From Schoenoplectus triqueter (lineage: Eukaryota; Streptophyta; Magnoliopsida; Poales; Cyperaceae): a DNA stretch of 64,000 bases. The translations under genes were made by a program, and so were the position numbers. This document shows, in pieces, positions 1 to 64,000 of the stretch (the stretch's first letter is position 1; the number at the start of each line of letters is the position of its first letter). The notes under the pieces are model-generated. The model was not told where the DNA came from. It ran no database searches and saw only the letters and a program-made list of their open reading frames with translations. The stretch covers positions 372,001-436,000 of the forward strand of contig CAXKVV010000081.1 in assembly GCA_964058805.1 (NCBI GenBank), read 5' to 3'.

Positions 1-242
1 TCTCTCTTCTCAATTCTCCAAACCAAACTCTCTCTCGTTAATTCGTTAATCTTTTGATATTAGCAATTCTCTAATTATATTATTATAGTAATTTTCTTAC
101 ATTATCCAGAAAAAAAATTAAAAATATTTATATTAGTGTTATTTAGTTATTATTGTCAATTTAGCATTCGTTATATTATTTATCGTTAATTCGTCTTAAA
201 GTTTCAGGATTTCGACAATCTTTCGATTCCGACAAAAAAAAG

Positions 243-655
243 GTTAGTTATTACTTATTAGTATATATTATATTTTATAATTAGTTTATATTTTTTAGTA
301 ATTAGTTTTTTAAATAAATATTTGCACTCTTTTTTTGCCATTCGTTTCTTTTAATTAGTTTTTATTACATTCTTTATTTTTTGTAATTACTTATATTTTT
401 AATTTATAATAATTAGTTATTTTTTATAAAATATTATTTAATGATTAAGTTTTTTAAATAAATATTTACATTCTTTAATTTTTTTTATCATTAGTTTATT
501 TTAATTAGTTTTTTTTGTTATATTCTTTCTTTTTTGTTACATTATTTATTTATCATTGTTTTTCTATTATATTCTTTATTTTTTTGTTACATTATTTTTT
601 ATCATTATTTTTTGTCAATTTAGCATTCATTATATATTTTTTATATTTTTTTTAG
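243..655 (+). other. Probable 5'-leader intron of the hAT transposase gene
   Basis: The stretch is very T-rich with no coding capacity. It opens with AG|GTTAGT at 242/243 and closes with a long T tract and TTTAG at 655, ten bases before the transposase ATG at 665. Such a leader intron fits plant hAT transposase genes, but the call rests only on splice-site sequence. Confidence 0.5.
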
Positions 656-664
656 CAATATCAA

Positions 665-1487
665 ATGGCATCTCCCAATCCCTCTCAAGCCGAAGAAATG
701 GCACATCGATTGAGCGTTGAAATTTTTGATGAAGAAATTCCACGTTCTAACCCTCCGAACCCATACTATCAACAAAATCCTAACCCTCCGCATCCTTATT
801 ATCAACAAATTCCATCACAACAATATTATCCATCACAACCACATGTTGATCCTAATTACAACCCGCAAATCACTTCCTTTAGTGCCGGACAAGGTTCGAC
901 CTCATTTCCGTCAAGTTCTCAATATCCGTCAAGTTCTAATCAATATCCGCCAAGTTCCCAATATAATACCGATGCAACAATTAGTGGTGGACTTCCACCG
1001 TTACATCCAACGAGTGCGGGATGTTCCACACCAACACCCGACTCAAGCGTCCCGGAATCCCCGATCGAATCCGGAGCTGACAAGAGAAGGAAGAGAGCTC
1101 CCCCAACTTATGATGCACCTTAGTGGCGCTATTATGAACAAACTTTAGGTCCCGACGGTGTTCTAATCAATGCACGATGTAAGGTAAGTAATTGCAAAAC
1201 TTCGTACAATTATGTAATAAAAAATGGTTTAAGTCAATTTAAAAAACATGCCGATAAACATATAGCAAAAAATGAAGAACCTCAAGAAAGACCCGATACC
1301 CGTATGGTACAAAGTTGTTTGAACTCGGACGGTACTAGAACTCTTGTCAAATATGACGAAAAAATAATGTTAAATGAATTTGCTCGATACATAGCGAAAA
1401 AAGAACAACCAATAAGTATGGCATATTGTACCGATTTTGCTCGATTGGTAATTAGAGGTTGTGGTCAACCATTATACAAAAGGTTTC
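665..1487 (+). pseudogene. hAT transposase, N-terminal part with BED zinc finger (nonsense mutation, interrupted)
   Basis: The ATG at 665 opens a Pro/Gln/Ser/Tyr-rich N-terminal region (about 150 residues, repeated NPxxPYYQQ-like units) ending in a basic KRRKR stretch. An in-frame TAG at 1121-1123 falls exactly where the BED finger begins. Beyond the stop the same frame stays open and shows the BED pattern: a WRYYE aromatic start, Cys-x4-Cys (ARCKVSNC) and a His-x4-His-type pair (KKHADKH). The frame then runs to the retrotransposon junction at 1487 and continues in phase at 30891. In hAT transposases the BED finger binds the element's ends. The stop and the 29-kb insertion make this copy non-functional; its frame is otherwise well preserved, suggesting recent inactivation. 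Confidence 0.8.
1483..1487. other. Target-site duplication, left copy (GTTTC)
   Basis: GTTTC lies immediately before the 5' LTR (TGTTTACC at 1488) and again immediately after the 3' LTR (CGCACA|GTTTC at 30886-30890). A 5-bp duplication is the integration signature of Ty3/gypsy elements, and it fixes both outer boundaries to the base. Confidence 0.93.
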
Positions 1488-1675
1488 TGTTTACCCTTGA
1501 AAAGTTTCAAGGATGAATGGATGAATAAATGAAATAAATTGATGATAAAATCATAAGAAAGGGGAAGAAGAGAGAGAGCAGTGGAAAGGTGGCCCACTGA
1601 TCAGGAGAGGTCGCTGCCTAACCCCGGAACAAATCCATTAGTCCCACAGCGGAATGTTGGGCATGAAGTGAAGAG

Positions 1676-1760
1676 TATAAATACCCCGCTATTCTCTATC
1701 CACTCAGCATGAGTGACACCCAAGAAGATCGAGGGAGAGAGGAGACCTCTTGGGTGTCAC
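1676..1760 (+). promoter_or_regulatory. TATA box plus promoter-proximal hairpin, module A (5' LTR)
   Basis: TATAAATA at 1676-1683 is followed 37 bases later by a perfect 13-bp inverted repeat: GTGACACCCAAGA at 1713-1725 and TCTTGGGTGTCAC at 1748-1760. A start site about 30 bases below the TATA box would put this hairpin at the extreme 5' end of the RNA. The same module recurs about 246 bp downstream with a different stem. Promoter function is inferred. The identical copy in the 3' LTR is at 23700-23784. Confidence 0.55.
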
Positions 1761-1921
1761 CATGTGATTATATCTTTTCTGACAAGTGGGACCCACATGG
1801 CAGTCCCTTATGAGCAGCTCCAATGACATGGACCTAGCCTATTTTGCTAAGAGAGCTAACCAACCCGGAACAGAGGTTAAGCATTAATCCCACAATGGAA
1901 TAATATGGTGAAAGACGAGGA

Positions 1922-2007
1922 TATAAATACTCCACCACCTCCTACTCATTCGAGGTGGCTGACCCTCGGGAGATTTAGGAGAGAGAAAATCTCCTGATGG
2001 GTCAGCC
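1922..2007 (+). promoter_or_regulatory. TATA box plus promoter-proximal hairpin, module B (5' LTR)
   Basis: TATAAATA at 1922-1929 is followed 35 bases later by a hairpin with an outer stem GGCTGACCC/GGGTCAGCC (1957-1965/1999-2007) and an inner stem GGAGATTT/AAATCTCC (1969-1976/1987-1994). Flanking sequence (CGGAACA upstream; TTTTCTGACAAGTGGGAC downstream) aligns with module A, whereas the stem sequence is different but still self-complementary. The 3' LTR copy is at 23946-24031. Confidence 0.55.
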
Positions 2008-2319
2008 ATTTGATTATATTTTTTTCTGACAAGTGGGACTCACCTGGCAGCCCCTTGTAGATGAACTTAATAGCATAGCCTATCTGATGAGTCATCCATA
2101 TGACCATTTTCACTGACAGGTGGACCCCACACCTCAGTGACCTATTGAAGGAGTCAGAATTGAACCCTAGAAATCTGCCTTTGAAGCTAACCCTAGAAAG
2201 GAGCTGAAGCAGTATAATCCCTATGCTACATGAAATGATGTCAATGCCAAGCTAGCATTTTGATGCAACTAGTCATGAGAAATTCCAAATGTGATTTTGC
2301 TTTCAAGGCTGACCTGGTG

Positions 2320-2520
2320 CCAAAGCTGCGAGCAACCACCTAACAATGCTTTGATTTGTGTCAATTACTGATAAGTAGTCAGTTCTTTGACCAAGTCACC
2401 CTCATGTTAAGGGATTGAAAGTCAATTTCACAAGACTGATCAGGTGCCAAAGCTGGGAGCAACCACCTGATCAAGTCTAGATTTGTATTAATTGCTGATA
2501 AGTAGTCAGCATTTGATCAA
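2320..2520 (+). repeat. Duplicated unit with CTGA-loop-TCAG hairpin (5' LTR)
   Basis: Two diverged copies of a roughly 125-bp unit share GGTGCCAAAGCTG, GAGCAACCACCT and GATAAGTAGTCAG. Each ends in a small hairpin with the loop TAAGTAG: stem ACTGA/TCAGT at 2367-2383 in the first and TGCTGA/TCAGCA at 2493-2511 in the second. The second unit also has GATCAGGT/ACCTGATC around the shared GCCAAAGCTG core. The function is unknown. Confidence 0.6.
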
Positions 2521-2943
2521 ATCAAGCCCTAATGGATATCAATATAAGTCTAATTGGTATTTAGTTAGGGTGGTTTCTGCAAGAGGGAGATAATTGGCAG
2601 AGACACAGAGCTACAATTGAGATCAGGGATTAATTCATAAGGAATATTAGGGTTTTATGGACAAAAGAATTTTTAATCCAGAGAAGGAGGGGTAAAAATG
2701 GAATTAAAAATTACAGGGATGATCATCATGAATTTAGGGATTTTTGGTGAAATTTTCATAATTCTTGGATAAGTGGAGCTATCAGAATAAATTCAAGGAA
2801 AATAAAGGCAGATTAAATGGATTAATCAGAGGCTGAGATTTGATCAAGGCAGATCTGGGTGCAAGTTGGGGGTGATAGCAGCTCTGGGTACAAACTGGGT
2901 GCAAGAAACACAGAGGGAATAAAATAAGCGAAGAGAGAGGGTG

Positions 2944-3339
2944 TGCCACGTGGCAGCCTCTCATTGGGCCATGTCAGCAAGTGGGCCCCACCCAGGTATG
3001 AGTCACTGACAGGTGGGCCCCACCTTAGTGCCACGTGGCAGACAGCCAGTGGGCCACCTCACCACCCTAGTGCCACATGGCACCACACCAGAGGTCCACT
3101 TAACCCAACCCTGTGCCACATGGCACAGCCAGAGGAGGCCACCTCACTACCCAGTGCCACATGGCTCTACCTTACAGGCCCACCTCATCTCTGCACTTAC
3201 CACATGGCAGCACACAGAGTGAGCCACCTCAGCAGCTAGATGCCACATGGCACTTCTCCATTGGTCCACCTCAGCTATGTGGGCCCCACCATGCCATAAG
3301 ATGACTGACAAGTGGGCCCCACCTTAGTGCCACGTGCCA
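2944..3339 (+). repeat. Array of G-box-like palindromes (TGCCACRTGGCA) with TCP-type sites (5' LTR)
   Basis: Full or near-full copies of TGCCAC(A/G)TGGCA occur at 2944, 3029, 3071, 3114, 3155, 3199, 3241 and 3328. The CACGTGG versions are perfect plant G-box/ABRE cores, recognised by bZIP and bHLH factors. Interspersed are GTGGGCCC motifs at 2981, 3013, 3279 and 3312, which match the TCP-factor consensus, and repeated GCCACCTCAGC strings. The 3' LTR copy is at 24968-25363. A regulatory role is inferred from the motif density. Confidence 0.6.
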
Positions 3340-3635
3340 TGCATTAACTGGTGCCATGTCATCGTATAGTATACACAGGGGTTACAGGTGGCTCCATTGG
3401 ATTGGTACAAGTCAGCAGATGACAACACACATGGCATTACTAGGCAGAGCCACATCACCCACCATTTACAGATCATTAGTGTTAAGGATTTGTTTAACAA
3501 GCAATCAACCAATCAGGAAGAGCCACCTCAGCATATTAGCATTAATCAGTTGCTAACCTCACAGGTTTAAACGCTTAAACCTTACAGATGGGACCCAGTA
3601 GTCAGGTGGATAAGGCTAGGATCACAAGCTATAGA

Positions 3636-3643
3636 TATAAACC
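3636..3643 (+). promoter_or_regulatory. TATA-like box in 5' LTR
   Basis: TATAAACC lies in a GATATAAACCGAGTC context, followed by a pyrimidine-rich stretch (TCTATTCATCCTATC). It is one of at least four TATA-like boxes in this LTR; which one initiates transcription cannot be told from sequence. Confidence 0.35.
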
Positions 3644-4429
3644 GAGTCTATTCATCCTATCTATCCAACTCAGCGCAAATGAATTTAAACAAAGGAAGAA
3701 AAGGAAGGTGAACCTGGTGCATGAGCTCTAGACCACTGCCCCCTTTCTCTCCTGCGTGTTGGTGTGTGTGTGCCGTGTGCATCCAAGCCGGCGGAAGAAC
3801 CTTCTCCCTCCCTCTTCTTCTCGCCATTGCCCGATTCAAGCACATCTCGCGTTTTTCGCTTCCCCTGGCGTCTCACCATGACTGTAGGTGATCAAGGAGA
3901 TGATGATGATCAGGCGATGATAAGACAAAGGCTTTGATGAATTAATTAGTAATATGAGGTGAATTGAGAGTCGAATTAAGTGATACCTGAAAACAAGCCG
4001 AAGAAGAATGGATGAATTGACACTACGGAGATAAAATTGCGTGACAAGATGGACCCTTTAGGGCAAGGCGACGCCAATGGAGGTGAATTGATGAGGCAAT
4101 TTGAAGTGTGAGATGCTAATTGATCAAAAGAAGAAAATGAGGCAGAAAAGGGATTAGTGAAATTGGAAATGGTGAATGAATAAAAAAGCAGTCAGAGTAA
4201 TCATGGAGTGTTTAAATAGTAAGTAATGACCTTGGGCCCGCTTGTCAGTTGAGTTATGTGAGTAATTGAGAGTGTGGAGTCAAACCAAATCGCGGCACAG
4301 TCAAAAATCCTAACAGAAACGGTTATACGGCTGCAGCAACAAACACAAACTTATCTGGACCGTTAATTGAATTAGAATGGAGGGTGAAGATGAACCCAAG
4401 GTGGCAATCCGAGTGAAAGGCAATTAACC

Positions 4430-4470
4430 AATCACAATTGTGATTAATCAGCCTAATTAGCCTATATAAA
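4430..4470 (+). promoter_or_regulatory. Palindrome and TATATAAA box, candidate main LTR promoter
   Basis: The 16-bp perfect palindrome AATCACAATTGTGATT (4430-4445) sits 17 bases upstream of TATATAAA (4463-4470). Downstream sequence is an A/G-rich leader (CAACAGTAAAAGGAGAGG) resembling a plant transcription start. If used, U3 would be about 3 kb and the R-U5 part would carry the covarying hairpins. The 3' LTR copy is at 26454-26494. Confidence 0.45.
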
Positions 4471-4836
4471 CCAAAATTGGCAGCAACAGTAAAAGGAGAG
4501 GGAGATACATACAGACATTCATATACATCCATTAGTAGAGCAATTGAGAGAGGATATACACTAGCAGTCGCCAATTACAAAGAAGAAGAGAGATTACAAA
4601 GAAATCAATTGATTTAGATTACTATTCAGATTGAGAGGTTAGTTGTTCATGCATTCAATTGGCAATTCTTTTAATCTCTGTAAATGAATTTAGAACTTTG
4701 ATATAGCTAGTTAAACAGTCAATTGATTTCTTTTCTGTTCTTGCTACTTTTCTTTAAGAATTTGTTCTATCTTTTTACATTTTCTTTTCTGCATTTTCTT
4801 GTTCTTTCTTTAATAACCCTAATTAATAGTAATTGA

Positions 4837-5347
4837 CTGAATCCAGTGAGCCACTGGCCCAATCACAAAGTGATTGGTGAGCCTTTAGGCCTGGATCAGT
4901 CAAGAGAGCATCAAGAAATCATAATTCAATTTCTATTACACTGTTTCTTTGTGATTTTTCATTTTCTATTCAATCTCCTTGCTTGTATTTGCATAACAGA
5001 TGGGAGATGATGATCTTCTGTCTTCTAGTCATGTCAATTGTATAATCTCAGTTGGATGCATCAGTTAATTCTTATAATTGTTCTGATTCTGACACAAATC
5101 AATAGGTTATTGAAGTTGTAGGGATAATTCATCATCATCTTAGTGAGCCACTGGCCCCAATAACACTTGGGTGAGCCTTTAGGCCTAAGAAAGATGATTT
5201 GAATACAATAATACGATAATTGTCAAGAATGAACTGGTATTGATCGATTCCGTGTACAATCTGTAAGCATCATGCCTTAAACACTTCATAACACATTAGG
5301 CCACTGGCCCTAGCTATGCCTAGGCGTGCCTTTAGGCCTGAGGAGTG
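4837..5347 (+). repeat. Three copies of a composite stem-loop with conserved internal loops (5' LTR)
   Basis: Three units (about 4837-4899, 5136-5196, 5282-5347) share the constant strings GCCACTGGCC and GCCTTTAGGCC (GTGAGCC-flanked in the first two). Between the constant strings each has its own inner stem: CCAATCAC/GTGATTGG, CCCAA/TTGGG and CCTAG/CTAGG. Outside them each has its own outer stem: ATCCAG/CTGGAT in the first, bulged CATCTTAG/CTAA..AGATG in the second, CACTTC/GGAGTG in the third. The stems differ but pairing is kept. The 3' LTR copies are at 26861-27371. Confidence 0.65.
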
Positions 5348-5863
5348 CTAATTGGATGAATAAGGGCCATGAATTGAGTCAATTAAGATCGGTACCAACC
5401 GGTACCATGCATTGCCGTGTGGTGAGTTGCTTCAGCACCTTCAAGAACGAAAGGGAAGCCTCCTGCCCATCCTATATCGCATATTCATGTTTAGACGATG
5501 CTTCTCGACCTTGTAATCATCAAGAACTTTGATTAATTCTGTCGAATTTGATGAAGAAAGCATTTCGGTACCGACTTTAACTGACATACTCGTCGGTGCT
5601 ATCATACGAAGCCTGTCACCGCATGGATTTCCAATCAAAGACTACAGAGAGGCTCACTGAAGTGAGGCGACGCTAGGGCATAGGTCTGATCGGAGAAGGA
5701 GAGCTCCGGTCATCGGGAACGCCACCTAGCACGGATCTTGACACATCGGGAGGTCAGGGACTGAGAAGAGACCGTCTGCACGATTCTTGAAGTGTCCGTC
5801 AATCTTGAAGAATATTTGATGAACGGGATTTGGCAAGAGTTCGAAAATTTAAAACGAGAAAAG

Positions 5864-6063
5864 ATCTGGGCCTTATACATATTAAACACGCATCTTAATT
5901 AAATCAAGCGGCCCAGATATGTTTAAACGTTTAAATAACAACTCTGTGCTAATCTGGGCCGTAGATCCATTAAACACTCATCTCAAACTAATCTGGCGGC
6001 CCAAGTGAAGAAGAGAGTTAGAAAGATGCGCACCAATCTCGGAGTAGATCTGGCGGCCCAGAT
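5864..6063 (+). repeat. Inverted repeats of ATCTGGGCC/GGCCCAGAT (5' LTR)
   Basis: ATCTGGGCC at 5864 and 5952 faces GGCCCAGAT at 5910 and a near-palindrome ATCTGGCGGCCCAGAT at 6048-6063, with another ATCTGGCGGCCCA near 5991. The motif contains TGGGCC, a plant site-II-like element, so it could be read as a structure or as protein sites. Confidence 0.5.
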
Positions 6064-7178
6064 TAAGCCCATTAATTAAATAATAACAGAATAGTAATAA
6101 TATGAAATAAATAAATGATTTGAAAATGCTATTGAACTCCAAATTGACTCAAATTTGTTTCTAAAATTTTCTTATTTTTCATACTATTTTTCTGTACAAT
6201 AATATTCCAGTTTTAAAAATATAATCATGATAAAACAATTTACAAGCAAAATACATTACATATATTGATATAATTGACCTAGATTTGACTTGCCATTTTA
6301 AATACTATAAAAATTCCAAAAATACAAATAAAAATCATAAATAATAACTAGATATATTCTAGTGATTTTTCAAGTGATTTTCCATTAAATAATGATGATA
6401 GTAATATGCTATAATAAACAATGAGATTAGCTATATTCCTTGATAAATAAAAAAATATGAATAATAATGAATATTATGTTGATATTTTCTGTAAAAGAAT
6501 AATAAAAATAAATAGCACAAAAATACAAAAATATCATGGTAATAAATAGTAAAATGCATTTTCTTTATAATAAAGAATGATAATATAGTTTTATAATATG
6601 AATTGTATTTCTTTTGTTATTTCTATACAAATATACAAAAATATACTTTTGATGAATAAAATGTAATAAAAATAATAGTTTTAATAAAAACATAATGAAT
6701 TTCATCTCTTATGACTAATAATAAAAATCTTATACTTTTCTATAGATAATAAATAGAGATAATAAAAATAGATATAATGAATAGTATAATAAATAGAATA
6801 GAATATTAGTAATGATTTCTTTTAGCTATTATAGATATTAAAAGAAATAATAATAAAATAATAATAATAATAAAAATGATAATAGTAAAATAGTATAGCT
6901 AACCATCTTTTGATTTTGTAAATAATTCTTATCCTATTACTTTAGCTATTATAAGCATTTAAAAAAAATATATAAATAAAACATAACCATCTTACTTTCT
7001 ATTATTTTTGTAAGTGATTGTCTACAAAATAATAAGGTTTAGAAATAATAAAAAAAAAAAAAAAAAATTCTATTATTTTAGCCATTATAAAATCCCAAAA
7101 ATATTAATAGCTACCCTTTTTCTTATTATTTATTTTTTTTTTGTAAATAATTTTCTACATAGATAAATAGAGTTTAAA

Positions 7179-7246
<68 letters not shown>

Positions 7247-7302
7247 GCATCTTCATGATAGAAATAATAATGGAAGATATTACATAATAGACTTTGTGCA
7301 TT
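6064..7302. other. AT-rich segment of the 5' LTR with (AAT)n microsatellite
   Basis: About 1.2 kb of strongly AT-rich, non-coding sequence with many ATAATA runs, an A17 tract near 7051 and a long (AAT)n repeat at about 7183-7240. No gene or clear motif is visible. The repeat length is the same in the 3' LTR. Confidence 0.8.
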
Positions 7303-7387
7303 TTAGAAATGAATAAACATGCTCACATAAGGAGTGTAGAGCCACATATGAATATTTGCACACATGACATGACATTTAAAGTGATTA

Positions 7388-7806
7388 GTCAAGACAAGAA
7401 CATCTTGACGTAGGATGATTAAGGATTTAATAGCAATATGAGAAGATATGTCGAGACAAGAACATCTTGACATTTGATGAATAATAATAAGATACGTCGA
7501 GACAGGAACATCTTGACGTGAGATGAATAAAGGTTTGATAGCAGCATGAAGAAGTATGTCGAGACAGGAACATCTTGACACCTGATGAAGAATAACCAGA
7601 GCTACGACACTAACATGAAGATATACGTCGACTCTGAAGAAGAAGAACATTACGATGTCCTAGAGAGGTGACATCTTAATGACTCGCTGCCATGAGCAAG
7701 TAACTCATGATTGAATACGCTCACACAAGGGGTGTAGGGCTACATAGTAATTTTGCACAAATAATGCAATACGTAGGATGATTAGTCGAGACAAGAACAT
7801 CTCGAC
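7388..7806 (+). repeat. Five-copy array of GTCRAGA/TCTYGAC hairpins (5' LTR)
   Basis: Hairpins at 7388-7409, 7450-7471, 7496-7517, 7558-7579 and 7785-7806 have 7-bp arms around the conserved 8-base loop CA(A/G)GAACA. The fourth pair of the stem is A-T in copy 1, G-T in copies 2-4 and G-C in copy 5, the A-U/G-U/G-C series expected of a structure kept at RNA level. Most are followed by a GATGA string. A roughly 235-bp unit (7590-7710 and 7825-7950) containing ACGATGTCCTAG is also duplicated here. The 3' LTR copy is at 29412-29830. Confidence 0.7.
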
Positions 7807-7958
7807 GCTCGTTGAAGATTGACCAAAGCTACGACATCAGCATGGAGAGATATGTCGACTTTGAAGATGAAGAACATTACGATGTCCTAGCGAAGTGACA
7901 TCTTAATGACTCGGTGTCGTGAACAAGTAATTCATGACCATTTGAACTGGCAAGGCTG

Positions 7959-8545
7959 AACTCGTCCGTCGATGAGTTTGTCTCCTGGCTCATTTCCCGA
8001 GAATGTGAGATTGAATCGGTCTGTTGGTAGATTCATCCACAAAACAGTGAATGTGAACCGTTCTGTAGGTAGGTTCCTTCACTTACACATGCCTCAATGT
8101 TGAACTGGCCCAGCGCTTCAGGTTTGACATTGTGTGCAATTGTGTTTCCTAGGTTTATGAATCGGCTTAGTGCTACGAATTCATGATCTAGAAGATCGGT
8201 GAGAAGAAACACGTGGGCCATATCCACCCTTCTCCTGATTCACCAACCTCAAGATCAACCGGCTCAGCGCTTCGAGTTGTATTTTGTGTGATTGGTTGTT
8301 GACTAGTTAAGATTGAACCGGTCTGTTTGTAGGTTTATCTTCTAGATCAACAGAGGTAGAGTCGGTCTGTATGTAGACTCACCTCAAGCCTCCTATGAAG
8401 AGATTAACCTGGTCTGTTGGTAAGGTTACATCTCGAGGTGGCATGGACTGAACCGATCTGTTTGTAGGTTCGTCCCCATAGGATAAAACCGATCTGTTTG
8501 TAGGTTTTGTCTTCCCTAGATTGAACCGGTCTGTTTGTAGGTTCA
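7959..8545 (+). repeat. Nine-hairpin array with constant GGTCTGTTTGTA-type loop and varying stems (5' LTR)
   Basis: Hairpins with a conserved 10-15-base loop (consensus GGTCTGTTTGTA) occur at 7959-7978, 8012-8035, 8055-8076, 8314-8337, 8359-8380, 8405-8428, 8450-8471, 8485-8508 and 8522-8545. Stems are AACTC/GAGTT, TGAATC/GATTCA, GAACC/GGTTC, TGAACC/GGTTTA, GAGTC/GACTC, TAACC/GGTTA, GAACC/GGTTC, AAAACC/GGTTTT and TGAACC/GGTTCA. A second class with loop GGCYCAGCGCTTC lies between them (about 8103, 8158, 8256). The loop stays while both arms change together. The 3' LTR copy is at 29983-30569. Confidence 0.75.
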
Positions 8546-8866
8546 TCTTCCGTAGACCCCGTTTTATAAACTTAGACGACCACTTGACCATCTTTTAACT
8601 ATACTATTTGCTTCTCTCTTTCAAAGATCCAGAGGTGCCTCGAGGTTCGTAGCCCAGGGTAATTAACGGTGGGGGCTTGCGCCCACCGGAATCTACAAGA
8701 ACTCACAATCACTAAAAACCCCCTGAATATGCATCCAAATATCTCTAATCGGCAGAATCGGCCGACACCCATCAGATGCACGCTCGGGAGGGATCTCCGT
8801 GTCCTTCTTCCGCAACCCATCGCCCGGCGGCGGTGCGGAGCGCGCGAAAAAGGGTCGCACAGGATC

Positions 8867-8885
8867 TGGCACGCCCGGTGGGACC
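8867..8885 (+). other. Primer-binding site
   Basis: TGGCACGCCCGGTGGGACC begins five bases after the 5' LTR end. The TGG start pairs with a tRNA 3' CCA, as needed to prime minus-strand DNA synthesis. I cannot assign the tRNA species with confidence without a tRNA set. Confidence 0.7.
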
Positions 8886-8982
8886 TAGATTCTCCTCTTA
8901 TCTCTGAAAGAGAGGGTCAAATAGAATAGTTAAGAGATACAAGTGGTCTTCTATGCGCTAAAAATGACTAATGATTTTCAAG

Positions 8983-9015
8983 TATTTTTTTTTTTTTTTT
9001 TTTTTTGTTTTGCAG
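8983..9015 (+). other. Candidate splice acceptor in the retrotransposon leader
   Basis: A run of more than 20 T residues is followed by GTTTTGCAG at 9007-9015, ideal plant 3' splice-site sequence, just four bases before the ATG chosen for gag-pol. No single donor can be picked; candidates lie between the PBS and 8980 or within the LTR. Confidence 0.4.
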
Positions 9016-9018
9016 GAA

Positions 9019-12000
9019 ATGGCATACTTTGGAAACTTCAACCTCGCTCCCTACACTGTCATGCCTGCACAGAGTCCAGAGGGCAAGCTCTTTATGTTCT
9101 TTGGGACCATCCCGCAAGAACTTACTATCTACGGCCCAGCTCCAGTGGCCGCCTTCACTCCCGCGACCGTCCGGATCTCCATCCCGGACGAAGAGGAGGA
9201 CTCGATCACCCTGACTCCCAAGGGGATCTCAAACAACGTCATGGCCTCTCCTACTACCTCCCCAAAGAGGAGAAGGCGCCCGTCCAAGAGGACAGCCCCA
9301 AAGGCAGCAGCCCAAACTGCCCATAACTCTCAAGCGTCCAGGAAGAGGGCCCTGGATGCATACCAAAACCAGCTGGTGGCTAGGCCAGCTATCCCAGTCT
9401 CCAATAAATTCACGGCACTCCGTATAGTGGCTAAGAACTCAGCCACAGGCCAGCTCCGCCAGGCATGGGAGGTGCCTAAGCCCACACCTCGCCTAACTCA
9501 AAGGCCTCAGCGCCGCCAGGACAAGTCTCAAGCCCCTGCAGAAGCCATCTACAAGGCTCACAGGGCCCTCAAGCAGAGGAAGAGCGTGAGAAACGCTAGG
9601 TCGAGACAATACGTCTCCCGCCCCGATCACTCTCAAGGCATGGCTCAGCCGCAAGCCATTGCCTCCACTCCGAACATAAGGAAGTCTATATCAAAGGCAA
9701 CACCTAGCACCCAGCAGGTGTGGGTCCCGAAGGGTTCCCAGCCAATAAAGCCCCAATCTCAAGCCCAGCCCAGCAAGGCCGGCAGGTCCAACGCTCCATC
9801 CGAGAGCGTATTCAACCGCCTAGGTCAGAAGAGTGTATTCAGCCGATTAGGCTCAAGAATACCACTCAACAGTTTGAAAATAACCGCACCTGACCAAACG
9901 AAGAAGAAGAGAAGAACCGCTCGCTATGAAGAGCACTTCTCGGTCAACACTATCAGTATAAGCTACGATACTGATCCGGACACTGATGCTGAGGTGAATA
10001 TGACTCAAGATGACCAGTCCCCGCCTAATCAAGCTCACGTCACCAACACCAATAAAAATAATGGTAGAAAAGGGAGACCTCCCAAGAGAGTCAACCCCGA
10101 GGGCAACAGCAGGGAAGGGGAAGACCACAACGAAAACCCTGACTTCTTCGATAATGAAGATGACGTTGAAACACGTCCTGAAGTGCCAATCGATGAAATA
10201 GAAATATTAAAAGGCCACATCGAGGCACGGGACGAAGAGCTGATTAGGCAACGGGAGCTAATCGCTACCATGCTGAAGCAGAATGAAGAACTGATTAAGG
10301 CGGTCAAATCATTGCAAGAATCACAAGACGCCAATTTCAAAGCTGGTAGCTCCCGTCAAGAAGGGGTCCACAGTACCAAAAGCAATCATAAGGGAAAACA
10401 ACCTGTCGATTCTAAACCCCATCCACATAGAATAATAGAAGTGGAGGCTGAACCAACGGGAATATCCCGGAAAGAGATTCAAGCCATGATTGCCCAGCAA
10501 ATGCAAATAGCTGGAGGTGGATACGCTATCCCTCCCGTTAAAAACTGTGGACATCCATACCCTGCCATATACGACTTAGAAGAATATCCTAAAGGGTATG
10601 TGATCCCCCGCTTCAGGACCTTCTCCGGGGAAGGCAATAAAGACCTAAACCCCGAGCAACACTTGGCCCACTTTGTAGCCTCGTGCGGCAACACGGGCGG
10701 CAATGATGCACTGTTGTTGAGACAATTCCCTCAAAGCCTAGTGGGAACCGCCTTTCAATGGTACTATTCATTAGAAAACAACAGCATCAGGACCTGGGAC
10801 GAGATGGCGGACTCGTTCAGGGCACGATTTGTCATGGTATCTGACAAAATAAACATAGCCGATCTGGCGAGCACTAAACCCAAGAAAGGGGAGTCAATGA
10901 CAGATTTTATCAATAGATGGCGGAACCTCAGCATCAAATGCGACCGCACATTAACCGAAGATGAGGCCGTCAACCTAATCATGAAAAACATTGACGGGTG
11001 GATGGGCATGCTTCTTGGTGTGACAAAGGTCAACACATTCAAAGACTTGCTCAGATCGGTATCCAATATGGAAAGGATGTCACCACACACCGTGCCGAGC
11101 TTTATGAATAATAGGCCGCAACGAGGAGCCCGAGCCGAGACTAAAGTGGCATTCACCTCGCTAAAAGATAAGATGGTCGCCAACGCAGACACCCAAGGCA
11201 GCAGCAGTGGTACAAATGGCAACAATTACAACAAGGGACCCAGGCCCAACCCAGGAGGGAGTTCACGGAGTTTTGAATCCCTTAAACAAAAGAAATCTAA
11301 ACCGTACTCCTTCAGAAAAGATAAAGTTGCCCAAATCTTCAGAGGGGCACTGAAGAATGGCCTAACCCTGCCGGCCAGTAAACGCCCGGAAGATGCCGAT
11401 AAATCGGACGAACCCAACTTCTGCCCATACCACAGAATAATAGGGCACTCAATTGAAGATTGCTGGGTCTTCAAAGATTGGGTCGAGAAGGCGTATAAAA
11501 ATGGTGAAATTACTTTACCAAAAGGATTCTTGCAAAGCCCATCAGCCCATGAGCAGGCCAACACGATTTCTCATGAGGAAGAGAAAGTCCCGGGCCAGTC
11601 AAGCGAAGACCAAGAAGAACAATGGACTACGCACCTATCGAAGAAATCAATTAAAATGCTTAAAGCCCTTAAGAAAGAACCTGGCATGAAATGGAAGGAC
11701 GACATCACGCCAGTGGTCCCACCAAAACCCAGGGTATACTATAAGGTGGACCAGAGCCAAGATCAGGTTCTTAAGAAGGAAAAGAAGCATAGAAGCAGCA
11801 AGTCCAAAAAGAACAAGATTGAAGAGTACGAGCAGGGCAGTCCCGAGGCGATCACCCTTCAACACTTCATCTCCAAAGAAGACTGGGAGAAGCTAACCCT
11901 AGGTCAAAAGGAAGAAAATATAAATGAAGAAATAAATAAAGAAGAAAGCGAAGAGATCTGGGGTGCTTCGTGTAACATGGTATATTCTTCTCACGACGAA

Positions 12001-15000
12001 GATATGCCAACATTAGAGGAGATGTTCTTCCTAAATGATGAAGGAGAAGCAAGCACCTCTGGGACCAAGAACGAAGAGTGTAAAGCCGTGCTCCGGTCCG
12101 GGACTTACGTACCCGAGAGACAGGCTCCCAAGGATTCCGATAAGGGAAGAGATAAGGCCCTGAATAAAGGCAAAGAGGTCGAGAACCTAAGCAAGAACCC
12201 AGAAAAGACCCGGTCGACAGGCGAAGAATACAATGTGTTGGCACATCTGCGTAAGATCCCAGCGCTATTAAGCATATTTGACGCATTGATGATGTCACAA
12301 GACCTAAGGGAGGTATTAATCCAAGCCTTACAAGATCCCGAGAAGTACAAGTCATACTTCATAGAGCAAAATATGCAAGAAGCCCTATTCACCGCCAAGC
12401 GGGCCGCCTGTATAAATTTCACAGACGACGACCTCCTAATAGGCACCGTCGACCACAATCGCCCACTGTACATCACAGGAAATTGTGGAGGGCAAAAGAT
12501 TGGCCGCATCTTGGTCGACGCAGGGTCTTCGATCAATATCATGCCGCTTAAAACTCTAAAGACCATCACCTTAGATGTGAAGAATCTATCTGATGAAAAG
12601 GTGATTATTCATGGCTTCAATCAAAACTCCCAAAAGGCCCTGGGAGCTATAACTCTGAACCTGCAATGCGGAAGCCTAAGAGCGCCTACTAAATTCTATG
12701 TCATTGACGCTGAAACCTCTTATCGGGCGTTGCTGGGTCGCCCGTGGCTTCATAGTAATCAGGTCATACCCTCTACTCTGCACCAGTGCCTGAAATATAT
12801 TGAGAATGGTAAGCAAAAGAGAATTGACGGAGATGTCAAGCCATTCGGGGTGCATGAGATTAAATTCAATGACGCCCAGTACTTTCTGCCTAAATCCGCC
12901 GTGGCGCCGAGCCGGCCAATAACAAAAGCAGGTCAGAAACCCTTCAATAAAGGCCCTAAATTTGATACCTCATCTGGAGAAGAAGAAGAGGTTAAATTCA
13001 ATATTAAACCCCGAGGTGCTCAAGCCCAAAGACCCGGAAGAAAGTCGGGTGAAGAAGCAACCTTCCGCTTCAAACAGGTGGCTACATATAAGGCCCAAAT
13101 AAAGCCAAGCGAAATCAATTCAAGTGATTCTGAGGAGGAGGTCATTTTCAATTTTAAGCCTGCCAACACCCCTCAAATTCAGATCATAGAGGCAACTTCG
13201 GGAGAAGATTCCGAAGATTCCAGCAACTCGGGCGATACCACCTCGGGAGAAGAATCTGGCCACGATCGTCAACCCTGGGAAGAGGAGTCTGACGAAGAGA
13301 TCATCTATCACATCCTCAAAAAGCCATACAAAGGGCCCGAAACAGATAATGAAAGTGAGGAGTCATTTATGATCAACACGGGACCCGGTAGCGGAAGGGA
13401 TAACCCGGTTAGGCCGAGGCCTATAAATGAAGAACGCTCATGGCGGGAAAATTTCGAAGGGCGCGTCCGGAATGCAATCGACGAAATAAGGCACCAAGTT
13501 GAAAATAATAGAAGAGAGGTGTCTGAACAATGGGAAGTGATGCAGGATATTAAAGTGCAACACAATGAAATCATGATAATGATTGAAAACCTGCAAACCG
13601 CGATCTATAACTCCGAGCTACTCAAGGAGGTGACGAGCGAACCCCGTTCCGGGACCCCTGAAAGACAAACACCCGATAGCGGCAAGCGGGTAATTGTGAT
13701 AGTAGATGAATCAAAAGGGGAAGAAACGAGAGTTAAGCAGTCGACCGTCATGCAAACCCTCAAGGTCAAGAAGAGTAAACCATACTCTTTCCTGAAAAAT
13801 AAAACAGCTCGGATATTTGAGCAGGCCTTAAAGAACGGATTAACACTTCCCGTCTGTAAAAGACCCGCCGACATAGAAAGAGCCGGTGAAGGCGAATTCT
13901 GCCCTTATCATCGCATACTGGGCCATACAATTGAAGAATGCTGGGTATTCAAAGACCTTATAGAAGAAGGGCACAGAAATGGGACGATCCAACTCCCGAA
14001 GAGTTTTCAACAAGACCCAGCTCCGCATAACCTGAATAACAAAGGTAAAGGGGTGGCTTATACGATCTCGCACACTCCCGTACCTAGTACACCTAAGGTT
14101 GCGAGACGAAAGCCGATCAAAGAAATCTACCGCTCCAACTCAGTCATGAACATTGAGATAGAAGAAGAGATGGCAGCGCTAGAGATTACTGTGGTCCCCG
14201 AAAGGCATTTTAAAGACCTCATGCCAAGGGAAGTGAACCACATCCAAACCTTAAAGACCTTTGTTGTGCCGGCAAAGGTGGAACGCATCAAAGGGAAAAC
14301 TATCATCCACAAGGCCATAATTTTCTATCAGAGCGATTCAACCCAGTCTCTGAAGAACCCTGATCACAACACTTGGAAGAAGTGGGTGATAGAACAAGAA
14401 TCGGAGAATGCAACGAGCAATGACGCTGCATCTCATCCCTTTGGAAAGGAGCTATATAAATTGGCAAAAAGGGCGAAATGTTTGAGAGACATATCCAAGG
14501 CCGAGGCCAAGCGCTTTGATGAACTCTGGAATGGCGGCCAGAATAAAGTCCTGGGCCTGGATGGTAAAATAAAATACACCCGGGGATTAGGGTATGACTG
14601 CGATGACGCAGCATGTTTTGAAGGGTCTCTCAACAAGTACCGTATAGAAGAAAGCTGTTGCATGACTTCTGTTGAGATGCCAGATAATGAAACAGAAGAG
14701 GACAATACCCCGGTCCTGAAAAATGCTTTGAAACAGCTGGAAAAGGAACCTAACACGGTCGATGAGTTAGCTGAAATCAATCTGGGGACGGAAGAAGACC
14801 CACGACCAACTTTCATAAGCGCGTCATTGCCAGAAGAGGTGGCTGACAGGTTGAAGACATTCCTTAGAAGCTATATGGACTGCTTCGCTTGGAGTTATAA
14901 AGAGATGCCTGGATTAGATCCCAACGTGGCGGTCCATTACTTAAAAATCGATCCAACCTTCAAGCCGATTAAACAAGCGCCGAGACGAATGAGAATAGAG

Positions 15001-18000
15001 CTCGAAGAAAAGGTCGTGGAGGAGACAAAGAAACTCATCGACGCCGGTTTCATACGGGAAGAAGAGACGCCAGAATGGGTGGCTAGCATTGTCCCGGTTA
15101 AGAAGAAAAATGGGCAAATCCGCATTTGCGTAGATTTTCGGGACCTAAACAAGGCGTGCCCTAAGGATGATTTCCCGCTCCCAGTAACCGAAATCATAAT
15201 CGACCATACATCCTCCTATGAAGTCTTCTCCTTCATGGACGGTTACGCGGGCTATAATCAAATTAAAATGGCGCCAGAAGATGAGAGGCATACGGCATTC
15301 CGCACGCCGATTGGCATATATTGCTACAAAGTCATGCCGTTTGGGCTCAAAAATGCGGGAGCCACCTACCAACGGGCGATGACGAAAATATTCGACGATC
15401 TAATCCACAAGATAGTAGAGTGCTATGTGGATGACCTAGTCATCAAGGCCATGTCATATGAAGAACACCTCCAATACCTCGAGGTCGTTTTCAACCGCCT
15501 GAGAGAACATGCGCTCAAATTAAACCCGTTGAAATGCGCATTCATGGTATCGTCTGGTAAATTTCTGGGGTTTGTAGTACGCCACAGGGGAATCGAAATA
15601 GACCCGGGCAAGATCAAAGCAATAACTGAACTATCCCCGCCAAAGAATTTGAAACAATTGCGATCTTTGCAAGGGCAATTGGCGTACATTAGGCGGTTTA
15701 TAGCCAACCTATCGGGTAAAATCCAACCCTTCACCCGGCTAACTAAGAAGAATATCCCGTTTAAGTGGGATGGCGAGTGCCAGCGAGCCTTTGAAGAAAT
15801 CAAGGCATACCTACTCAACCCTCCAGTATTGGCGGCGCCCATACCCGGGAAGGAACTTATCCTGTATACGACCGCCCTAGATGGATCCTTGGGAGCCCTA
15901 TTGGCCCAAGAAAACCAGGATGGTAATCAAAATGCGCTGTATTACTTAAGTCGCATGATGGTAGGGGCAGAACATGGGTATTCACCGATCGAGAAGCATT
16001 GTTTAGCCCTAATCTTCGCGGTGAAGAAATTGAGGCACTACATGCTAGCCCATAAAATCATTTTAATATCCAAGGTGGACCCTCTCAAGTATCTGATGAC
16101 TCGGCCAATGCTGACGGGTAGGCTGGCCAAGTGGGCTATCATTCTCACTGAGTTCGACATCACTTATACACCGCAAAAGGCGATCAAGGGGCAGGCGCTA
16201 GCAGATTTCCTGGCTGCACACCCGATTCAAGATGACTCCCCATTAAAATGTGACTTTCCCGACGAGGAAACTCTACATGTTGAAGAAGGAGACCCTATAT
16301 GGGAGTTGTACTTTGATGGTGCTTCTTCAATCAAGCCGATCGCGGGCCCGGGAGTCCCAACTGTGCGAGCTGGCGCAGGACTAGTCTTCGTAACCCCGGA
16401 GGGCGGGATAATACGACATTCTCTGGCTTTAACCGAACCATGTACAAATAATGAAGCAGAGTATGAGGCACTCATCGCCGGACTAGAGCTATCACTGGAG
16501 CTGGGAATCAAGGCTGTACGCATCTTTGGGGACTCACAGTTGATTATAAATCAAATAATTGGCGAATACAAGGTCTTAAAGCCGGAACTAATACAATATC
16601 ACCGAAAGGCCATGGAATTAATGAAGAAAATCCCGTACGTGTCCATCGAGAAGGTCACGAGGGCTGTGAACGGTGAAGCAGATGCGTTGGCCAAACTCGC
16701 TAAAGAGCTGGGTGAACCAACAGAGCCGGAAATCCACATCATCGTCCGCAATAGAAGACCATTATCATTGTGTCAGACGACAGACAATGTGAATAATGAA
16801 AATACTGGGCTAGAAAAGATGGAATGCCAAGAGACAATGATAACTGAAGAAGACGATGATTGGAGACAACCGTTCATCGAATATTTCCGGCATGGCACCC
16901 TCCCCAAGGATAAAAGGATAGCTGATCAACTAAGAAAACGGGTACTACGGTATGCATATGTGGGCAATACGCTATACCGTAGGTCTTATGATCAGTTGTG
17001 GCTGAGATGTGTATCAGGGCCTGAAGCCGGGCAGGTTATGAAAGAAGTTCATTCTGGACTATGCGGAGCACATCAGTCTGGGCCAAAAATGAAGTTGAAG
17101 ATCAAGCGAATGGGGTATTATTGGCCCACGATGGTGGCTGATTGCGAAGAGCACGCGAAGAAATGCCGCATGTGCCAGATACATGGCCCTTTTATACATC
17201 AAGCGCCAAACCCATTGCACCCCACGGTAGCATCCTGGCCATTTAATATGTGGGGCACAGACATAGTGGGGCCCATAGACCCTCCGACGTCGAGAGGTCA
17301 CCGGTTTATCCTGGCGGCGACAGATTACTTTACAAAATGGGCTGAAGCCATCCCACTCAAAGAAGTTAAAGCGTCCGATGTGGTTAAGTTCTTCAAGACG
17401 CACATCCTCTACCGATTCGGCACACCACAACGGATAATATCCGATAACGGGACGGCCTTCAAGAGTTCCAAAGTCTATGCCCTGGCGGAGCAATTTAATA
17501 TTGATTGGAGATTCTCGTCCATTTATAATCCGAGAGCCAATGGCCTGGCCGAAGCCTTTAACAAAATCCTGATCAACATTATGAAAAAGACCGTGGACGG
17601 CAACCAACGAGACTGGGATAATCGTCTACAGGAGGCATTATGGGCTTATCGAACCACATACCGAACGCCTACGCAAGCTACCCCGTATTCTCTGGCTTTT
17701 GGGGTTGAAGCCATCCTCCCTCTTGAGGTGGAACTACCGTCATTGCGGGTGGCTATGCAAAACGATATGACCATGGATGAATGCCAACAACTCAGATTGG
17801 ACGAATTGGATACCATGGACGAGAAGAGACTGATAGCCCAGCAGAACCTTGAAATATATCAGGCAAAAATGGCAAGGGCATATGATAAAATGGCGCGAGT
17901 CAGGGCATTTCAACAAGGGGAGCTTGTTCTTGTCCTTAAGAGGCCGATTATTGGCCGGCACATCGGCCCAAAATTCTCTCCGAACTGGGAAGGGCCATAT

Positions 18001-18108
18001 GTAATTGAGAAGGTATACGGAGGCGGCGCATACCAACTCATAGACCATGAAGGTGAAAGGCCCATGCCACCGGTTAATGGGCGATATCTGAAGAAGTACT
18101 ACACCTAG
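9019..18108 (+). CDS. Tat-lineage gag-pol polyprotein (3,029 residues)
   Basis: One uninterrupted frame encodes the capsid and replication enzymes; residues here are numbered from 8971. I chose ATG 9019 because it follows a splice-acceptor-like CAG; an in-frame ATG at 8971 would add 16 mostly Phe residues. Order: basic N-terminal region (1-540); Gag core (about 541-700, ending in FQWYYSL and RARFV motifs); a CPYH...GH...C knuckle (about 790-830); protease with DAGSS (Asp near 1183); acidic SGEEEE repeats; a second knuckle (about 1625); reverse transcriptase (about 1990-2230, YVDD at 2152); a degenerate RNase H; an archaeal-type RNase H with all four acidic positions (FDGA near 2449, NEAEYEAL, GDSQL, EADALA); integrase with an HHCC finger and D-D-E core (GTDIVG, SDNGTAF, GLAEAF). 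The pol order defines Tat. It looks intact. Confidence 0.93.
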   Translation: MAYFGNFNLAPYTVMPAQSPEGKLFMFFGTIPQELTIYGPAPVAAFTPATVRISIPDEEEDSITLTPKGISNNVMASPTTSPKRRRRPSKRTAPKAAAQTAHNSQASRKRALDAYQNQLVARPAIPVSNKFTALRIVAKNSATGQLRQAWEVPKPTPRLTQRPQRRQDKSQAPAEAIYKAHRALKQRKSVRNARSRQYVSRPDHSQGMAQPQAIASTPNIRKSISKATPSTQQVWVPKGSQPIKPQSQAQPSKAGRSNAPSESVFNRLGQKSVFSRLGSRIPLNSLKITAPDQTKKKRRTARYEEHFSVNTISISYDTDPDTDAEVNMTQDDQSPPNQAHVTNTNKNNGRKGRPPKRVNPEGNSREGEDHNENPDFFDNEDDVETRPEVPIDEIEILKGHIEARDEELIRQRELIATMLKQNEELIKAVKSLQESQDANFKAGSSRQEGVHSTKSNHKGKQPVDSKPHPHRIIEVEAEPTGISRKEIQAMIAQQMQIAGGGYAIPPVKNCGHPYPAIYDLEEYPKGYVIPRFRTFSGEGNKDLNPEQHLAHFVASCGNTGGNDALLLRQFPQSLVGTAFQWYYSLENNSIRTWDEMADSFRARFVMVSDKINIADLASTKPKKGESMTDFINRWRNLSIKCDRTLTEDEAVNLIMKNIDGWMGMLLGVTKVNTFKDLLRSVSNMERMSPHTVPSFMNNRPQRGARAETKVAFTSLKDKMVANADTQGSSSGTNGNNYNKGPRPNPGGSSRSFESLKQKKSKPYSFRKDKVAQIFRGALKNGLTLPASKRPEDADKSDEPNFCPYHRIIGHSIEDCWVFKDWVEKAYKNGEITLPKGFLQSPSAHEQANTISHEEEKVPGQSSEDQEEQWTTHLSKKSIKMLKALKKEPGMKWKDDITPVVPPKPRVYYKVDQSQDQVLKKEKKHRSSKSKKNKIEEYEQGSPEAITLQHFISKEDWEKLTLGQKEENINEEINKEESEEIWGASCNMVYSSHDEDMPTLEEMFFLNDEGEASTSGTKNEECKAVLRSGTYVPERQAPKDSDKGRDKALNKGKEVENLSKNPEKTRSTGEEYNVLAHLRKIPALLSIFDALMMSQDLREVLIQALQDPEKYKSYFIEQNMQEALFTAKRAACINFTDDDLLIGTVDHNRPLYITGNCGGQKIGRILVDAGSSINIMPLKTLKTITLDVKNLSDEKVIIHGFNQNSQKALGAITLNLQCGSLRAPTKFYVIDAETSYRALLGRPWLHSNQVIPSTLHQCLKYIENGKQKRIDGDVKPFGVHEIKFNDAQYFLPKSAVAPSRPITKAGQKPFNKGPKFDTSSGEEEEVKFNIKPRGAQAQRPGRKSGEEATFRFKQVATYKAQIKPSEINSSDSEEEVIFNFKPANTPQIQIIEATSGEDSEDSSNSGDTTSGEESGHDRQPWEEESDEEIIYHILKKPYKGPETDNESEESFMINTGPGSGRDNPVRPRPINEERSWRENFEGRVRNAIDEIRHQVENNRREVSEQWEVMQDIKVQHNEIMIMIENLQTAIYNSELLKEVTSEPRSGTPERQTPDSGKRVIVIVDESKGEETRVKQSTVMQTLKVKKSKPYSFLKNKTARIFEQALKNGLTLPVCKRPADIERAGEGEFCPYHRILGHTIEECWVFKDLIEEGHRNGTIQLPKSFQQDPAPHNLNNKGKGVAYTISHTPVPSTPKVARRKPIKEIYRSNSVMNIEIEEEMAALEITVVPERHFKDLMPREVNHIQTLKTFVVPAKVERIKGKTIIHKAIIFYQSDSTQSLKNPDHNTWKKWVIEQESENATSNDAASHPFGKELYKLAKRAKCLRDISKAEAKRFDELWNGGQNKVLGLDGKIKYTRGLGYDCDDAACFEGSLNKYRIEESCCMTSVEMPDNETEEDNTPVLKNALKQLEKEPNTVDELAEINLGTEEDPRPTFISASLPEEVADRLKTFLRSYMDCFAWSYKEMPGLDPNVAVHYLKIDPTFKPIKQAPRRMRIELEEKVVEETKKLIDAGFIREEETPEWVASIVPVKKKNGQIRICVDFRDLNKACPKDDFPLPVTEIIIDHTSSYEVFSFMDGYAGYNQIKMAPEDERHTAFRTPIGIYCYKVMPFGLKNAGATYQRAMTKIFDDLIHKIVECYVDDLVIKAMSYEEHLQYLEVVFNRLREHALKLNPLKCAFMVSSGKFLGFVVRHRGIEIDPGKIKAITELSPPKNLKQLRSLQGQLAYIRRFIANLSGKIQPFTRLTKKNIPFKWDGECQRAFEEIKAYLLNPPVLAAPIPGKELILYTTALDGSLGALLAQENQDGNQNALYYLSRMMVGAEHGYSPIEKHCLALIFAVKKLRHYMLAHKIILISKVDPLKYLMTRPMLTGRLAKWAIILTEFDITYTPQKAIKGQALADFLAAHPIQDDSPLKCDFPDEETLHVEEGDPIWELYFDGASSIKPIAGPGVPTVRAGAGLVFVTPEGGIIRHSLALTEPCTNNEAEYEALIAGLELSLELGIKAVRIFGDSQLIINQIIGEYKVLKPELIQYHRKAMELMKKIPYVSIEKVTRAVNGEADALAKLAKELGEPTEPEIHIIVRNRRPLSLCQTTDNVNNENTGLEKMECQETMITEEDDDWRQPFIEYFRHGTLPKDKRIADQLRKRVLRYAYVGNTLYRRSYDQLWLRCVSGPEAGQVMKEVHSGLCGAHQSGPKMKLKIKRMGYYWPTMVADCEEHAKKCRMCQIHGPFIHQAPNPLHPTVASWPFNMWGTDIVGPIDPPTSRGHRFILAATDYFTKWAEAIPLKEVKASDVVKFFKTHILYRFGTPQRIISDNGTAFKSSKVYALAEQFNIDWRFSSIYNPRANGLAEAFNKILINIMKKTVDGNQRDWDNRLQEALWAYRTTYRTPTQATPYSLAFGVEAILPLEVELPSLRVAMQNDMTMDECQQLRLDELDTMDEKRLIAQQNLEIYQAKMARAYDKMARVRAFQQGELVLVLKRPIIGRHIGPKFSPNWEGPYVIEKVYGGGAYQLIDHEGERPMPPVNGRYLKKYYT

Positions 18109-18784
18109 CCCGGAGCGGGGCCAACCGAGTAGTATCTATTGTAAATAAATAAGGAGGGAATAAGTGTTCGTTTACACACACGTGCACGAAACACAAACCC
18201 ATGTCTAACCTCCACTTTTGCATAAAATCCCAAAAACCCTACTTATGCATCTGTAAATAGAATGCATCCAAAAATCCAAAACCACACAAATACATTTAGC
18301 CCTATAACAAAATAAAAAATAGAATAAGGGAATACAACGCCAAAACCACGCGAGAATGTAAGGCGAGAGCTTTGGTGTTTGGGCCCACAATACAAATACC
18401 ACTGGGTTTGTCCATTTGATACAGAATAAACACAAAAATGGGCAGGGTTTGCAGTTTGTCCCTCAAACTATCTGTTGCCCAATGACGAAAGTTGCTCATA
18501 TTGGTCGCCCACGGCGCAAGCCAAGGGATAGGTCGAGCAAATTGGTGGCTAGTAAATAGCCGCTTCCGAGGGCATATGAATAAATAACTCTCATATTATT
18601 AGTAACATGTATCACTAATAACCAAAAATCTGCTTTCTTCTAATAAAAATGAAAGGATATATATGTAAAACAATAAAAACCTACTTTCCTACTCATAAAA
18701 AAAAATGATGATAATAAAAATAATAAAATCTTTTCAATAAGGGGTTGCCACCTTTGTCCCCGACACCACGAGTGTTATACAAAG
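18109..18784. other. Non-coding spacer after gag-pol
   Basis: No gene is visible on either strand; small frames here lack codon character. The sequence includes A-rich runs near 18690-18720 and is probably transcribed with the element. It precedes the tandem repeat. Confidence 0.7.
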
Positions 18785-19250
18785 CCAGGTTGGGTGCATT
18801 CATCCGTAAAAGCACCACACGCCCGAAGAAATGGTGTGTCATAATCCCACGACATATCATGGAGGGGTCAGACCAAGGGCTTACGCTTGTACCCGACATT
18901 TCATGTTAAACAAAGCGGCTCGCTTAAAGAAGTGACTCAGGTCATGGAGAGCGGACCTACCCGATGAAAGCCTGTCTCGCAGGGATGCGTGATGGATGTT
19001 TGAGGGTAGCTAAAATATAAAAAACCAGGTTGGGTACATTCATCCGCAAAAGTACCACACGCCCAAGGAGGTGATCTGTTTCTAATCCCAAAGTAGATCA
19101 TGGAGGGGTCAGATTAAGGGTTTATGCTTTTGCCCGACATTCAGTGTCAAATAAAGTAATTCGCTTAAAGAAGTGACTCAGGTCATGGAGAGCGGACCTA
19201 CCCGATGAAAGCCTGTCTCGCAGGGATGCGTGATGGATGTTTGAGGGTAG
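18785..19250 (+). repeat. 240-bp tandem repeat, two copies, in the retrotransposon 3' region
   Basis: Two units start with CCAGGTTGGG at 18785 and 19025 and end with GTTTGAGGGTAG near 19009 and 19250. The second half of the unit (GTGACTCAGGTCATGG onward) is nearly identical; the first half is diverged, especially around the hairpin-forming segment flanking TAATCCCA. Tandem repeats between pol and the 3' LTR are common in Tat elements. Confidence 0.85.
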
Positions 19251-19832
19251 TACCCCCACAAAACAAATTGAGTGGAGATGAGTGAATGTAAGTTTCCACT
19301 TCTGCACGCAACGGTGCACAAATGAGGGGAGAGTGGGTGAGCTTCCACAAATAAATGTCAATTAAATATATAAGGAGCGTCCACAAAATGGTGTTATCAA
19401 TTGCATCCATAATCCAATTGATACTGGTAAGTTTATCCATCAGTGATAAAGGGATAAACGGGTTTATTCTGTACCCGGCCTAGAGGTCAATACAGACAGG
19501 TTCGGTATCCGTAAAATACCACGGCTACTTGAGTTTGTATTGCTATAAATAAAGAGAAATGATGTATAGAATCAATGTAATAGGATGTTGTAAGATTTTC
19601 CTTTTATTTTAGACGCTGCAAAACAGTTGTAATAGGGCGCTTTTGCAAATAAGATTGGAGGTGCACAGCATGAAATCAATAGAATATTTCCTCGCGCTGC
19701 AGAGGAAGCGACGAAAGGATAATAATAGAAGCAAGCGTCATCCACAACAAGAGATCAAAATGATAAATGTCAAAACATCCTAGATCAAGTATAACAAAAG
19801 AAAAGAAGAAAAGAAGAAATGAAAAGTGCAGT
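19251..19832. other. Spacer between tandem repeat and antisense gene 3' end
   Basis: No coding sequence is recognised. It would contain the 3' untranslated region of the antisense gene (reading leftwards from 19833). Confidence 0.6.
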
Positions 19833-22800
19833 CTATGGGCCCAAAAAGCGGGACTCCAACTCTAATAGCACAGTACTAATAGTCTCTAAATGAGTATGGA
19901 GGGAGTGCCTATCCTCCTCCGAAGCTGCCTCGAAGTCCAAGAACTGAGCGAAGGCACTATCCCGGACGCTCGTGTGAATCTGCAGCTCTGGGAGACGTCC
20001 CGCTAGATGTCGGGAGAAGCCCTCCACCGATGATCTGTGGTCCTCTAGCTCCTGCACGAGCAGTCGAGCGGGCCCACCACTAACTCCCATGGAGCGGAGA
20101 GTGGCACAAGAAGAGAGCCGCTGAAGGTAGTGGAGTCGAGTGGCCTCCAAATGCCTGCGTAGCTCATGAATCTCCAACTCGTGCTGATAAACGAGAGAGC
20201 TCGCATCCTGGTAAGCCCTGAGCAGCTCCTCACACCTCCTAGAAATGAAAGTGCTCTCGAGACGAGGTGCAATGAGTAGAGCTGGCGCGATGGTATCCCG
20301 CATCAGCCCATACCAGTCAAAAGAGAAACCACTGGGCAGAGAGTCCAAGATCTCGAAATCTAGCGGATAGCCTCCGAAGAAGGTATCCCGGAGTGCATCC
20401 GCCAACGCGGCCAAGGCGAGCTGCACATCCCTCGATGAAACATCTGCAAGTAAAATAAATGGGTTAGACGAATTGTTATAACCAAAGAGGAAATAGAAGG
20501 AAGAAAAGATCTAACCTATCGCCTCGTCGCCTGAGACAGGCGGGACTGAGTTAGGAATAGGGATGTCGGTCGCCTCAGGAGGACCTGCAGGTGTACCAGA
20601 CCCGGCTACAAAATAAAATGAAAAAAACATAAACACATGGAAAAATAAAATACGGGCGAATAATAAAAGAAATATAAGGTACCGGAAGAAGCATGAGGCT
20701 CGGCGAGACCCTCGCTAACCGGAACCTCTGTCTCTGGGCTGTGGAATAGCTGCTCCACCAGCCAACTCTCATCCAACTCTGAGTCATAATCGACTGCAAC
20801 CCGCTCAGTCGAGACTCTGCTATCTGTGGCCATGAGAGGCTGCCCATCGGGAGATGAAGAAGCATGAGATGGCCCTCCCTCAATCAATAATGGCTCGTCG
20901 CCTGCGGGCACGACATCCAATGGACTCCCCTGCTCTAAAGAAGCCTCCTCTGGTCGTGCAAGAGTGAGCACTGGCCCCAAAACCACATCGAACGAGTCAC
21001 CATCCCCGGTAGGCACCAATAAAATCGACGGTGAAGCAGGACCGTCATGAAAGAAAGGCTCCGAGCGGTGTGGAGATGCCATGTCATCGGCCTCAGGGTC
21101 TGTAAAATATACATGTAAGAATGAAAATACTAGTGCATGCTGGCAACTAGGTATTAAATGAAGCACACGAACCTGCGACGGCAAGGTCGGTGCAAAACCC
21201 TGGAATAGCAGTGCTCACAGGCGCCGATAAATCTGCTATGATATCGTCTCGGGTAGCCTCCACAGGAGATGTCCCATGAGCTGAAAAATAAACCCTAATC
21301 AGAGATGTAAATGAAGTGCGCCCGAATAAGGATAGGCGAGTCAGTAAAGAAAATCACCCGGAGTGGGAGAAGGGAGAGAAGATGGATAAGACGGCTGAGA
21401 GGCGCCGTCTCGATCTCTCCCCATGGTAGCTGGAGCCGGTGGCTCGACGTGTGGCTGAGAATGAACGCCAACTACTCGTGAACGAGGGACCGAGAACCCG
21501 GGCTCCGCGTGATCATACTCATAAGCCAGCTCTGAATCAAAGAAGAATTGGTCGAAATGAGATGAGGCTTATCGAAAAGAAATAACCTAAAGGGATGATG
21601 AAGCATACCTGTGAGAATGGTCCTAACGGGAGCATGAGAAAACCGGCTGTCTAAACCCTGAAAGTCGACAGGCTCTACGGCAATGGCCGGAAAAGGGCTG
21701 CGATCACGCGAAACGGTGCCATCTAATAGAGGCTGGCCATCTCGCGGACATGTACTCCGGACGACCACCGGAGGGGTATATGACTGATAAGAGCGAATGG
21801 TCTCATAATACCACTGCTGATAACGCCTCGTGAAGGTGGAAGTCCTAGAGGTGGATACCATCTGATAGCGAGTGCCTGTGCCTAGTCGGAAGAGGTGAGT
21901 GTAACACCATCCGATACCCTCCAAATCAGCCGCCAATGATATAGGGCGGAGAAGAGGCGCTGGAATATCCTGATCCAAGCCGAACTGATGTGCACATCTA
22001 TGTGGCGAATAGGGCTCGATGAACATATAATCGCCCAATCTGAGAGGAAGAAAGCCCTGACGAATACTGATCAGGTGCTCCAAATCAATAGGCCTGGCTC
22101 GAATGCTAGAAGAGTCAGAAGAGGGAACTCTGCTGTCAATCACCATCCTGTCAGCAACCCTAGATGTCCCACGAGCCACTGATCTGTCTCGAGAGAAGCG
22201 CAAATGGTCTCGGCTCCTGAAGAATCTGTACCGGGCAGCCTCCGGAGTCAATGAAGCTGGCTGCACCCCAGCCAAGTCACTCAGTAAGGGTAGACGATCT
22301 CGTAGCGTGACCGCCATGCCGGGATCATATGAACCAGACCAATGTAAATGGAGCCATCCGCTAATCAGATGCCACGGGATCAGCTCCTGGCACTGTGAAG
22401 GACTGCGAGATGAAGTCAGACCGCGGAGGCACCTGTAAATGTTGGCCAGTACAGGCACGGCCAAAGAAATCCTGTCGCCACGCGCGATCAGGCTCGCCAT
22501 AATGAACACCGAAGGCCGAATGGTGTATGCGGGGGAGCTAGGTAATAAGAAATAGCAAATCCACCAAGAGATGAAGGCGGTCAGATAAGTCTCCCGATCC
22601 ACGTCATGTGAACACAGGGTATCCTGAGATGGGATAGGGCCGTCACGATGAATCTCGAGCCGACCTGTACCAAATGGATCTCTGGTGGAAGCCAGACCCG
22701 TAGGGCGAGTGTGGACCCGATCGGTGAAATAGGCGATCCAATGTCTGAACGGAACTCCGGGATGCCCCCTCCGTAGATGATGGTAAATCTCGTAAATCCT

Positions 22801-23487
22801 ATGCAAAGAAGGCGGGAATCGAGTGAAGTCCCCCGAGTCAGCGGGCGAGACCATGAACTCGTCATAGAAATTGCCGAAGATCGGCAGCCCGGTCAACTGC
22901 TGTATCTCTAGGAGGGTCGGAGTCAGCTCCCGATCATCGATGAACAGAGTATTAGTGGAATAGTTCCACCTCTCACAAAAGGCCCGTAGCCAGGGTGTGT
23001 CGATATGATAATGAAACATCGACAAGAAAACCGAGTCATATATCCCGGCTCGCCTGAGCAGAGTCCCCTCCCGCATGAGCACGTATCGGGTCCACTCTAG
23101 CTGATATCCATGGCACTCTAAGGGAGTGATGAAAGGGGCAGTGGTCCATCTATAAGCCTCCCCGTCTATAATCTCCTTGCCCAGGAGATGTGTCAAAGGA
23201 GCCGAAGAAGCGACGCCTAAAGGCTGAAGGGGCATGATGTCATGAGGCTGATCATCCCTGAAGAATAAACCGCCGCCTCGCGGGTAGACAGGAGTCGCTC
23301 GGATGGCTGAGACGAGAGGAGTCCAATCGCTAGGATCCTCATAAAAAGAATGATAATGACCCAAGGGGCGACGCGGAATGGCGTCATGAGAAAGAACTAC
23401 AATACCCGAAGAAGAGAAGACGTCATGAGAAATGAAGTGATGAATAATAAGGAATAATGCACCAAGACAAGCCTTTCGAGCGTTCAA
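19833..23487 (-). CDS. Antisense six-exon gene, plant-mobile-domain-like protein with coiled-coil tail
   Basis: Encoded opposite to gag-pol. Proposed exons (minus strand): 23487-21609, 21531-21358, 21280-21173, 21099-20683, 20605-20516, 20443-19833. The five introns (77, 77, 73, 77, 72 nt) have GT-AG ends and are all phase 1; the joined 3,279 nt stay open to the stop at 19833. The frame begins at a TTG; the first in-frame ATG is 23235 (1,008 residues), so the true start is unsettled and an upstream exon is possible. Exon 1 resembles the plant mobile domain: RAGIYDSVFLSMF, FCERWNYSTNTLF, ELTPTLLEIQQLTGLPI, then TIRPSVFIMASLIARGDR. Exons 2-5 encode a Pro/Ser/acidic linker; exon 6 is Leu/Arg/Glu-rich and looks coiled-coil. 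PMD proteins (MAIN/MAIL1 type) act in nuclear gene silencing, and PMD copies are known in plant TEs. The role here is unknown. Confidence 0.75.
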
Positions 23488-23511
23488 GACTCGTCTTGGT
23501 GGGTGGCTCTT
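23461..23511 (+). other. Inverted repeat and presumed polypurine-tract region before the 3' LTR
   Basis: ACCAAGAC (23461-23468) and GTCTTGGT (23493-23500) form an 8-bp inverted repeat ending 11 bases before the 3' LTR. The G-rich GGTGGGTGG just after is the only purine-biased tract available as plus-strand primer, and it is weak compared with usual polypurine tracts. The segment also covers the presumed 5' end of the antisense gene. Confidence 0.45.
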
Positions 23512-26500
23512 TGTTTACCCTTGAAAAGTTTCAAGGATGAATGGATGAATAAATGAAATAAATTGATGATAAAATCATAAGAAAGGGGAAGAAGAGAGAG
23601 AGCAGTGGAAAGGTGGCCCACTGATCAGGAGAGGTCGCTGCCTAACCCCGGAACAAATCCATTAGTCCCACAGCGGAATGTTGGGCATGAAGTGAAGAGT
23701 ATAAATACCCCGCTATTCTCTATCCACTCAGCATGAGTGACACCCAAGAAGATCGAGGGAGAGAGGAGACCTCTTGGGTGTCACCATGTGATTATATCTT
23801 TTCTGACAAGTGGGACCCACATGGCAGTCCCTTATGAGCAGCTCCAATGACATGGACCTAGCCTATTTTGCTAAGAGAGCTAACCAACCCGGAACAGAGG
23901 TTAAGCATTAATCCCACAATGGAATAATATGGTGAAAGACGAGGATATAAATACTCCACCACCTCCTACTCATTCGAGGTGGCTGACCCTCGGGAGATTT
24001 AGGAGAGAGAAAATCTCCTGATGGGTCAGCCATTTGATTATATTTTTTTCTGACAAGTGGGACTCACCTGGCAGCCCCTTGTAGATGAACTTAATAGCAT
24101 AGCCTATCTGATGAGTCATCCATATGACCATTTTCACTGACAGGTGGACCCCACACCTCAGTGACCTATTGAAGGAGTCAGAATTGAACCCTAGAAATCT
24201 GCCTTTGAAGCTAACCCTAGAAAGGAGCTGAAGCAGTATAATCCCTATGCTACATGAAATGATGTCAATGCCAAGCTAGCATTTTGATGCAACTAGTCAT
24301 GAGAAATTCCAAATGTGATTTTGCTTTCAAGGCTGACCTGGTGCCAAAGCTGCGAGCAACCACCTAACAATGCTTTGATTTGTGTCAATTACTGATAAGT
24401 AGTCAGTTCTTTGACCAAGTCACCCTCATGTTAAGGGATTGAAAGTCAATTTCACAAGACTGATCAGGTGCCAAAGCTGGGAGCAACCACCTGATCAAGT
24501 CTAGATTTGTATTAATTGCTGATAAGTAGTCAGCATTTGATCAAATCAAGCCCTAATGGATATCAATATAAGTCTAATTGGTATTTAGTTAGGGTGGTTT
24601 CTGCAAGAGGGAGATAATTGGCAGAGACACAGAGCTACAATTGAGATCAGGGATTAATTCATAAGGAATATTAGGGTTTTATGGACAAAAGAATTTTTAA
24701 TCCAGAGAAGGAGGGGTAAAAATGGAATTAAAAATTACAGGGATGATCATCATGAATTTAGGGATTTTTGGTGAAATTTTCATAATTCTTGGATAAGTGG
24801 AGCTATCAGAATAAATTCAAGGAAAATAAAGGCAGATTAAATGGATTAATCAGAGGCTGAGATTTGATCAAGGCAGATCTGGGTGCAAGTTGGGGGTGAT
24901 AGCAGCTCTGGGTACAAACTGGGTGCAAGAAACACAGAGGGAATAAAATAAGCGAAGAGAGAGGGTGTGCCACGTGGCAGCCTCTCATTGGGCCATGTCA
25001 GCAAGTGGGCCCCACCCAGGTATGAGTCACTGACAGGTGGGCCCCACCTTAGTGCCACGTGGCAGACAGCCAGTGGGCCACCTCACCACCCTAGTGCCAC
25101 ATGGCACCACACCAGAGGTCCACTTAACCCAACCCTGTGCCACATGGCACAGCCAGAGGAGGCCACCTCACTACCCAGTGCCACATGGCTCTACCTTACA
25201 GGCCCACCTCATCTCTGCACTTACCACATGGCAGCACACAGAGTGAGCCACCTCAGCAGCTAGATGCCACATGGCACTTCTCCATTGGTCCACCTCAGCT
25301 ATGTGGGCCCCACCATGCCATAAGATGACTGACAAGTGGGCCCCACCTTAGTGCCACGTGCCATGCATTAACTGGTGCCATGTCATCGTATAGTATACAC
25401 AGGGGTTACAGGTGGCTCCATTGGATTGGTACAAGTCAGCAGATGACAACACACATGGCATTACTAGGCAGAGCCACATCACCCACCATTTACAGATCAT
25501 TAGTGTTAAGGATTTGTTTAACAAGCAATCAACCAATCAGGAAGAGCCACCTCAGCATATTAGCATTAATCAGTTGCTAACCTCACAGGTTTAAACGCTT
25601 AAACCTTACAGATGGGACCCAGTAGTCAGGTGGATAAGGCTAGGATCACAAGCTATAGATATAAACCGAGTCTATTCATCCTATCTATCCAACTCAGCGC
25701 AAATGAATTTAAACAAAGGAAGAAAAGGAAGGTGAACCTGGTGCATGAGCTCTAGACCACTGCCCCCTTTCTCTCCTGCGTGTTGGTGTGTGTGTGCCGT
25801 GTGCATCCAAGCCGGCGGAAGAACCTTCTCCCTCCCTCTTCTTCTCGCCATTGCCCGATTCAAGCACATCTCGCGTTTTTCGCTTCCCCTGGCGTCTCAC
25901 CATGACTGTAGGTGATCAAGGAGATGATGATGATCAGGCGATGATAAGACAAAGGCTTTGATGAATTAATTAGTAATATGAGGTGAATTGAGAGTCGAAT
26001 TAAGTGATACCTGAAAACAAGCCGAAGAAGAATGGATGAATTGACACTACGGAGATAAAATTGCGTGACAAGATGGACCCTTTAGGGCAAGGCGACGCCA
26101 ATGGAGGTGAATTGATGAGGCAATTTGAAGTGTGAGATGCTAATTGATCAAAAGAAGAAAATGAGGCAGAAAAGGGATTAGTGAAATTGGAAATGGTGAA
26201 TGAATAAAAAAGCAGTCAGAGTAATCATGGAGTGTTTAAATAGTAAGTAATGACCTTGGGCCCGCTTGTCAGTTGAGTTATGTGAGTAATTGAGAGTGTG
26301 GAGTCAAACCAAATCGCGGCACAGTCAAAAATCCTAACAGAAACGGTTATACGGCTGCAGCAACAAACACAAACTTATCTGGACCGTTAATTGAATTAGA
26401 ATGGAGGGTGAAGATGAACCCAAGGTGGCAATCCGAGTGAAAGGCAATTAACCAATCACAATTGTGATTAATCAGCCTAATTAGCCTATATAAACCAAAA

Positions 26501-29202
26501 TTGGCAGCAACAGTAAAAGGAGAGGGAGATACATACAGACATTCATATACATCCATTAGTAGAGCAATTGAGAGAGGATATACACTAGCAGTCGCCAATT
26601 ACAAAGAAGAAGAGAGATTACAAAGAAATCAATTGATTTAGATTACTATTCAGATTGAGAGGTTAGTTGTTCATGCATTCAATTGGCAATTCTTTTAATC
26701 TCTGTAAATGAATTTAGAACTTTGATATAGCTAGTTAAACAGTCAATTGATTTCTTTTCTGTTCTTGCTACTTTTCTTTAAGAATTTGTTCTATCTTTTT
26801 ACATTTTCTTTTCTGCATTTTCTTGTTCTTTCTTTAATAACCCTAATTAATAGTAATTGACTGAATCCAGTGAGCCACTGGCCCAATCACAAAGTGATTG
26901 GTGAGCCTTTAGGCCTGGATCAGTCAAGAGAGCATCAAGAAATCATAATTCAATTTCTATTACACTGTTTCTTTGTGATTTTTCATTTTCTATTCAATCT
27001 CCTTGCTTGTATTTGCATAACAGATGGGAGATGATGATCTTCTGTCTTCTAGTCATGTCAATTGTATAATCTCAGTTGGATGCATCAGTTAATTCTTATA
27101 ATTGTTCTGATTCTGACACAAATCAATAGGTTATTGAAGTTGTAGGGATAATTCATCATCATCTTAGTGAGCCACTGGCCCCAATAACACTTGGGTGAGC
27201 CTTTAGGCCTAAGAAAGATGATTTGAATACAATAATACGATAATTGTCAAGAATGAACTGGTATTGATCGATTCCGTGTACAATCTGTAAGCATCATGCC
27301 TTAAACACTTCATAACACATTAGGCCACTGGCCCTAGCTATGCCTAGGCGTGCCTTTAGGCCTGAGGAGTGCTAATTGGATGAATAAGGGCCATGAATTG
27401 AGTCAATTAAGATCGGTACCAACCGGTACCATGCATTGCCGTGTGGTGAGTTGCTTCAGCACCTTCAAGAACGAAAGGGAAGCCTCCTGCCCATCCTATA
27501 TCGCATATTCATGTTTAGACGATGCTTCTCGACCTTGTAATCATCAAGAACTTTGATTAATTCTGTCGAATTTGATGAAGAAAGCATTTCGGTACCGACT
27601 TTAACTGACATACTCGTCGGTGCTATCATACGAAGCCTGTCACCGCATGGATTTCCAATCAAAGACTACAGAGAGGCTCACTGAAGTGAGGCGACGCTAG
27701 GGCATAGGTCTGATCGGAGAAGGAGAGCTCCGGTCATCGGGAACGCCACCTAGCACGGATCTTGACACATCGGGAGGTCAGGGACTGAGAAGAGACCGTC
27801 TGCACGATTCTTGAAGTGTCCGTCAATCTTGAAGAATATTTGATGAACGGGATTTGGCAAGAGTTCGAAAATTTAAAACGAGAAAAGATCTGGGCCTTAT
27901 ACATATTAAACACGCATCTTAATTAAATCAAGCGGCCCAGATATGTTTAAACGTTTAAATAACAACTCTGTGCTAATCTGGGCCGTAGATCCATTAAACA
28001 CTCATCTCAAACTAATCTGGCGGCCCAAGTGAAGAAGAGAGTTAGAAAGATGCGCACCAATCTCGGAGTAGATCTGGCGGCCCAGATTAAGCCCATTAAT
28101 TAAATAATAACAGAATAGTAATAATATGAAATAAATAAATGATTTGAAAATGCTATTGAACTCCAAATTGACTCAAATTTGTTTCTAAAATTTTCTTATT
28201 TTTCATACTATTTTTCTGTACAATAATATTCCAGTTTTAAAAATATAATCATGATAAAACAATTTACAAGCAAAATACATTACATATATTGATATAATTG
28301 ACCTAGATTTGACTTGCCATTTTAAATACTATAAAAATTCCAAAAATACAAATAAAAATCATAAATAATAACTAGATATATTCTAGTGATTTTTCAAGTG
28401 ATTTTCCATTAAATAATGATGATAGTAATATGCTATAATAAACAATGAGATTAGCTATATTCCTTGATAAATAAAAAAATATGAATAATAATGAATATTA
28501 TGTTGATATTTTCTGTAAAAGAATAATAAAAATAAATAGCACAAAAATACAAAAATATCATGGTAATAAATAGTAAAATGCATTTTCTTTATAATAAAGA
28601 ATGATAATATAGTTTTATAATATGAATTGTATTTCTTTTGTTATTTCTATACAAATATACAAAAATATACTTTTGATGAATAAAATGTAATAAAAATAAT
28701 AGTTTTAATAAAAACATAATGAATTTCATCTCTTATGACTAATAATAAAAATCTTATACTTTTCTATAGATAATAAATAGAGATAATAAAAATAGATATA
28801 ATGAATAGTATAATAAATAGAATAGAATATTAGTAATGATTTCTTTTAGCTATTATAGATATTAAAAGAAATAATAATAAAATAATAATAATAATAAAAA
28901 TGATAATAGTAAAATAGTATAGCTAACCATCTTTTGATTTTGTAAATAATTCTTATCCTATTACTTTAGCTATTATAAGCATTTAAAAAAAATATATAAA
29001 TAAAACATAACCATCTTACTTTCTATTATTTTTGTAAGTGATTGTCTACAAAATAATAAGGTTTAGAAATAATAAAAAAAAAAAATAAAAATTCTATTAT
29101 TTTAGCCATTATAAAATCCCAAAAATATTAATAGCTACCCCTTTTCTTATTATTTATTTTTTTTTTGTAAATAATTTTCTACATAGATAAATAGAGTTTA
29201 AA

Positions 29203-29270
<68 letters not shown>

Positions 29271-30885
29271 GCATCTTCATGATAGAAATAATAATGGAAG
29301 ATATTACATAATAGACTTTGTGCATTTTAGAAATGAATAAACATGCTCACATAAGGAGTGTAGAGCCACATATGAATATTTGCACACATGACATGACATT
29401 TAAAGTGATTAGTCAAGACAAGAACATCTTGACGTAGGATGATTAAGGATTTAATAGCAATATGAGAAGATATGTCGAGACAAGAACATCTTGACATTTG
29501 ATGAATAATAATAAGATACGTCGAGACAGGAACATCTTGACGTGAGATGAATAAAGCTTTGATAGCAGCATGAAGAAGTATGTCGAGACAGGAACATCTT
29601 GACACCTGATGAAGAATAACCAGAGCTACGACACTAACATGAAGATATACGTCGACTCTGAAGAAGAAGAACATTACGATGTCCTAGAGAGGTGACATCT
29701 TAATGACTCGCTGCCATGAGCAAGTAACTCATGATTGAATACGCTCACACAAGGGGTGTAGGGCTACATAGTAATTTTGCACAAATAATGCAATACGTAG
29801 GATGATTAGTCGAGACAAGAACATCTCGACGCTCGTTGAAGATTGACCAAAGCTACGACATCAGCATGGAGAGATATGTCGACTTTGAAGATGAAGAACA
29901 TTACGATGTCCTAGCGAAGTGACATCTTAATGACTCGGTGTCGTGAACAAGTAATTCATGACCATTTGAACTGGCAAGGCTGAACTCGTCCGTCGATGAG
30001 TTTGTCTCCTGGCTCATTTCCCGAGAATGTGAGATTGAATCGGTCTGTTGGTAGATTCATCCACAAAACAGTGAATGTGAACCGTTCTGTAGGTAGGTTC
30101 CTTCACTTACACATGCCTCAATGTTGAACTGGCCCAGCGCTTCAGGTTTGACATTGTGTGCAATTGTGTTTCCTAGGTTTATGAATCGGCTTAGTGCTAC
30201 GAATTCATGATCTAGAAGATCGGTGAGAAGAAACACGTGGGCCATATCCACCCTTCTCCTGATTCACCAACCTCAAGATCAACCGGCTCAGCGCTTCGAG
30301 TTGTATTTTGTGTGATTGGTTGTTGACTAGTTAAGATTGAACCGGTCTGTTTGTAGGTTTATCTTCTAGATCAACAGAGGTAGAGTCGGTCTGTATGTAG
30401 ACTCACCTCAAGCCTCCTATGAAGAGATTAACCTGGTCTGTTGGTAAGGTTACATCTCGAGGTGGCATGGACTGAACCGATCTGTTTGTAGGTTCGTCCC
30501 CATAGGATAAAACCGATCTGTTTGTAGGTTTTGTCTTCCCTAGATTGAACCGGTCTGTTTGTAGGTTCATCTTCCGTAGACCCCGTTTTATAAACTTAGA
30601 CGACCACTTGACCATCTTTTAACTATACTATTTGCTTCTCTCTTTCAAAGATCCAGAGGTGCCTCGAGGTTCGTAGCCCAGGGTAATTAACGGTGGGGGC
30701 TTGCGCCCACCGGAATCTACAAGAACTCACAATCACTAAAAACCCCCTGAATATGCATCCAAATATCTCTAATCGGCAGAATCGGCCGACACCCATCAGA
30801 TGCACGCTCGGGAGGGATCTCCGTGTCCTTCTTCCGCAACCCATCGCCCGGCGGCGGTGCGGAGCGCGCGAAAAAGGGTCGCACA
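23512..30885 (+). repeat. 3' long terminal repeat, 7,374 bp
   Basis: Same length and nearly the same sequence as the 5' LTR, offset 22,024. It contains the same features: TATA/hairpin modules at 23700-23784 and 23946-24031, G-box palindrome array 24968-25363, palindrome plus TATATAAA 26454-26494, composite stem-loops 26861-27371, GTCRAGA hairpins 29412-29830 and the nine-hairpin array 29983-30569. It ends CGCACA at 30885, followed by the second GTTTC. On the minus strand this LTR is also the only sequence upstream of the antisense gene and may carry its promoter. Confidence 0.97.
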
Positions 30886-30890
30886 GTTTC
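30886..30890. other. Target-site duplication, right copy (GTTTC)
   Basis: Identical to 1483-1487; it marks the exact end of the retrotransposon. The hAT coding frame resumes directly after it. Confidence 0.93.
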
Positions 30891-32673
30891 ATCATAACAA
30901 AATGGTATCTGAGTTAAAAAAACAATATGTTGAACGAAAAAGTGAATTATTGGCCATATTTGCAGTTGCAACAAATAAAATATCAATTACATCTGATATA
31001 TGGACCGCCGGTAAACATGGTCTTAGTTATAGTTGTGTTACCGCCCATTATATTGATCATGATTGGATTTTACAAAAAAAAGTATTAAGTTTTCGAACCA
31101 TGAATTATCCGCACACCGCACAAATTATTTATCAAGCCATTATAAATGTATTGCATGAGTATAATTTGAAAAGAGATTTAGAGAACAAAATATTTTCAAT
31201 TTCTTTTGATAATGCAAGCAACAATATTAAATCTATTGATTATTTTACACGTGCACTAAACCCAATTTTGGATGGTAGAATGTTTCACCAAAAATGTGCA
31301 TGTCATATTCTTAGTTTAACTGTTAAGGCGGGTTTGAAGACAACTTCCGTCAATAATTTAATTTATAAATTTAAAGATGGTCTTCATCATATTTATTCTA
31401 ACAATATAAGAAAACAAGATTTTCATGCATTGTGTGGACGATTAAATTTGAGCAAGTTAAGAGTACCGTGGGACATAGATATACGTTGGAATTCAACATA
31501 TAGAATGATACACCGTGTCCTTCCATACAAACATGCTATAAGTGAGATCCTACGTAATTCACCCGAGGGATTATCCTTATTATGCTCCATGGAAGAATGG
31601 GATCAACTCGAACAACTTCACACATTTTTAGAAGTTTTCTTCAACGCAACCGTCCAACTATCATGCTCGTACATACCATCCGCTCATCAATTGCTTCAAC
31701 ATCTCTATTTGATATCCAAGGTTTGTTTTTTTTCGTCTTGTATTTATTTCGTTACAAATTTTAAGTTATTTCATTACTAATTTATTTTATTTTTTTTAAG
31801 GTGTACCATGATTTTGAGAATATAGATCTTCGTCGAATCGCGGAGGATGTGCACGGTGACTCACCTCTGTCACCAATTATAGAAGCCATGAGAGAGAAAT
31901 TCCTAAAATATTGGGATGAAGTTCCTCTCGTTATAATTCTTGCAAACTGTCTCCATCCTTCATTCAAGAAGAAGTATACTATAAGATTGCTTGAACGGTA
32001 TAAGAAGAATCTAAATTTACCACATATCGGGGAGGAACAACGTGTGACATCCGCATTGGAAGAAATGTTCAACCTATACAACACCCAACTTCATGCAAAC
32101 CAAACGAATCATCCATCTTCTTCGAATCCTCGTAATATTAGGTACTAAATTCTAACATATTTACAATATTCAAACTCATTATATTATTATAATATTATGA
32201 GACTAATATTTTTTTTTTTAAAATATGTTAGGAGCAATAGTCGGTCTGTATTATTGCGAGACTTGGAGGAAGATGACGACTCACAAATGCAAACTAATAT
32301 GAATGAATTAGTTAGCTATTGTTTAGGAAGTATGGAACCTGACGGTATTGACATCCTCGGTTATTGGAAGAGGAATGAAAATGCATATCCAACTCTCGCC
32401 ATGATGGCACGTGATATATTTGCCGTGCCCGTGTCAACCGTCCCTTCCGAATCCTGTTTTAGTTCAGCAAACAGGATACTAACAGATAAACGCAGCAGAT
32501 TGGGTGCAAAGACATTCGAACGACTCGTATGCTTGAAAGATTGGTTTGATGCAGAACAACGTAATCAACATGCACCCGTAGAACAATCATCCGGTGAATT
32601 TATGACAGAAGCAGATGGAGACTCAGATGGTATGCCCGAAAATGAGCTATGGTATATGAACTCGAATATTTAG
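30891..32673 (+). pseudogene. hAT transposase, catalytic and C-terminal dimerisation part (separated from N-terminus)
   Basis: Continues the transposase frame broken at 1487. Three exons: 30891-31720, 31801-32141, 32232-32673, with short AT-rich GT-AG introns (80 and 90 nt) and the stop at 32671-32673. Recognisable hAT features include SITSDIWTAG and YSCVTAHYI (RNase H-like core), the CACHILSLTVKAGL segment and a canonical C-terminal dimerisation region: GYWKRNENAYPTLAMMARDI followed by VPSESCFSSANRILTDKRSRL. Hence the 3' part is undamaged apart from being cut off from its promoter and BED finger by the retrotransposon. The Ac-like superfamily assignment is firm; the family within hAT is not determined. 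Confidence 0.88.
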
Positions 32674-33585
32674 ATGGTATTTTTAAACACTTATATTTTA
32701 TATTTTCCCCCCATTTTTAAAATTTTTCTAGCATTTACAATCCTTATTTGATTTTTTTTCAATAAACTTTACTAACGAATAAAAAGTTAGAACTCCGCCT
32801 ATGTATTACATAGCCGGTCCCAAGCCCGGAATAAAGGAGGAGGGTAACTTTATTTATAATTATTTTCGATTTTCTAAAATTTATTTAATTTTATTTGATT
32901 ATTTTTGAACTTTGAAAAAAAATGACAAAAAAATAAAATAATTTTATTATATCATTTAAAATTTTATTTCAATTATTTTAAGTCATATCATTTAAGATTT
33001 TATTTAATTTTTCAATAATTATTTTCGATTTTTTATAATTTATTTCAATTTTTGTTGATTATTTTCGAACTTTGAAAAAAAATGACAACAAAATAAAATA
33101 TTTTTTTTTATCATTTAAAATTTTATTTCAATTTATTTTAAGTCATATCATTTAATTTTTCAATAATTATTTTCGATTTTTATAATTTTTTATAATTTAT
33201 TTGATTATTTTTGAATTTTGAAAAAAAAGACAAAATAAATAAAATAAAATTTATTGGTCAAGAATATAAGTTTTTATTTATTTTTAATATTTTTAGTGTT
33301 TATTTTTGAATTTTTCGGAATTTTTTAGAATTTATTTGGATTTTTCAGAATAAAAAAAAAAAAAATTTTGACCCGCCGACCCGTCCCGACCCACCCCGGC
33401 GTTGGACCCGCCCCGTCCCGACCCGCCGACCCGTCCAACCCGACGGGTCTAGGACGGGTCGCGGCCAAACCCCCCGAATTAGACCCGTTCTAACCCGCCC
33501 GCCCTAACCCGTTGACCCGTCCCGTCAAAACCCGCCGACCCGCCATAACCCGTCCCGACCCGACCCGTCCCGATTTTAATACACT
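32674..33585 (+). mobile_element. hAT 3' non-coding end with ACCCG subterminal repeats
   Basis: An AT-rich 3' untranslated region (32674-33360) with repeated CAATTATTTTCGATTTT and GACAAAATAAAATA blocks is followed by dense direct repeats of (G)ACCCG(C/T) at 33369-33577, typical of hAT subterminal transposase-binding sites. The probable terminus is ATTTTAATACACTA at 33585 (TAGTGTATTAAAAT read inward). The 5' partner inverted repeat is outside the window, so the exact end cannot be confirmed. Confidence 0.7.
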
Positions 33586-33982
33586 AGGCAGATGTTATAT
33601 ACATCAAGAAAATATGGACAGCTTAAATATTTGTGCATATTAATTATATAGAAGGATTTTAAATATGGACAGGTACTTTAAAATTTGAAGTACAGACGAT
33701 GTGAGTTCATACAATACAGCCCAAAAGCCCAAGAGCATCAATGAACTCATTCGTTCAATTCTAAAATAGAATCGATGGCTCAAATCAGTTCCGAGTTCCG
33801 ACCCAAGCACAAGTAAAATGAAAAACAAGAGAAAAAAAGGGCGGGAATTTGCCTCTTTTTTCGCACCCTTCCCTCCGATTTGCTCACCAGACCACTCCAA
33901 ACCCTAGCCAAACCGACCCTGACCTGATTCTTCTATTTTCCGGAGCTCGATTACGAGCAAAACCTGATTGCTGCTAGATCCA
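33586..33982 (+). promoter_or_regulatory. Promoter and 5' leader of TSK, with an E2F-type site
   Basis: Only about 400 bp separate the hAT end from the TSK start codon. GCGGGAAT at 33841-33848 (reverse complement ATTCCCGC) fits the plant E2F consensus WTTSSCSS and lies about 140 bp upstream of the ATG, in keeping with S-phase expression known for TSK in Arabidopsis. No strong TATA box is visible. E2F control here is inferred. Confidence 0.5.
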
Positions 33983-36900
33983 ATGGGAAGAGAAGAGGAG
34001 GAACTGAAGGCCGCTAAGAGGAGATACACAGACGCAGAGAGAGATGGAAATTTCGAAGAGCAGGCTAGGTGGGCGAATGTAATTGGTGATATACTGAAGC
34101 GGCGTGGCGAGTACGTGGAGGCGCTGAGGTGGTTACGTGTCGATTATGAGGTGTCGATGAAGCATCTCCCGCAGAAGCAGTTGCTACCTACCTGTCAGTC
34201 CATTGGGGAGCTACACTTGCTGCTTGATCAGTTCAAGGACGCTCTTAAATACCAGGCAATTCTTGTTTTTCATTCCTTTTTTTATTGGATTTTGCATGGG
34301 ATAAACCCTTCTACAACACTGGTTCTTTGAATTTTTTCCTTCCATTTTTTCTTTTTGGCATTTCTTTTTAGTTGAGGTTTTATTTTGTACTAAATTTAAA
34401 TTTGGAATTGTATTGCCTGATTCGGCTATAAAGTCCCAAGTATAATTTAACTGGTCCTCCTTTTTGTACTTGGAACATTAAACCAGCCTACTCTTAACTT
34501 CTTTTATCACACAATAGAAAAAACATCTCCAACTGGCAAAGGATTCAGACGACCTGATCGAGCAACAGCGAGCCAGCACACAGCTGGGCAGGACATATCA
34601 TGAAATGTTTACTCGCTCGGAGAGTGACCACTATGCAATGCAAAATGCGAAAAAGTACTTTAAGTTGGCCATGAAAATCGCCAAAGCTCTAAAACAGGAT
34701 CCCCCTCCTTCTGCTAAATCCTGTTTCTTTCTAAAAGAATTAATCGACTCCTACAACAACATGGGCTTGCTGGAGATGGACCTTGATAACCTTGAAGGGG
34801 CTGAGAAATTTCTTCTTCATGGGCTGAACATTTGTGATGAAGAGGAGGTTAGTCAGAATGATGATGCAAGAAGCCGGCTGAACCATAATCTTGGTAGTCT
34901 GTACATTAAATTGCGTAATTGGTCCAAGGCAAAAGAGCATATAGAGAGGGACATTGTCATTTGTCGCAACATAGGCCATGCACAAGGGGAGGCCAAGGGG
35001 TATATTAACTTGGGAGAGTTGCATAACCAAGTGCAGAAGTACGCTGATGCAGAGCTTTGTTATCAAAAGGCACAAAAGATAGCAAGCTCTTTAGAGGATG
35101 AGGATGCGCTGATTAATCAGATATGTCAGAATATTGAGATAGTGAAAAAGGCATCAAAGGTTTTAGAAGATTTGAAGAAGGAGGAGCAGAAGTTGAAGAA
35201 GCTGGAGAGGGCTGTAACTGATGCAAAGGGCACATCAGGGGAGAGGAAGTGCCTGCTTGCGGAGCTGGCTTGTCTTGACAGCCTTATTGAAAAGTCCTTC
35301 ATGATCTCTGCTTGGGTTAAGGTAACAATGCTACTTGAATTGTTTGAAAGATTTATCCTTGATTTTTTTGTCTGAAGTGTGAACTTACCTTTGCGGTAGA
35401 GCTTACAAATAAAGCCAGAAAACTAATCTGACGTTGTTCCCCATGTATTATATGTTTTGTTACGGAAATATCATGCCAGATCCTTGTTCTTTGCATAAAA
35501 TATGGCAAACATGCTAGTCAATCGGTACTTGCTATTGTGATAAAACGCCAGATATTACCATCTTTTACCTGAACACTCAATTGTGCTTCTGCTTCTTTAA
35601 TTGGGGGGGGGGGGGTATTCCAAGCAATTTATCCAATGACATTTCTCCTTTTGTGATCTTGTGATATAGCATAGAGATTTTGCTAAAAAGAAGAAGAAAG
35701 TAACAGAGGTTGTCTATGACAAGGAGAAGCTGGGTGATTCCTACTTATACCTTGGAGAGTCTTATGAAAAGCTCCGGAACTTTGCCAAAGCTCGAAAATG
35801 GTATATGAAGAGCTGGAACATTTACAGATCTGTTGGAAATATGGAGGTATGTCTCTAACAATGAGATTCATGTTAACAAATGGAAAATGAATATTTCAAG
35901 AAACATTGAATGTTGAACTTTGTCAGGGACAAGCATTAGCAAAAATAAACATAGGAGATGTTCTAGACTCTTCTGGGGACTGGGCTGGGGCATTGCAAGC
36001 CTTTGAAGAGGGCTACAGGTAATAGTTGCTGAGCTGAACTCTTGTTTGTACTTTTCTTTTAGTTTGTATTTTGCTTGTGGACATGTGCATCTTTAAATAC
36101 GAGGATTAATCCAAAGATTTTTTTTGCATATTACAGGAACCAGAAAATATGCAACACTTGTGTACTATACATCTGGAAGCTGTAATTTTTAGATGTCTAA
36201 TTGTGGTTTTAATACATTACAGACTGGCAGCTAAAGGGAATCTACCATCAGTGCAGCTATCTGCTCTAGAAAACATGCATTATAGCCATATGATCAGATT
36301 TGACAATGCCAAAGAAGCAAAGTAAGATTGTCTATCCGACATGGAAAAATATGTTAGTCTTTTTATTTTGGTTTCCTTGTATGAAATCCAAATAGAAGTT
36401 CCTTGAACAGTTGTGAGTGCTATTTTTTTTAATGTTAAGGAACCCTAAACCCAGCTACAGTACGGCAATGTATAAACTAGAAACCTTGATTATAACCTCA
36501 CTTTCTAGAAATCTCAATTGCACACCAAACCAAAAGGTATATCATGACATGATATGTTTCCTTTTTTAATCATTGCAGGAAGTTGCAACTTGAAATTGAA
36601 AATCTCAAGCAAACAGTAAATGCTGGAAATATGTTACAAGACATCAATGAGGATCATTGCTCAGAAACTCCTACAGGCGGTGATGAGTCTGACGAGGCAT
36701 CATCTAGCGGTGGTACCTGTGGCCCCTATACATCATCATACGCAGATAAAGACGAACTGAACAAAGACAAGGTTGGTACAGAAGATTGTGGAGATGACAT
36801 TCCTCTGTCTTTGCTTGTTCAAAGGAGAGGCAGAAATTTATCCAATGGCAAGGTCTCTTTGATGGAGAGACCCATAACACCAGTTTCACTTAGAACCTGT

Positions 36901-39900
36901 ACTAAAAATGAAATAATTGGCCGAAAACGTGTTCGTGTGATGATATCTGATGATGAATCTGATCATGAGATGGATCGGGTTAGAAAGGATGTTAGGTGCT
37001 TATTTGAAGATGTGGCTACCTCTGGAGGTTAGTTATGATTCTTGCATTATATCTGTGCCGATATATAATAGGTCAGTTATCCAAATGGAGTGATAATCAG
37101 TTAACCAGTGTAGAGAGTCTATATTGGTTCTAAATGATGCATTTTAATTAAGTTCTGCATATGCATTCATATCTAGTTAGAGTTTTTAATCCTTGAGTTT
37201 TCATCATCTCTCTTTGTAATGATTATAATACAGTTCTCTTTAATTTTCAGTAAACAGGGCATATTGCACTGACAAAGAGCAGGTATGTTAAAGTTCCAAA
37301 TAACAAATTGACACGCTCTATTCATTTTCCATACCATAAAATCCCCTAAGTTTAACTGTACTTGTCTTCTCTCCGTTTCAGATGAACCATGCATCTCAAG
37401 CAAAAGACGCGATAAGCAATGCTAGCATGGCTTGCCCCATGGAAGAAAGCACCTGCCATTACAAAAGCCATAATTACACCAGAGATGACAATGCAGAATT
37501 CAGGGTGTCTGGCGGAGTATCTGCATGTGCCTCAAAATCCATAGCAAGCGGCCCCATGGCAGACAAAGCCCAAATATCCCATAGCTTTCTTCAAAGTCAA
37601 AACTCTGCAGGCTTTCACCCAGCTACAAAGGGAAACAGTGTAAGTTTTGACACTGAAATTCATAAACTGAGGCGCTGGTTAGATTGTAGATTGCCAGGTG
37701 AAAAATTGATTCTAAGTAGGAGAATTCCAGTATATGGTGACTTTCTTTTTTGGTAGATACAGTTGATCTCTGCCTCATCTTTTTCTTTCCAAGTAGGCTT
37801 ACTATGACAGGTTTCTTTGGTGAGAGATAGATTAATCTATTTGTAGCAGTAACCTTCTGATATTAACTGGTGTAGGAGTTCTTGGCTTTTAATATTGGGG
37901 AGGGGATGATTTACATCGATGTGAGTTCTTGCATGCTAGATGGGAGCCTTTGCTTTGAAGATCTGAAAGCTGAGGTGGCATGTGTATACTTTCTTCAACT
38001 ATCTGGTGAGAGGAGGGTCAAAGGTACTTATAAGATGGATTATTTTATTTATCAGTCTAGTTTTGAAACAACACATTGTTGTCGCTGTACTCTATTGTTT
38101 CTGCTAATCAATTTTGATTTTCACATGTGCTAGGTTTGCTTCCTATTATTGGTCAGTTTAAATGTTGTGGGAAGGAGCTAGAGCCCTTTCAATCCATTGA
38201 AGATGTCAAATCCATCATCTCTGAGAAGAAGTATATCGAAATATCTGTCACTGGTAACACTTCTTAATTTTGCTTTGATTTCTCATGCTGGTTTGCTGGG
38301 ATTATTAGTTGTTATTCATTAACTTTGCAGTTACTAATAATTGTTAGGATGGGTACTGAAGCGGCTGATGAAATTGTATGTGGATTGTTGCGCGAAGCTA
38401 TCAGAGGCTCCTGATGTGAAGCTGCTGAAGAAACTGTACAATCTGGAGGCATGACTTCCATATTCAGGAATATATTAGAAGAGATAGTTAATGTTATTTT
38501 ATGCTTATTCTTTTAACACAATAAATTGCACAAAATCGTCCTTTGGTTTATAAAAGTCGTGCAAGTCCTGTTTCCATACCTGCACAAATGTGGTTCTCAT
38601 CATCATTTTTCAGTCAACAAGAGATGGGAGTTCTTAATTAGCATTTTTGCACAAGAATTTTTTTGGTCGTGAGTCGGTTCCTTTCTTCTTCCTGTCTGAA
38701 ATGACCTGTTCCATGCAAGTGCTAATTGAGAAAATGCTCAATTTTCTACTAAAAGGATGGGCATGGTTCACAGTGCTGAAGAAAAGGACCAAGCTGCATC
38801 TCTTGAAGCTTTGGATATCAATCTAGGAAAAGATCTTAGACAATTTGTCTAATTTAATATCGAGAATAATGTTTTTTTAAAAAGTAAATACTAATTAACT
38901 AAAAATCTAAGAAATTTCTGCATTAGACAGGTGTCAGAAGACGAAATTGTAGTATCTGATTGCCAGTTAGACGACCTTTCTGCCACACCTTTTGTGAATG
39001 CATTGCAGGATCACAAAACTATTGCAGTTTTAGATATTTCTCACAATGTCCTAGGCAAGTAGATTGTTTTAGATACATTCAGAATTTAATTTCTGTTGAT
39101 TTCTTTTTGTTTTGTTCTATCATAGTAACTTGTAAGAGTGATCTTTTAGAAACATTTTTTCCAGGAAACAATACAATAGAGAAGCTTCAGCAGACATTCA
39201 CATCCTCTAGTCAGAAGTATGGTGGCTTGACTCTTGATATGCATTGTAACCGATTTGGGCCCACAGCTTTATTTCAGGTTTTTGAATCTTTCACTCAGTT
39301 GCATATTGAAGAAGTATTTGTAAAATAAGGTTTCTATATTTGCAAGATGAATCTTCTGGGTCTAAAAAAGTTCAATGAATGGTTCTTGCTTAGTTAGATT
39401 TTATGAATGCTAGATTATACTTGATCAAAATGATTAGGCACAAAATAATTGTTTCTTCCAAACTAAAACCTATGCAAAGACTCAGCGATGCAACTTTTGT
39501 AAATAAATAACAAAATCAAAAACATTTTTTTGTGTCATAAATGCGTCAACTTCTATTTTGCATTCATGTTTCAAAGTTTGGAATCCAGATGTCAAATTGA
39601 AGCCATTGATGTTTCATGAGATACATGTAAAAATTTTGGAACCCTGGAGTTCATTTTCTAGATCAAGAGGAATACCAAATCTAGTTAACTGCAATAGATT
39701 GATTTTTGGCCTAAGAAAGGTCTTTTTTTAATTTTAATTCCATCTAAGTCTGGAAGTATGGTGGGTATTTTACATGAATGTCAGTACAGTAATATTATTT
39801 GGGTTTAATGGCTTTGTTGTTGTTGTTGTGGGTAGGGTTATCATATCTGATATGATACATGTATGGTGATATGTAATTTTGCAAAAATCTTCTAATACAG

Positions 39901-42900
39901 TATGTTTTATATGGGTTATCTTTTTATTAATATTTTCCAACTAGTATTGAAAATTAGAACATGATACTGAAAAATGTATAACTTAAGGAATATGAAGAGG
40001 ATTGAAGAAATGAAAAGAAGAGGAATTGAGGGTGATGAAATAGAAGTTAAAGGTTAAAAATGTTATAGAACTCAAATTTCTTCGTTTCATTTGCCGCCAT
40101 GTGCTGCTGTTTGTCATTTAAAATTACTTTTTACTTCGACCTACTTGAGGGAAAAACAAAGCTGCTAGCTAATCCCAGATGCATCAGGCGGACTTAGGTT
40201 GATAAAATAAAATAAAAAAATTCCGAATGAAATAACTTTGTTAGTTCGTATCAGTTACTAAAGTATAGTTAAATATTGCTGTGGATCAGCTGGCATATCA
40301 GATATGCATCCTATGTGTATTGCTCACGTATTTGTATCAGATGCTTGTTCTTGTACATATACAGTGAGTTGTCCAGTGAATCTGGGTAAAGATGGTGGAC
40401 ATCCTGATATGCTGGAATACATACTTTTTTCACTCCTTGACTAAGTACTGATAAAATATTGTGCAGATATGTGAGTGTCCTGTGTTGTATGCTCGACTGG
40501 AAGTACTTAACCTCTCTCAAAACCGCCTTACAGATGCATGTAGTTCTTACCTTTTCACCATCCTGCAGAATTGTAAAGGTACTATTTCTCTTTTCTGATC
40601 TTTTCTATCTCCTCATAAATATTCGCAACTTCATTGCTGATATACCTCTTTGTTTTCCTACAGCACTTTATAGCTTGAACATAGAACAATGTCACATCAC
40701 ATCAAGAACAATTCAGAAGGTTTCTGATGCACTGCACGATGAGTCTGTCCTTTCATATCTCTCCATAGGTACTGCTCCAACTAAAGCAAGAGCTGTGGGA
40801 ATTTCTCTTCATTTGTTTTAATTGCATGTTTTTCTTTCGTATTTTTCAGAAACACCTATCAATTTTTGGTTTTTGCAAAAGGCACCCATTTTTTGGGTGA
40901 GGAGCAATATAATAAACTTGCCTCTAGTGTTTTCTCGAATGGACATGCCTCTAGTGTTTATTCGAACTTGCCTCCTTGGTTCCTCCATTATCTTTGAATA
41001 AGCCATTGTTCATTTCAATACACACTGATAATTTGATTAATAAATTGATTAGTAATTAGACAAAAAGTAAGAGGCGAAAACTTAGTAGAAAAGGAACTTG
41101 ATTGAGGAGAATATGAGCAAAATTGTCCCCCATCTGGGGCCCAAACAATTAAAACAATGTTGATATGTAAACAAGGGTAATGAGCTCATTTGTAATATAT
41201 TTGCACAACCAGGTACAGATCATTGTAGTGATGGACCTTGTTTTTGTGGTTCTTTTGTGCATGTCATGATTCATTTGATAACACTGATATTTTTGCAACA
41301 ATTCCTTATTTTATTTATCCCAACTATGAATTTATGCACCTGCAGGTAAAAATGGCCCAATATCTGGGAATGCCATGATTAGTCTATTCTCCAAAATTGC
41401 CTCCTTGAAAAGGTCAGCACTGTAAATTTATTTGTATTTTTGTGATGCGCTATCATGCTCATAAGTTGAATTTGGTATGAAGTTTTTGGTTATTACTTAT
41501 TACTGCAGATTTTCGGAACTAAGCCTTACTGGCATTAAACTCAGCAAGCTTATGCTTGACCAATTATGCAAACTTGTCAACACAACAAGTCTTTCAGGCT
41601 TGTTTCTAGGGAATACTTCAATTGGAACCGTGAGCTTTCTTTTTTCTTTTTTTTCCCCTTACCCATTGTTTTGTTTATGTTTTTGCCTTTTTGTCAAAGA
41701 GGCTGATCTGCAAGACTTTTAATTTTTCAGTTTGACTGGATTTCATTTCCATAAAGATTGGCTGTTTTATTGTCGGTTCGCCATGCCAAATCAAGACTTT
41801 TAATTTTTCAGTATATCATAAAAATCGGAAAAAGTTTTTGTCCATGGTTTCATGGTAGAGTACTGATTAAAGCCCAAACTCAGTTATATGGAATCCTAGT
41901 AAATCACTTTTAAAAAACTGGCTAGTTAGTTTCTTTGGACTCATATATGCTAATTTACATGTCCTGTACCAGTACTGGACCCAGTGATGATATTCTGGAT
42001 TGAAATGTAACATGCGTGCATCTCAACTAGTACAGGATGGAGCTATGGCGTTGATAGATGCACTATCCAGCGGGTCTCAGGAGCTACTGAAACTGAATAT
42101 GTCCAGTTGTTGCCTGACCTCAAAAGCTTTTGCAGAAGTATGCCGTAGCTTCTCAGCACTAAGTGGCATCTTTCATTTGGACCTCTCTGGGAATTTCTTT
42201 GGTCATGAGGTTAGTTTTCAGGGTTCTTCAAGAATTTAGTTCATATCAGCTTTGAAAAAGAAGGTTGCAGTCTTGTGATTTGTTATCAGATGTAATCAAA
42301 TACAGCAAGTCATTGATCTCAGTTTCTTTCGTTCTTTTGTATATGGTGCTCATTTTGTGTCCAACTTGTAATTCTGCATTCCCTGCTGGATAATTTGTGA
42401 ACCATTTGTCTTTTCAGGAGGACAAACTACTTATTGGTCCAATTCATGGAATCTGTAATTTTTTTCTGTTCTATAAGAAAGTTTTAATTGTTGCTGATTC
42501 TGAAAACAGGAATCAGAAGGGATGGTTTCACTACTGGTGAATTCACTGAGTAGTTTAAAAATACTAATCCTAAACCGGTGCAACCTTGGGATGGCTCGTG
42601 TTGTACAATTACTTCAGTCTTTGTCAGGTCAGTAAACTCTTTTCACTGGTGTCTTGTGGCATTTTTGGTTATTTGACAAAGTACAATTCTTCTAGCTCCC
42701 AAGTAATTATTATGGATATCCTTCTGATCCTTGGGGATTTTCATTTTTTATGGCCTATTTGGCATTTCTACAAATAAATTGCCAAAATGTCATCTCTCAC
42801 AAGTTGATGCTTTTGTGAGAATCATAGAGGGTTTTATGTTTTTTTAGTTGTTCTTAGACAATTATATCCTTCGATAAAATATGATTGCTTGAGTGTGCGA

Positions 42901-43500
42901 CTGTAATAATCATCAACTTTATACCTTACCATTTAACTGCCTTCTTTTCTGTAACTTTTAGACAATGACTCTTTAGAGGAGCTACATGTGGCAGAAAATA
43001 GAAGCACAGCCCTGGAAGAAGCCTTATCATGCAGTCCTGTTCCACAATGTCTGTCACTTAAACACAAAAACAGTAGACCTGATTCTAACCGAGAAGAAAC
43101 AACCAAGACCAAGTTTGATAATATGCAAGTTGCTGATAGTGAAGATGATGAACCCAGAATTGATACAAGTAATGATGGTAATAAAAACAATAGAAGTAAT
43201 AATTTATCCAAGTTCGATGAGAGTTGCTCCAGCTCGTGCCATGTGGGGTCACTTGCAAGCTCTCCAGTAGCACAAGAGCTTTGTGAGGCTATATTATCTG
43301 CAAAGCAGTTGAAGATGATTGATCTGAGTGGAAATGGGTTTGGAAAGGATGCAGTAGAGTTGTTGTACTCTGCATGGGGTTCGGGCTCAGGTTTCAGAGG
43401 TGATGTCTTGACCCGCAAGCACATTACCAAGGATTGCATTCATTTTTATGTTGAGGGAGTTACATGCTGTGGTGTAAAACCATGTTGCAGAAGAGACTAA
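33983..43500 (+). CDS. TSK: TONSOKU/BRUSHY1-like protein, 20 exons, 1,371 residues
   Basis: Nuclear replication-coupled repair and chromatin-maintenance protein; plant TSK is known to bind newly deposited histone H3.1 through its TPRs, and loss causes DNA-damage, silencing and meristem defects. Exons: 33983-34255, 34518-35321, 35670-35846, 35927-36018, 36223-36321, 36579-37027, 37251-37282, 37382-37729, 37876-38023, 38134-38253, 38348-38448, 38931-39054, 39165-39277, 40467-40578, 40664-40768, 41346-41412, 41509-41629, 42036-42209, 42510-42627, 42962-43500. The joined 4,116 nt are open. Residues 1-480 are TPR-like ([37 protein letters not shown]); 480-760 an acidic Ser-rich linker with a SDDESD motif; about 765-850 ubiquitin-like; 880-1371 leucine-rich repeats and a Cys-rich tail ([15 protein letters not shown]). 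Length is near Arabidopsis TSK (about 1,310). Introns after exons 1, 11 and 12 begin with GC. It appears functional. Confidence 0.93.
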
Positions 43501-46114
43501 AAAAGAAAACGAAAAATTAATGGAGGTTTCTTTTTTGAAATGGCAATAAATGGAGGTTTCATAAGTTGAAAAGCTAATTCCTATGAGTTATAAGTTCACA
43601 TCCTTTAGAGTATTTTACAGAGATAAAGTGTTCGGATTGAATGAGCCTTGTGAATCTTAGAGTGAAGATTAAGTTCCCGTCATACATATTCAAAGATTAT
43701 AGTGATTTTAGATAGTTATTTTATCATAGAGTACATGTTAGAACGTTAGGTAGATGTGACTTGACGATCTCTGTGAAGTGTCGTTGTTTGTAATTACTTT
43801 AGAAATGTTCTTGACGGGTGAAATATCAATTCTACTGATTTAGCGACACTATTATTATATCTGCAATGAGGGTTGTAGACGCAATTTGTTTTCTTAATTT
43901 GTGGTTGCTAATTTGGAGGGATAATTGCCATTTTCATTTCCAAAATACACGAGAGTCGTCTATAAGCTTCTTTTAAAGCTAGAGATGAGTACACCAAAAT
44001 TTCTAAAGAACCGAAATATGATCCATTTAGGAGCGTAGACGAAGTGAATATTTTTCGTTCCGTTCCGCTTCTTAAATTATATATAACTATATGATCCGTA
44101 TTTATATATCCTCCCATATTCATAAAGATAGTGTGGATACGGATAGAATATGATTTTAGATTGTAAAATAATATGTATCCTAATACTGCAAGTTTTTTAA
44201 TTGTTAACTAGTGTAAGTTGTCAAAAAATCAATATTTATTAAAAATATACATATTATTTAAAATATTATGACTCTAATACTTATTTTTATTATATATATG
44301 TATATTTTTAGTATTATGTATTAATTTTTATTTCTTATCCATAATTGAATCCAAATTTGTATCCTTGAAATATCTGTTTTGTGTTGGTATTTGTCTCCAT
44401 TTGATAAACGTAGTAAAATTAAAATGGAGTAAAAGTTAAATTATTTTAAAATAATAGTGTTTGATAGTAATGAAGTAAATAGATAAAATAATATGTAAAA
44501 AAATATAAAGAATTTTTTTTTTAATGACTTAACTTTAGAGTATATATGAAACTATTTTAACTTTATATCATCTTAAATCATCCACGTTTGATGCTTTAAA
44601 GCGATTTAAAGTATTTAAAACACTTTTACTACATCTAATGAACGGGAGGTTAAAACATATATGAAAATTCAATATTTATTTAATATCTGTAGACGTATTT
44701 ATATCCCTCTAATTAGAAAGCAGATACGATTTATCTATCCGGGCTCCCCCCACCCCACCATGCACAACACTAGATCCATTTCATCCATGTATGCAGTGTT
44801 AATCGAATTTATCTTTTTGAAGGGTTTATGCAGTGTTGATCGATGGGGTAACGGTTTCAAATTAATCTGGTTATATCCTAAAAGGTATTTATTTTTGTAA
44901 CAAAAGTTCACAACATTTTTTCAAATATCGGTCTAACGGATTCTAATCTGCTGTCATAGTTGAGACTATGATAGCCGACTGCTATATAATTCGGACGGTC
45001 CATTTTGAAATAAACAGCTATGATTTAGCTTTTAAAGGGTATTTCTTAAATTTTATTTTATAGACCTCATTATTCAAAGAGTCAATGATAACTTGGTGCC
45101 ATAAAAAATATGGCAGCAGGTGTTTCCTCGGTCTGACTATATATGCGGGCTTTTCCTCACCGTTTCCACGGGCAAATAAGTAAAGCCGATTGAAATGGAA
45201 CGATCCCAAAACCAAAAGTGACTGCAAGTTTGTCAAATTCGAGACATTAAATAAAATGAATACTTACATTCAAGCCGAATAGTTTATGGTACCACTTTAC
45301 GGATCGTCTTTTGCATGATCAACAATGAATAATGAGTTCGCTTTTGAAATGTAATGAAAGCGGTTGACCTGTATGTCACTATTTAAAAAAAATGAATAAT
45401 GAGTTGTTTTGAGAGGGATTTCATGGAAGTTCTGTTCTAAGCAAATCAATATATCTTAATACAATACTTCACTACGATGAGAGATTGGACTTGGAGGAAA
45501 AACTAACAAATAAATGTATTTTTTTTTCATTTTTGCATATTCTAAATTATTTTTATTTAAAATAAGATATAAATTGTAAAAGATCTATTATTAGAAACAT
45601 AAAGAAAGTTGCTTCAAAAGTCTAGCGGATTCATTGAAATAGAAATTCAAGGGACCTAAAATTGAACCAAGCACCAAAATTCAGAGGCAAAGAAGTCTTA
45701 CTACTAAAACTATATCCTCTGTCATAATACATGAGGTATCTAAGCCATAAATCAAAATATAAATTCTCCTGTACTACAGGCGGGTGACAGTTATCTTAAA
45801 GCTCCTTGATGAAGAGTTTGACTCATTTGCAAAGAAAACTATAAATGAAGAGATAATACATAAATGTAATAACAGAGAAAAACACTCAATTTGAAGGAAA
45901 ACAAATGAAGAAACAAGTGTATTAGAGCCGATGCAGCAGTGATCCACATTTCCACCATGAGCGATCTTGAGCTAAGACGTACTCAAGATTATTATCATGC
46001 TAAGAGAGTGACTGACTTTGATAAGGAAGCCGTTTTAAACCTAGTTTATTTTTTTACATATTTAACTGTATTACATGATTTTTTTTTTGCTAATGTTATA
46101 TATATAGGGACTGG
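43501..46114. other. TSK 3' flank, non-coding
   Basis: AT-rich sequence following the TSK stop; the first few hundred bases would hold the 3' UTR. Short frames here show no recognisable protein. No RNA gene was recognised. The segment 44930-45010 (TCATAGTTGAGACTATGATAG inverted repeat) may be an old MITE fragment. Confidence 0.6.
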
Positions 46115-46510
46115 CTACGGTGATTTCATAAATATTTTGAGCTGAAATATTTCAGCTCAAAATTTAAAATTTTGTGTCCGAAATTTCAATTTAAATATCT
46201 TAATTTTTTTTATATCATAGTCTTGTAGATTATCAATTTTCATTAAGTTTAGAGTTAGCTTACTATGCTTAATAATTTTTGAAATATGACTCTAAAAATA
46301 ATTAAAAATATTCATTTTTATAGGACAAATATTATCATCTTTTAAAAATCATTAAACATAATAAATTAACTCCAACCATAATAAAAATTGATAATCTACA
46401 AGATTATGATATCAAGACTTTTTTGAGCTATTTAAATTAAAATTTTGATCTTGAGATTTTAAAATTCGAGCCGTAAGCACTTGGCTGAAGTGTTTATGGA
46501 ATTACCGTAG
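46115..46510. mobile_element. MITE, family A copy 1 (about 396 bp)
   Basis: Imperfect terminal inverted repeats: CTACGGTGATTTCATAAATA at the left and TTTATGGAATTACCGTAG at the right, with the interior arms also complementary (ATTAACTCC/GAGTTAGCTTA; ATAATCTACAAGATTATGAT and its partner). There is no coding capacity. A second diverged copy lies at 58653-59041. Confidence 0.7.
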
Positions 46511-46540
<30 letters not shown>

Positions 46541-46544
<4 letters not shown>

Positions 46545-46938
46545 GGCTATGGTACTTTAAAAAGCACAAGAGTATTGTGTGTTTTGCGCTTTATTATTTA
46601 AGTCAGAAATGATCGATCCAAACTGCTCAATCTAATCTCCATATCAAAATCTATTAGTAAACCAAATTTTATATTTTTTGGAATTTATTTGCTATTTTTT
46701 TTGGATAGAGGGAAAACCGTCATTTTTGAATGAACCGAAATTCTCAGATCAAGTCATTTTCTCCTCACCAGAAAATATAGTAAAAAAATTCTAAAAAATA
46801 TAAAATTCGGTTTACTAATAGATTTTGATATGAAGATTAGATTGAACGGTTCAGATCGATAATTTCTGACTTAAAATTAAAAATAAAGCGCAAAACACAC
46901 AACACCTTTGTGCTTTGTAAAGCACCATAGTCGGACTA
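46541..46938. mobile_element. Foldback MITE, family B copy 1
   Basis: The left arm (GGCTATGGTACTTTAAAAAGCAC... from 46545) and right arm (...GTGCTTTGTAAAGCACCATAGTC to about 46935) are about 150-bp inverted repeats around a 100-bp centre. It is non-coding and preceded by a (TA)n run. It recurs nearly unchanged at 48074-48473. Confidence 0.8.
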
Positions 46939-48031
46939 TAAATGAAATAATTGGCCGAAAACGTGTTCGTGTGATGATATCTGATGATGAATCTGATCAT
47001 GAGATGGATCGGGTTAGAAAGGATGTTAGGTGCTTATTTGAAGATGTGGCTACCTCTGGAGGTTAGTTATGATTCTTGCATTAAATCTATGCCAATATAT
47101 AATAGGTCAGTTATCCAAATGGAGTGATAATCAGTTAACCAGTGTTGAGAGTCTATATTGGTGCTAAATGATGCATTTTAATTAAGTTCTGCATATGCAT
47201 TCATATCTAGTTAGAGTTTTTAATCCTTGAGTTTTCATCATCTCTCTTTGTAATGATTATAATACAGTTCTCTTTAATTTTCAGTAAACAGGGCATATTG
47301 CACTGACAAAGAGCAGGTATGTTAAAGTTCCAAATAACAAATTGACACGCTCTATTCATTTTCCATACCATAAAATACCCTAAGTTTAACTGTACTTGTC
47401 TTCTCTCCGTTTCAGATGAACCATGCATCTCAAGCAAAAGACGCGATAAGCAATGCTAGCATGCCTTGCCCCATGGAAGAAAGCACCTGCCATTACAAAA
47501 GCCATAATTACACCAGAGATGACAATGCAGAATTCAGGGTGTCTGGCGGAGTATCTGCATGTGCCTCAAAATCCATAGCAAGCGGCCCCATGGCAGACAA
47601 AGCCCAAATATCCCATAGCTTTCTTCAAAGTCAAAACTCTGCAGGCTTTCACCCAGCTACAAAGGGGAACAGTGTAAGTTTTGACACTGAAACTGAAAAT
47701 CATAAACTGAGGCGCTGGTTAGATTGTAGATTGCCAGGTGAAAAATTGATTCTAAGTAGGAGAATTGCAGTATATGGTGACTTTCTTTTTTGGTAGATAC
47801 AGTTGATCTCTGCCTCTTCTTTTTCTTTCCAAGTAGGCTTACTATGACAGGTTTCTTTGGTGAGAGATAGATTAATCTATTTGTAGCAGTAACCTTCTGA
47901 TATTAACTGGTGTAGGAGTTCTTGGCTTTTAATATTGGGGAGGGGATGATTTACATCGATGTGAGTTCTTGCATGCAAGATGGGAGCCTTTGTTTTGAAG
48001 ATCTGAAAGCTGAGGTGGCATGTGTATACTT
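46939..48031 (+). pseudogene. Duplicated fragment of TSK (end of exon 6 to part of exon 9, introns kept)
   Basis: About 1.09 kb matching 36907-37999 of the TSK gene, including introns 6, 7 and 8, so it is a DNA-level copy and not a processed transcript. Differences are few: scattered substitutions and a 6-base insertion (ACTGAA) near 47690. It starts in the middle of exon 6 immediately after MITE-B copy 1 and stops in exon 9, where TATACTTT joins the tail of a MITE-A end. With no start, no stop and no other exons it cannot make TSK, but it could provide homology for recombination or small-RNA production. Confidence 0.92.
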
Positions 48032-48473
48032 TATGGAATTACCGTAGTATATATATATATATATATATATAATATTAGGCTATGGTACTTTAAAAAGCAC
48101 AAGAGTATTGTGTGTTTTGCGCTTTATTATTTAAGTCAGAAATGATCGATCCAAACTGCTCAATCTAATCTCCATATCAAAATCTATTAGTAAACCAAAT
48201 TTTATATTTTTTGGAATTTATTTGCTATTTTTTTTTGGATAGAGGGAAAACCGTCATTTTTGAATGAACCGAAATTCTCAGATCGAGTCATTTTCTCCTC
48301 ACCAGAAAATATAGTAAAAAAATTCTAAAAAATATAAAATTCGGTTTACTAATAGATTTTGATATGAAGATTAGATTGAACGGTTCAGATCGATAATTTC
48401 TGACTTAAAATTAAAAATAAAGCGCAAAACACACAACACCTTTGTGCTTTGCAAAGCACCATAGTCGGACTAT
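48032..48473. mobile_element. MITE-A tail plus foldback MITE, family B copy 2
   Basis: Begins with the last 18 bases of MITE-A (TTATGGAATTACCGTAG), a shorter (TA)n run, then a near-identical copy of MITE-B (about 48074-48473). Because the MITE-A tail is repeated with it, this is a duplication of the 46494-46938 segment and not an independent transposition. Confidence 0.82.
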
Positions 48474-48483
48474 ATATATATAG

Positions 48484-48502
48484 TGAGTCTATGGTGCTTC
48501 AT
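48484..48502. mobile_element. Foldback MITE, family C, outer end of left arm
   Basis: GTGAGTCTATGGTGCTTCAT is the terminal part of a foldback element whose left arm resumes at 53479 after a solo LTR and whose right arm is at 58420-58606 after a copia element. The right arm ends TTCATGAAATACCATAGCCTC, complementary to this end. Confidence 0.65.
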
Positions 48503-51500
48503 TGTCACACCCCAGAATAAATTGAACGGATTAGGGGTGCTAAATCCCGCCACGTACGCACGACGAGACGTGCGTACGAAAGGCTTAATGAATAGAATAA
48601 AGTAAATCTCAGAATAAACAAAACAATAATAATATAATATACATGACTATACAGTCCAGAATGAACAAAGAGAAATACAACGCCGACATCGGCGGGGCTA
48701 GCTCCATCGGAATGGGCAGCAAAATCTCTCAAAGAAGAACCCAAAAGAAGAAATAAAAACTCGAAACCCGATAGATCCTAATCCACTACCCTGCTCACAA
48801 GCGGAAGCGGCGAAGCATCTCTGTCATCGCGCAGGACTGTCCCTAGCACTCGCTCCAAGAAAAATCCCAAACCTGTAATACCTGGATCCCACAACCACCG
48901 TGGAAACGTGAGTAATTTAAAAATTACTCAGTACGGATTTAGATCCAGCCTTAAGATTTGATCTTCTTTCTTAGACTGGACCCAAATACCGATACTGTAT
49001 TTTAAATGTATTACATTTAATATGTATAAATAATAATAATGTTTTATGCACATTTGAGAAACAACTCCTGTATGGATGACATGAAATGACAATTAACCCC
49101 GAAATGAAAAATCTGTGGAAATACTGATATAATATATAATAAATACATATAAAGTACGAGATTTAAAACACCCGTATAGATATAACCCAGTTGCAGATCA
49201 TCAGTCCATCCACAAGCGGGCACGTGATCGGGCCCTGGACTTGTGACTTACCTAAGCGGGCACGTATTCGGGCCCAACTTACAAACTTAGGATTTTCGAG
49301 TAAGCGGGCGCCAATGCCCTGAATACCCTGGGAAAATTCGGCCTCCCGGAGCGATAACGCCCTAGGAGAGTGACGGCTAAAAGCACGTACTCGGTATTCT
49401 GAATCTGATGATCCACCTCACATAATAATAATAATAATAATATAAGCAAAGGGGGTTTAAATAATTATGCTTTCAGTTGCCATATCGCCAAAGGATATAA
49501 CTACCTGTGAATTGACAAATCGGAAACAAATGGGAGCCTACACTGTACCAACCAAGGGTCAGAGGACCGCATCCCGTAAAATATCAAAACGAAATATATA
49601 CAAATGGGAGCCTACACTGTACCCACTAGGGCCAGAGGACCGCATCCCGACTTTCTCTGTACCAACTAAGGGCCAAAGGAGAAAGCCCTTCGGACAATAC
49701 TAGGATCCTAAATAAGCCGGATAAATAAAATAATAATATCTCGGAGTAGATTCCAATCTTGAATATGGCCGCCCACACTAAAAACTGAAAGACATGGTAA
49801 CCTGATCGCTCAAATTTGGATAAACATTCTTATTTATATTAAGGATAATGATAATATAATATTGATCAAAAATTAAACACTCTGACACAGCCGAACCCGC
49901 CAACTGACGGGGTCGGTGGATAACCCGACAGGCAAAGATGCGCAGTGCATATACAGACCGGTGGGTCCCACGGGCCTATGGGTCACCGTACGTAACCGCA
50001 GCGGTCTGGTTATGCAAGGCAACCTCAGACTGAGAATTATCCGGTCCGCCTCTCAACACTCCCATGCATTTAATGCATGATTAACTACCTAACTTAATTA
50101 ATAATTAGTGATAATAATAATATTTTCCTAATAATTATAATCTACAACTTGAATTATTTAATTTTATCTAATCCTATCTCGGGACTATTTCCCGGATCCT
50201 ACGCCTACCCTATCTACATGAAATATGATATGATATGACATGCGAATGCGGGTATGTCTCGAATATGCTGGTCAATTTACCGGATGCAGATGACAGATCA
50301 GATTTTGGTCTCTAATCAAAGTTTGGTCAAAAGTACCGCATATCAGATTTATTTTAAAAACATTTTATTTTCGGTTTGGATTCCTAATTCTGAAGAAAGA
50401 AGATTAAATCCCAGGAAACCATACCTGGGAATAATTTGGTTAGGTCAGAAACGTCAAATTGCTAAGTCTCGGGTGGCGCATCACGATCTTGTCAGATGAG
50501 CCGTCTCATCTTGAGTGCATTCGTTTGTCGGCTCGTCAAGATATTTTTCGAAAACCTATGAAGTCAGAAAATAGATTAAATTGACGAGTATCCTATTCAC
50601 ATTGGGTCTGGTTTGGTCAAGGTGTACCGGACTCGGAGACGGGAGCGTTATTATTTAAAATTTATAATTAACTTATATCTAATTTGACAAATAGAATTAA
50701 CTAAATTTTATTTAGATTTATTTAGTTATCATAACATTCTCACTTAATTATTTTAATTAACATTTGAAAATTTAATTATCTAGAAATAGGGAAATTATTT
50801 AAAATATATATTTTATAATATAAATTTTTATCATATTCTAATTATTGTTTTGTAAATATTAATTATTTAAATTATATTCTTCAATTATATGTTATTTTAC
50901 ATACTAATATAATTTTTTATAATTTATAGGTTTGTTATATGAAAATAAAATAGATGTGACATAAATTAATGAAACTCGCTTAACTTAATTTAAACAAATT
51001 AAATATTATTATTTTATTAAGTGTGTCGGTGTTTTGAGATTATATTTGTTTCTATGAACTTAACTAATTTAATTTATTTAAATTAATTAAGTTAGCTTAA
51101 ATGTTATCCCTTAATTAATTTAATTAAAATCAGGATAATTAATTATTTAGAAATAGAGAAATTGATTAATATATAAATATTTATAAGTATTATTTCATTA
51201 TCAAATAGAAAAATTGATTAATATATATTTATATATATTAATTAATGTTATTCAATTATTAAAATAGAGACATTAATTAATATGTATGTTATATTATACA
51301 TTATTATTATCCTTTAGTTATTATTTTATAACCCCCAATTATTTTTATCATATTCTTTAATTATATCTCATTTTATATTTTAATATTATTAAAATATATT
51401 ATATACAACTAGAATTAAAAATAGTAAAAATCAAATTAAAAGAAAAGAAATTTAATTAAACTTAATGTTTTTATATAATTAAACGTGTTGGTGTTTTAAT

Positions 51501-52896
51501 GTTCGGGATCATACGCTGACTACCAAATCGTTGGTGCCAATGCACCGATATCCCGAAATCGGGGGCAGTCAGGGAATATAATCATTTCCCAGATATGAAG
51601 GTTTACATTATTATCCATGGATACCGCCAAACCTTTCGGGGCGGCTTCCAATTCATTAGTCAATTTTTTTTTATTGATCATTTTATTATCTTGAAACTTT
51701 TAATTATTAGGACTTATTCATTTATTACTAATCCTAATTGAGCTTAATTTAAATTTAAATTAATTTATCGGCCCATAGGGTTTTGGTTTGTTAAATCTTG
51801 ATTATTATATATGGGTCCATATCTCTTATTTAACTTTACGTATTGATTGATTATTATATATGGGTCCATTTTTATTTTCAATTGTCTTTTAGTTAATGAA
51901 TTAATTAAACTTGTAATGCTATACCTTTCGGTCCAAAAAAAGGGAAAGTCATATTCGTAAATCTCAAACCACGATTACCCACGTGATCTTTTATTTATAT
52001 TTGTTATACATATATAATAAATATATTTTACCTTAAGCAAGACATAGACCAATGATAAGGGGACTTTCAAGGCACAACTAACCAGCACAATTAATTCAAG
52101 ACACAAGACACAACCGTACCAATTCGAAACAAGCTCAATTTGAGCCAATCTAAATCGTACCAGAACTAACCCAACAAACACCACTGATCGATACTGCTAA
52201 TTAATAGAGCCGAGCGCAGTGAATCTGAAACCAGCCTCTTACCAGAATATCCCATATTAACAGGAAACTCAACATAACCACATGATACAGCAATTCAACA
52301 CAGTAACTAACCAAGAGAGCAAGAGGGGATAGGTTAGTGCCCCCGCTTCACTGTACCTGACGGTATCAGTGTACCAGAGGTCGCCAAATCAGGCTCTCAA
52401 AATCAACATAAGCAGCAAATTAATGACAGAGGTAGAATATCAAGTAGCATAATTTAGCACGAGGGCTCAGCCTCGGCACACAGAGGACCCACACGGCCAA
52501 AAGGGAGGATAATACCAAATTTTTGATTCAAGACAACAAGAAAGAGGTGGCTTAGCCTAGCTCAAGGGGGCTGCTCGGTTGGTTTAGCAAGGAGTTGTGA
52601 AGAGGCAGCGCACAACAATGGCCTGCCCAGCGGCGGGGTGGCGAGGCTCGGGCTAGCGGCGTTGACGAGGTGGCACACAACGGTGGTCTACTCGGTCTCG
52701 TACATGCGAGGTGGTTGCCGGGCTTGGCCCTGATCTGGTGACGGTGAAGAAGGCCACCAGGGCTGCCACAGGAAGGAAGGAAGTGCCAGATATGGCGCTA
52801 GAGAAAGAAGAAAAAAAAAGAGGAATGGGAAAAGAGGTGTTGTCCCTGGGGAAGAAAAAGAAAGGAAAAAAAGAAAAGGAGGGGGGACAAGTCACG

Positions 52897-52940
<44 letters not shown>

Positions 52941-53473
52941 GAAAGAAAAGAAAGGAAGAGAGAGAAATGTTGACTTTGAGACCGGTCGGATTTTCTGTTA
53001 TCGAATTTGTGCGACCATTCGCGCGTCCGATTTATTCTCTCTTTTAATCGTTTGAATGTAATTATTTTTCAGGACCAATTTGATTCTTATATTTTTATCG
53101 TATCAAATAATTTAATTTTAATGTCATTTAAACTGTGAATCATCATTACCCTCGTCATGGATATTATTGAAATTTTTTTTTAAGTCAATCGTTGTTAATT
53201 TGAGCTTAACTCTCATTTATTAAAAATTCGAATTTATATCCGACATTCATTAATTTTATTCATCGTAATTTAATTTCATCAGATATTCTTGCACTGTTAA
53301 CTTTGAAATCAACTTATTTAAAGTTTCATAAATTTAATTTGATCTTTGGGTTTCATTCTTTAATTAAACCCTTAAATCTATACTTTACAAATTCAACGTG
53401 CCTTTAATTTATTAATCATCATCACCATTATATTTATTGATTTTATTATTTTTAAAAGTTATGAGGTTTCACA
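48503..53473. repeat. Solo LTR, 4,971 bp, with TTCAT target duplication
   Basis: Begins TGTCACACCCC and ends AGGTTTCACA (TG...CA), flanked by TTCAT at 48498-48502 and 53474-53478. There is no coding region, PBS or second LTR, so it is a solo LTR left by recombination of a full element, most likely Ty3/gypsy judging by size and 5-bp duplication. Inside are a palindrome TGAGTAATTT/AAATTACTCA (about 48912), a 74-bp partial duplication (about 49527 and 49601, GGGAGCCTACACTGTACC), repeated AAGCGGGC blocks, and a (GA)n run at about 52902-52934. Its strand is unclear, and it differs from the Tat element's LTR. Confidence 0.8.
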
Positions 53474-53478
53474 TTCAT

Positions 53479-53652
53479 AAAGTATAAAATCTCTCATACT
53501 TCGCGTTCGTATCTTGAAAGTCCAAACAATTGACCAAATTGTTGAACATGATCTTTATAATGAAATATTTTTGGAGATCAAATTATATATATATTTCTTG
53601 AATTTTTGCTTTTTTTTAGATGGATAAAAAGTTTGTTGATATAACGATTTCT
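53479..53652. mobile_element. Foldback MITE, family C, inner left arm
   Basis: Contains TTCGTATCTTGAAAGTCCAA and TTTTTTTAGATGGATAAAAA, which match in reverse complement the segment 58445-58570 (TTTTCATCCATCTAAAAAAA and CTTTCAAAATCGAGATACGAA). It shows that one MITE was cut by both the solo LTR and the copia insertion. Confidence 0.7.
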
Positions 53653-53657
53653 GTACC

Positions 53658-53912
53658 TATGAAAATAGAAACAATAGAGAGAGACGATAACTATTATCGT
53701 TGTATTTATTTCATTGTATCATACACACTGCATTACATTGTATTTATAATTGATTCTCTGAACTAACTGCTAACTCTAACTAATATTGTTACAATCAGTT
53801 ACAACAATTTGTTATAAGAATTAGTTACAATAATTGAATCTTCTATAGCAATCTTCATGTGATCTCCTGTATCATCGCTTTGCTTGTATGTTGTTCTTCA
53901 GTATCACTAACA
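53658..53912 (-). repeat. Copia 3' LTR (255 bp)
   Basis: In minus sense it runs TGTTAGTGATACTGAAG ... ATTTTCATA, where the final CA has become TA. It is clearly homologous to 58130-58414 but lacks a roughly 30-base segment present there. Confidence 0.88.
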
Positions 53913-53925
53913 GCCCCCCTCAAGC

Positions 53926-56900
53926 ATACTGTAGGACATACTACAGTAAACTTGGAATCTTAATAGCTGAAAGCGTGAGGTAGAAAGCGGCTTAGTTAAT
54001 GTATCATCGATTTGATCCTGTGAACAAATGAATCTTACTTGTACTGCACCAGCATCTACCTTTTCCCGAATAAAATGGTAATCTAACTCGATGTGCTTCG
54101 TTTGAGCGTGAAAAGCAGGATCGAAAAGCAAGGAAAGTTGCATCTAAATTATCGCACCATAAGATAGGAGCCGATATCTCGATGCCTAGCTCATGAAAGA
54201 CTGTCTGTAACCAAACGACTTTTGCTATAACCATCGCGAGTCCTCTGTACTCGGCTTCTGTGCTAGATCTAGCGATAATTGATTGTTTCTTTGACGACCA
54301 TGATGTTAGATTATTTCCAAGGAATACCAGATACCCTGAAGTAGACCTTCTATCGTCTGGACATCCCGCCCAGTCCGAGTTAGCAAATGCATGGATGTTG
54401 ATCTTGTTGGAGGGTTGAATTGTTAGTCCATATTCTAAGTTGCCCTTCAAATATCGCAAAATTCTTTTCACAGCCGACCAATGAGACATATTTGGTGTGT
54501 GCATGAATTGAGATACATGGTTTAATATAAAAGATATATCTGGCCTTGTGATGGTAACATATTGTAATGCCCCCACAACACTTCTGAATAATTATGGATC
54601 GTCCTTTTGCTCACCACCGAATTTTGACAAAACCTGTCTAGTTGCCATTAGAGATGAGATTGGTTTTGCACCTTGCATCTTAGCTTTGTCAAGAATAGAG
54701 TAAATGTATTTGGATTGTGTAAGAAGCAATCCTTTATCATGAGAATTAACTTCTATGTCCAGAAAATAATGAAGTACGTCAAGGTCTTTAATGGTAAAAT
54801 GAGTATCAAGCAATTGAACAAAATGATGGAGGATGGAATTGTTGTTGCCTGTGATCACAAGATCATCCACGTAAACTAAGAGATATACTATATTGTTGTT
54901 GTGTTGAAAAATGAAGAGAGATGGGTCTGAGACTGATGTAACAAATCCAAGTTCCAATAATGTATCTCTCAGTTTCTGGTACCAAGCCCGAGGGGACTGC
55001 TTAAGGCCGTACAACGATTTGTGGAGCCTACAAACATGAGTTAGTACTTGAGAATCTTGAAAATTATGAGGTTGAGGCATGTAAATGGTTTTTTGGAGTT
55101 CTCCATGTAAAAATATGTTGTTTACATCTAATTGTCTAATGCACCATTTTCTGGTAACAACAAGCGATAAAATGAGTCTTATATTGTTGGCTTTACAACT
55201 GGGCTGAATGTATCGGTGTAATCCGGTTCCTCTTCTTGTGTATATCCTTCTGGTAACAACTGATAGTTGTTTGCAACTAGGCGTGCTTTGAAACGCTCAA
55301 TTGAGCCATCATCCTTCCTTTTAGTTTTAAAAACTCATTTACAGCCAACTACATTGGAAGCTTCAAAAGATGAAACTAAAGACCAAGTGTTGTTCTGTAC
55401 CAGTGCATTAAGTTCATGTGCCATAGCAATTTTTCAGTGTGGAATTTTAGAAGCTTGAGTGTAACTGGTAGGATCAGTCTCAAATTTAGGTGTATGATGA
55501 TGATTTGTTGCAAGTAGAGCTTTTGGAATTGTTGAAGTTTTGGCAGCTTTGGATATTGTAAGCATATAGTGAGTAGAAACAACAGAATCAGAGGAAGACA
55601 CAGTTGTTGCAGTCGATGTTGTGTTGTGCCTTCTGTGATAAACACGAATGAGTGATGTAGGAGTGACTAGTAAAGTTGGCAAGGTTGAAGAGATTGACAA
55701 AGACAATATAGACTGAGGTGTAGATGATTCATTATTTGAGATATTCTGAGATGACTCAGGCAGTGTAGTAGGTTGTAGTACCACAAGAGGAAGGATATGA
55801 CTGCGAGGTATAATTTTTAAAAGTAAACACATGTTTCATCAAAGATTATATGTTTAGAAAAGAAAAATTTTATTGTTTGTAAGATTGAGATATTTATATC
55901 CCTTGTAGGTGGTTGAATACCCACGAAAAATACAGGAAAAAGAGCGGGGAGAGAGTTTATTTGGCATATAGGGTCTGGTATATGGATAGCAGCAACAACA
56001 AAGGACTTTGAAGAAATGGTAATCTGATAATTTTTGAAAAAGGAAGCGATATGGAGTGTCAAATGAGATAGATGAGGATGAAAGACGGTTTATCACAAAC
56101 ACAACACTCTCAAAGATTTATGGCCAGTAAAGCTGTGAAATATTTGTCTGGAACATAGATGCCAAACTGAGTTCAACTACATGGCGATGCTTCCTCTTAG
56201 TAATACCATTTTGTTGGGGTGTATAAGGGCATGAGATGTGAAACTGGATAGCTGGTTGTAATCGTATCATTGGCTGAAACTCAGCACTTTCATCGATTTG
56301 TACTGTTTTAATTGTTGAATCCAACACATTCTCAACAAGTAACTTAAATTATGTGAAGATAGAAGTAACGTCACTCTTATGAGAATAAAAATAAATCCAA
56401 CTAAAACGTAAAAAATGATCAGTAAACAACACATAGTACCTATAACTAAGGTCAGAAACCATAAGTGATGGTCCCCATACATCATAGTGTATCAATTGAA
56501 GTGGTGCAATGGAAATTGTGTTGGAAGAAGGAAATGATAATCTATGTGATTTTTCCAAACAGCAAGAACTATAAGTACCAAGCTTATTCTGTGTACAAAA
56601 AAGATGCTTTGCAGAAATAAGATGCTGAAGAGAAGCCTCAGAAGTGTGACAAAGGCGCTGGTGCCAAAGAGAAATGGGCTCCTTTGTACAATGGAGAGCA
56701 TGTGGAGATGTTGAAGAAATAATGTACAAGTCATTAATCTTGATGCCCTTTAGCAGCACCTTGTTGCATGTTAGATCCTTAAAGATCCATAGAAATAACA
56801 TTATCAGTAGTCAATTGACTGATGCTAAGAAGAAGCTTAGAAATTAAAGGCACATGCAACACATTTGTTAATATAAGAGAACTAATATTGGTTGGTAAAA

Positions 56901-58100
56901 ATACAGTATCAGTATGGAGAATAGGTAAGTCCTTACCATCACCAACACACAACTGATCGGATCCAATATATGGTGAGTAAGTAACCAGTGCATTAAGGTC
57001 TGTGCAGAGGCGTATGAATCCATATACCAAGCATCTGGAGAAGCATTGTCAGGTTGAACCATTAAAACTTGTGGTGAGGACTGATATGATCATGTTTTAG
57101 CAGGTGGCCTAGGTGGTGGAGGCTTATAAGTTGAGTCAAAGCGTTTGTAGCACCTATCAACAGTATGTCCCTTTTTGGAGCATAACTGGCATTGAAATTT
57201 ATGAGTAAAGGAGGTAGAATTCAGTTGTTCAGTGGATCTTCCACGTCAGGATCCCTTTGATGCAAAAAAGGCACTGAATTATGCCATGAGATCATCATTA
57301 GTGGAAGGAGAAGGTCCAAGAATAGAAGAAGAAACAAAATTGGCTTGAGATGAGGCAGATGTTGCTGATGTGACAGAAACAAGGTTGGTAGGAAAATAGA
57401 GGTGGACATGAAACAAGTAGTACTCAATGCATGTTTATGAATTCGTTGCTCATGAGTTAGAAGTAAACTGGACAACTCATTGAAAGACACAACAGAGGAA
57501 CGAGAATTGAGCGAGACTACCAGTGAATCATAATCCATACTAAGGCCATGAAGGATGAATAACTGTAGATCAACATCAGAAACTGGTGATCCGATGAGAC
57601 GAAAGCGATCAGCAAGAGAGCGCTTCTGATCAAGATACTGCTACATGGAGAGGTGGCATTTTTGCAAAGAATGAATCTATATTTTGAGATCCATGACTTA
57701 TGCTAGAGACTGAGAGGAATATCGAAGATGACGTTCACTCCAGAGTTCAACAGATGAATTGCAATGAACGACTTGAGAGACAATAGATTCAAAAATTGAG
57801 CTTAGTAACCAAGCAAGCAACAGCTTATCTTGTCGTAACCAAGTGAGATAATTTGGATTTGGAGCAGTTGCACCATCGACAAGAGAAATAAGAGGAGGAG
57901 GAGGAGAGGCAATTGATCTATCAAGATAGCCAAGCAGATTATGGCTTGTGATATATGGCAGAATAAGAAATTTCTAGGAGAGATAGTTATCGTGTGTAAG
58001 TTTGATAGGAAGCTGATGAGAGAATATAGTGGAATGAATCGAGAGAGAGGAGGAAATAAAATTAGCAGCCATAAAAATAAGAGAGGAGAAAGAGAAACAG
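53926..58100 (-). pseudogene. Copia gag-pol remnant with frameshifts and lost catalytic residues
   Basis: Fragments in minus-strand order: gag (about 57950-57220); protease with MDSYASA at about 57030, where the catalytic DSG/DTG motif is damaged; GAG-pre-integrase and integrase (56801-56118) with LWHQRLCH, a CCLEKSHR finger end, YDVWGPS, and NGITKRKHRH where the usual catalytic Glu of ERKHRH is Lys; reverse transcriptase (55080-54592) with SLYGLKQSPRAWY and YVDDL; RNase H (54576-53907) with STSGYLVFLG and SSTEAEYRG, ending in TLTKPLSTSRF in another frame. Multiple frame changes and stops separate the pieces, so it is inactive. Confidence 0.9.
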
Positions 58101-58129
58101 ACGTTAGCCAGTTGGCTCGTTTGATACCA

Positions 58130-58414
58130 TGTGAGAATAGAAATAGTAAAGAGAGAAACTATAATTATTATCATTGTTTTGATTTCATCATATCATACAC
58201 ACGACATTACATTGTATTTGTAGTTGATTCTCTAAACTAACTACTAACTCTAACTAATATTGTTACAATCAGTTACAATAATTTATTATAAGAATTAGTT
58301 ACAATAATTGAATCTTCTATAACAATCTTTATGTGATCTAGATTTAATAGCAGTCTTCATGTGATCTCCTGTATCGTCGCTTTGCTTGTATGTTGTTCTT
58401 CAGTATCACTAACA
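58130..58414 (-). repeat. Copia 5' LTR (285 bp)
   Basis: In minus sense it starts TGTTAGTGATACTG and ends TATTCTCACA, directly abutting the TGGTATCA primer-binding site. It is about 30 bases longer than the other LTR through an extra partly repeated ATGTGATCT...CTTC segment. Confidence 0.88.
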
Positions 58415-58419
58415 ATACC

Positions 58420-58606
58420 ATATAATACTAGTAATTTTTCATCCATCTAAAAAAAGCAAACAAGTTTAAAAGAATATAAAATTTGATCACAAAAGATATT
58501 TTAATATGAAGATCATGTTCTACATTTTAGATGAACTGTTTGGACTTTCAAAATCGAGATACGAACATGAAATATATGAGTTTTGTTACTTCATGAAATA
58601 CCATAG
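58420..58606. mobile_element. Foldback MITE, family C, right arm
   Basis: Reverse complement of the combined left arm (48484-48502 plus 53479-53652), ending ACCATAGCCTC at 58606. Arm similarity over about 180 bp supports a single original element of roughly 370 bp. Confidence 0.7.
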
Positions 58607-58652
58607 CCTCTCTCTCTCTCTATATATATATAAAGAGAGAGAGAAAGTTTAG

Positions 58653-59041
58653 CTATGGTGGTTCCATAAGTATTTTGAACCGAAACACTTACGGCTTAAA
58701 TTTTAAAATCTTCTCTAAAATTTTAATTTAAATATGTTAAAAAAATTTATATCTTAATCTTATAGAATATTAATTATTATTATGTTTAGAGTTAGTTCAC
58801 TTAATGATTTTTAAAAGATTACTCTAAAAATAATTAAAAATATTAATTTTTAAAAGCGAAATGTTATCATCTTTAAAAAATCATTAAGTATTATAAATTA
58901 ACTCCAAACATGATAAAAACTCATAGTCTGTAAGATTATGATATGAATAATTTTTAAACTATTTAAATTAAAATTTTGGACATAAAATTTTAAAATTTGA
59001 ATCATAAATATTTAGTCGAAGTGCTTATAAAATCATCGTAG
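58653..59041. mobile_element. MITE, family A copy 2 (about 389 bp)
   Basis: Ends CTATGGTGGTTCCATAAGTA and TTATAAAATCATCGTAG; the interior matches the MITE at 46115-46510 (AAATTTTAATTTAAATAT, ATTAACTCCAAACATGATAA). It is flanked by CT/GA and TA simple repeats. Confidence 0.7.
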
Positions 59042-60900
59042 CCAGACACACACACTCTCTCTATATATATTCTCATTTTGATTATGTATGAATGTTCTTA
59101 ATTTGTTCTTTTTCTTATGCGGGAGAAAAAAATTATTGGACAAAATTTAATAAAGTTGTGGTAGAACCATGATAATGTACTAATTGCTTTATTATAGGAG
59201 TCATTACAAATTAATTTGCTTTTGACTATCGGGCACGCTACATCTTATTATTGGTTAATTTTAAGTCCATAACTTAAGGGAGAAAAAAAATAAAAAATAA
59301 ATTAAGGATTCATCATTACAATCTAATTTTACAAAGAATTTATATATAGTGTTAAAAAAAAATTAAGTCAAATTTACTTTTTGGAGACTAATATCACTAA
59401 ATTGAAATAGTGACAAGACTTCTATTTTTCTGATTAACAACACACCAGCAAATTCAGTATTTGCTGGGATATCTATATATCCCCAAGTCCAGCTCAAAAT
59501 TTTAATTCTCTTTTAAGTGACAAATTTGGACTGTCTACTTCAATGTTGTTCATCCATTACTAAAAGTAAAAGTAGAAATACATGCATTCTTATGTGTTGT
59601 CATAAAAACTATGACAGAAAAAAAATATTACAGCGGATTTTGGCAATTTGTTTAAATCGGCTATAATTAGATACAGAAGGTCTATTATTATTAAGCGAGT
59701 TTCAGTTATAAACTCGAAAAAATATATAACAGTGATATCATAGAAATAAATAGAACATATACATTTCCATAAATACATGACAATGTTAATATGTTATGAA
59801 TAATGGAAATAAAGAAAATGGCGCACATGGAACCTCGAGGATACAAGAGATGTTGGCCTAACTTATATTATCGATCACGTCATGCAGATAAGAGATAATC
59901 GAAAAGGATTGAGAATGACAAATATAACAACGACTTTGATTTAGCGATAAAATAATCCTCTCTATATAGAAAGTCACAAATCTCAAATATAAAAGAGATT
60001 TTTTTTCATAAACATTAATAAACTACAAATCTGAAATTCAAAAGAGTTTTTGTATAAACATTAAAATTGTATAGTTTAACGGCAGATATAATTAATGCAG
60101 TCCATCAAAAGCTCCATTATTAATTACCGATAAGCACAGTGGGATATCATATAAATAATACCGTTGTTGGAAGGACAGAACATTCATGAGTGATTTTCAT
60201 GAACAAGTCAAAAAAAGTTGGTCCACCATCTAAGTACTCGTTTACAAAGAAAACTATGCAAGTTTTCCCAAAATAGAGAAAGAAAGAAAGAAACTTATGC
60301 AAGATAATATAATTTAGAATCATAGTTTACATATATGGTGATGACATCACTGTTGTTGCTGTTAAGTTCATGATTTAAAATATCAGCAAACGCTGAGAGA
60401 GGATATTGACAATTTAAAGGGGTCTACAATCAGGGAAAAAACATTGAGACGCAAGTTCGATTTTTTTTTTGCAAAATTATATAAGAATTATAAAAAATAA
60501 TGAAATCTTTAATTTTAAAATAAACATATTATTATGTTAAAAATTACAAAAAAAAATAGCGTGCCATATGATGTAAGCAATTAATCACCTGACCTGAATA
60601 ATTCTCTTTCTGATAAGAGCATGGCTTTGAAATAGCTAACATAGATGCCACTGTTGTATTTTCTTTTTTGAGGTAAGCTATCATTTGTTATTTCCTCTGA
60701 AATTAAGAATTTAATCCTCACCTTTTTATAAAAAAAGTAATTGTTTTACGCTTTCTGGAAAAGTGTTGATAATGGAGGCTACAGAACCAGAATTTGTCAT
60801 TTTCAATACAAACAGCATGATGTGTAATCATAGCTAAGTTCTTTAAAATATCAAGTGATAATATTATGAATTACATAATGTCAACCAACCACCAGATAAC
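59042..60900. other. AT-rich intergenic region
   Basis: No gene, RNA or well-bounded element is recognised. A short stretch at about 59600-59745 (GTCATAAAAACTATGACAG; CGAGTTTCAGTTATAAACTCG) holds small inverted repeats and may be a TE relic. Confidence 0.6.
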
Positions 60901-60906
60901 ACAGAA

Positions 60907-60914
60907 TATAAATA
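60907..60914 (+). promoter_or_regulatory. TATA box of the small two-exon gene (candidate)
   Basis: TATAAATA about 245 bases upstream of the ATG at 61152, at a distance that would give a 5' leader of about 210 bases. It is the best TATA match in this upstream region. Confidence 0.35.
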
Positions 60915-61151
60915 AAGAAAGCACCTATTGGCAATTAACCACAATATTCTCATACGTGTCCTTAAATCAATAATTAATCCGGCTGTGATTGCAGCACACT
61001 CAGTCTCCATTATTGTCTCCCATAATTTCTCTTCCTTTTCCCCTCGTTCTTCAAATAACACCAAATTTACTCTCTTCTCCTTTCCTATCCCAACACGAGA
61101 ATTGAAAAGTATACTTTCCAAAGAGAAGAAAAAGGGGAGAACTATCCAAAA

Positions 61152-61723
61152 ATGGCAACGAGCTGTGGTTATTTCACAATTTTCACTCTAAAAGAGCATA
61201 GAACAAAGAGATCGTTCATCTCAAAGGCATCAATGGTAAATAGAATCAATGCGCAAGTAATGAGATCATCTCCGGCTTCAATTGTAAAATCAGAAACTGT
61301 CAAAAGAAAGGTCACTGCTTTTGTTATTAATTTTATTTTTCCATTAATTTATTTACATTGTTAGGTTAACACTTCACTCTTCAAATTATTGGTTTGTGTG
61401 TTAATCGTCAACAGTTTACAAAAAACAGAGCATCAATTTTCATGTCCCGCATTATGAGGTGCTCATGTAAGTTCTAATGAATTCTCTTTAAAAACGGTAT
61501 CTAAGTGCCAAAATTCGAAGAAAATTATATAACAAAATAAATTTCTTGTAGTTGTAGCAAAGATAATTAACTCCTCTGTAAAATCCTTTTCAATTATTAG
61601 GTATATGAAGATGAAATGAGGGGCATAGTATGCTATCGAGATGAGAGAGGAGAAATGATTTGTGAGGGATATGATGAGGGGCCACGCTACTGTGAAGAAT
61701 CTTCTGAAATTACAAGGTTATAA
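61152..61723 (+). CDS. Small two-exon gene, 93-residue protein, possibly organelle-targeted
   Basis: I do not recognise a named family. Exon 1 (61152-61310) and exon 2 (61601-61723) join in phase 0 across a GT-AG intron of 290 nt (AAAG|GTCACT ... TTATTAG|GTATAT). The N-terminal 50 residues are rich in Ser, Lys, Arg and Thr with few acidic residues, as in a plastid or mitochondrial transit peptide. The rest is acidic with a compact motif: GIVCYRDERGEMICEGYDEGP and a third Cys shortly after. The motif looks conserved-type and the codon flow is uninterrupted, which argues for a real gene. Other start codons upstream are in other frames. Expression and location are not shown by sequence alone. 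Confidence 0.55.
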
Positions 61724-61868
61724 ATATATTTTTATTTCTTGTTAGGGAAGGTAATGAATGTATACTAAGTTACTGCTCATAAAAAAAAATATATCCAAAC
61801 GGAGGGAAGACTGAAAAAAAAATGATAAATAAAAGAAAATGTGGGTTCGCCTCTTCTTCATTGTAGTT

Positions 61869-62480
61869 CAGTAGGGCTGCAAACGAGTCGAGTTCGAATG
61901 AGTCGGGCTTATTTCAAATTCGGCTTATAAAAATTTGAGTCGAGTCGAGTCGAACTTGTGAAACGCTTCGAGCTGAAAAGTCTAGCTTAAGCTCAACTCA
62001 TTATTATTCGAGCTAGCTCACAAGCTAATGTATGTGTGTTGACTTAGTTTGACATTTATATTTAATATATGTATAAATTACAAATTCATCATATCTATGA
62101 AAATAATACATAAGTTAGTACAAAATTGATATACAACAAACTATATTTTCAACAAAATCTTTCATGCACTAATTTGAATAGATGAACCAGTAAAAAACTA
62201 TCAAGTTAAATATATGAACCGAGTCACGAGCGAGTATGAGAAGTCGTTAATCTGCTGAGATGGTGAGATGATGAGTGATAATAAGAGATGAATTATTGGA
62301 TTAAAGTTTAGCTGAAAAAAAATATAAATTATTATTATTTGAGCCGACTCGAATCATGAGTCGAGTCAATCCCAATTCAAATTCAGCTCATTTGACTATC
62401 GAACCAAATTAGTTCGAGTCAGATTAGCTCGAGTCAGAATAGAACTCGAGCTTTTTTGTGCAACCTATACCCCGTACTGA
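61869..62480. mobile_element. Probable non-autonomous hAT-like element
   Basis: Begins AGTAGGGCTGCAAACGAGTCGAG and ends with CTCGAGCTTTTTTGTGCAACCTAT, imperfectly complementary ends with many GAGTCGAG/CTCGA subterminal repeats on both sides, a common layout for plant hAT derivatives. There is no coding capacity. A clear 8-bp target duplication could not be identified. Confidence 0.5.
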
Positions 62481-63179
62481 TTTCAATCAGTCTCGAAAAG
62501 GGGATCTGCAACACATCAAATTGTGGAGCCTGTACATAATTTTTTTTTTTACTTAAAAAGACAGTACTTTTACAATCAAAATCTGAATGGTTTAGACTTC
62601 ACCCATATTCAAAATCTGAATGGTTCAGATTTTGAGAACCAATCTTTGGTCCATTAGCAAAGACAATGATTATTTATGTGTGGGGAAGTTATAATGAGTG
62701 TGGATCTTTTCTGGACAACTAATGTTGATTGGTTTAGAATTCACCTTTCTCAAAAATAAAAAGCCAATTTCTCACTTGAGTTTTCCAAATTCTTTCAGGC
62801 AGCTAGAGCATCATCTTCTTTTCTGTGGTTATCTTCAAACAGGAAGGCTGGGAATCTCCACTGACATGGATCTCTTTCAGTTCATACGAGAGCAGAACAA
62901 ATTTCATTTTTAACTGGACGAGAAACAAAAAAATGGAGTCCATTATGGTCAATACTTACACGAGGCTTCAAGAGAGGATGTTTCAATCTTTCAATCAGGT
63001 GCATTGTGCATTGTATACCAAGTATTGCAGGAGGAACCGCTTGTTAGTAATTTCAAATCTGTCTTGACGATATATATAAAAAAGTATATATAAATTCGTC
63101 AGTAATCTGTTGAAAGTACCGATCTCACACACACACTGTGCGTGCATACTTATACGGTGCACTGACCTGATTAGTAAGT
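62481..63179. other. Non-coding region
   Basis: No supported gene. It includes a short direct repeat of AATCTGAATGGTT(T/C)AGA (about 62580 and 62610). Frames in 62698-63067 show no recognisable protein. Confidence 0.6.
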
Positions 63180-63591
63180 GGCGCCACTAAGCCATGCACT
63201 GATCTCTTGTTGGCCGGCCCCGTTCTTTGGCATTAACACATCATTCAACTGGCACAAACTAATATCCAGAAGCTCATAACAATCATCCATGCCAGACGGT
63301 CAGCCAGAGCTCGCCTTCTGACCTTCATTTGAGAAATTATATTGTATCATGTCATGAGCCAACTTGAGCCGTTTCATTGCAAATAGGACAGACATCAAAA
63401 AGGTTTTTGCTCAAGGCAGTTGGGTTCCCAACTGCTGATGCAAGTGCCGGCTCGCATGCATCGGTGTACTCTGTGGTTTTACAAATCTCGGCTATGGAAG
63501 CGGTGGCATTGGTGGCAGAGGAGGTGGCTGCTTTTGACACAATTAGTATTGTAAAAATGGCACAAACCCATGTGACAAGCTTTTGCTGCAT
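63180..63591 (-). pseudogene. Invertase/pectin methylesterase inhibitor-like gene, broken
   Basis: The minus-strand ATG at 63591 opens a signal-peptide-like hydrophobic start (LVTWVCAIFTILIV) followed by the first conserved part of the PMEI domain: IAEICKTTEYTDACEPALASAV. The frame ends early at 63352 after INETAQ-like residues (CNETAQVGS). Further along, in another frame at about 63300-63185, the later PMEI segment is visible: DDCYELLD ... LNDVL ... AWLSGATY. The middle of the domain is missing and at least one frameshift and several stops intervene. Intact relatives are secreted four-helix proteins of about 150-180 residues that inhibit cell-wall enzymes. This copy is most likely a pseudogene. 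Confidence 0.65.
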
Positions 63592-64000
63592 TGCATGTGC
63601 TCTTAATCAATTGATTCCCTCAAAAAGGAATTAAGGAAAGAGAAAAGGAAGCTGAAAATGAGAGCCTAATTCGATGAGAAAACGAATGCATGAAGTGTTT
63701 ATAGCCTAAGTCGAAGTCAGTTTAGTGTGAGAGTCGACTTAACGGGCCCAAGGCAGTACGTACGTAGAAGAAAGAAACGAATGTGTAATTATCAAGGCAA
63801 ATAATGTAAAAGAGCAAGGAAAGCTAGAATGGTGGTTGGTCAGTCACGCTGCATACAGTTTTGATCGTGTCAGAAAGTGATGGCACAAAAAATGGCGATT
63901 TACTCGAGCTGTTGAGCAAGAGTTGTACATGCTGTATTCTTTTGCTGAAAAGGCAGCGGTTGCAAGCCCCAGTTGTAACAGCAAGGAGAACAAGTGAACA
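63592..64000. other. Upstream flank of the inhibitor-like pseudogene
   Basis: No coding sequence is recognised. Read leftwards it would contain the former promoter of the PMEI-like gene; GTTTATAGCC near 63698 is a weak TATA-like match on the minus strand. Confidence 0.45.

Follow-up and report, generated by a model that had tools for sequence, protein, structure and literature searches.

In the 64,000-nucleotide stretch of Schoenoplectus triqueter DNA analysed here (the window), a gene with six exons and five GT-AG introns was found on the minus strand, between pol and the 3' LTR of a 29.4-kb LTR retrotransposon of the Tat/Ogre type. It is proposed that this is an accessory protein gene of the element, antisense to gag-pol and containing at least five short introns, a reading that we consider probable. 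The spliced six-exon architecture itself is almost certain from the reading frame and its conservation among copies, and spliced expression of the gene is highly probable. Ogre elements with a plant mobile domain (PMD) are already known, as are antisense extra ORFs; a multi-intron antisense gene in such elements does not appear among the literature matches listed.

The host retrotransposon

The element is bounded by two plus-strand LTRs, the 5' LTR at 1488..8861 (7,374 bp) and the 3' LTR at 23512..30885, and flanked by a 5-bp TSD, GTTTC, at 1483-1487 and 30886-30890. The two LTRs differ by three mismatches, from which the copy is very young. The primer-binding site (8867..8884, plus strand) is complementary to the 3' end of tRNA-Arg(TCT), and the same genome contains two tRNA-Arg(TCT) genes whose 3' end matches it; a tRNA-Arg primer is described as a feature of Ogre elements (PMC9289625). 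The plus-strand gag-pol frame at 8968..18108, with ATG 9019 as its likely start, contains gag, protease, RT, RNase H, an extra RNase H and integrase, and the order of its Pfam matches (RVT_1, RT_RNaseH, RVT_3, Integrase_H2C2, rve) places the extra RNase H between RNase H and integrase. This position and the tRNA-Arg primer site assign the element to the Tat/Ogre type, bearing out the original prediction of a Tat element. No intron separates the gag-protease from the RT frames, 8968-18108 being a single open frame, and the element is therefore called Ogre-type and not Ogre proper. Its family is abundant, with 803 candidate pol sites at first look, 51 of them scored. Rfam gave no match across the window at gathering scores.

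Exon-intron structure and its conservation

On the minus strand, exon 1 occupies 21609..23396, its 5' border being tentative, and is followed by exon 2 (21358..21531, 174 nt), exon 3 (21173..21280, 108 nt), exon 4 (20683..21099, 417 nt), exon 5 (20516..20605, 90 nt) and exon 6 (19833..20443, 611 nt including the stop codon). Between them lie intron 1 (21532..21608, 77 nt, CAG/GTATGC..TTCAG), intron 2 (21281..21357, 77 nt), intron 3 (21100..21172, 73 nt), intron 4 (20606..20682, 77 nt in the window and 73-77 nt among copies) and intron 5 (20444..20515, 72 nt). The joined open frame terminates at 19833 and measures 3,279 nt counted from 23487, or 3,306 nt including the stop codon when counted from the preceding stop (23514). 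All five introns are in phase 1, all four inner exons are multiples of three, and the GC content is 0.23-0.39 in the introns versus 0.53-0.62 in the exons. Several donors (GTGATT, GTTCGT and GTTAGA, read by eye) are distant from the usual consensus. A third-position excess is present in exons 1, 2, 4 and 6 and in none of the introns, exons 3 and 5 falling singly below significance (p 0.05 and 0.13). The longest spliceable open frame past exon 1 is 1,434 nt, with 198 nt on the opposite strand; each of 20 locally shuffled sequences gives only 216-708 nt, under splice rules that were chosen after the gene had been seen. When the introns were compared as possible copies of one another, none of ten pairs showed clear similarity (the lowest shuffle counts being 8 and 11 of 200). 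An AATAAA occurs about 225 nt past the stop in many copies, and was not counted because the stop anchor is unreliable in several.

Conservation was assessed in an alignment of 41 copies, the window included, which were chosen as the best matches to exon 1 without use of exons 2-6, so that intactness of exon 1 was selected for; near-duplicates may be among them, since L045 and L046 have one stop in common. The splice dinucleotides GT and AG are kept in 41/41 copies at introns 1, 2, 4 and 5, and each in 40/41 at intron 3. The joined frame reaches the common stop intact in 32 of the 41 copies, and is broken in eight by one or two inner stops and in one by a 4-nt deletion. Apart from this deletion every exonic indel keeps the frame (24 nt, five copies), and the introns tolerate indels of any length (1, 2, 3, 4, 6 and 8 nt); introns 2, 3 and 5 are not more variable than exons. 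Omega in the joined frame, a parsimony estimate made without a codon model, is 0.19, 0.43, 0.50, 0.34, 0.57 and 0.18 for exons 1 to 6, and for each exon 0/500 replicates of a null preserving cytosine context were equally low. The internal-branch values are 0.10 from codon 40 of exon 1 onward, 0.28 for exons 2-5 and 0.11 for exon 6, the branch-wise null preserving base only, and the terminal-branch values lie above them. On these estimates all six exons are under purifying selection in the joined frame. The six exons, five GT-AG introns of 72-77 nt and single 3,279-nt frame of the original prediction are thus confirmed by reading and by the copies, and the comparison of copies that it had called for came out favourably, with conserved splice sites and omega of 0.18-0.57.

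The introns are retained in the genomic copies examined, as had been expected of an antisense gene. At two junctions tested, exact intron-containing forms occur 42 and 57 times in the genome and spliced forms not at all; for intron 5, 57 exact intron-containing junctions stand against 0 spliced ones with up to two mismatches allowed.

Among relatives of the protein, homology to the spliced product mostly ends at exon borders, and almost all relatives extending to these borders are consistent with them. Exon 1 ends in a donor-like Gly codon in 11 of the 11 relatives extending that far, and P0017 and P0018 retain this codon at 37-38% identity. Other relatives flank introns 3-5; identity is 51-72% for exon 4 relatives and 58-98% for the 43 exon 6 relatives. 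The donor codon of intron 4 was read in 29 relatives, 17 matched by a pattern script and 12 by eye, and one of them (P0095) has Asp there, which is impossible with GT at this position. P0069-P0097 show read-through of intron 4; because the search's length filter favours this form, they inform on the borders and not on coding by the intron. P0068, in which exon 4 is joined to mid exon 6, was set aside as an apparent deletion. A scan of viral contigs with the PMD alignment gave eight pattern matches and no confirmed relatives.

The 5' end of the gene and the 3' LTR

The original prediction had the gene span 19833..23487. Its stop end stands and its start does not: the codon at 23487 is TTG, not ATG, the first in-frame ATG is codon 94 (about 23235), and constraint and homology begin near 23396, upstream of this ATG and behind a splice-acceptor-like site. 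Since constraint and homology precede the first ATG, the true start would lie upstream of 23487, and the missing ATG at that position together with the acceptor-like site before 23396 makes an additional upstream first exon likely. The sequence gives an even chance that this exon is located inside the 3' LTR. A tentative candidate for the first coding exon is found there at 23647..23662 on the minus strand (ATG 23662, 16 nt, phase 1), followed by a tentative 5' intron at 23397..23646 (minus strand) that crosses the LTR/internal boundary; the ATG is present in 40/40 copies, the donor GT in 37/40 and the acceptor AG in 40/40, and the candidate is one of 67 frame-keeping combinations of ATG, donor and acceptor, others of which score equally. 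The frame upstream of the 23396 acceptor shows no clear constraint on internal branches, with an omega of 0.79 there and 0.46 on terminal branches. The 3' LTR is also a possible site of an antisense promoter, for which the TATA-like TATTTATA at 23700..23707 (minus strand) is a candidate by resemblance; seven of its eight bases are identical in 40 of 40 other copies and the eighth in at least 90%. A bacterial-type promoter scan was disregarded as inapplicable to a plant.

We propose that an antisense transcript would start in or near the 3' LTR and that the host would splice this transcript, whose first exon may lie in the LTR. Translation would yield a protein of about 1,070 residues comprising a plant mobile domain, an acidic linker and a conserved C-terminal part. 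In the sense genomic RNA the introns would be present as reverse complements, so that they would not be spliced out and would pass through reverse transcription.

The putative product and alternative explanations

The resemblance of exon 1 to the PMD, noted from its letters, is supported by the PF10536 profile at E 8.2e-27 (94.7 bits versus a curated cut-off of 34.9). Exon 4, the putative acidic linker, contains 21% D/E and 3% K/R, and exon 6 would form the conserved C-terminal part. A Pfam scan of the spliced exons 3-6 at E 10 was negative, and the exon 6 frame matches DUF4600 at E 0.2, far under the cut-off of that family. A PDB sequence search with exon 1 gave no match at E up to 1, and an AlphaFold2 model from 11 sequences has a mean pLDDT of 37.8, too poor for the structure to speak on function.

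PMD-bearing extra ORFs are reported in 57% of Ogre elements (PMC6317226). The element described here resembles these in its Tat lineage, the position of its extra RNase H given above, its PMD outside gag-pol and its tRNA-Arg primer, and differs in having a six-exon antisense gene and a gag-pol of one frame, whereas Ogre typically has a gag-protease/RT intron; the available text of PMC6317226 makes no mention of introns in the extra ORFs. Antisense extra ORFs between pol and the 3' LTR, thought to be regulators, are described for Retand, Grande (gene23) and RIRE2, and antisense transcription of its own is reported for Grande (PMC11963269, PMC7264820), in line with the original statement that such ORFs are known in Tat elements. 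They carry Transposase_28 or other domains in contrast to the PMD found here, and a search for Transposase_28 (PF04195) found none in the exon 1, 4 and 6 frames (E up to 1) or, with E up to 10, in the spliced exons 3-6. The word "intron" is absent from the main text of PMC11963269 and PMC7264820. Sense introns of Ogre and EVADE are reported to yield subgenomic sense RNAs (PMC12786077), unlike those in the window, which are antisense and reversed in the genomic RNA.

The literature cited above counts antisense ORFs singly (PMC11963269, PMC7264820), and three long stop-to-stop frames are present here, so that exons 1, 4 and 6 could be taken for two or three separate unspliced genes with the introns as mere spacers. 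However, exons 2, 3 and 5 lie outside any matching long antisense frame and yet have omega values of 0.43, 0.50 and 0.57, the splice dinucleotides are near-invariant with all phases in agreement, and the homology of relatives mostly halts at exon borders, which makes separate genes very improbable. We regard it as equally hard to credit that a host gene was captured recently as DNA and hitchhikes without function for the element. Retained introns are compatible with such a capture, and the domain is common to the host genes MAIN and MAIL1 (PMC5418596); against it stand the internal branches of the copy tree, which show purifying selection, the donor-like Gly codon still held by P0017 and P0018 at 37-38% identity, and the Gypsy-encoded PMD clades described as widespread in angiosperms (PMC5418596).

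For the product of a spliced accessory gene, the leading candidate role, held tentatively and well short of even probability, is that of a nuclear regulator of host silencing or element transcription, an analogy drawn because MAIN and MAIL1 bear the same domain. These host PMD proteins are reported to act in TE silencing (PMC5418596, PMC7156037, PMC9899485); they are encoded by host genes, and the window protein shares the PMD and adds exons with no accepted Pfam match, the two being likened by domain only. An anti-silencing role is less likely than not, and the full scenario, in which giant plant retrotransposons carry a long-lived seven-exon antisense gene with a 3' LTR promoter, kept intact through RNA-mediated copying by its orientation, whose PMD protein would interfere with MAIN/MAIL1 silencing in an arms race with related host PMDs, is unlikely. 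A spliced gene whose product instead serves reverse transcription, nuclear import or choice of integration site is a serious contender, about as probable as the regulator role: the domain alone hints at silencing, and another antisense protein of plant elements, that of Grande gene23, is reported to be nuclear (via PMC7264820), but the scanned frames (exon 1 and exons 3-6) hold no domain of such a role. The gene might also restrain the element itself through control of copy number or latency, as HBZ opposes Tax in HTLV-1, which we consider improbable. HBZ is encoded by antisense transcripts from the 3' LTR that are spliced and translated mostly from an LTR first exon (PMC1459196), a layout that the window gene, antisense, predicted to be spliced and perhaps starting in the 3' LTR, may share, and antisense RNA might also feed silencing (PMC7264820); HBZ differs in its single intron of 1.4-1.5 kb and its unrelated protein, and the abundance of the family and the youth of the copy speak against self-limitation, neither of them decisively.

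Since antisense ORFs are surveyed singly in the papers cited, complete genes may have gone unnoticed or been fragmented, and a 2020 review calls for study of transcripts that are antisense or spliced (PMC7264820); with the exact junctions listed above, splicing can be checked in ordinary RNA data. A PMD borne by an element bears on the debate over whether retrotransposons were the source of the host PMDs or acquired theirs from hosts (PMC5418596). The finding further suggests that genes carried by retroelements need perhaps not lose their introns, and that a multi-intron gene can persist through many rounds of copying by virtue of its orientation alone.

Host element and flanking sequence

The antisense gene lies within an LTR retrotransposon of 29,398 bp (1488-30885), which is flanked at both ends by the target duplication GTTTC and whose two 7,374-bp LTRs differ by 3 mismatches. 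Its gag-pol occupies one plus-strand frame (8968-18108), in which RT is followed by RNase H, extra RNase H and integrase; PMC6317226 describes this arrangement for the Tat elements of angiosperms. The primer site (8867-8884) is matched by the 3' terminus of two tRNA-Arg(TCT) genes that this genome carries; tRNA-Arg is the Ogre primer (PMC9289625). The extra RNase H order and the primer site bear out the original prediction of a Tat element. In Ogre an intron usually separates the gag-protease and RT frames, whereas the present element is without such an intron and is therefore classed as 'Ogre-type' and no further. The type of element suggests a flowering plant as host. The family is abundant, with 65 exon 1 matches scored from 279 candidates and 51 pol matches from 803.

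Inspection by eye revealed two similar stretches KKSKPYSF...GLTLP...FCPYHR..GH in the gag-pol frame, the second nearer RT, and a T-rich, 3' splice site-like run (8986-9021) with TTTTGCAG at its end adjoining the gag ATG (9019), which may mark a 5'-leader intron in the sense RNA. Between pol and the antisense gene (18842-19250), a 168-nt unit occurs twice (88%). In the right flank, the plus-strand frame 30773-31780 has no Pfam match and resembles an hAT-type transposase. A plus-strand TPR-repeat frame (Pfam) follows at 34518-35375, and the frame 42955-43500 (+), without Pfam match, is reminiscent of leucine-rich repeats; 34518-43500 (+) is possibly a host TONSOKU-like gene. A Copia-type reverse transcriptase remnant is located at 54004-55296 on the minus strand (RVT_2 at 54592-55296, Pfam).

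Intron structure and its conservation among copies

As proposed from the sequence, five minus-strand introns (intron 1, 21608-21532; intron 2, 21357-21281; intron 3, 21172-21100; intron 4, 20682-20606; intron 5, 20515-20444) join six exons into a single open frame that ends with the stop at 19833; counted from the stop that precedes it, the frame is 3,306 nt long. All five are phase 1, and each inner exon is therefore a multiple of three; the introns are T-rich (0.42-0.61) and low in GC. With splice rules chosen after the gene was seen, the longest spliceable open frame 3' of exon 1 was 1,434 nt in the real sequence versus 216-708 nt in 20 of 20 local shuffles and 198 nt on the other strand.

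Of the 64 further copies listed, 40 were aligned with the window. Introns 1, 2, 4 and 5 have GT at the donor and AG at the acceptor in 41/41 sequences; at intron 3 each of the two dinucleotides is present in 40/41. Exonic indels in this alignment are confined to exon 4, where 5 copies have 24 nt inserted in frame, and exon 6, where one copy lacks 4 nt; intron indels measure 1, 2, 3, 4, 6 and 8 nt. In 32/41 the joined frame is intact to the shared stop, in 8/41 it is interrupted by inner stops and in 1/41 it is frameshifted. The check on other copies that had been proposed, for conserved splice sites and a conserved frame with dN/dS below 1, favours the gene (splice sites in 40-41 of 41, omega 0.18-0.57). 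The mean pairwise difference of introns 2, 3 and 5 is 0.053, 0.040 and 0.037 against 0.042-0.094 for exons, of which exon 3 changes fastest; these introns are conserved as much as the exons, which counts against a simple picture. The spliced junctions 1/2 and 5/6 occur nowhere in the genome (patterns with up to 2 mismatches) versus 42 and 57 exact intron-containing patterns, respectively, in accord with the claim that antisense introns survive retrotransposition; being antisense to the genomic RNA, they would be copied instead of removed.

Omega was obtained by comparing parsimony change counts on the tree with the same changes placed randomly in the same exon at matched base and cytosine context. 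It is 0.19, 0.43, 0.50, 0.34, 0.57 and 0.18 for exons 1-6, the exon 1 value being biased because the copies were chosen via exon 1, a choice that leaves out exons 2-6; for every exon, 0/500 null replicates were as low. On internal and terminal branches, omega is 0.10 and 0.21 for exon 1 from codon 40 on (subject to the same bias), 0.28 and 0.47 for exons 2-5, and 0.11 and 0.21 for exon 6. Eight stop gains were observed; the expectation, added up across the groups of the branch-split analysis, is about 86. Third-position excess gave p ≤0.001 in exons 1, 2, 4 and 6, 0.05 in exon 3 and 0.13 in exon 5, the lowest p in introns being 0.087.

Related proteins and the start of the gene

The plant mobile domain (PMD) predicted for exon 1 is firmly assigned (PF10536, 94.7 bits, Pfam cut-off 34.9). 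Exon 4 is acidic (D/E 21%, K/R 3%), Pfam gave no match to spliced exons 3-6 at E 10 and matched the frame of exon 6 by itself to DUF4600 at E 0.2, under its cut-off, and the structure model was of too low quality for use. A protein search with exon 1, scoring the 8,000 candidates with most shared words, gave 25 proteins (28-95% identical, 18 on JGI contigs), all 25 with PF10536. Among the related proteins P0002-P0018, 11 reach the exon 1 end, and the following codon is Gly after Ala, Thr or Ser in 11/11 (P0017 less certain), as an AG|GT donor in phase 1 would give. Local alignments to the spliced protein stop mostly at residues 626-643, around the exon border at 635, that of relative P0013 extending to 655. 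Exon 6 has 43 relatives (58-98% identical); P0056 and P0058 are among those that read intron 5 as well. Spliced exons 3-6 recovered 29 relatives across exon 4, intron 4 and exon 5 (51-72%), a clearly spliced form being seen in none of them. Their intron 4 donor codon (17 read by script, 12 by eye) is Gly in 25/29 and Ser or Cys in 3/29, compatible with GT, and Asp in 1/29, which is incompatible. Five of the relatives P0020-P0025 carry Rhododendron or Cucumis names.

The predicted start at 23487 did not hold: there is no ATG there, and the first in-frame ATG is codon 94. Codons 41-93, upstream of it, are constrained and homologous to relatives. Codons 1-37 lack clear constraint on internal branches (omega 0.79, 101/300 replicates as low) but show it on terminal branches (0.46, 0/300), a terminal constraint for which an intron alone cannot account. 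An acceptor-like GTATTGTAG in phase 1 (23405-23397; AG in 40/40 copies) stands exactly where constraint changes; the Ala-Val pair of relative P0018 at this position could be obtained from a CAG|T acceptor, and relatives P0002 and P0004 show no clear fit. Further upstream, a conserved TATTTATA (23707-23700) precedes a conserved ATG (23662) by 45 nt, and the candidate exon from this ATG, once joined, would again be phase 1. Since 67 combinations for the first exon leave the frame open and several score equally, we give its location in the 3' LTR an even chance. By eye, the 3' LTR end (23700-23953) contains two units that resemble one another, spaced by about 250 nt and both bearing TATTTATA and a stretch GTGGGA..TAATG; they are absent from the TRF listing. 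It looks as if a putative antisense promoter were duplicated there. A proven case of a spliced antisense gene whose start lies in an exon of the 3' LTR is HBZ of HTLV-1 (PMC1459196).

Precedents and possible role

PMD is found in 57% of Ogre elements (PMC6317226), antisense extra ORFs are already known in Tat elements (PMC7264820, PMC11963269), and sense introns are known in Ogre and EVADE (PMC12786077). The word 'intron' is absent from the main text of the two antisense-ORF papers (PMC7264820, PMC11963269), and among the best 10-20 of the 36 to 1,107 literature matches per search no title or abstract described an antisense intron-bearing gene in LTR elements; an earlier mention is possible in the survey by Steinbauerova et al. 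2011, Genetica. Gypsy-encoded PMD clades are known, and in the host MAIN and MAIL1, which bear the same domain, have a part in TE silencing (PMC5418596, PMC7156037, PMC9899485). By analogy, it is a sensible guess that the antisense gene product may have an anti-silencing role.
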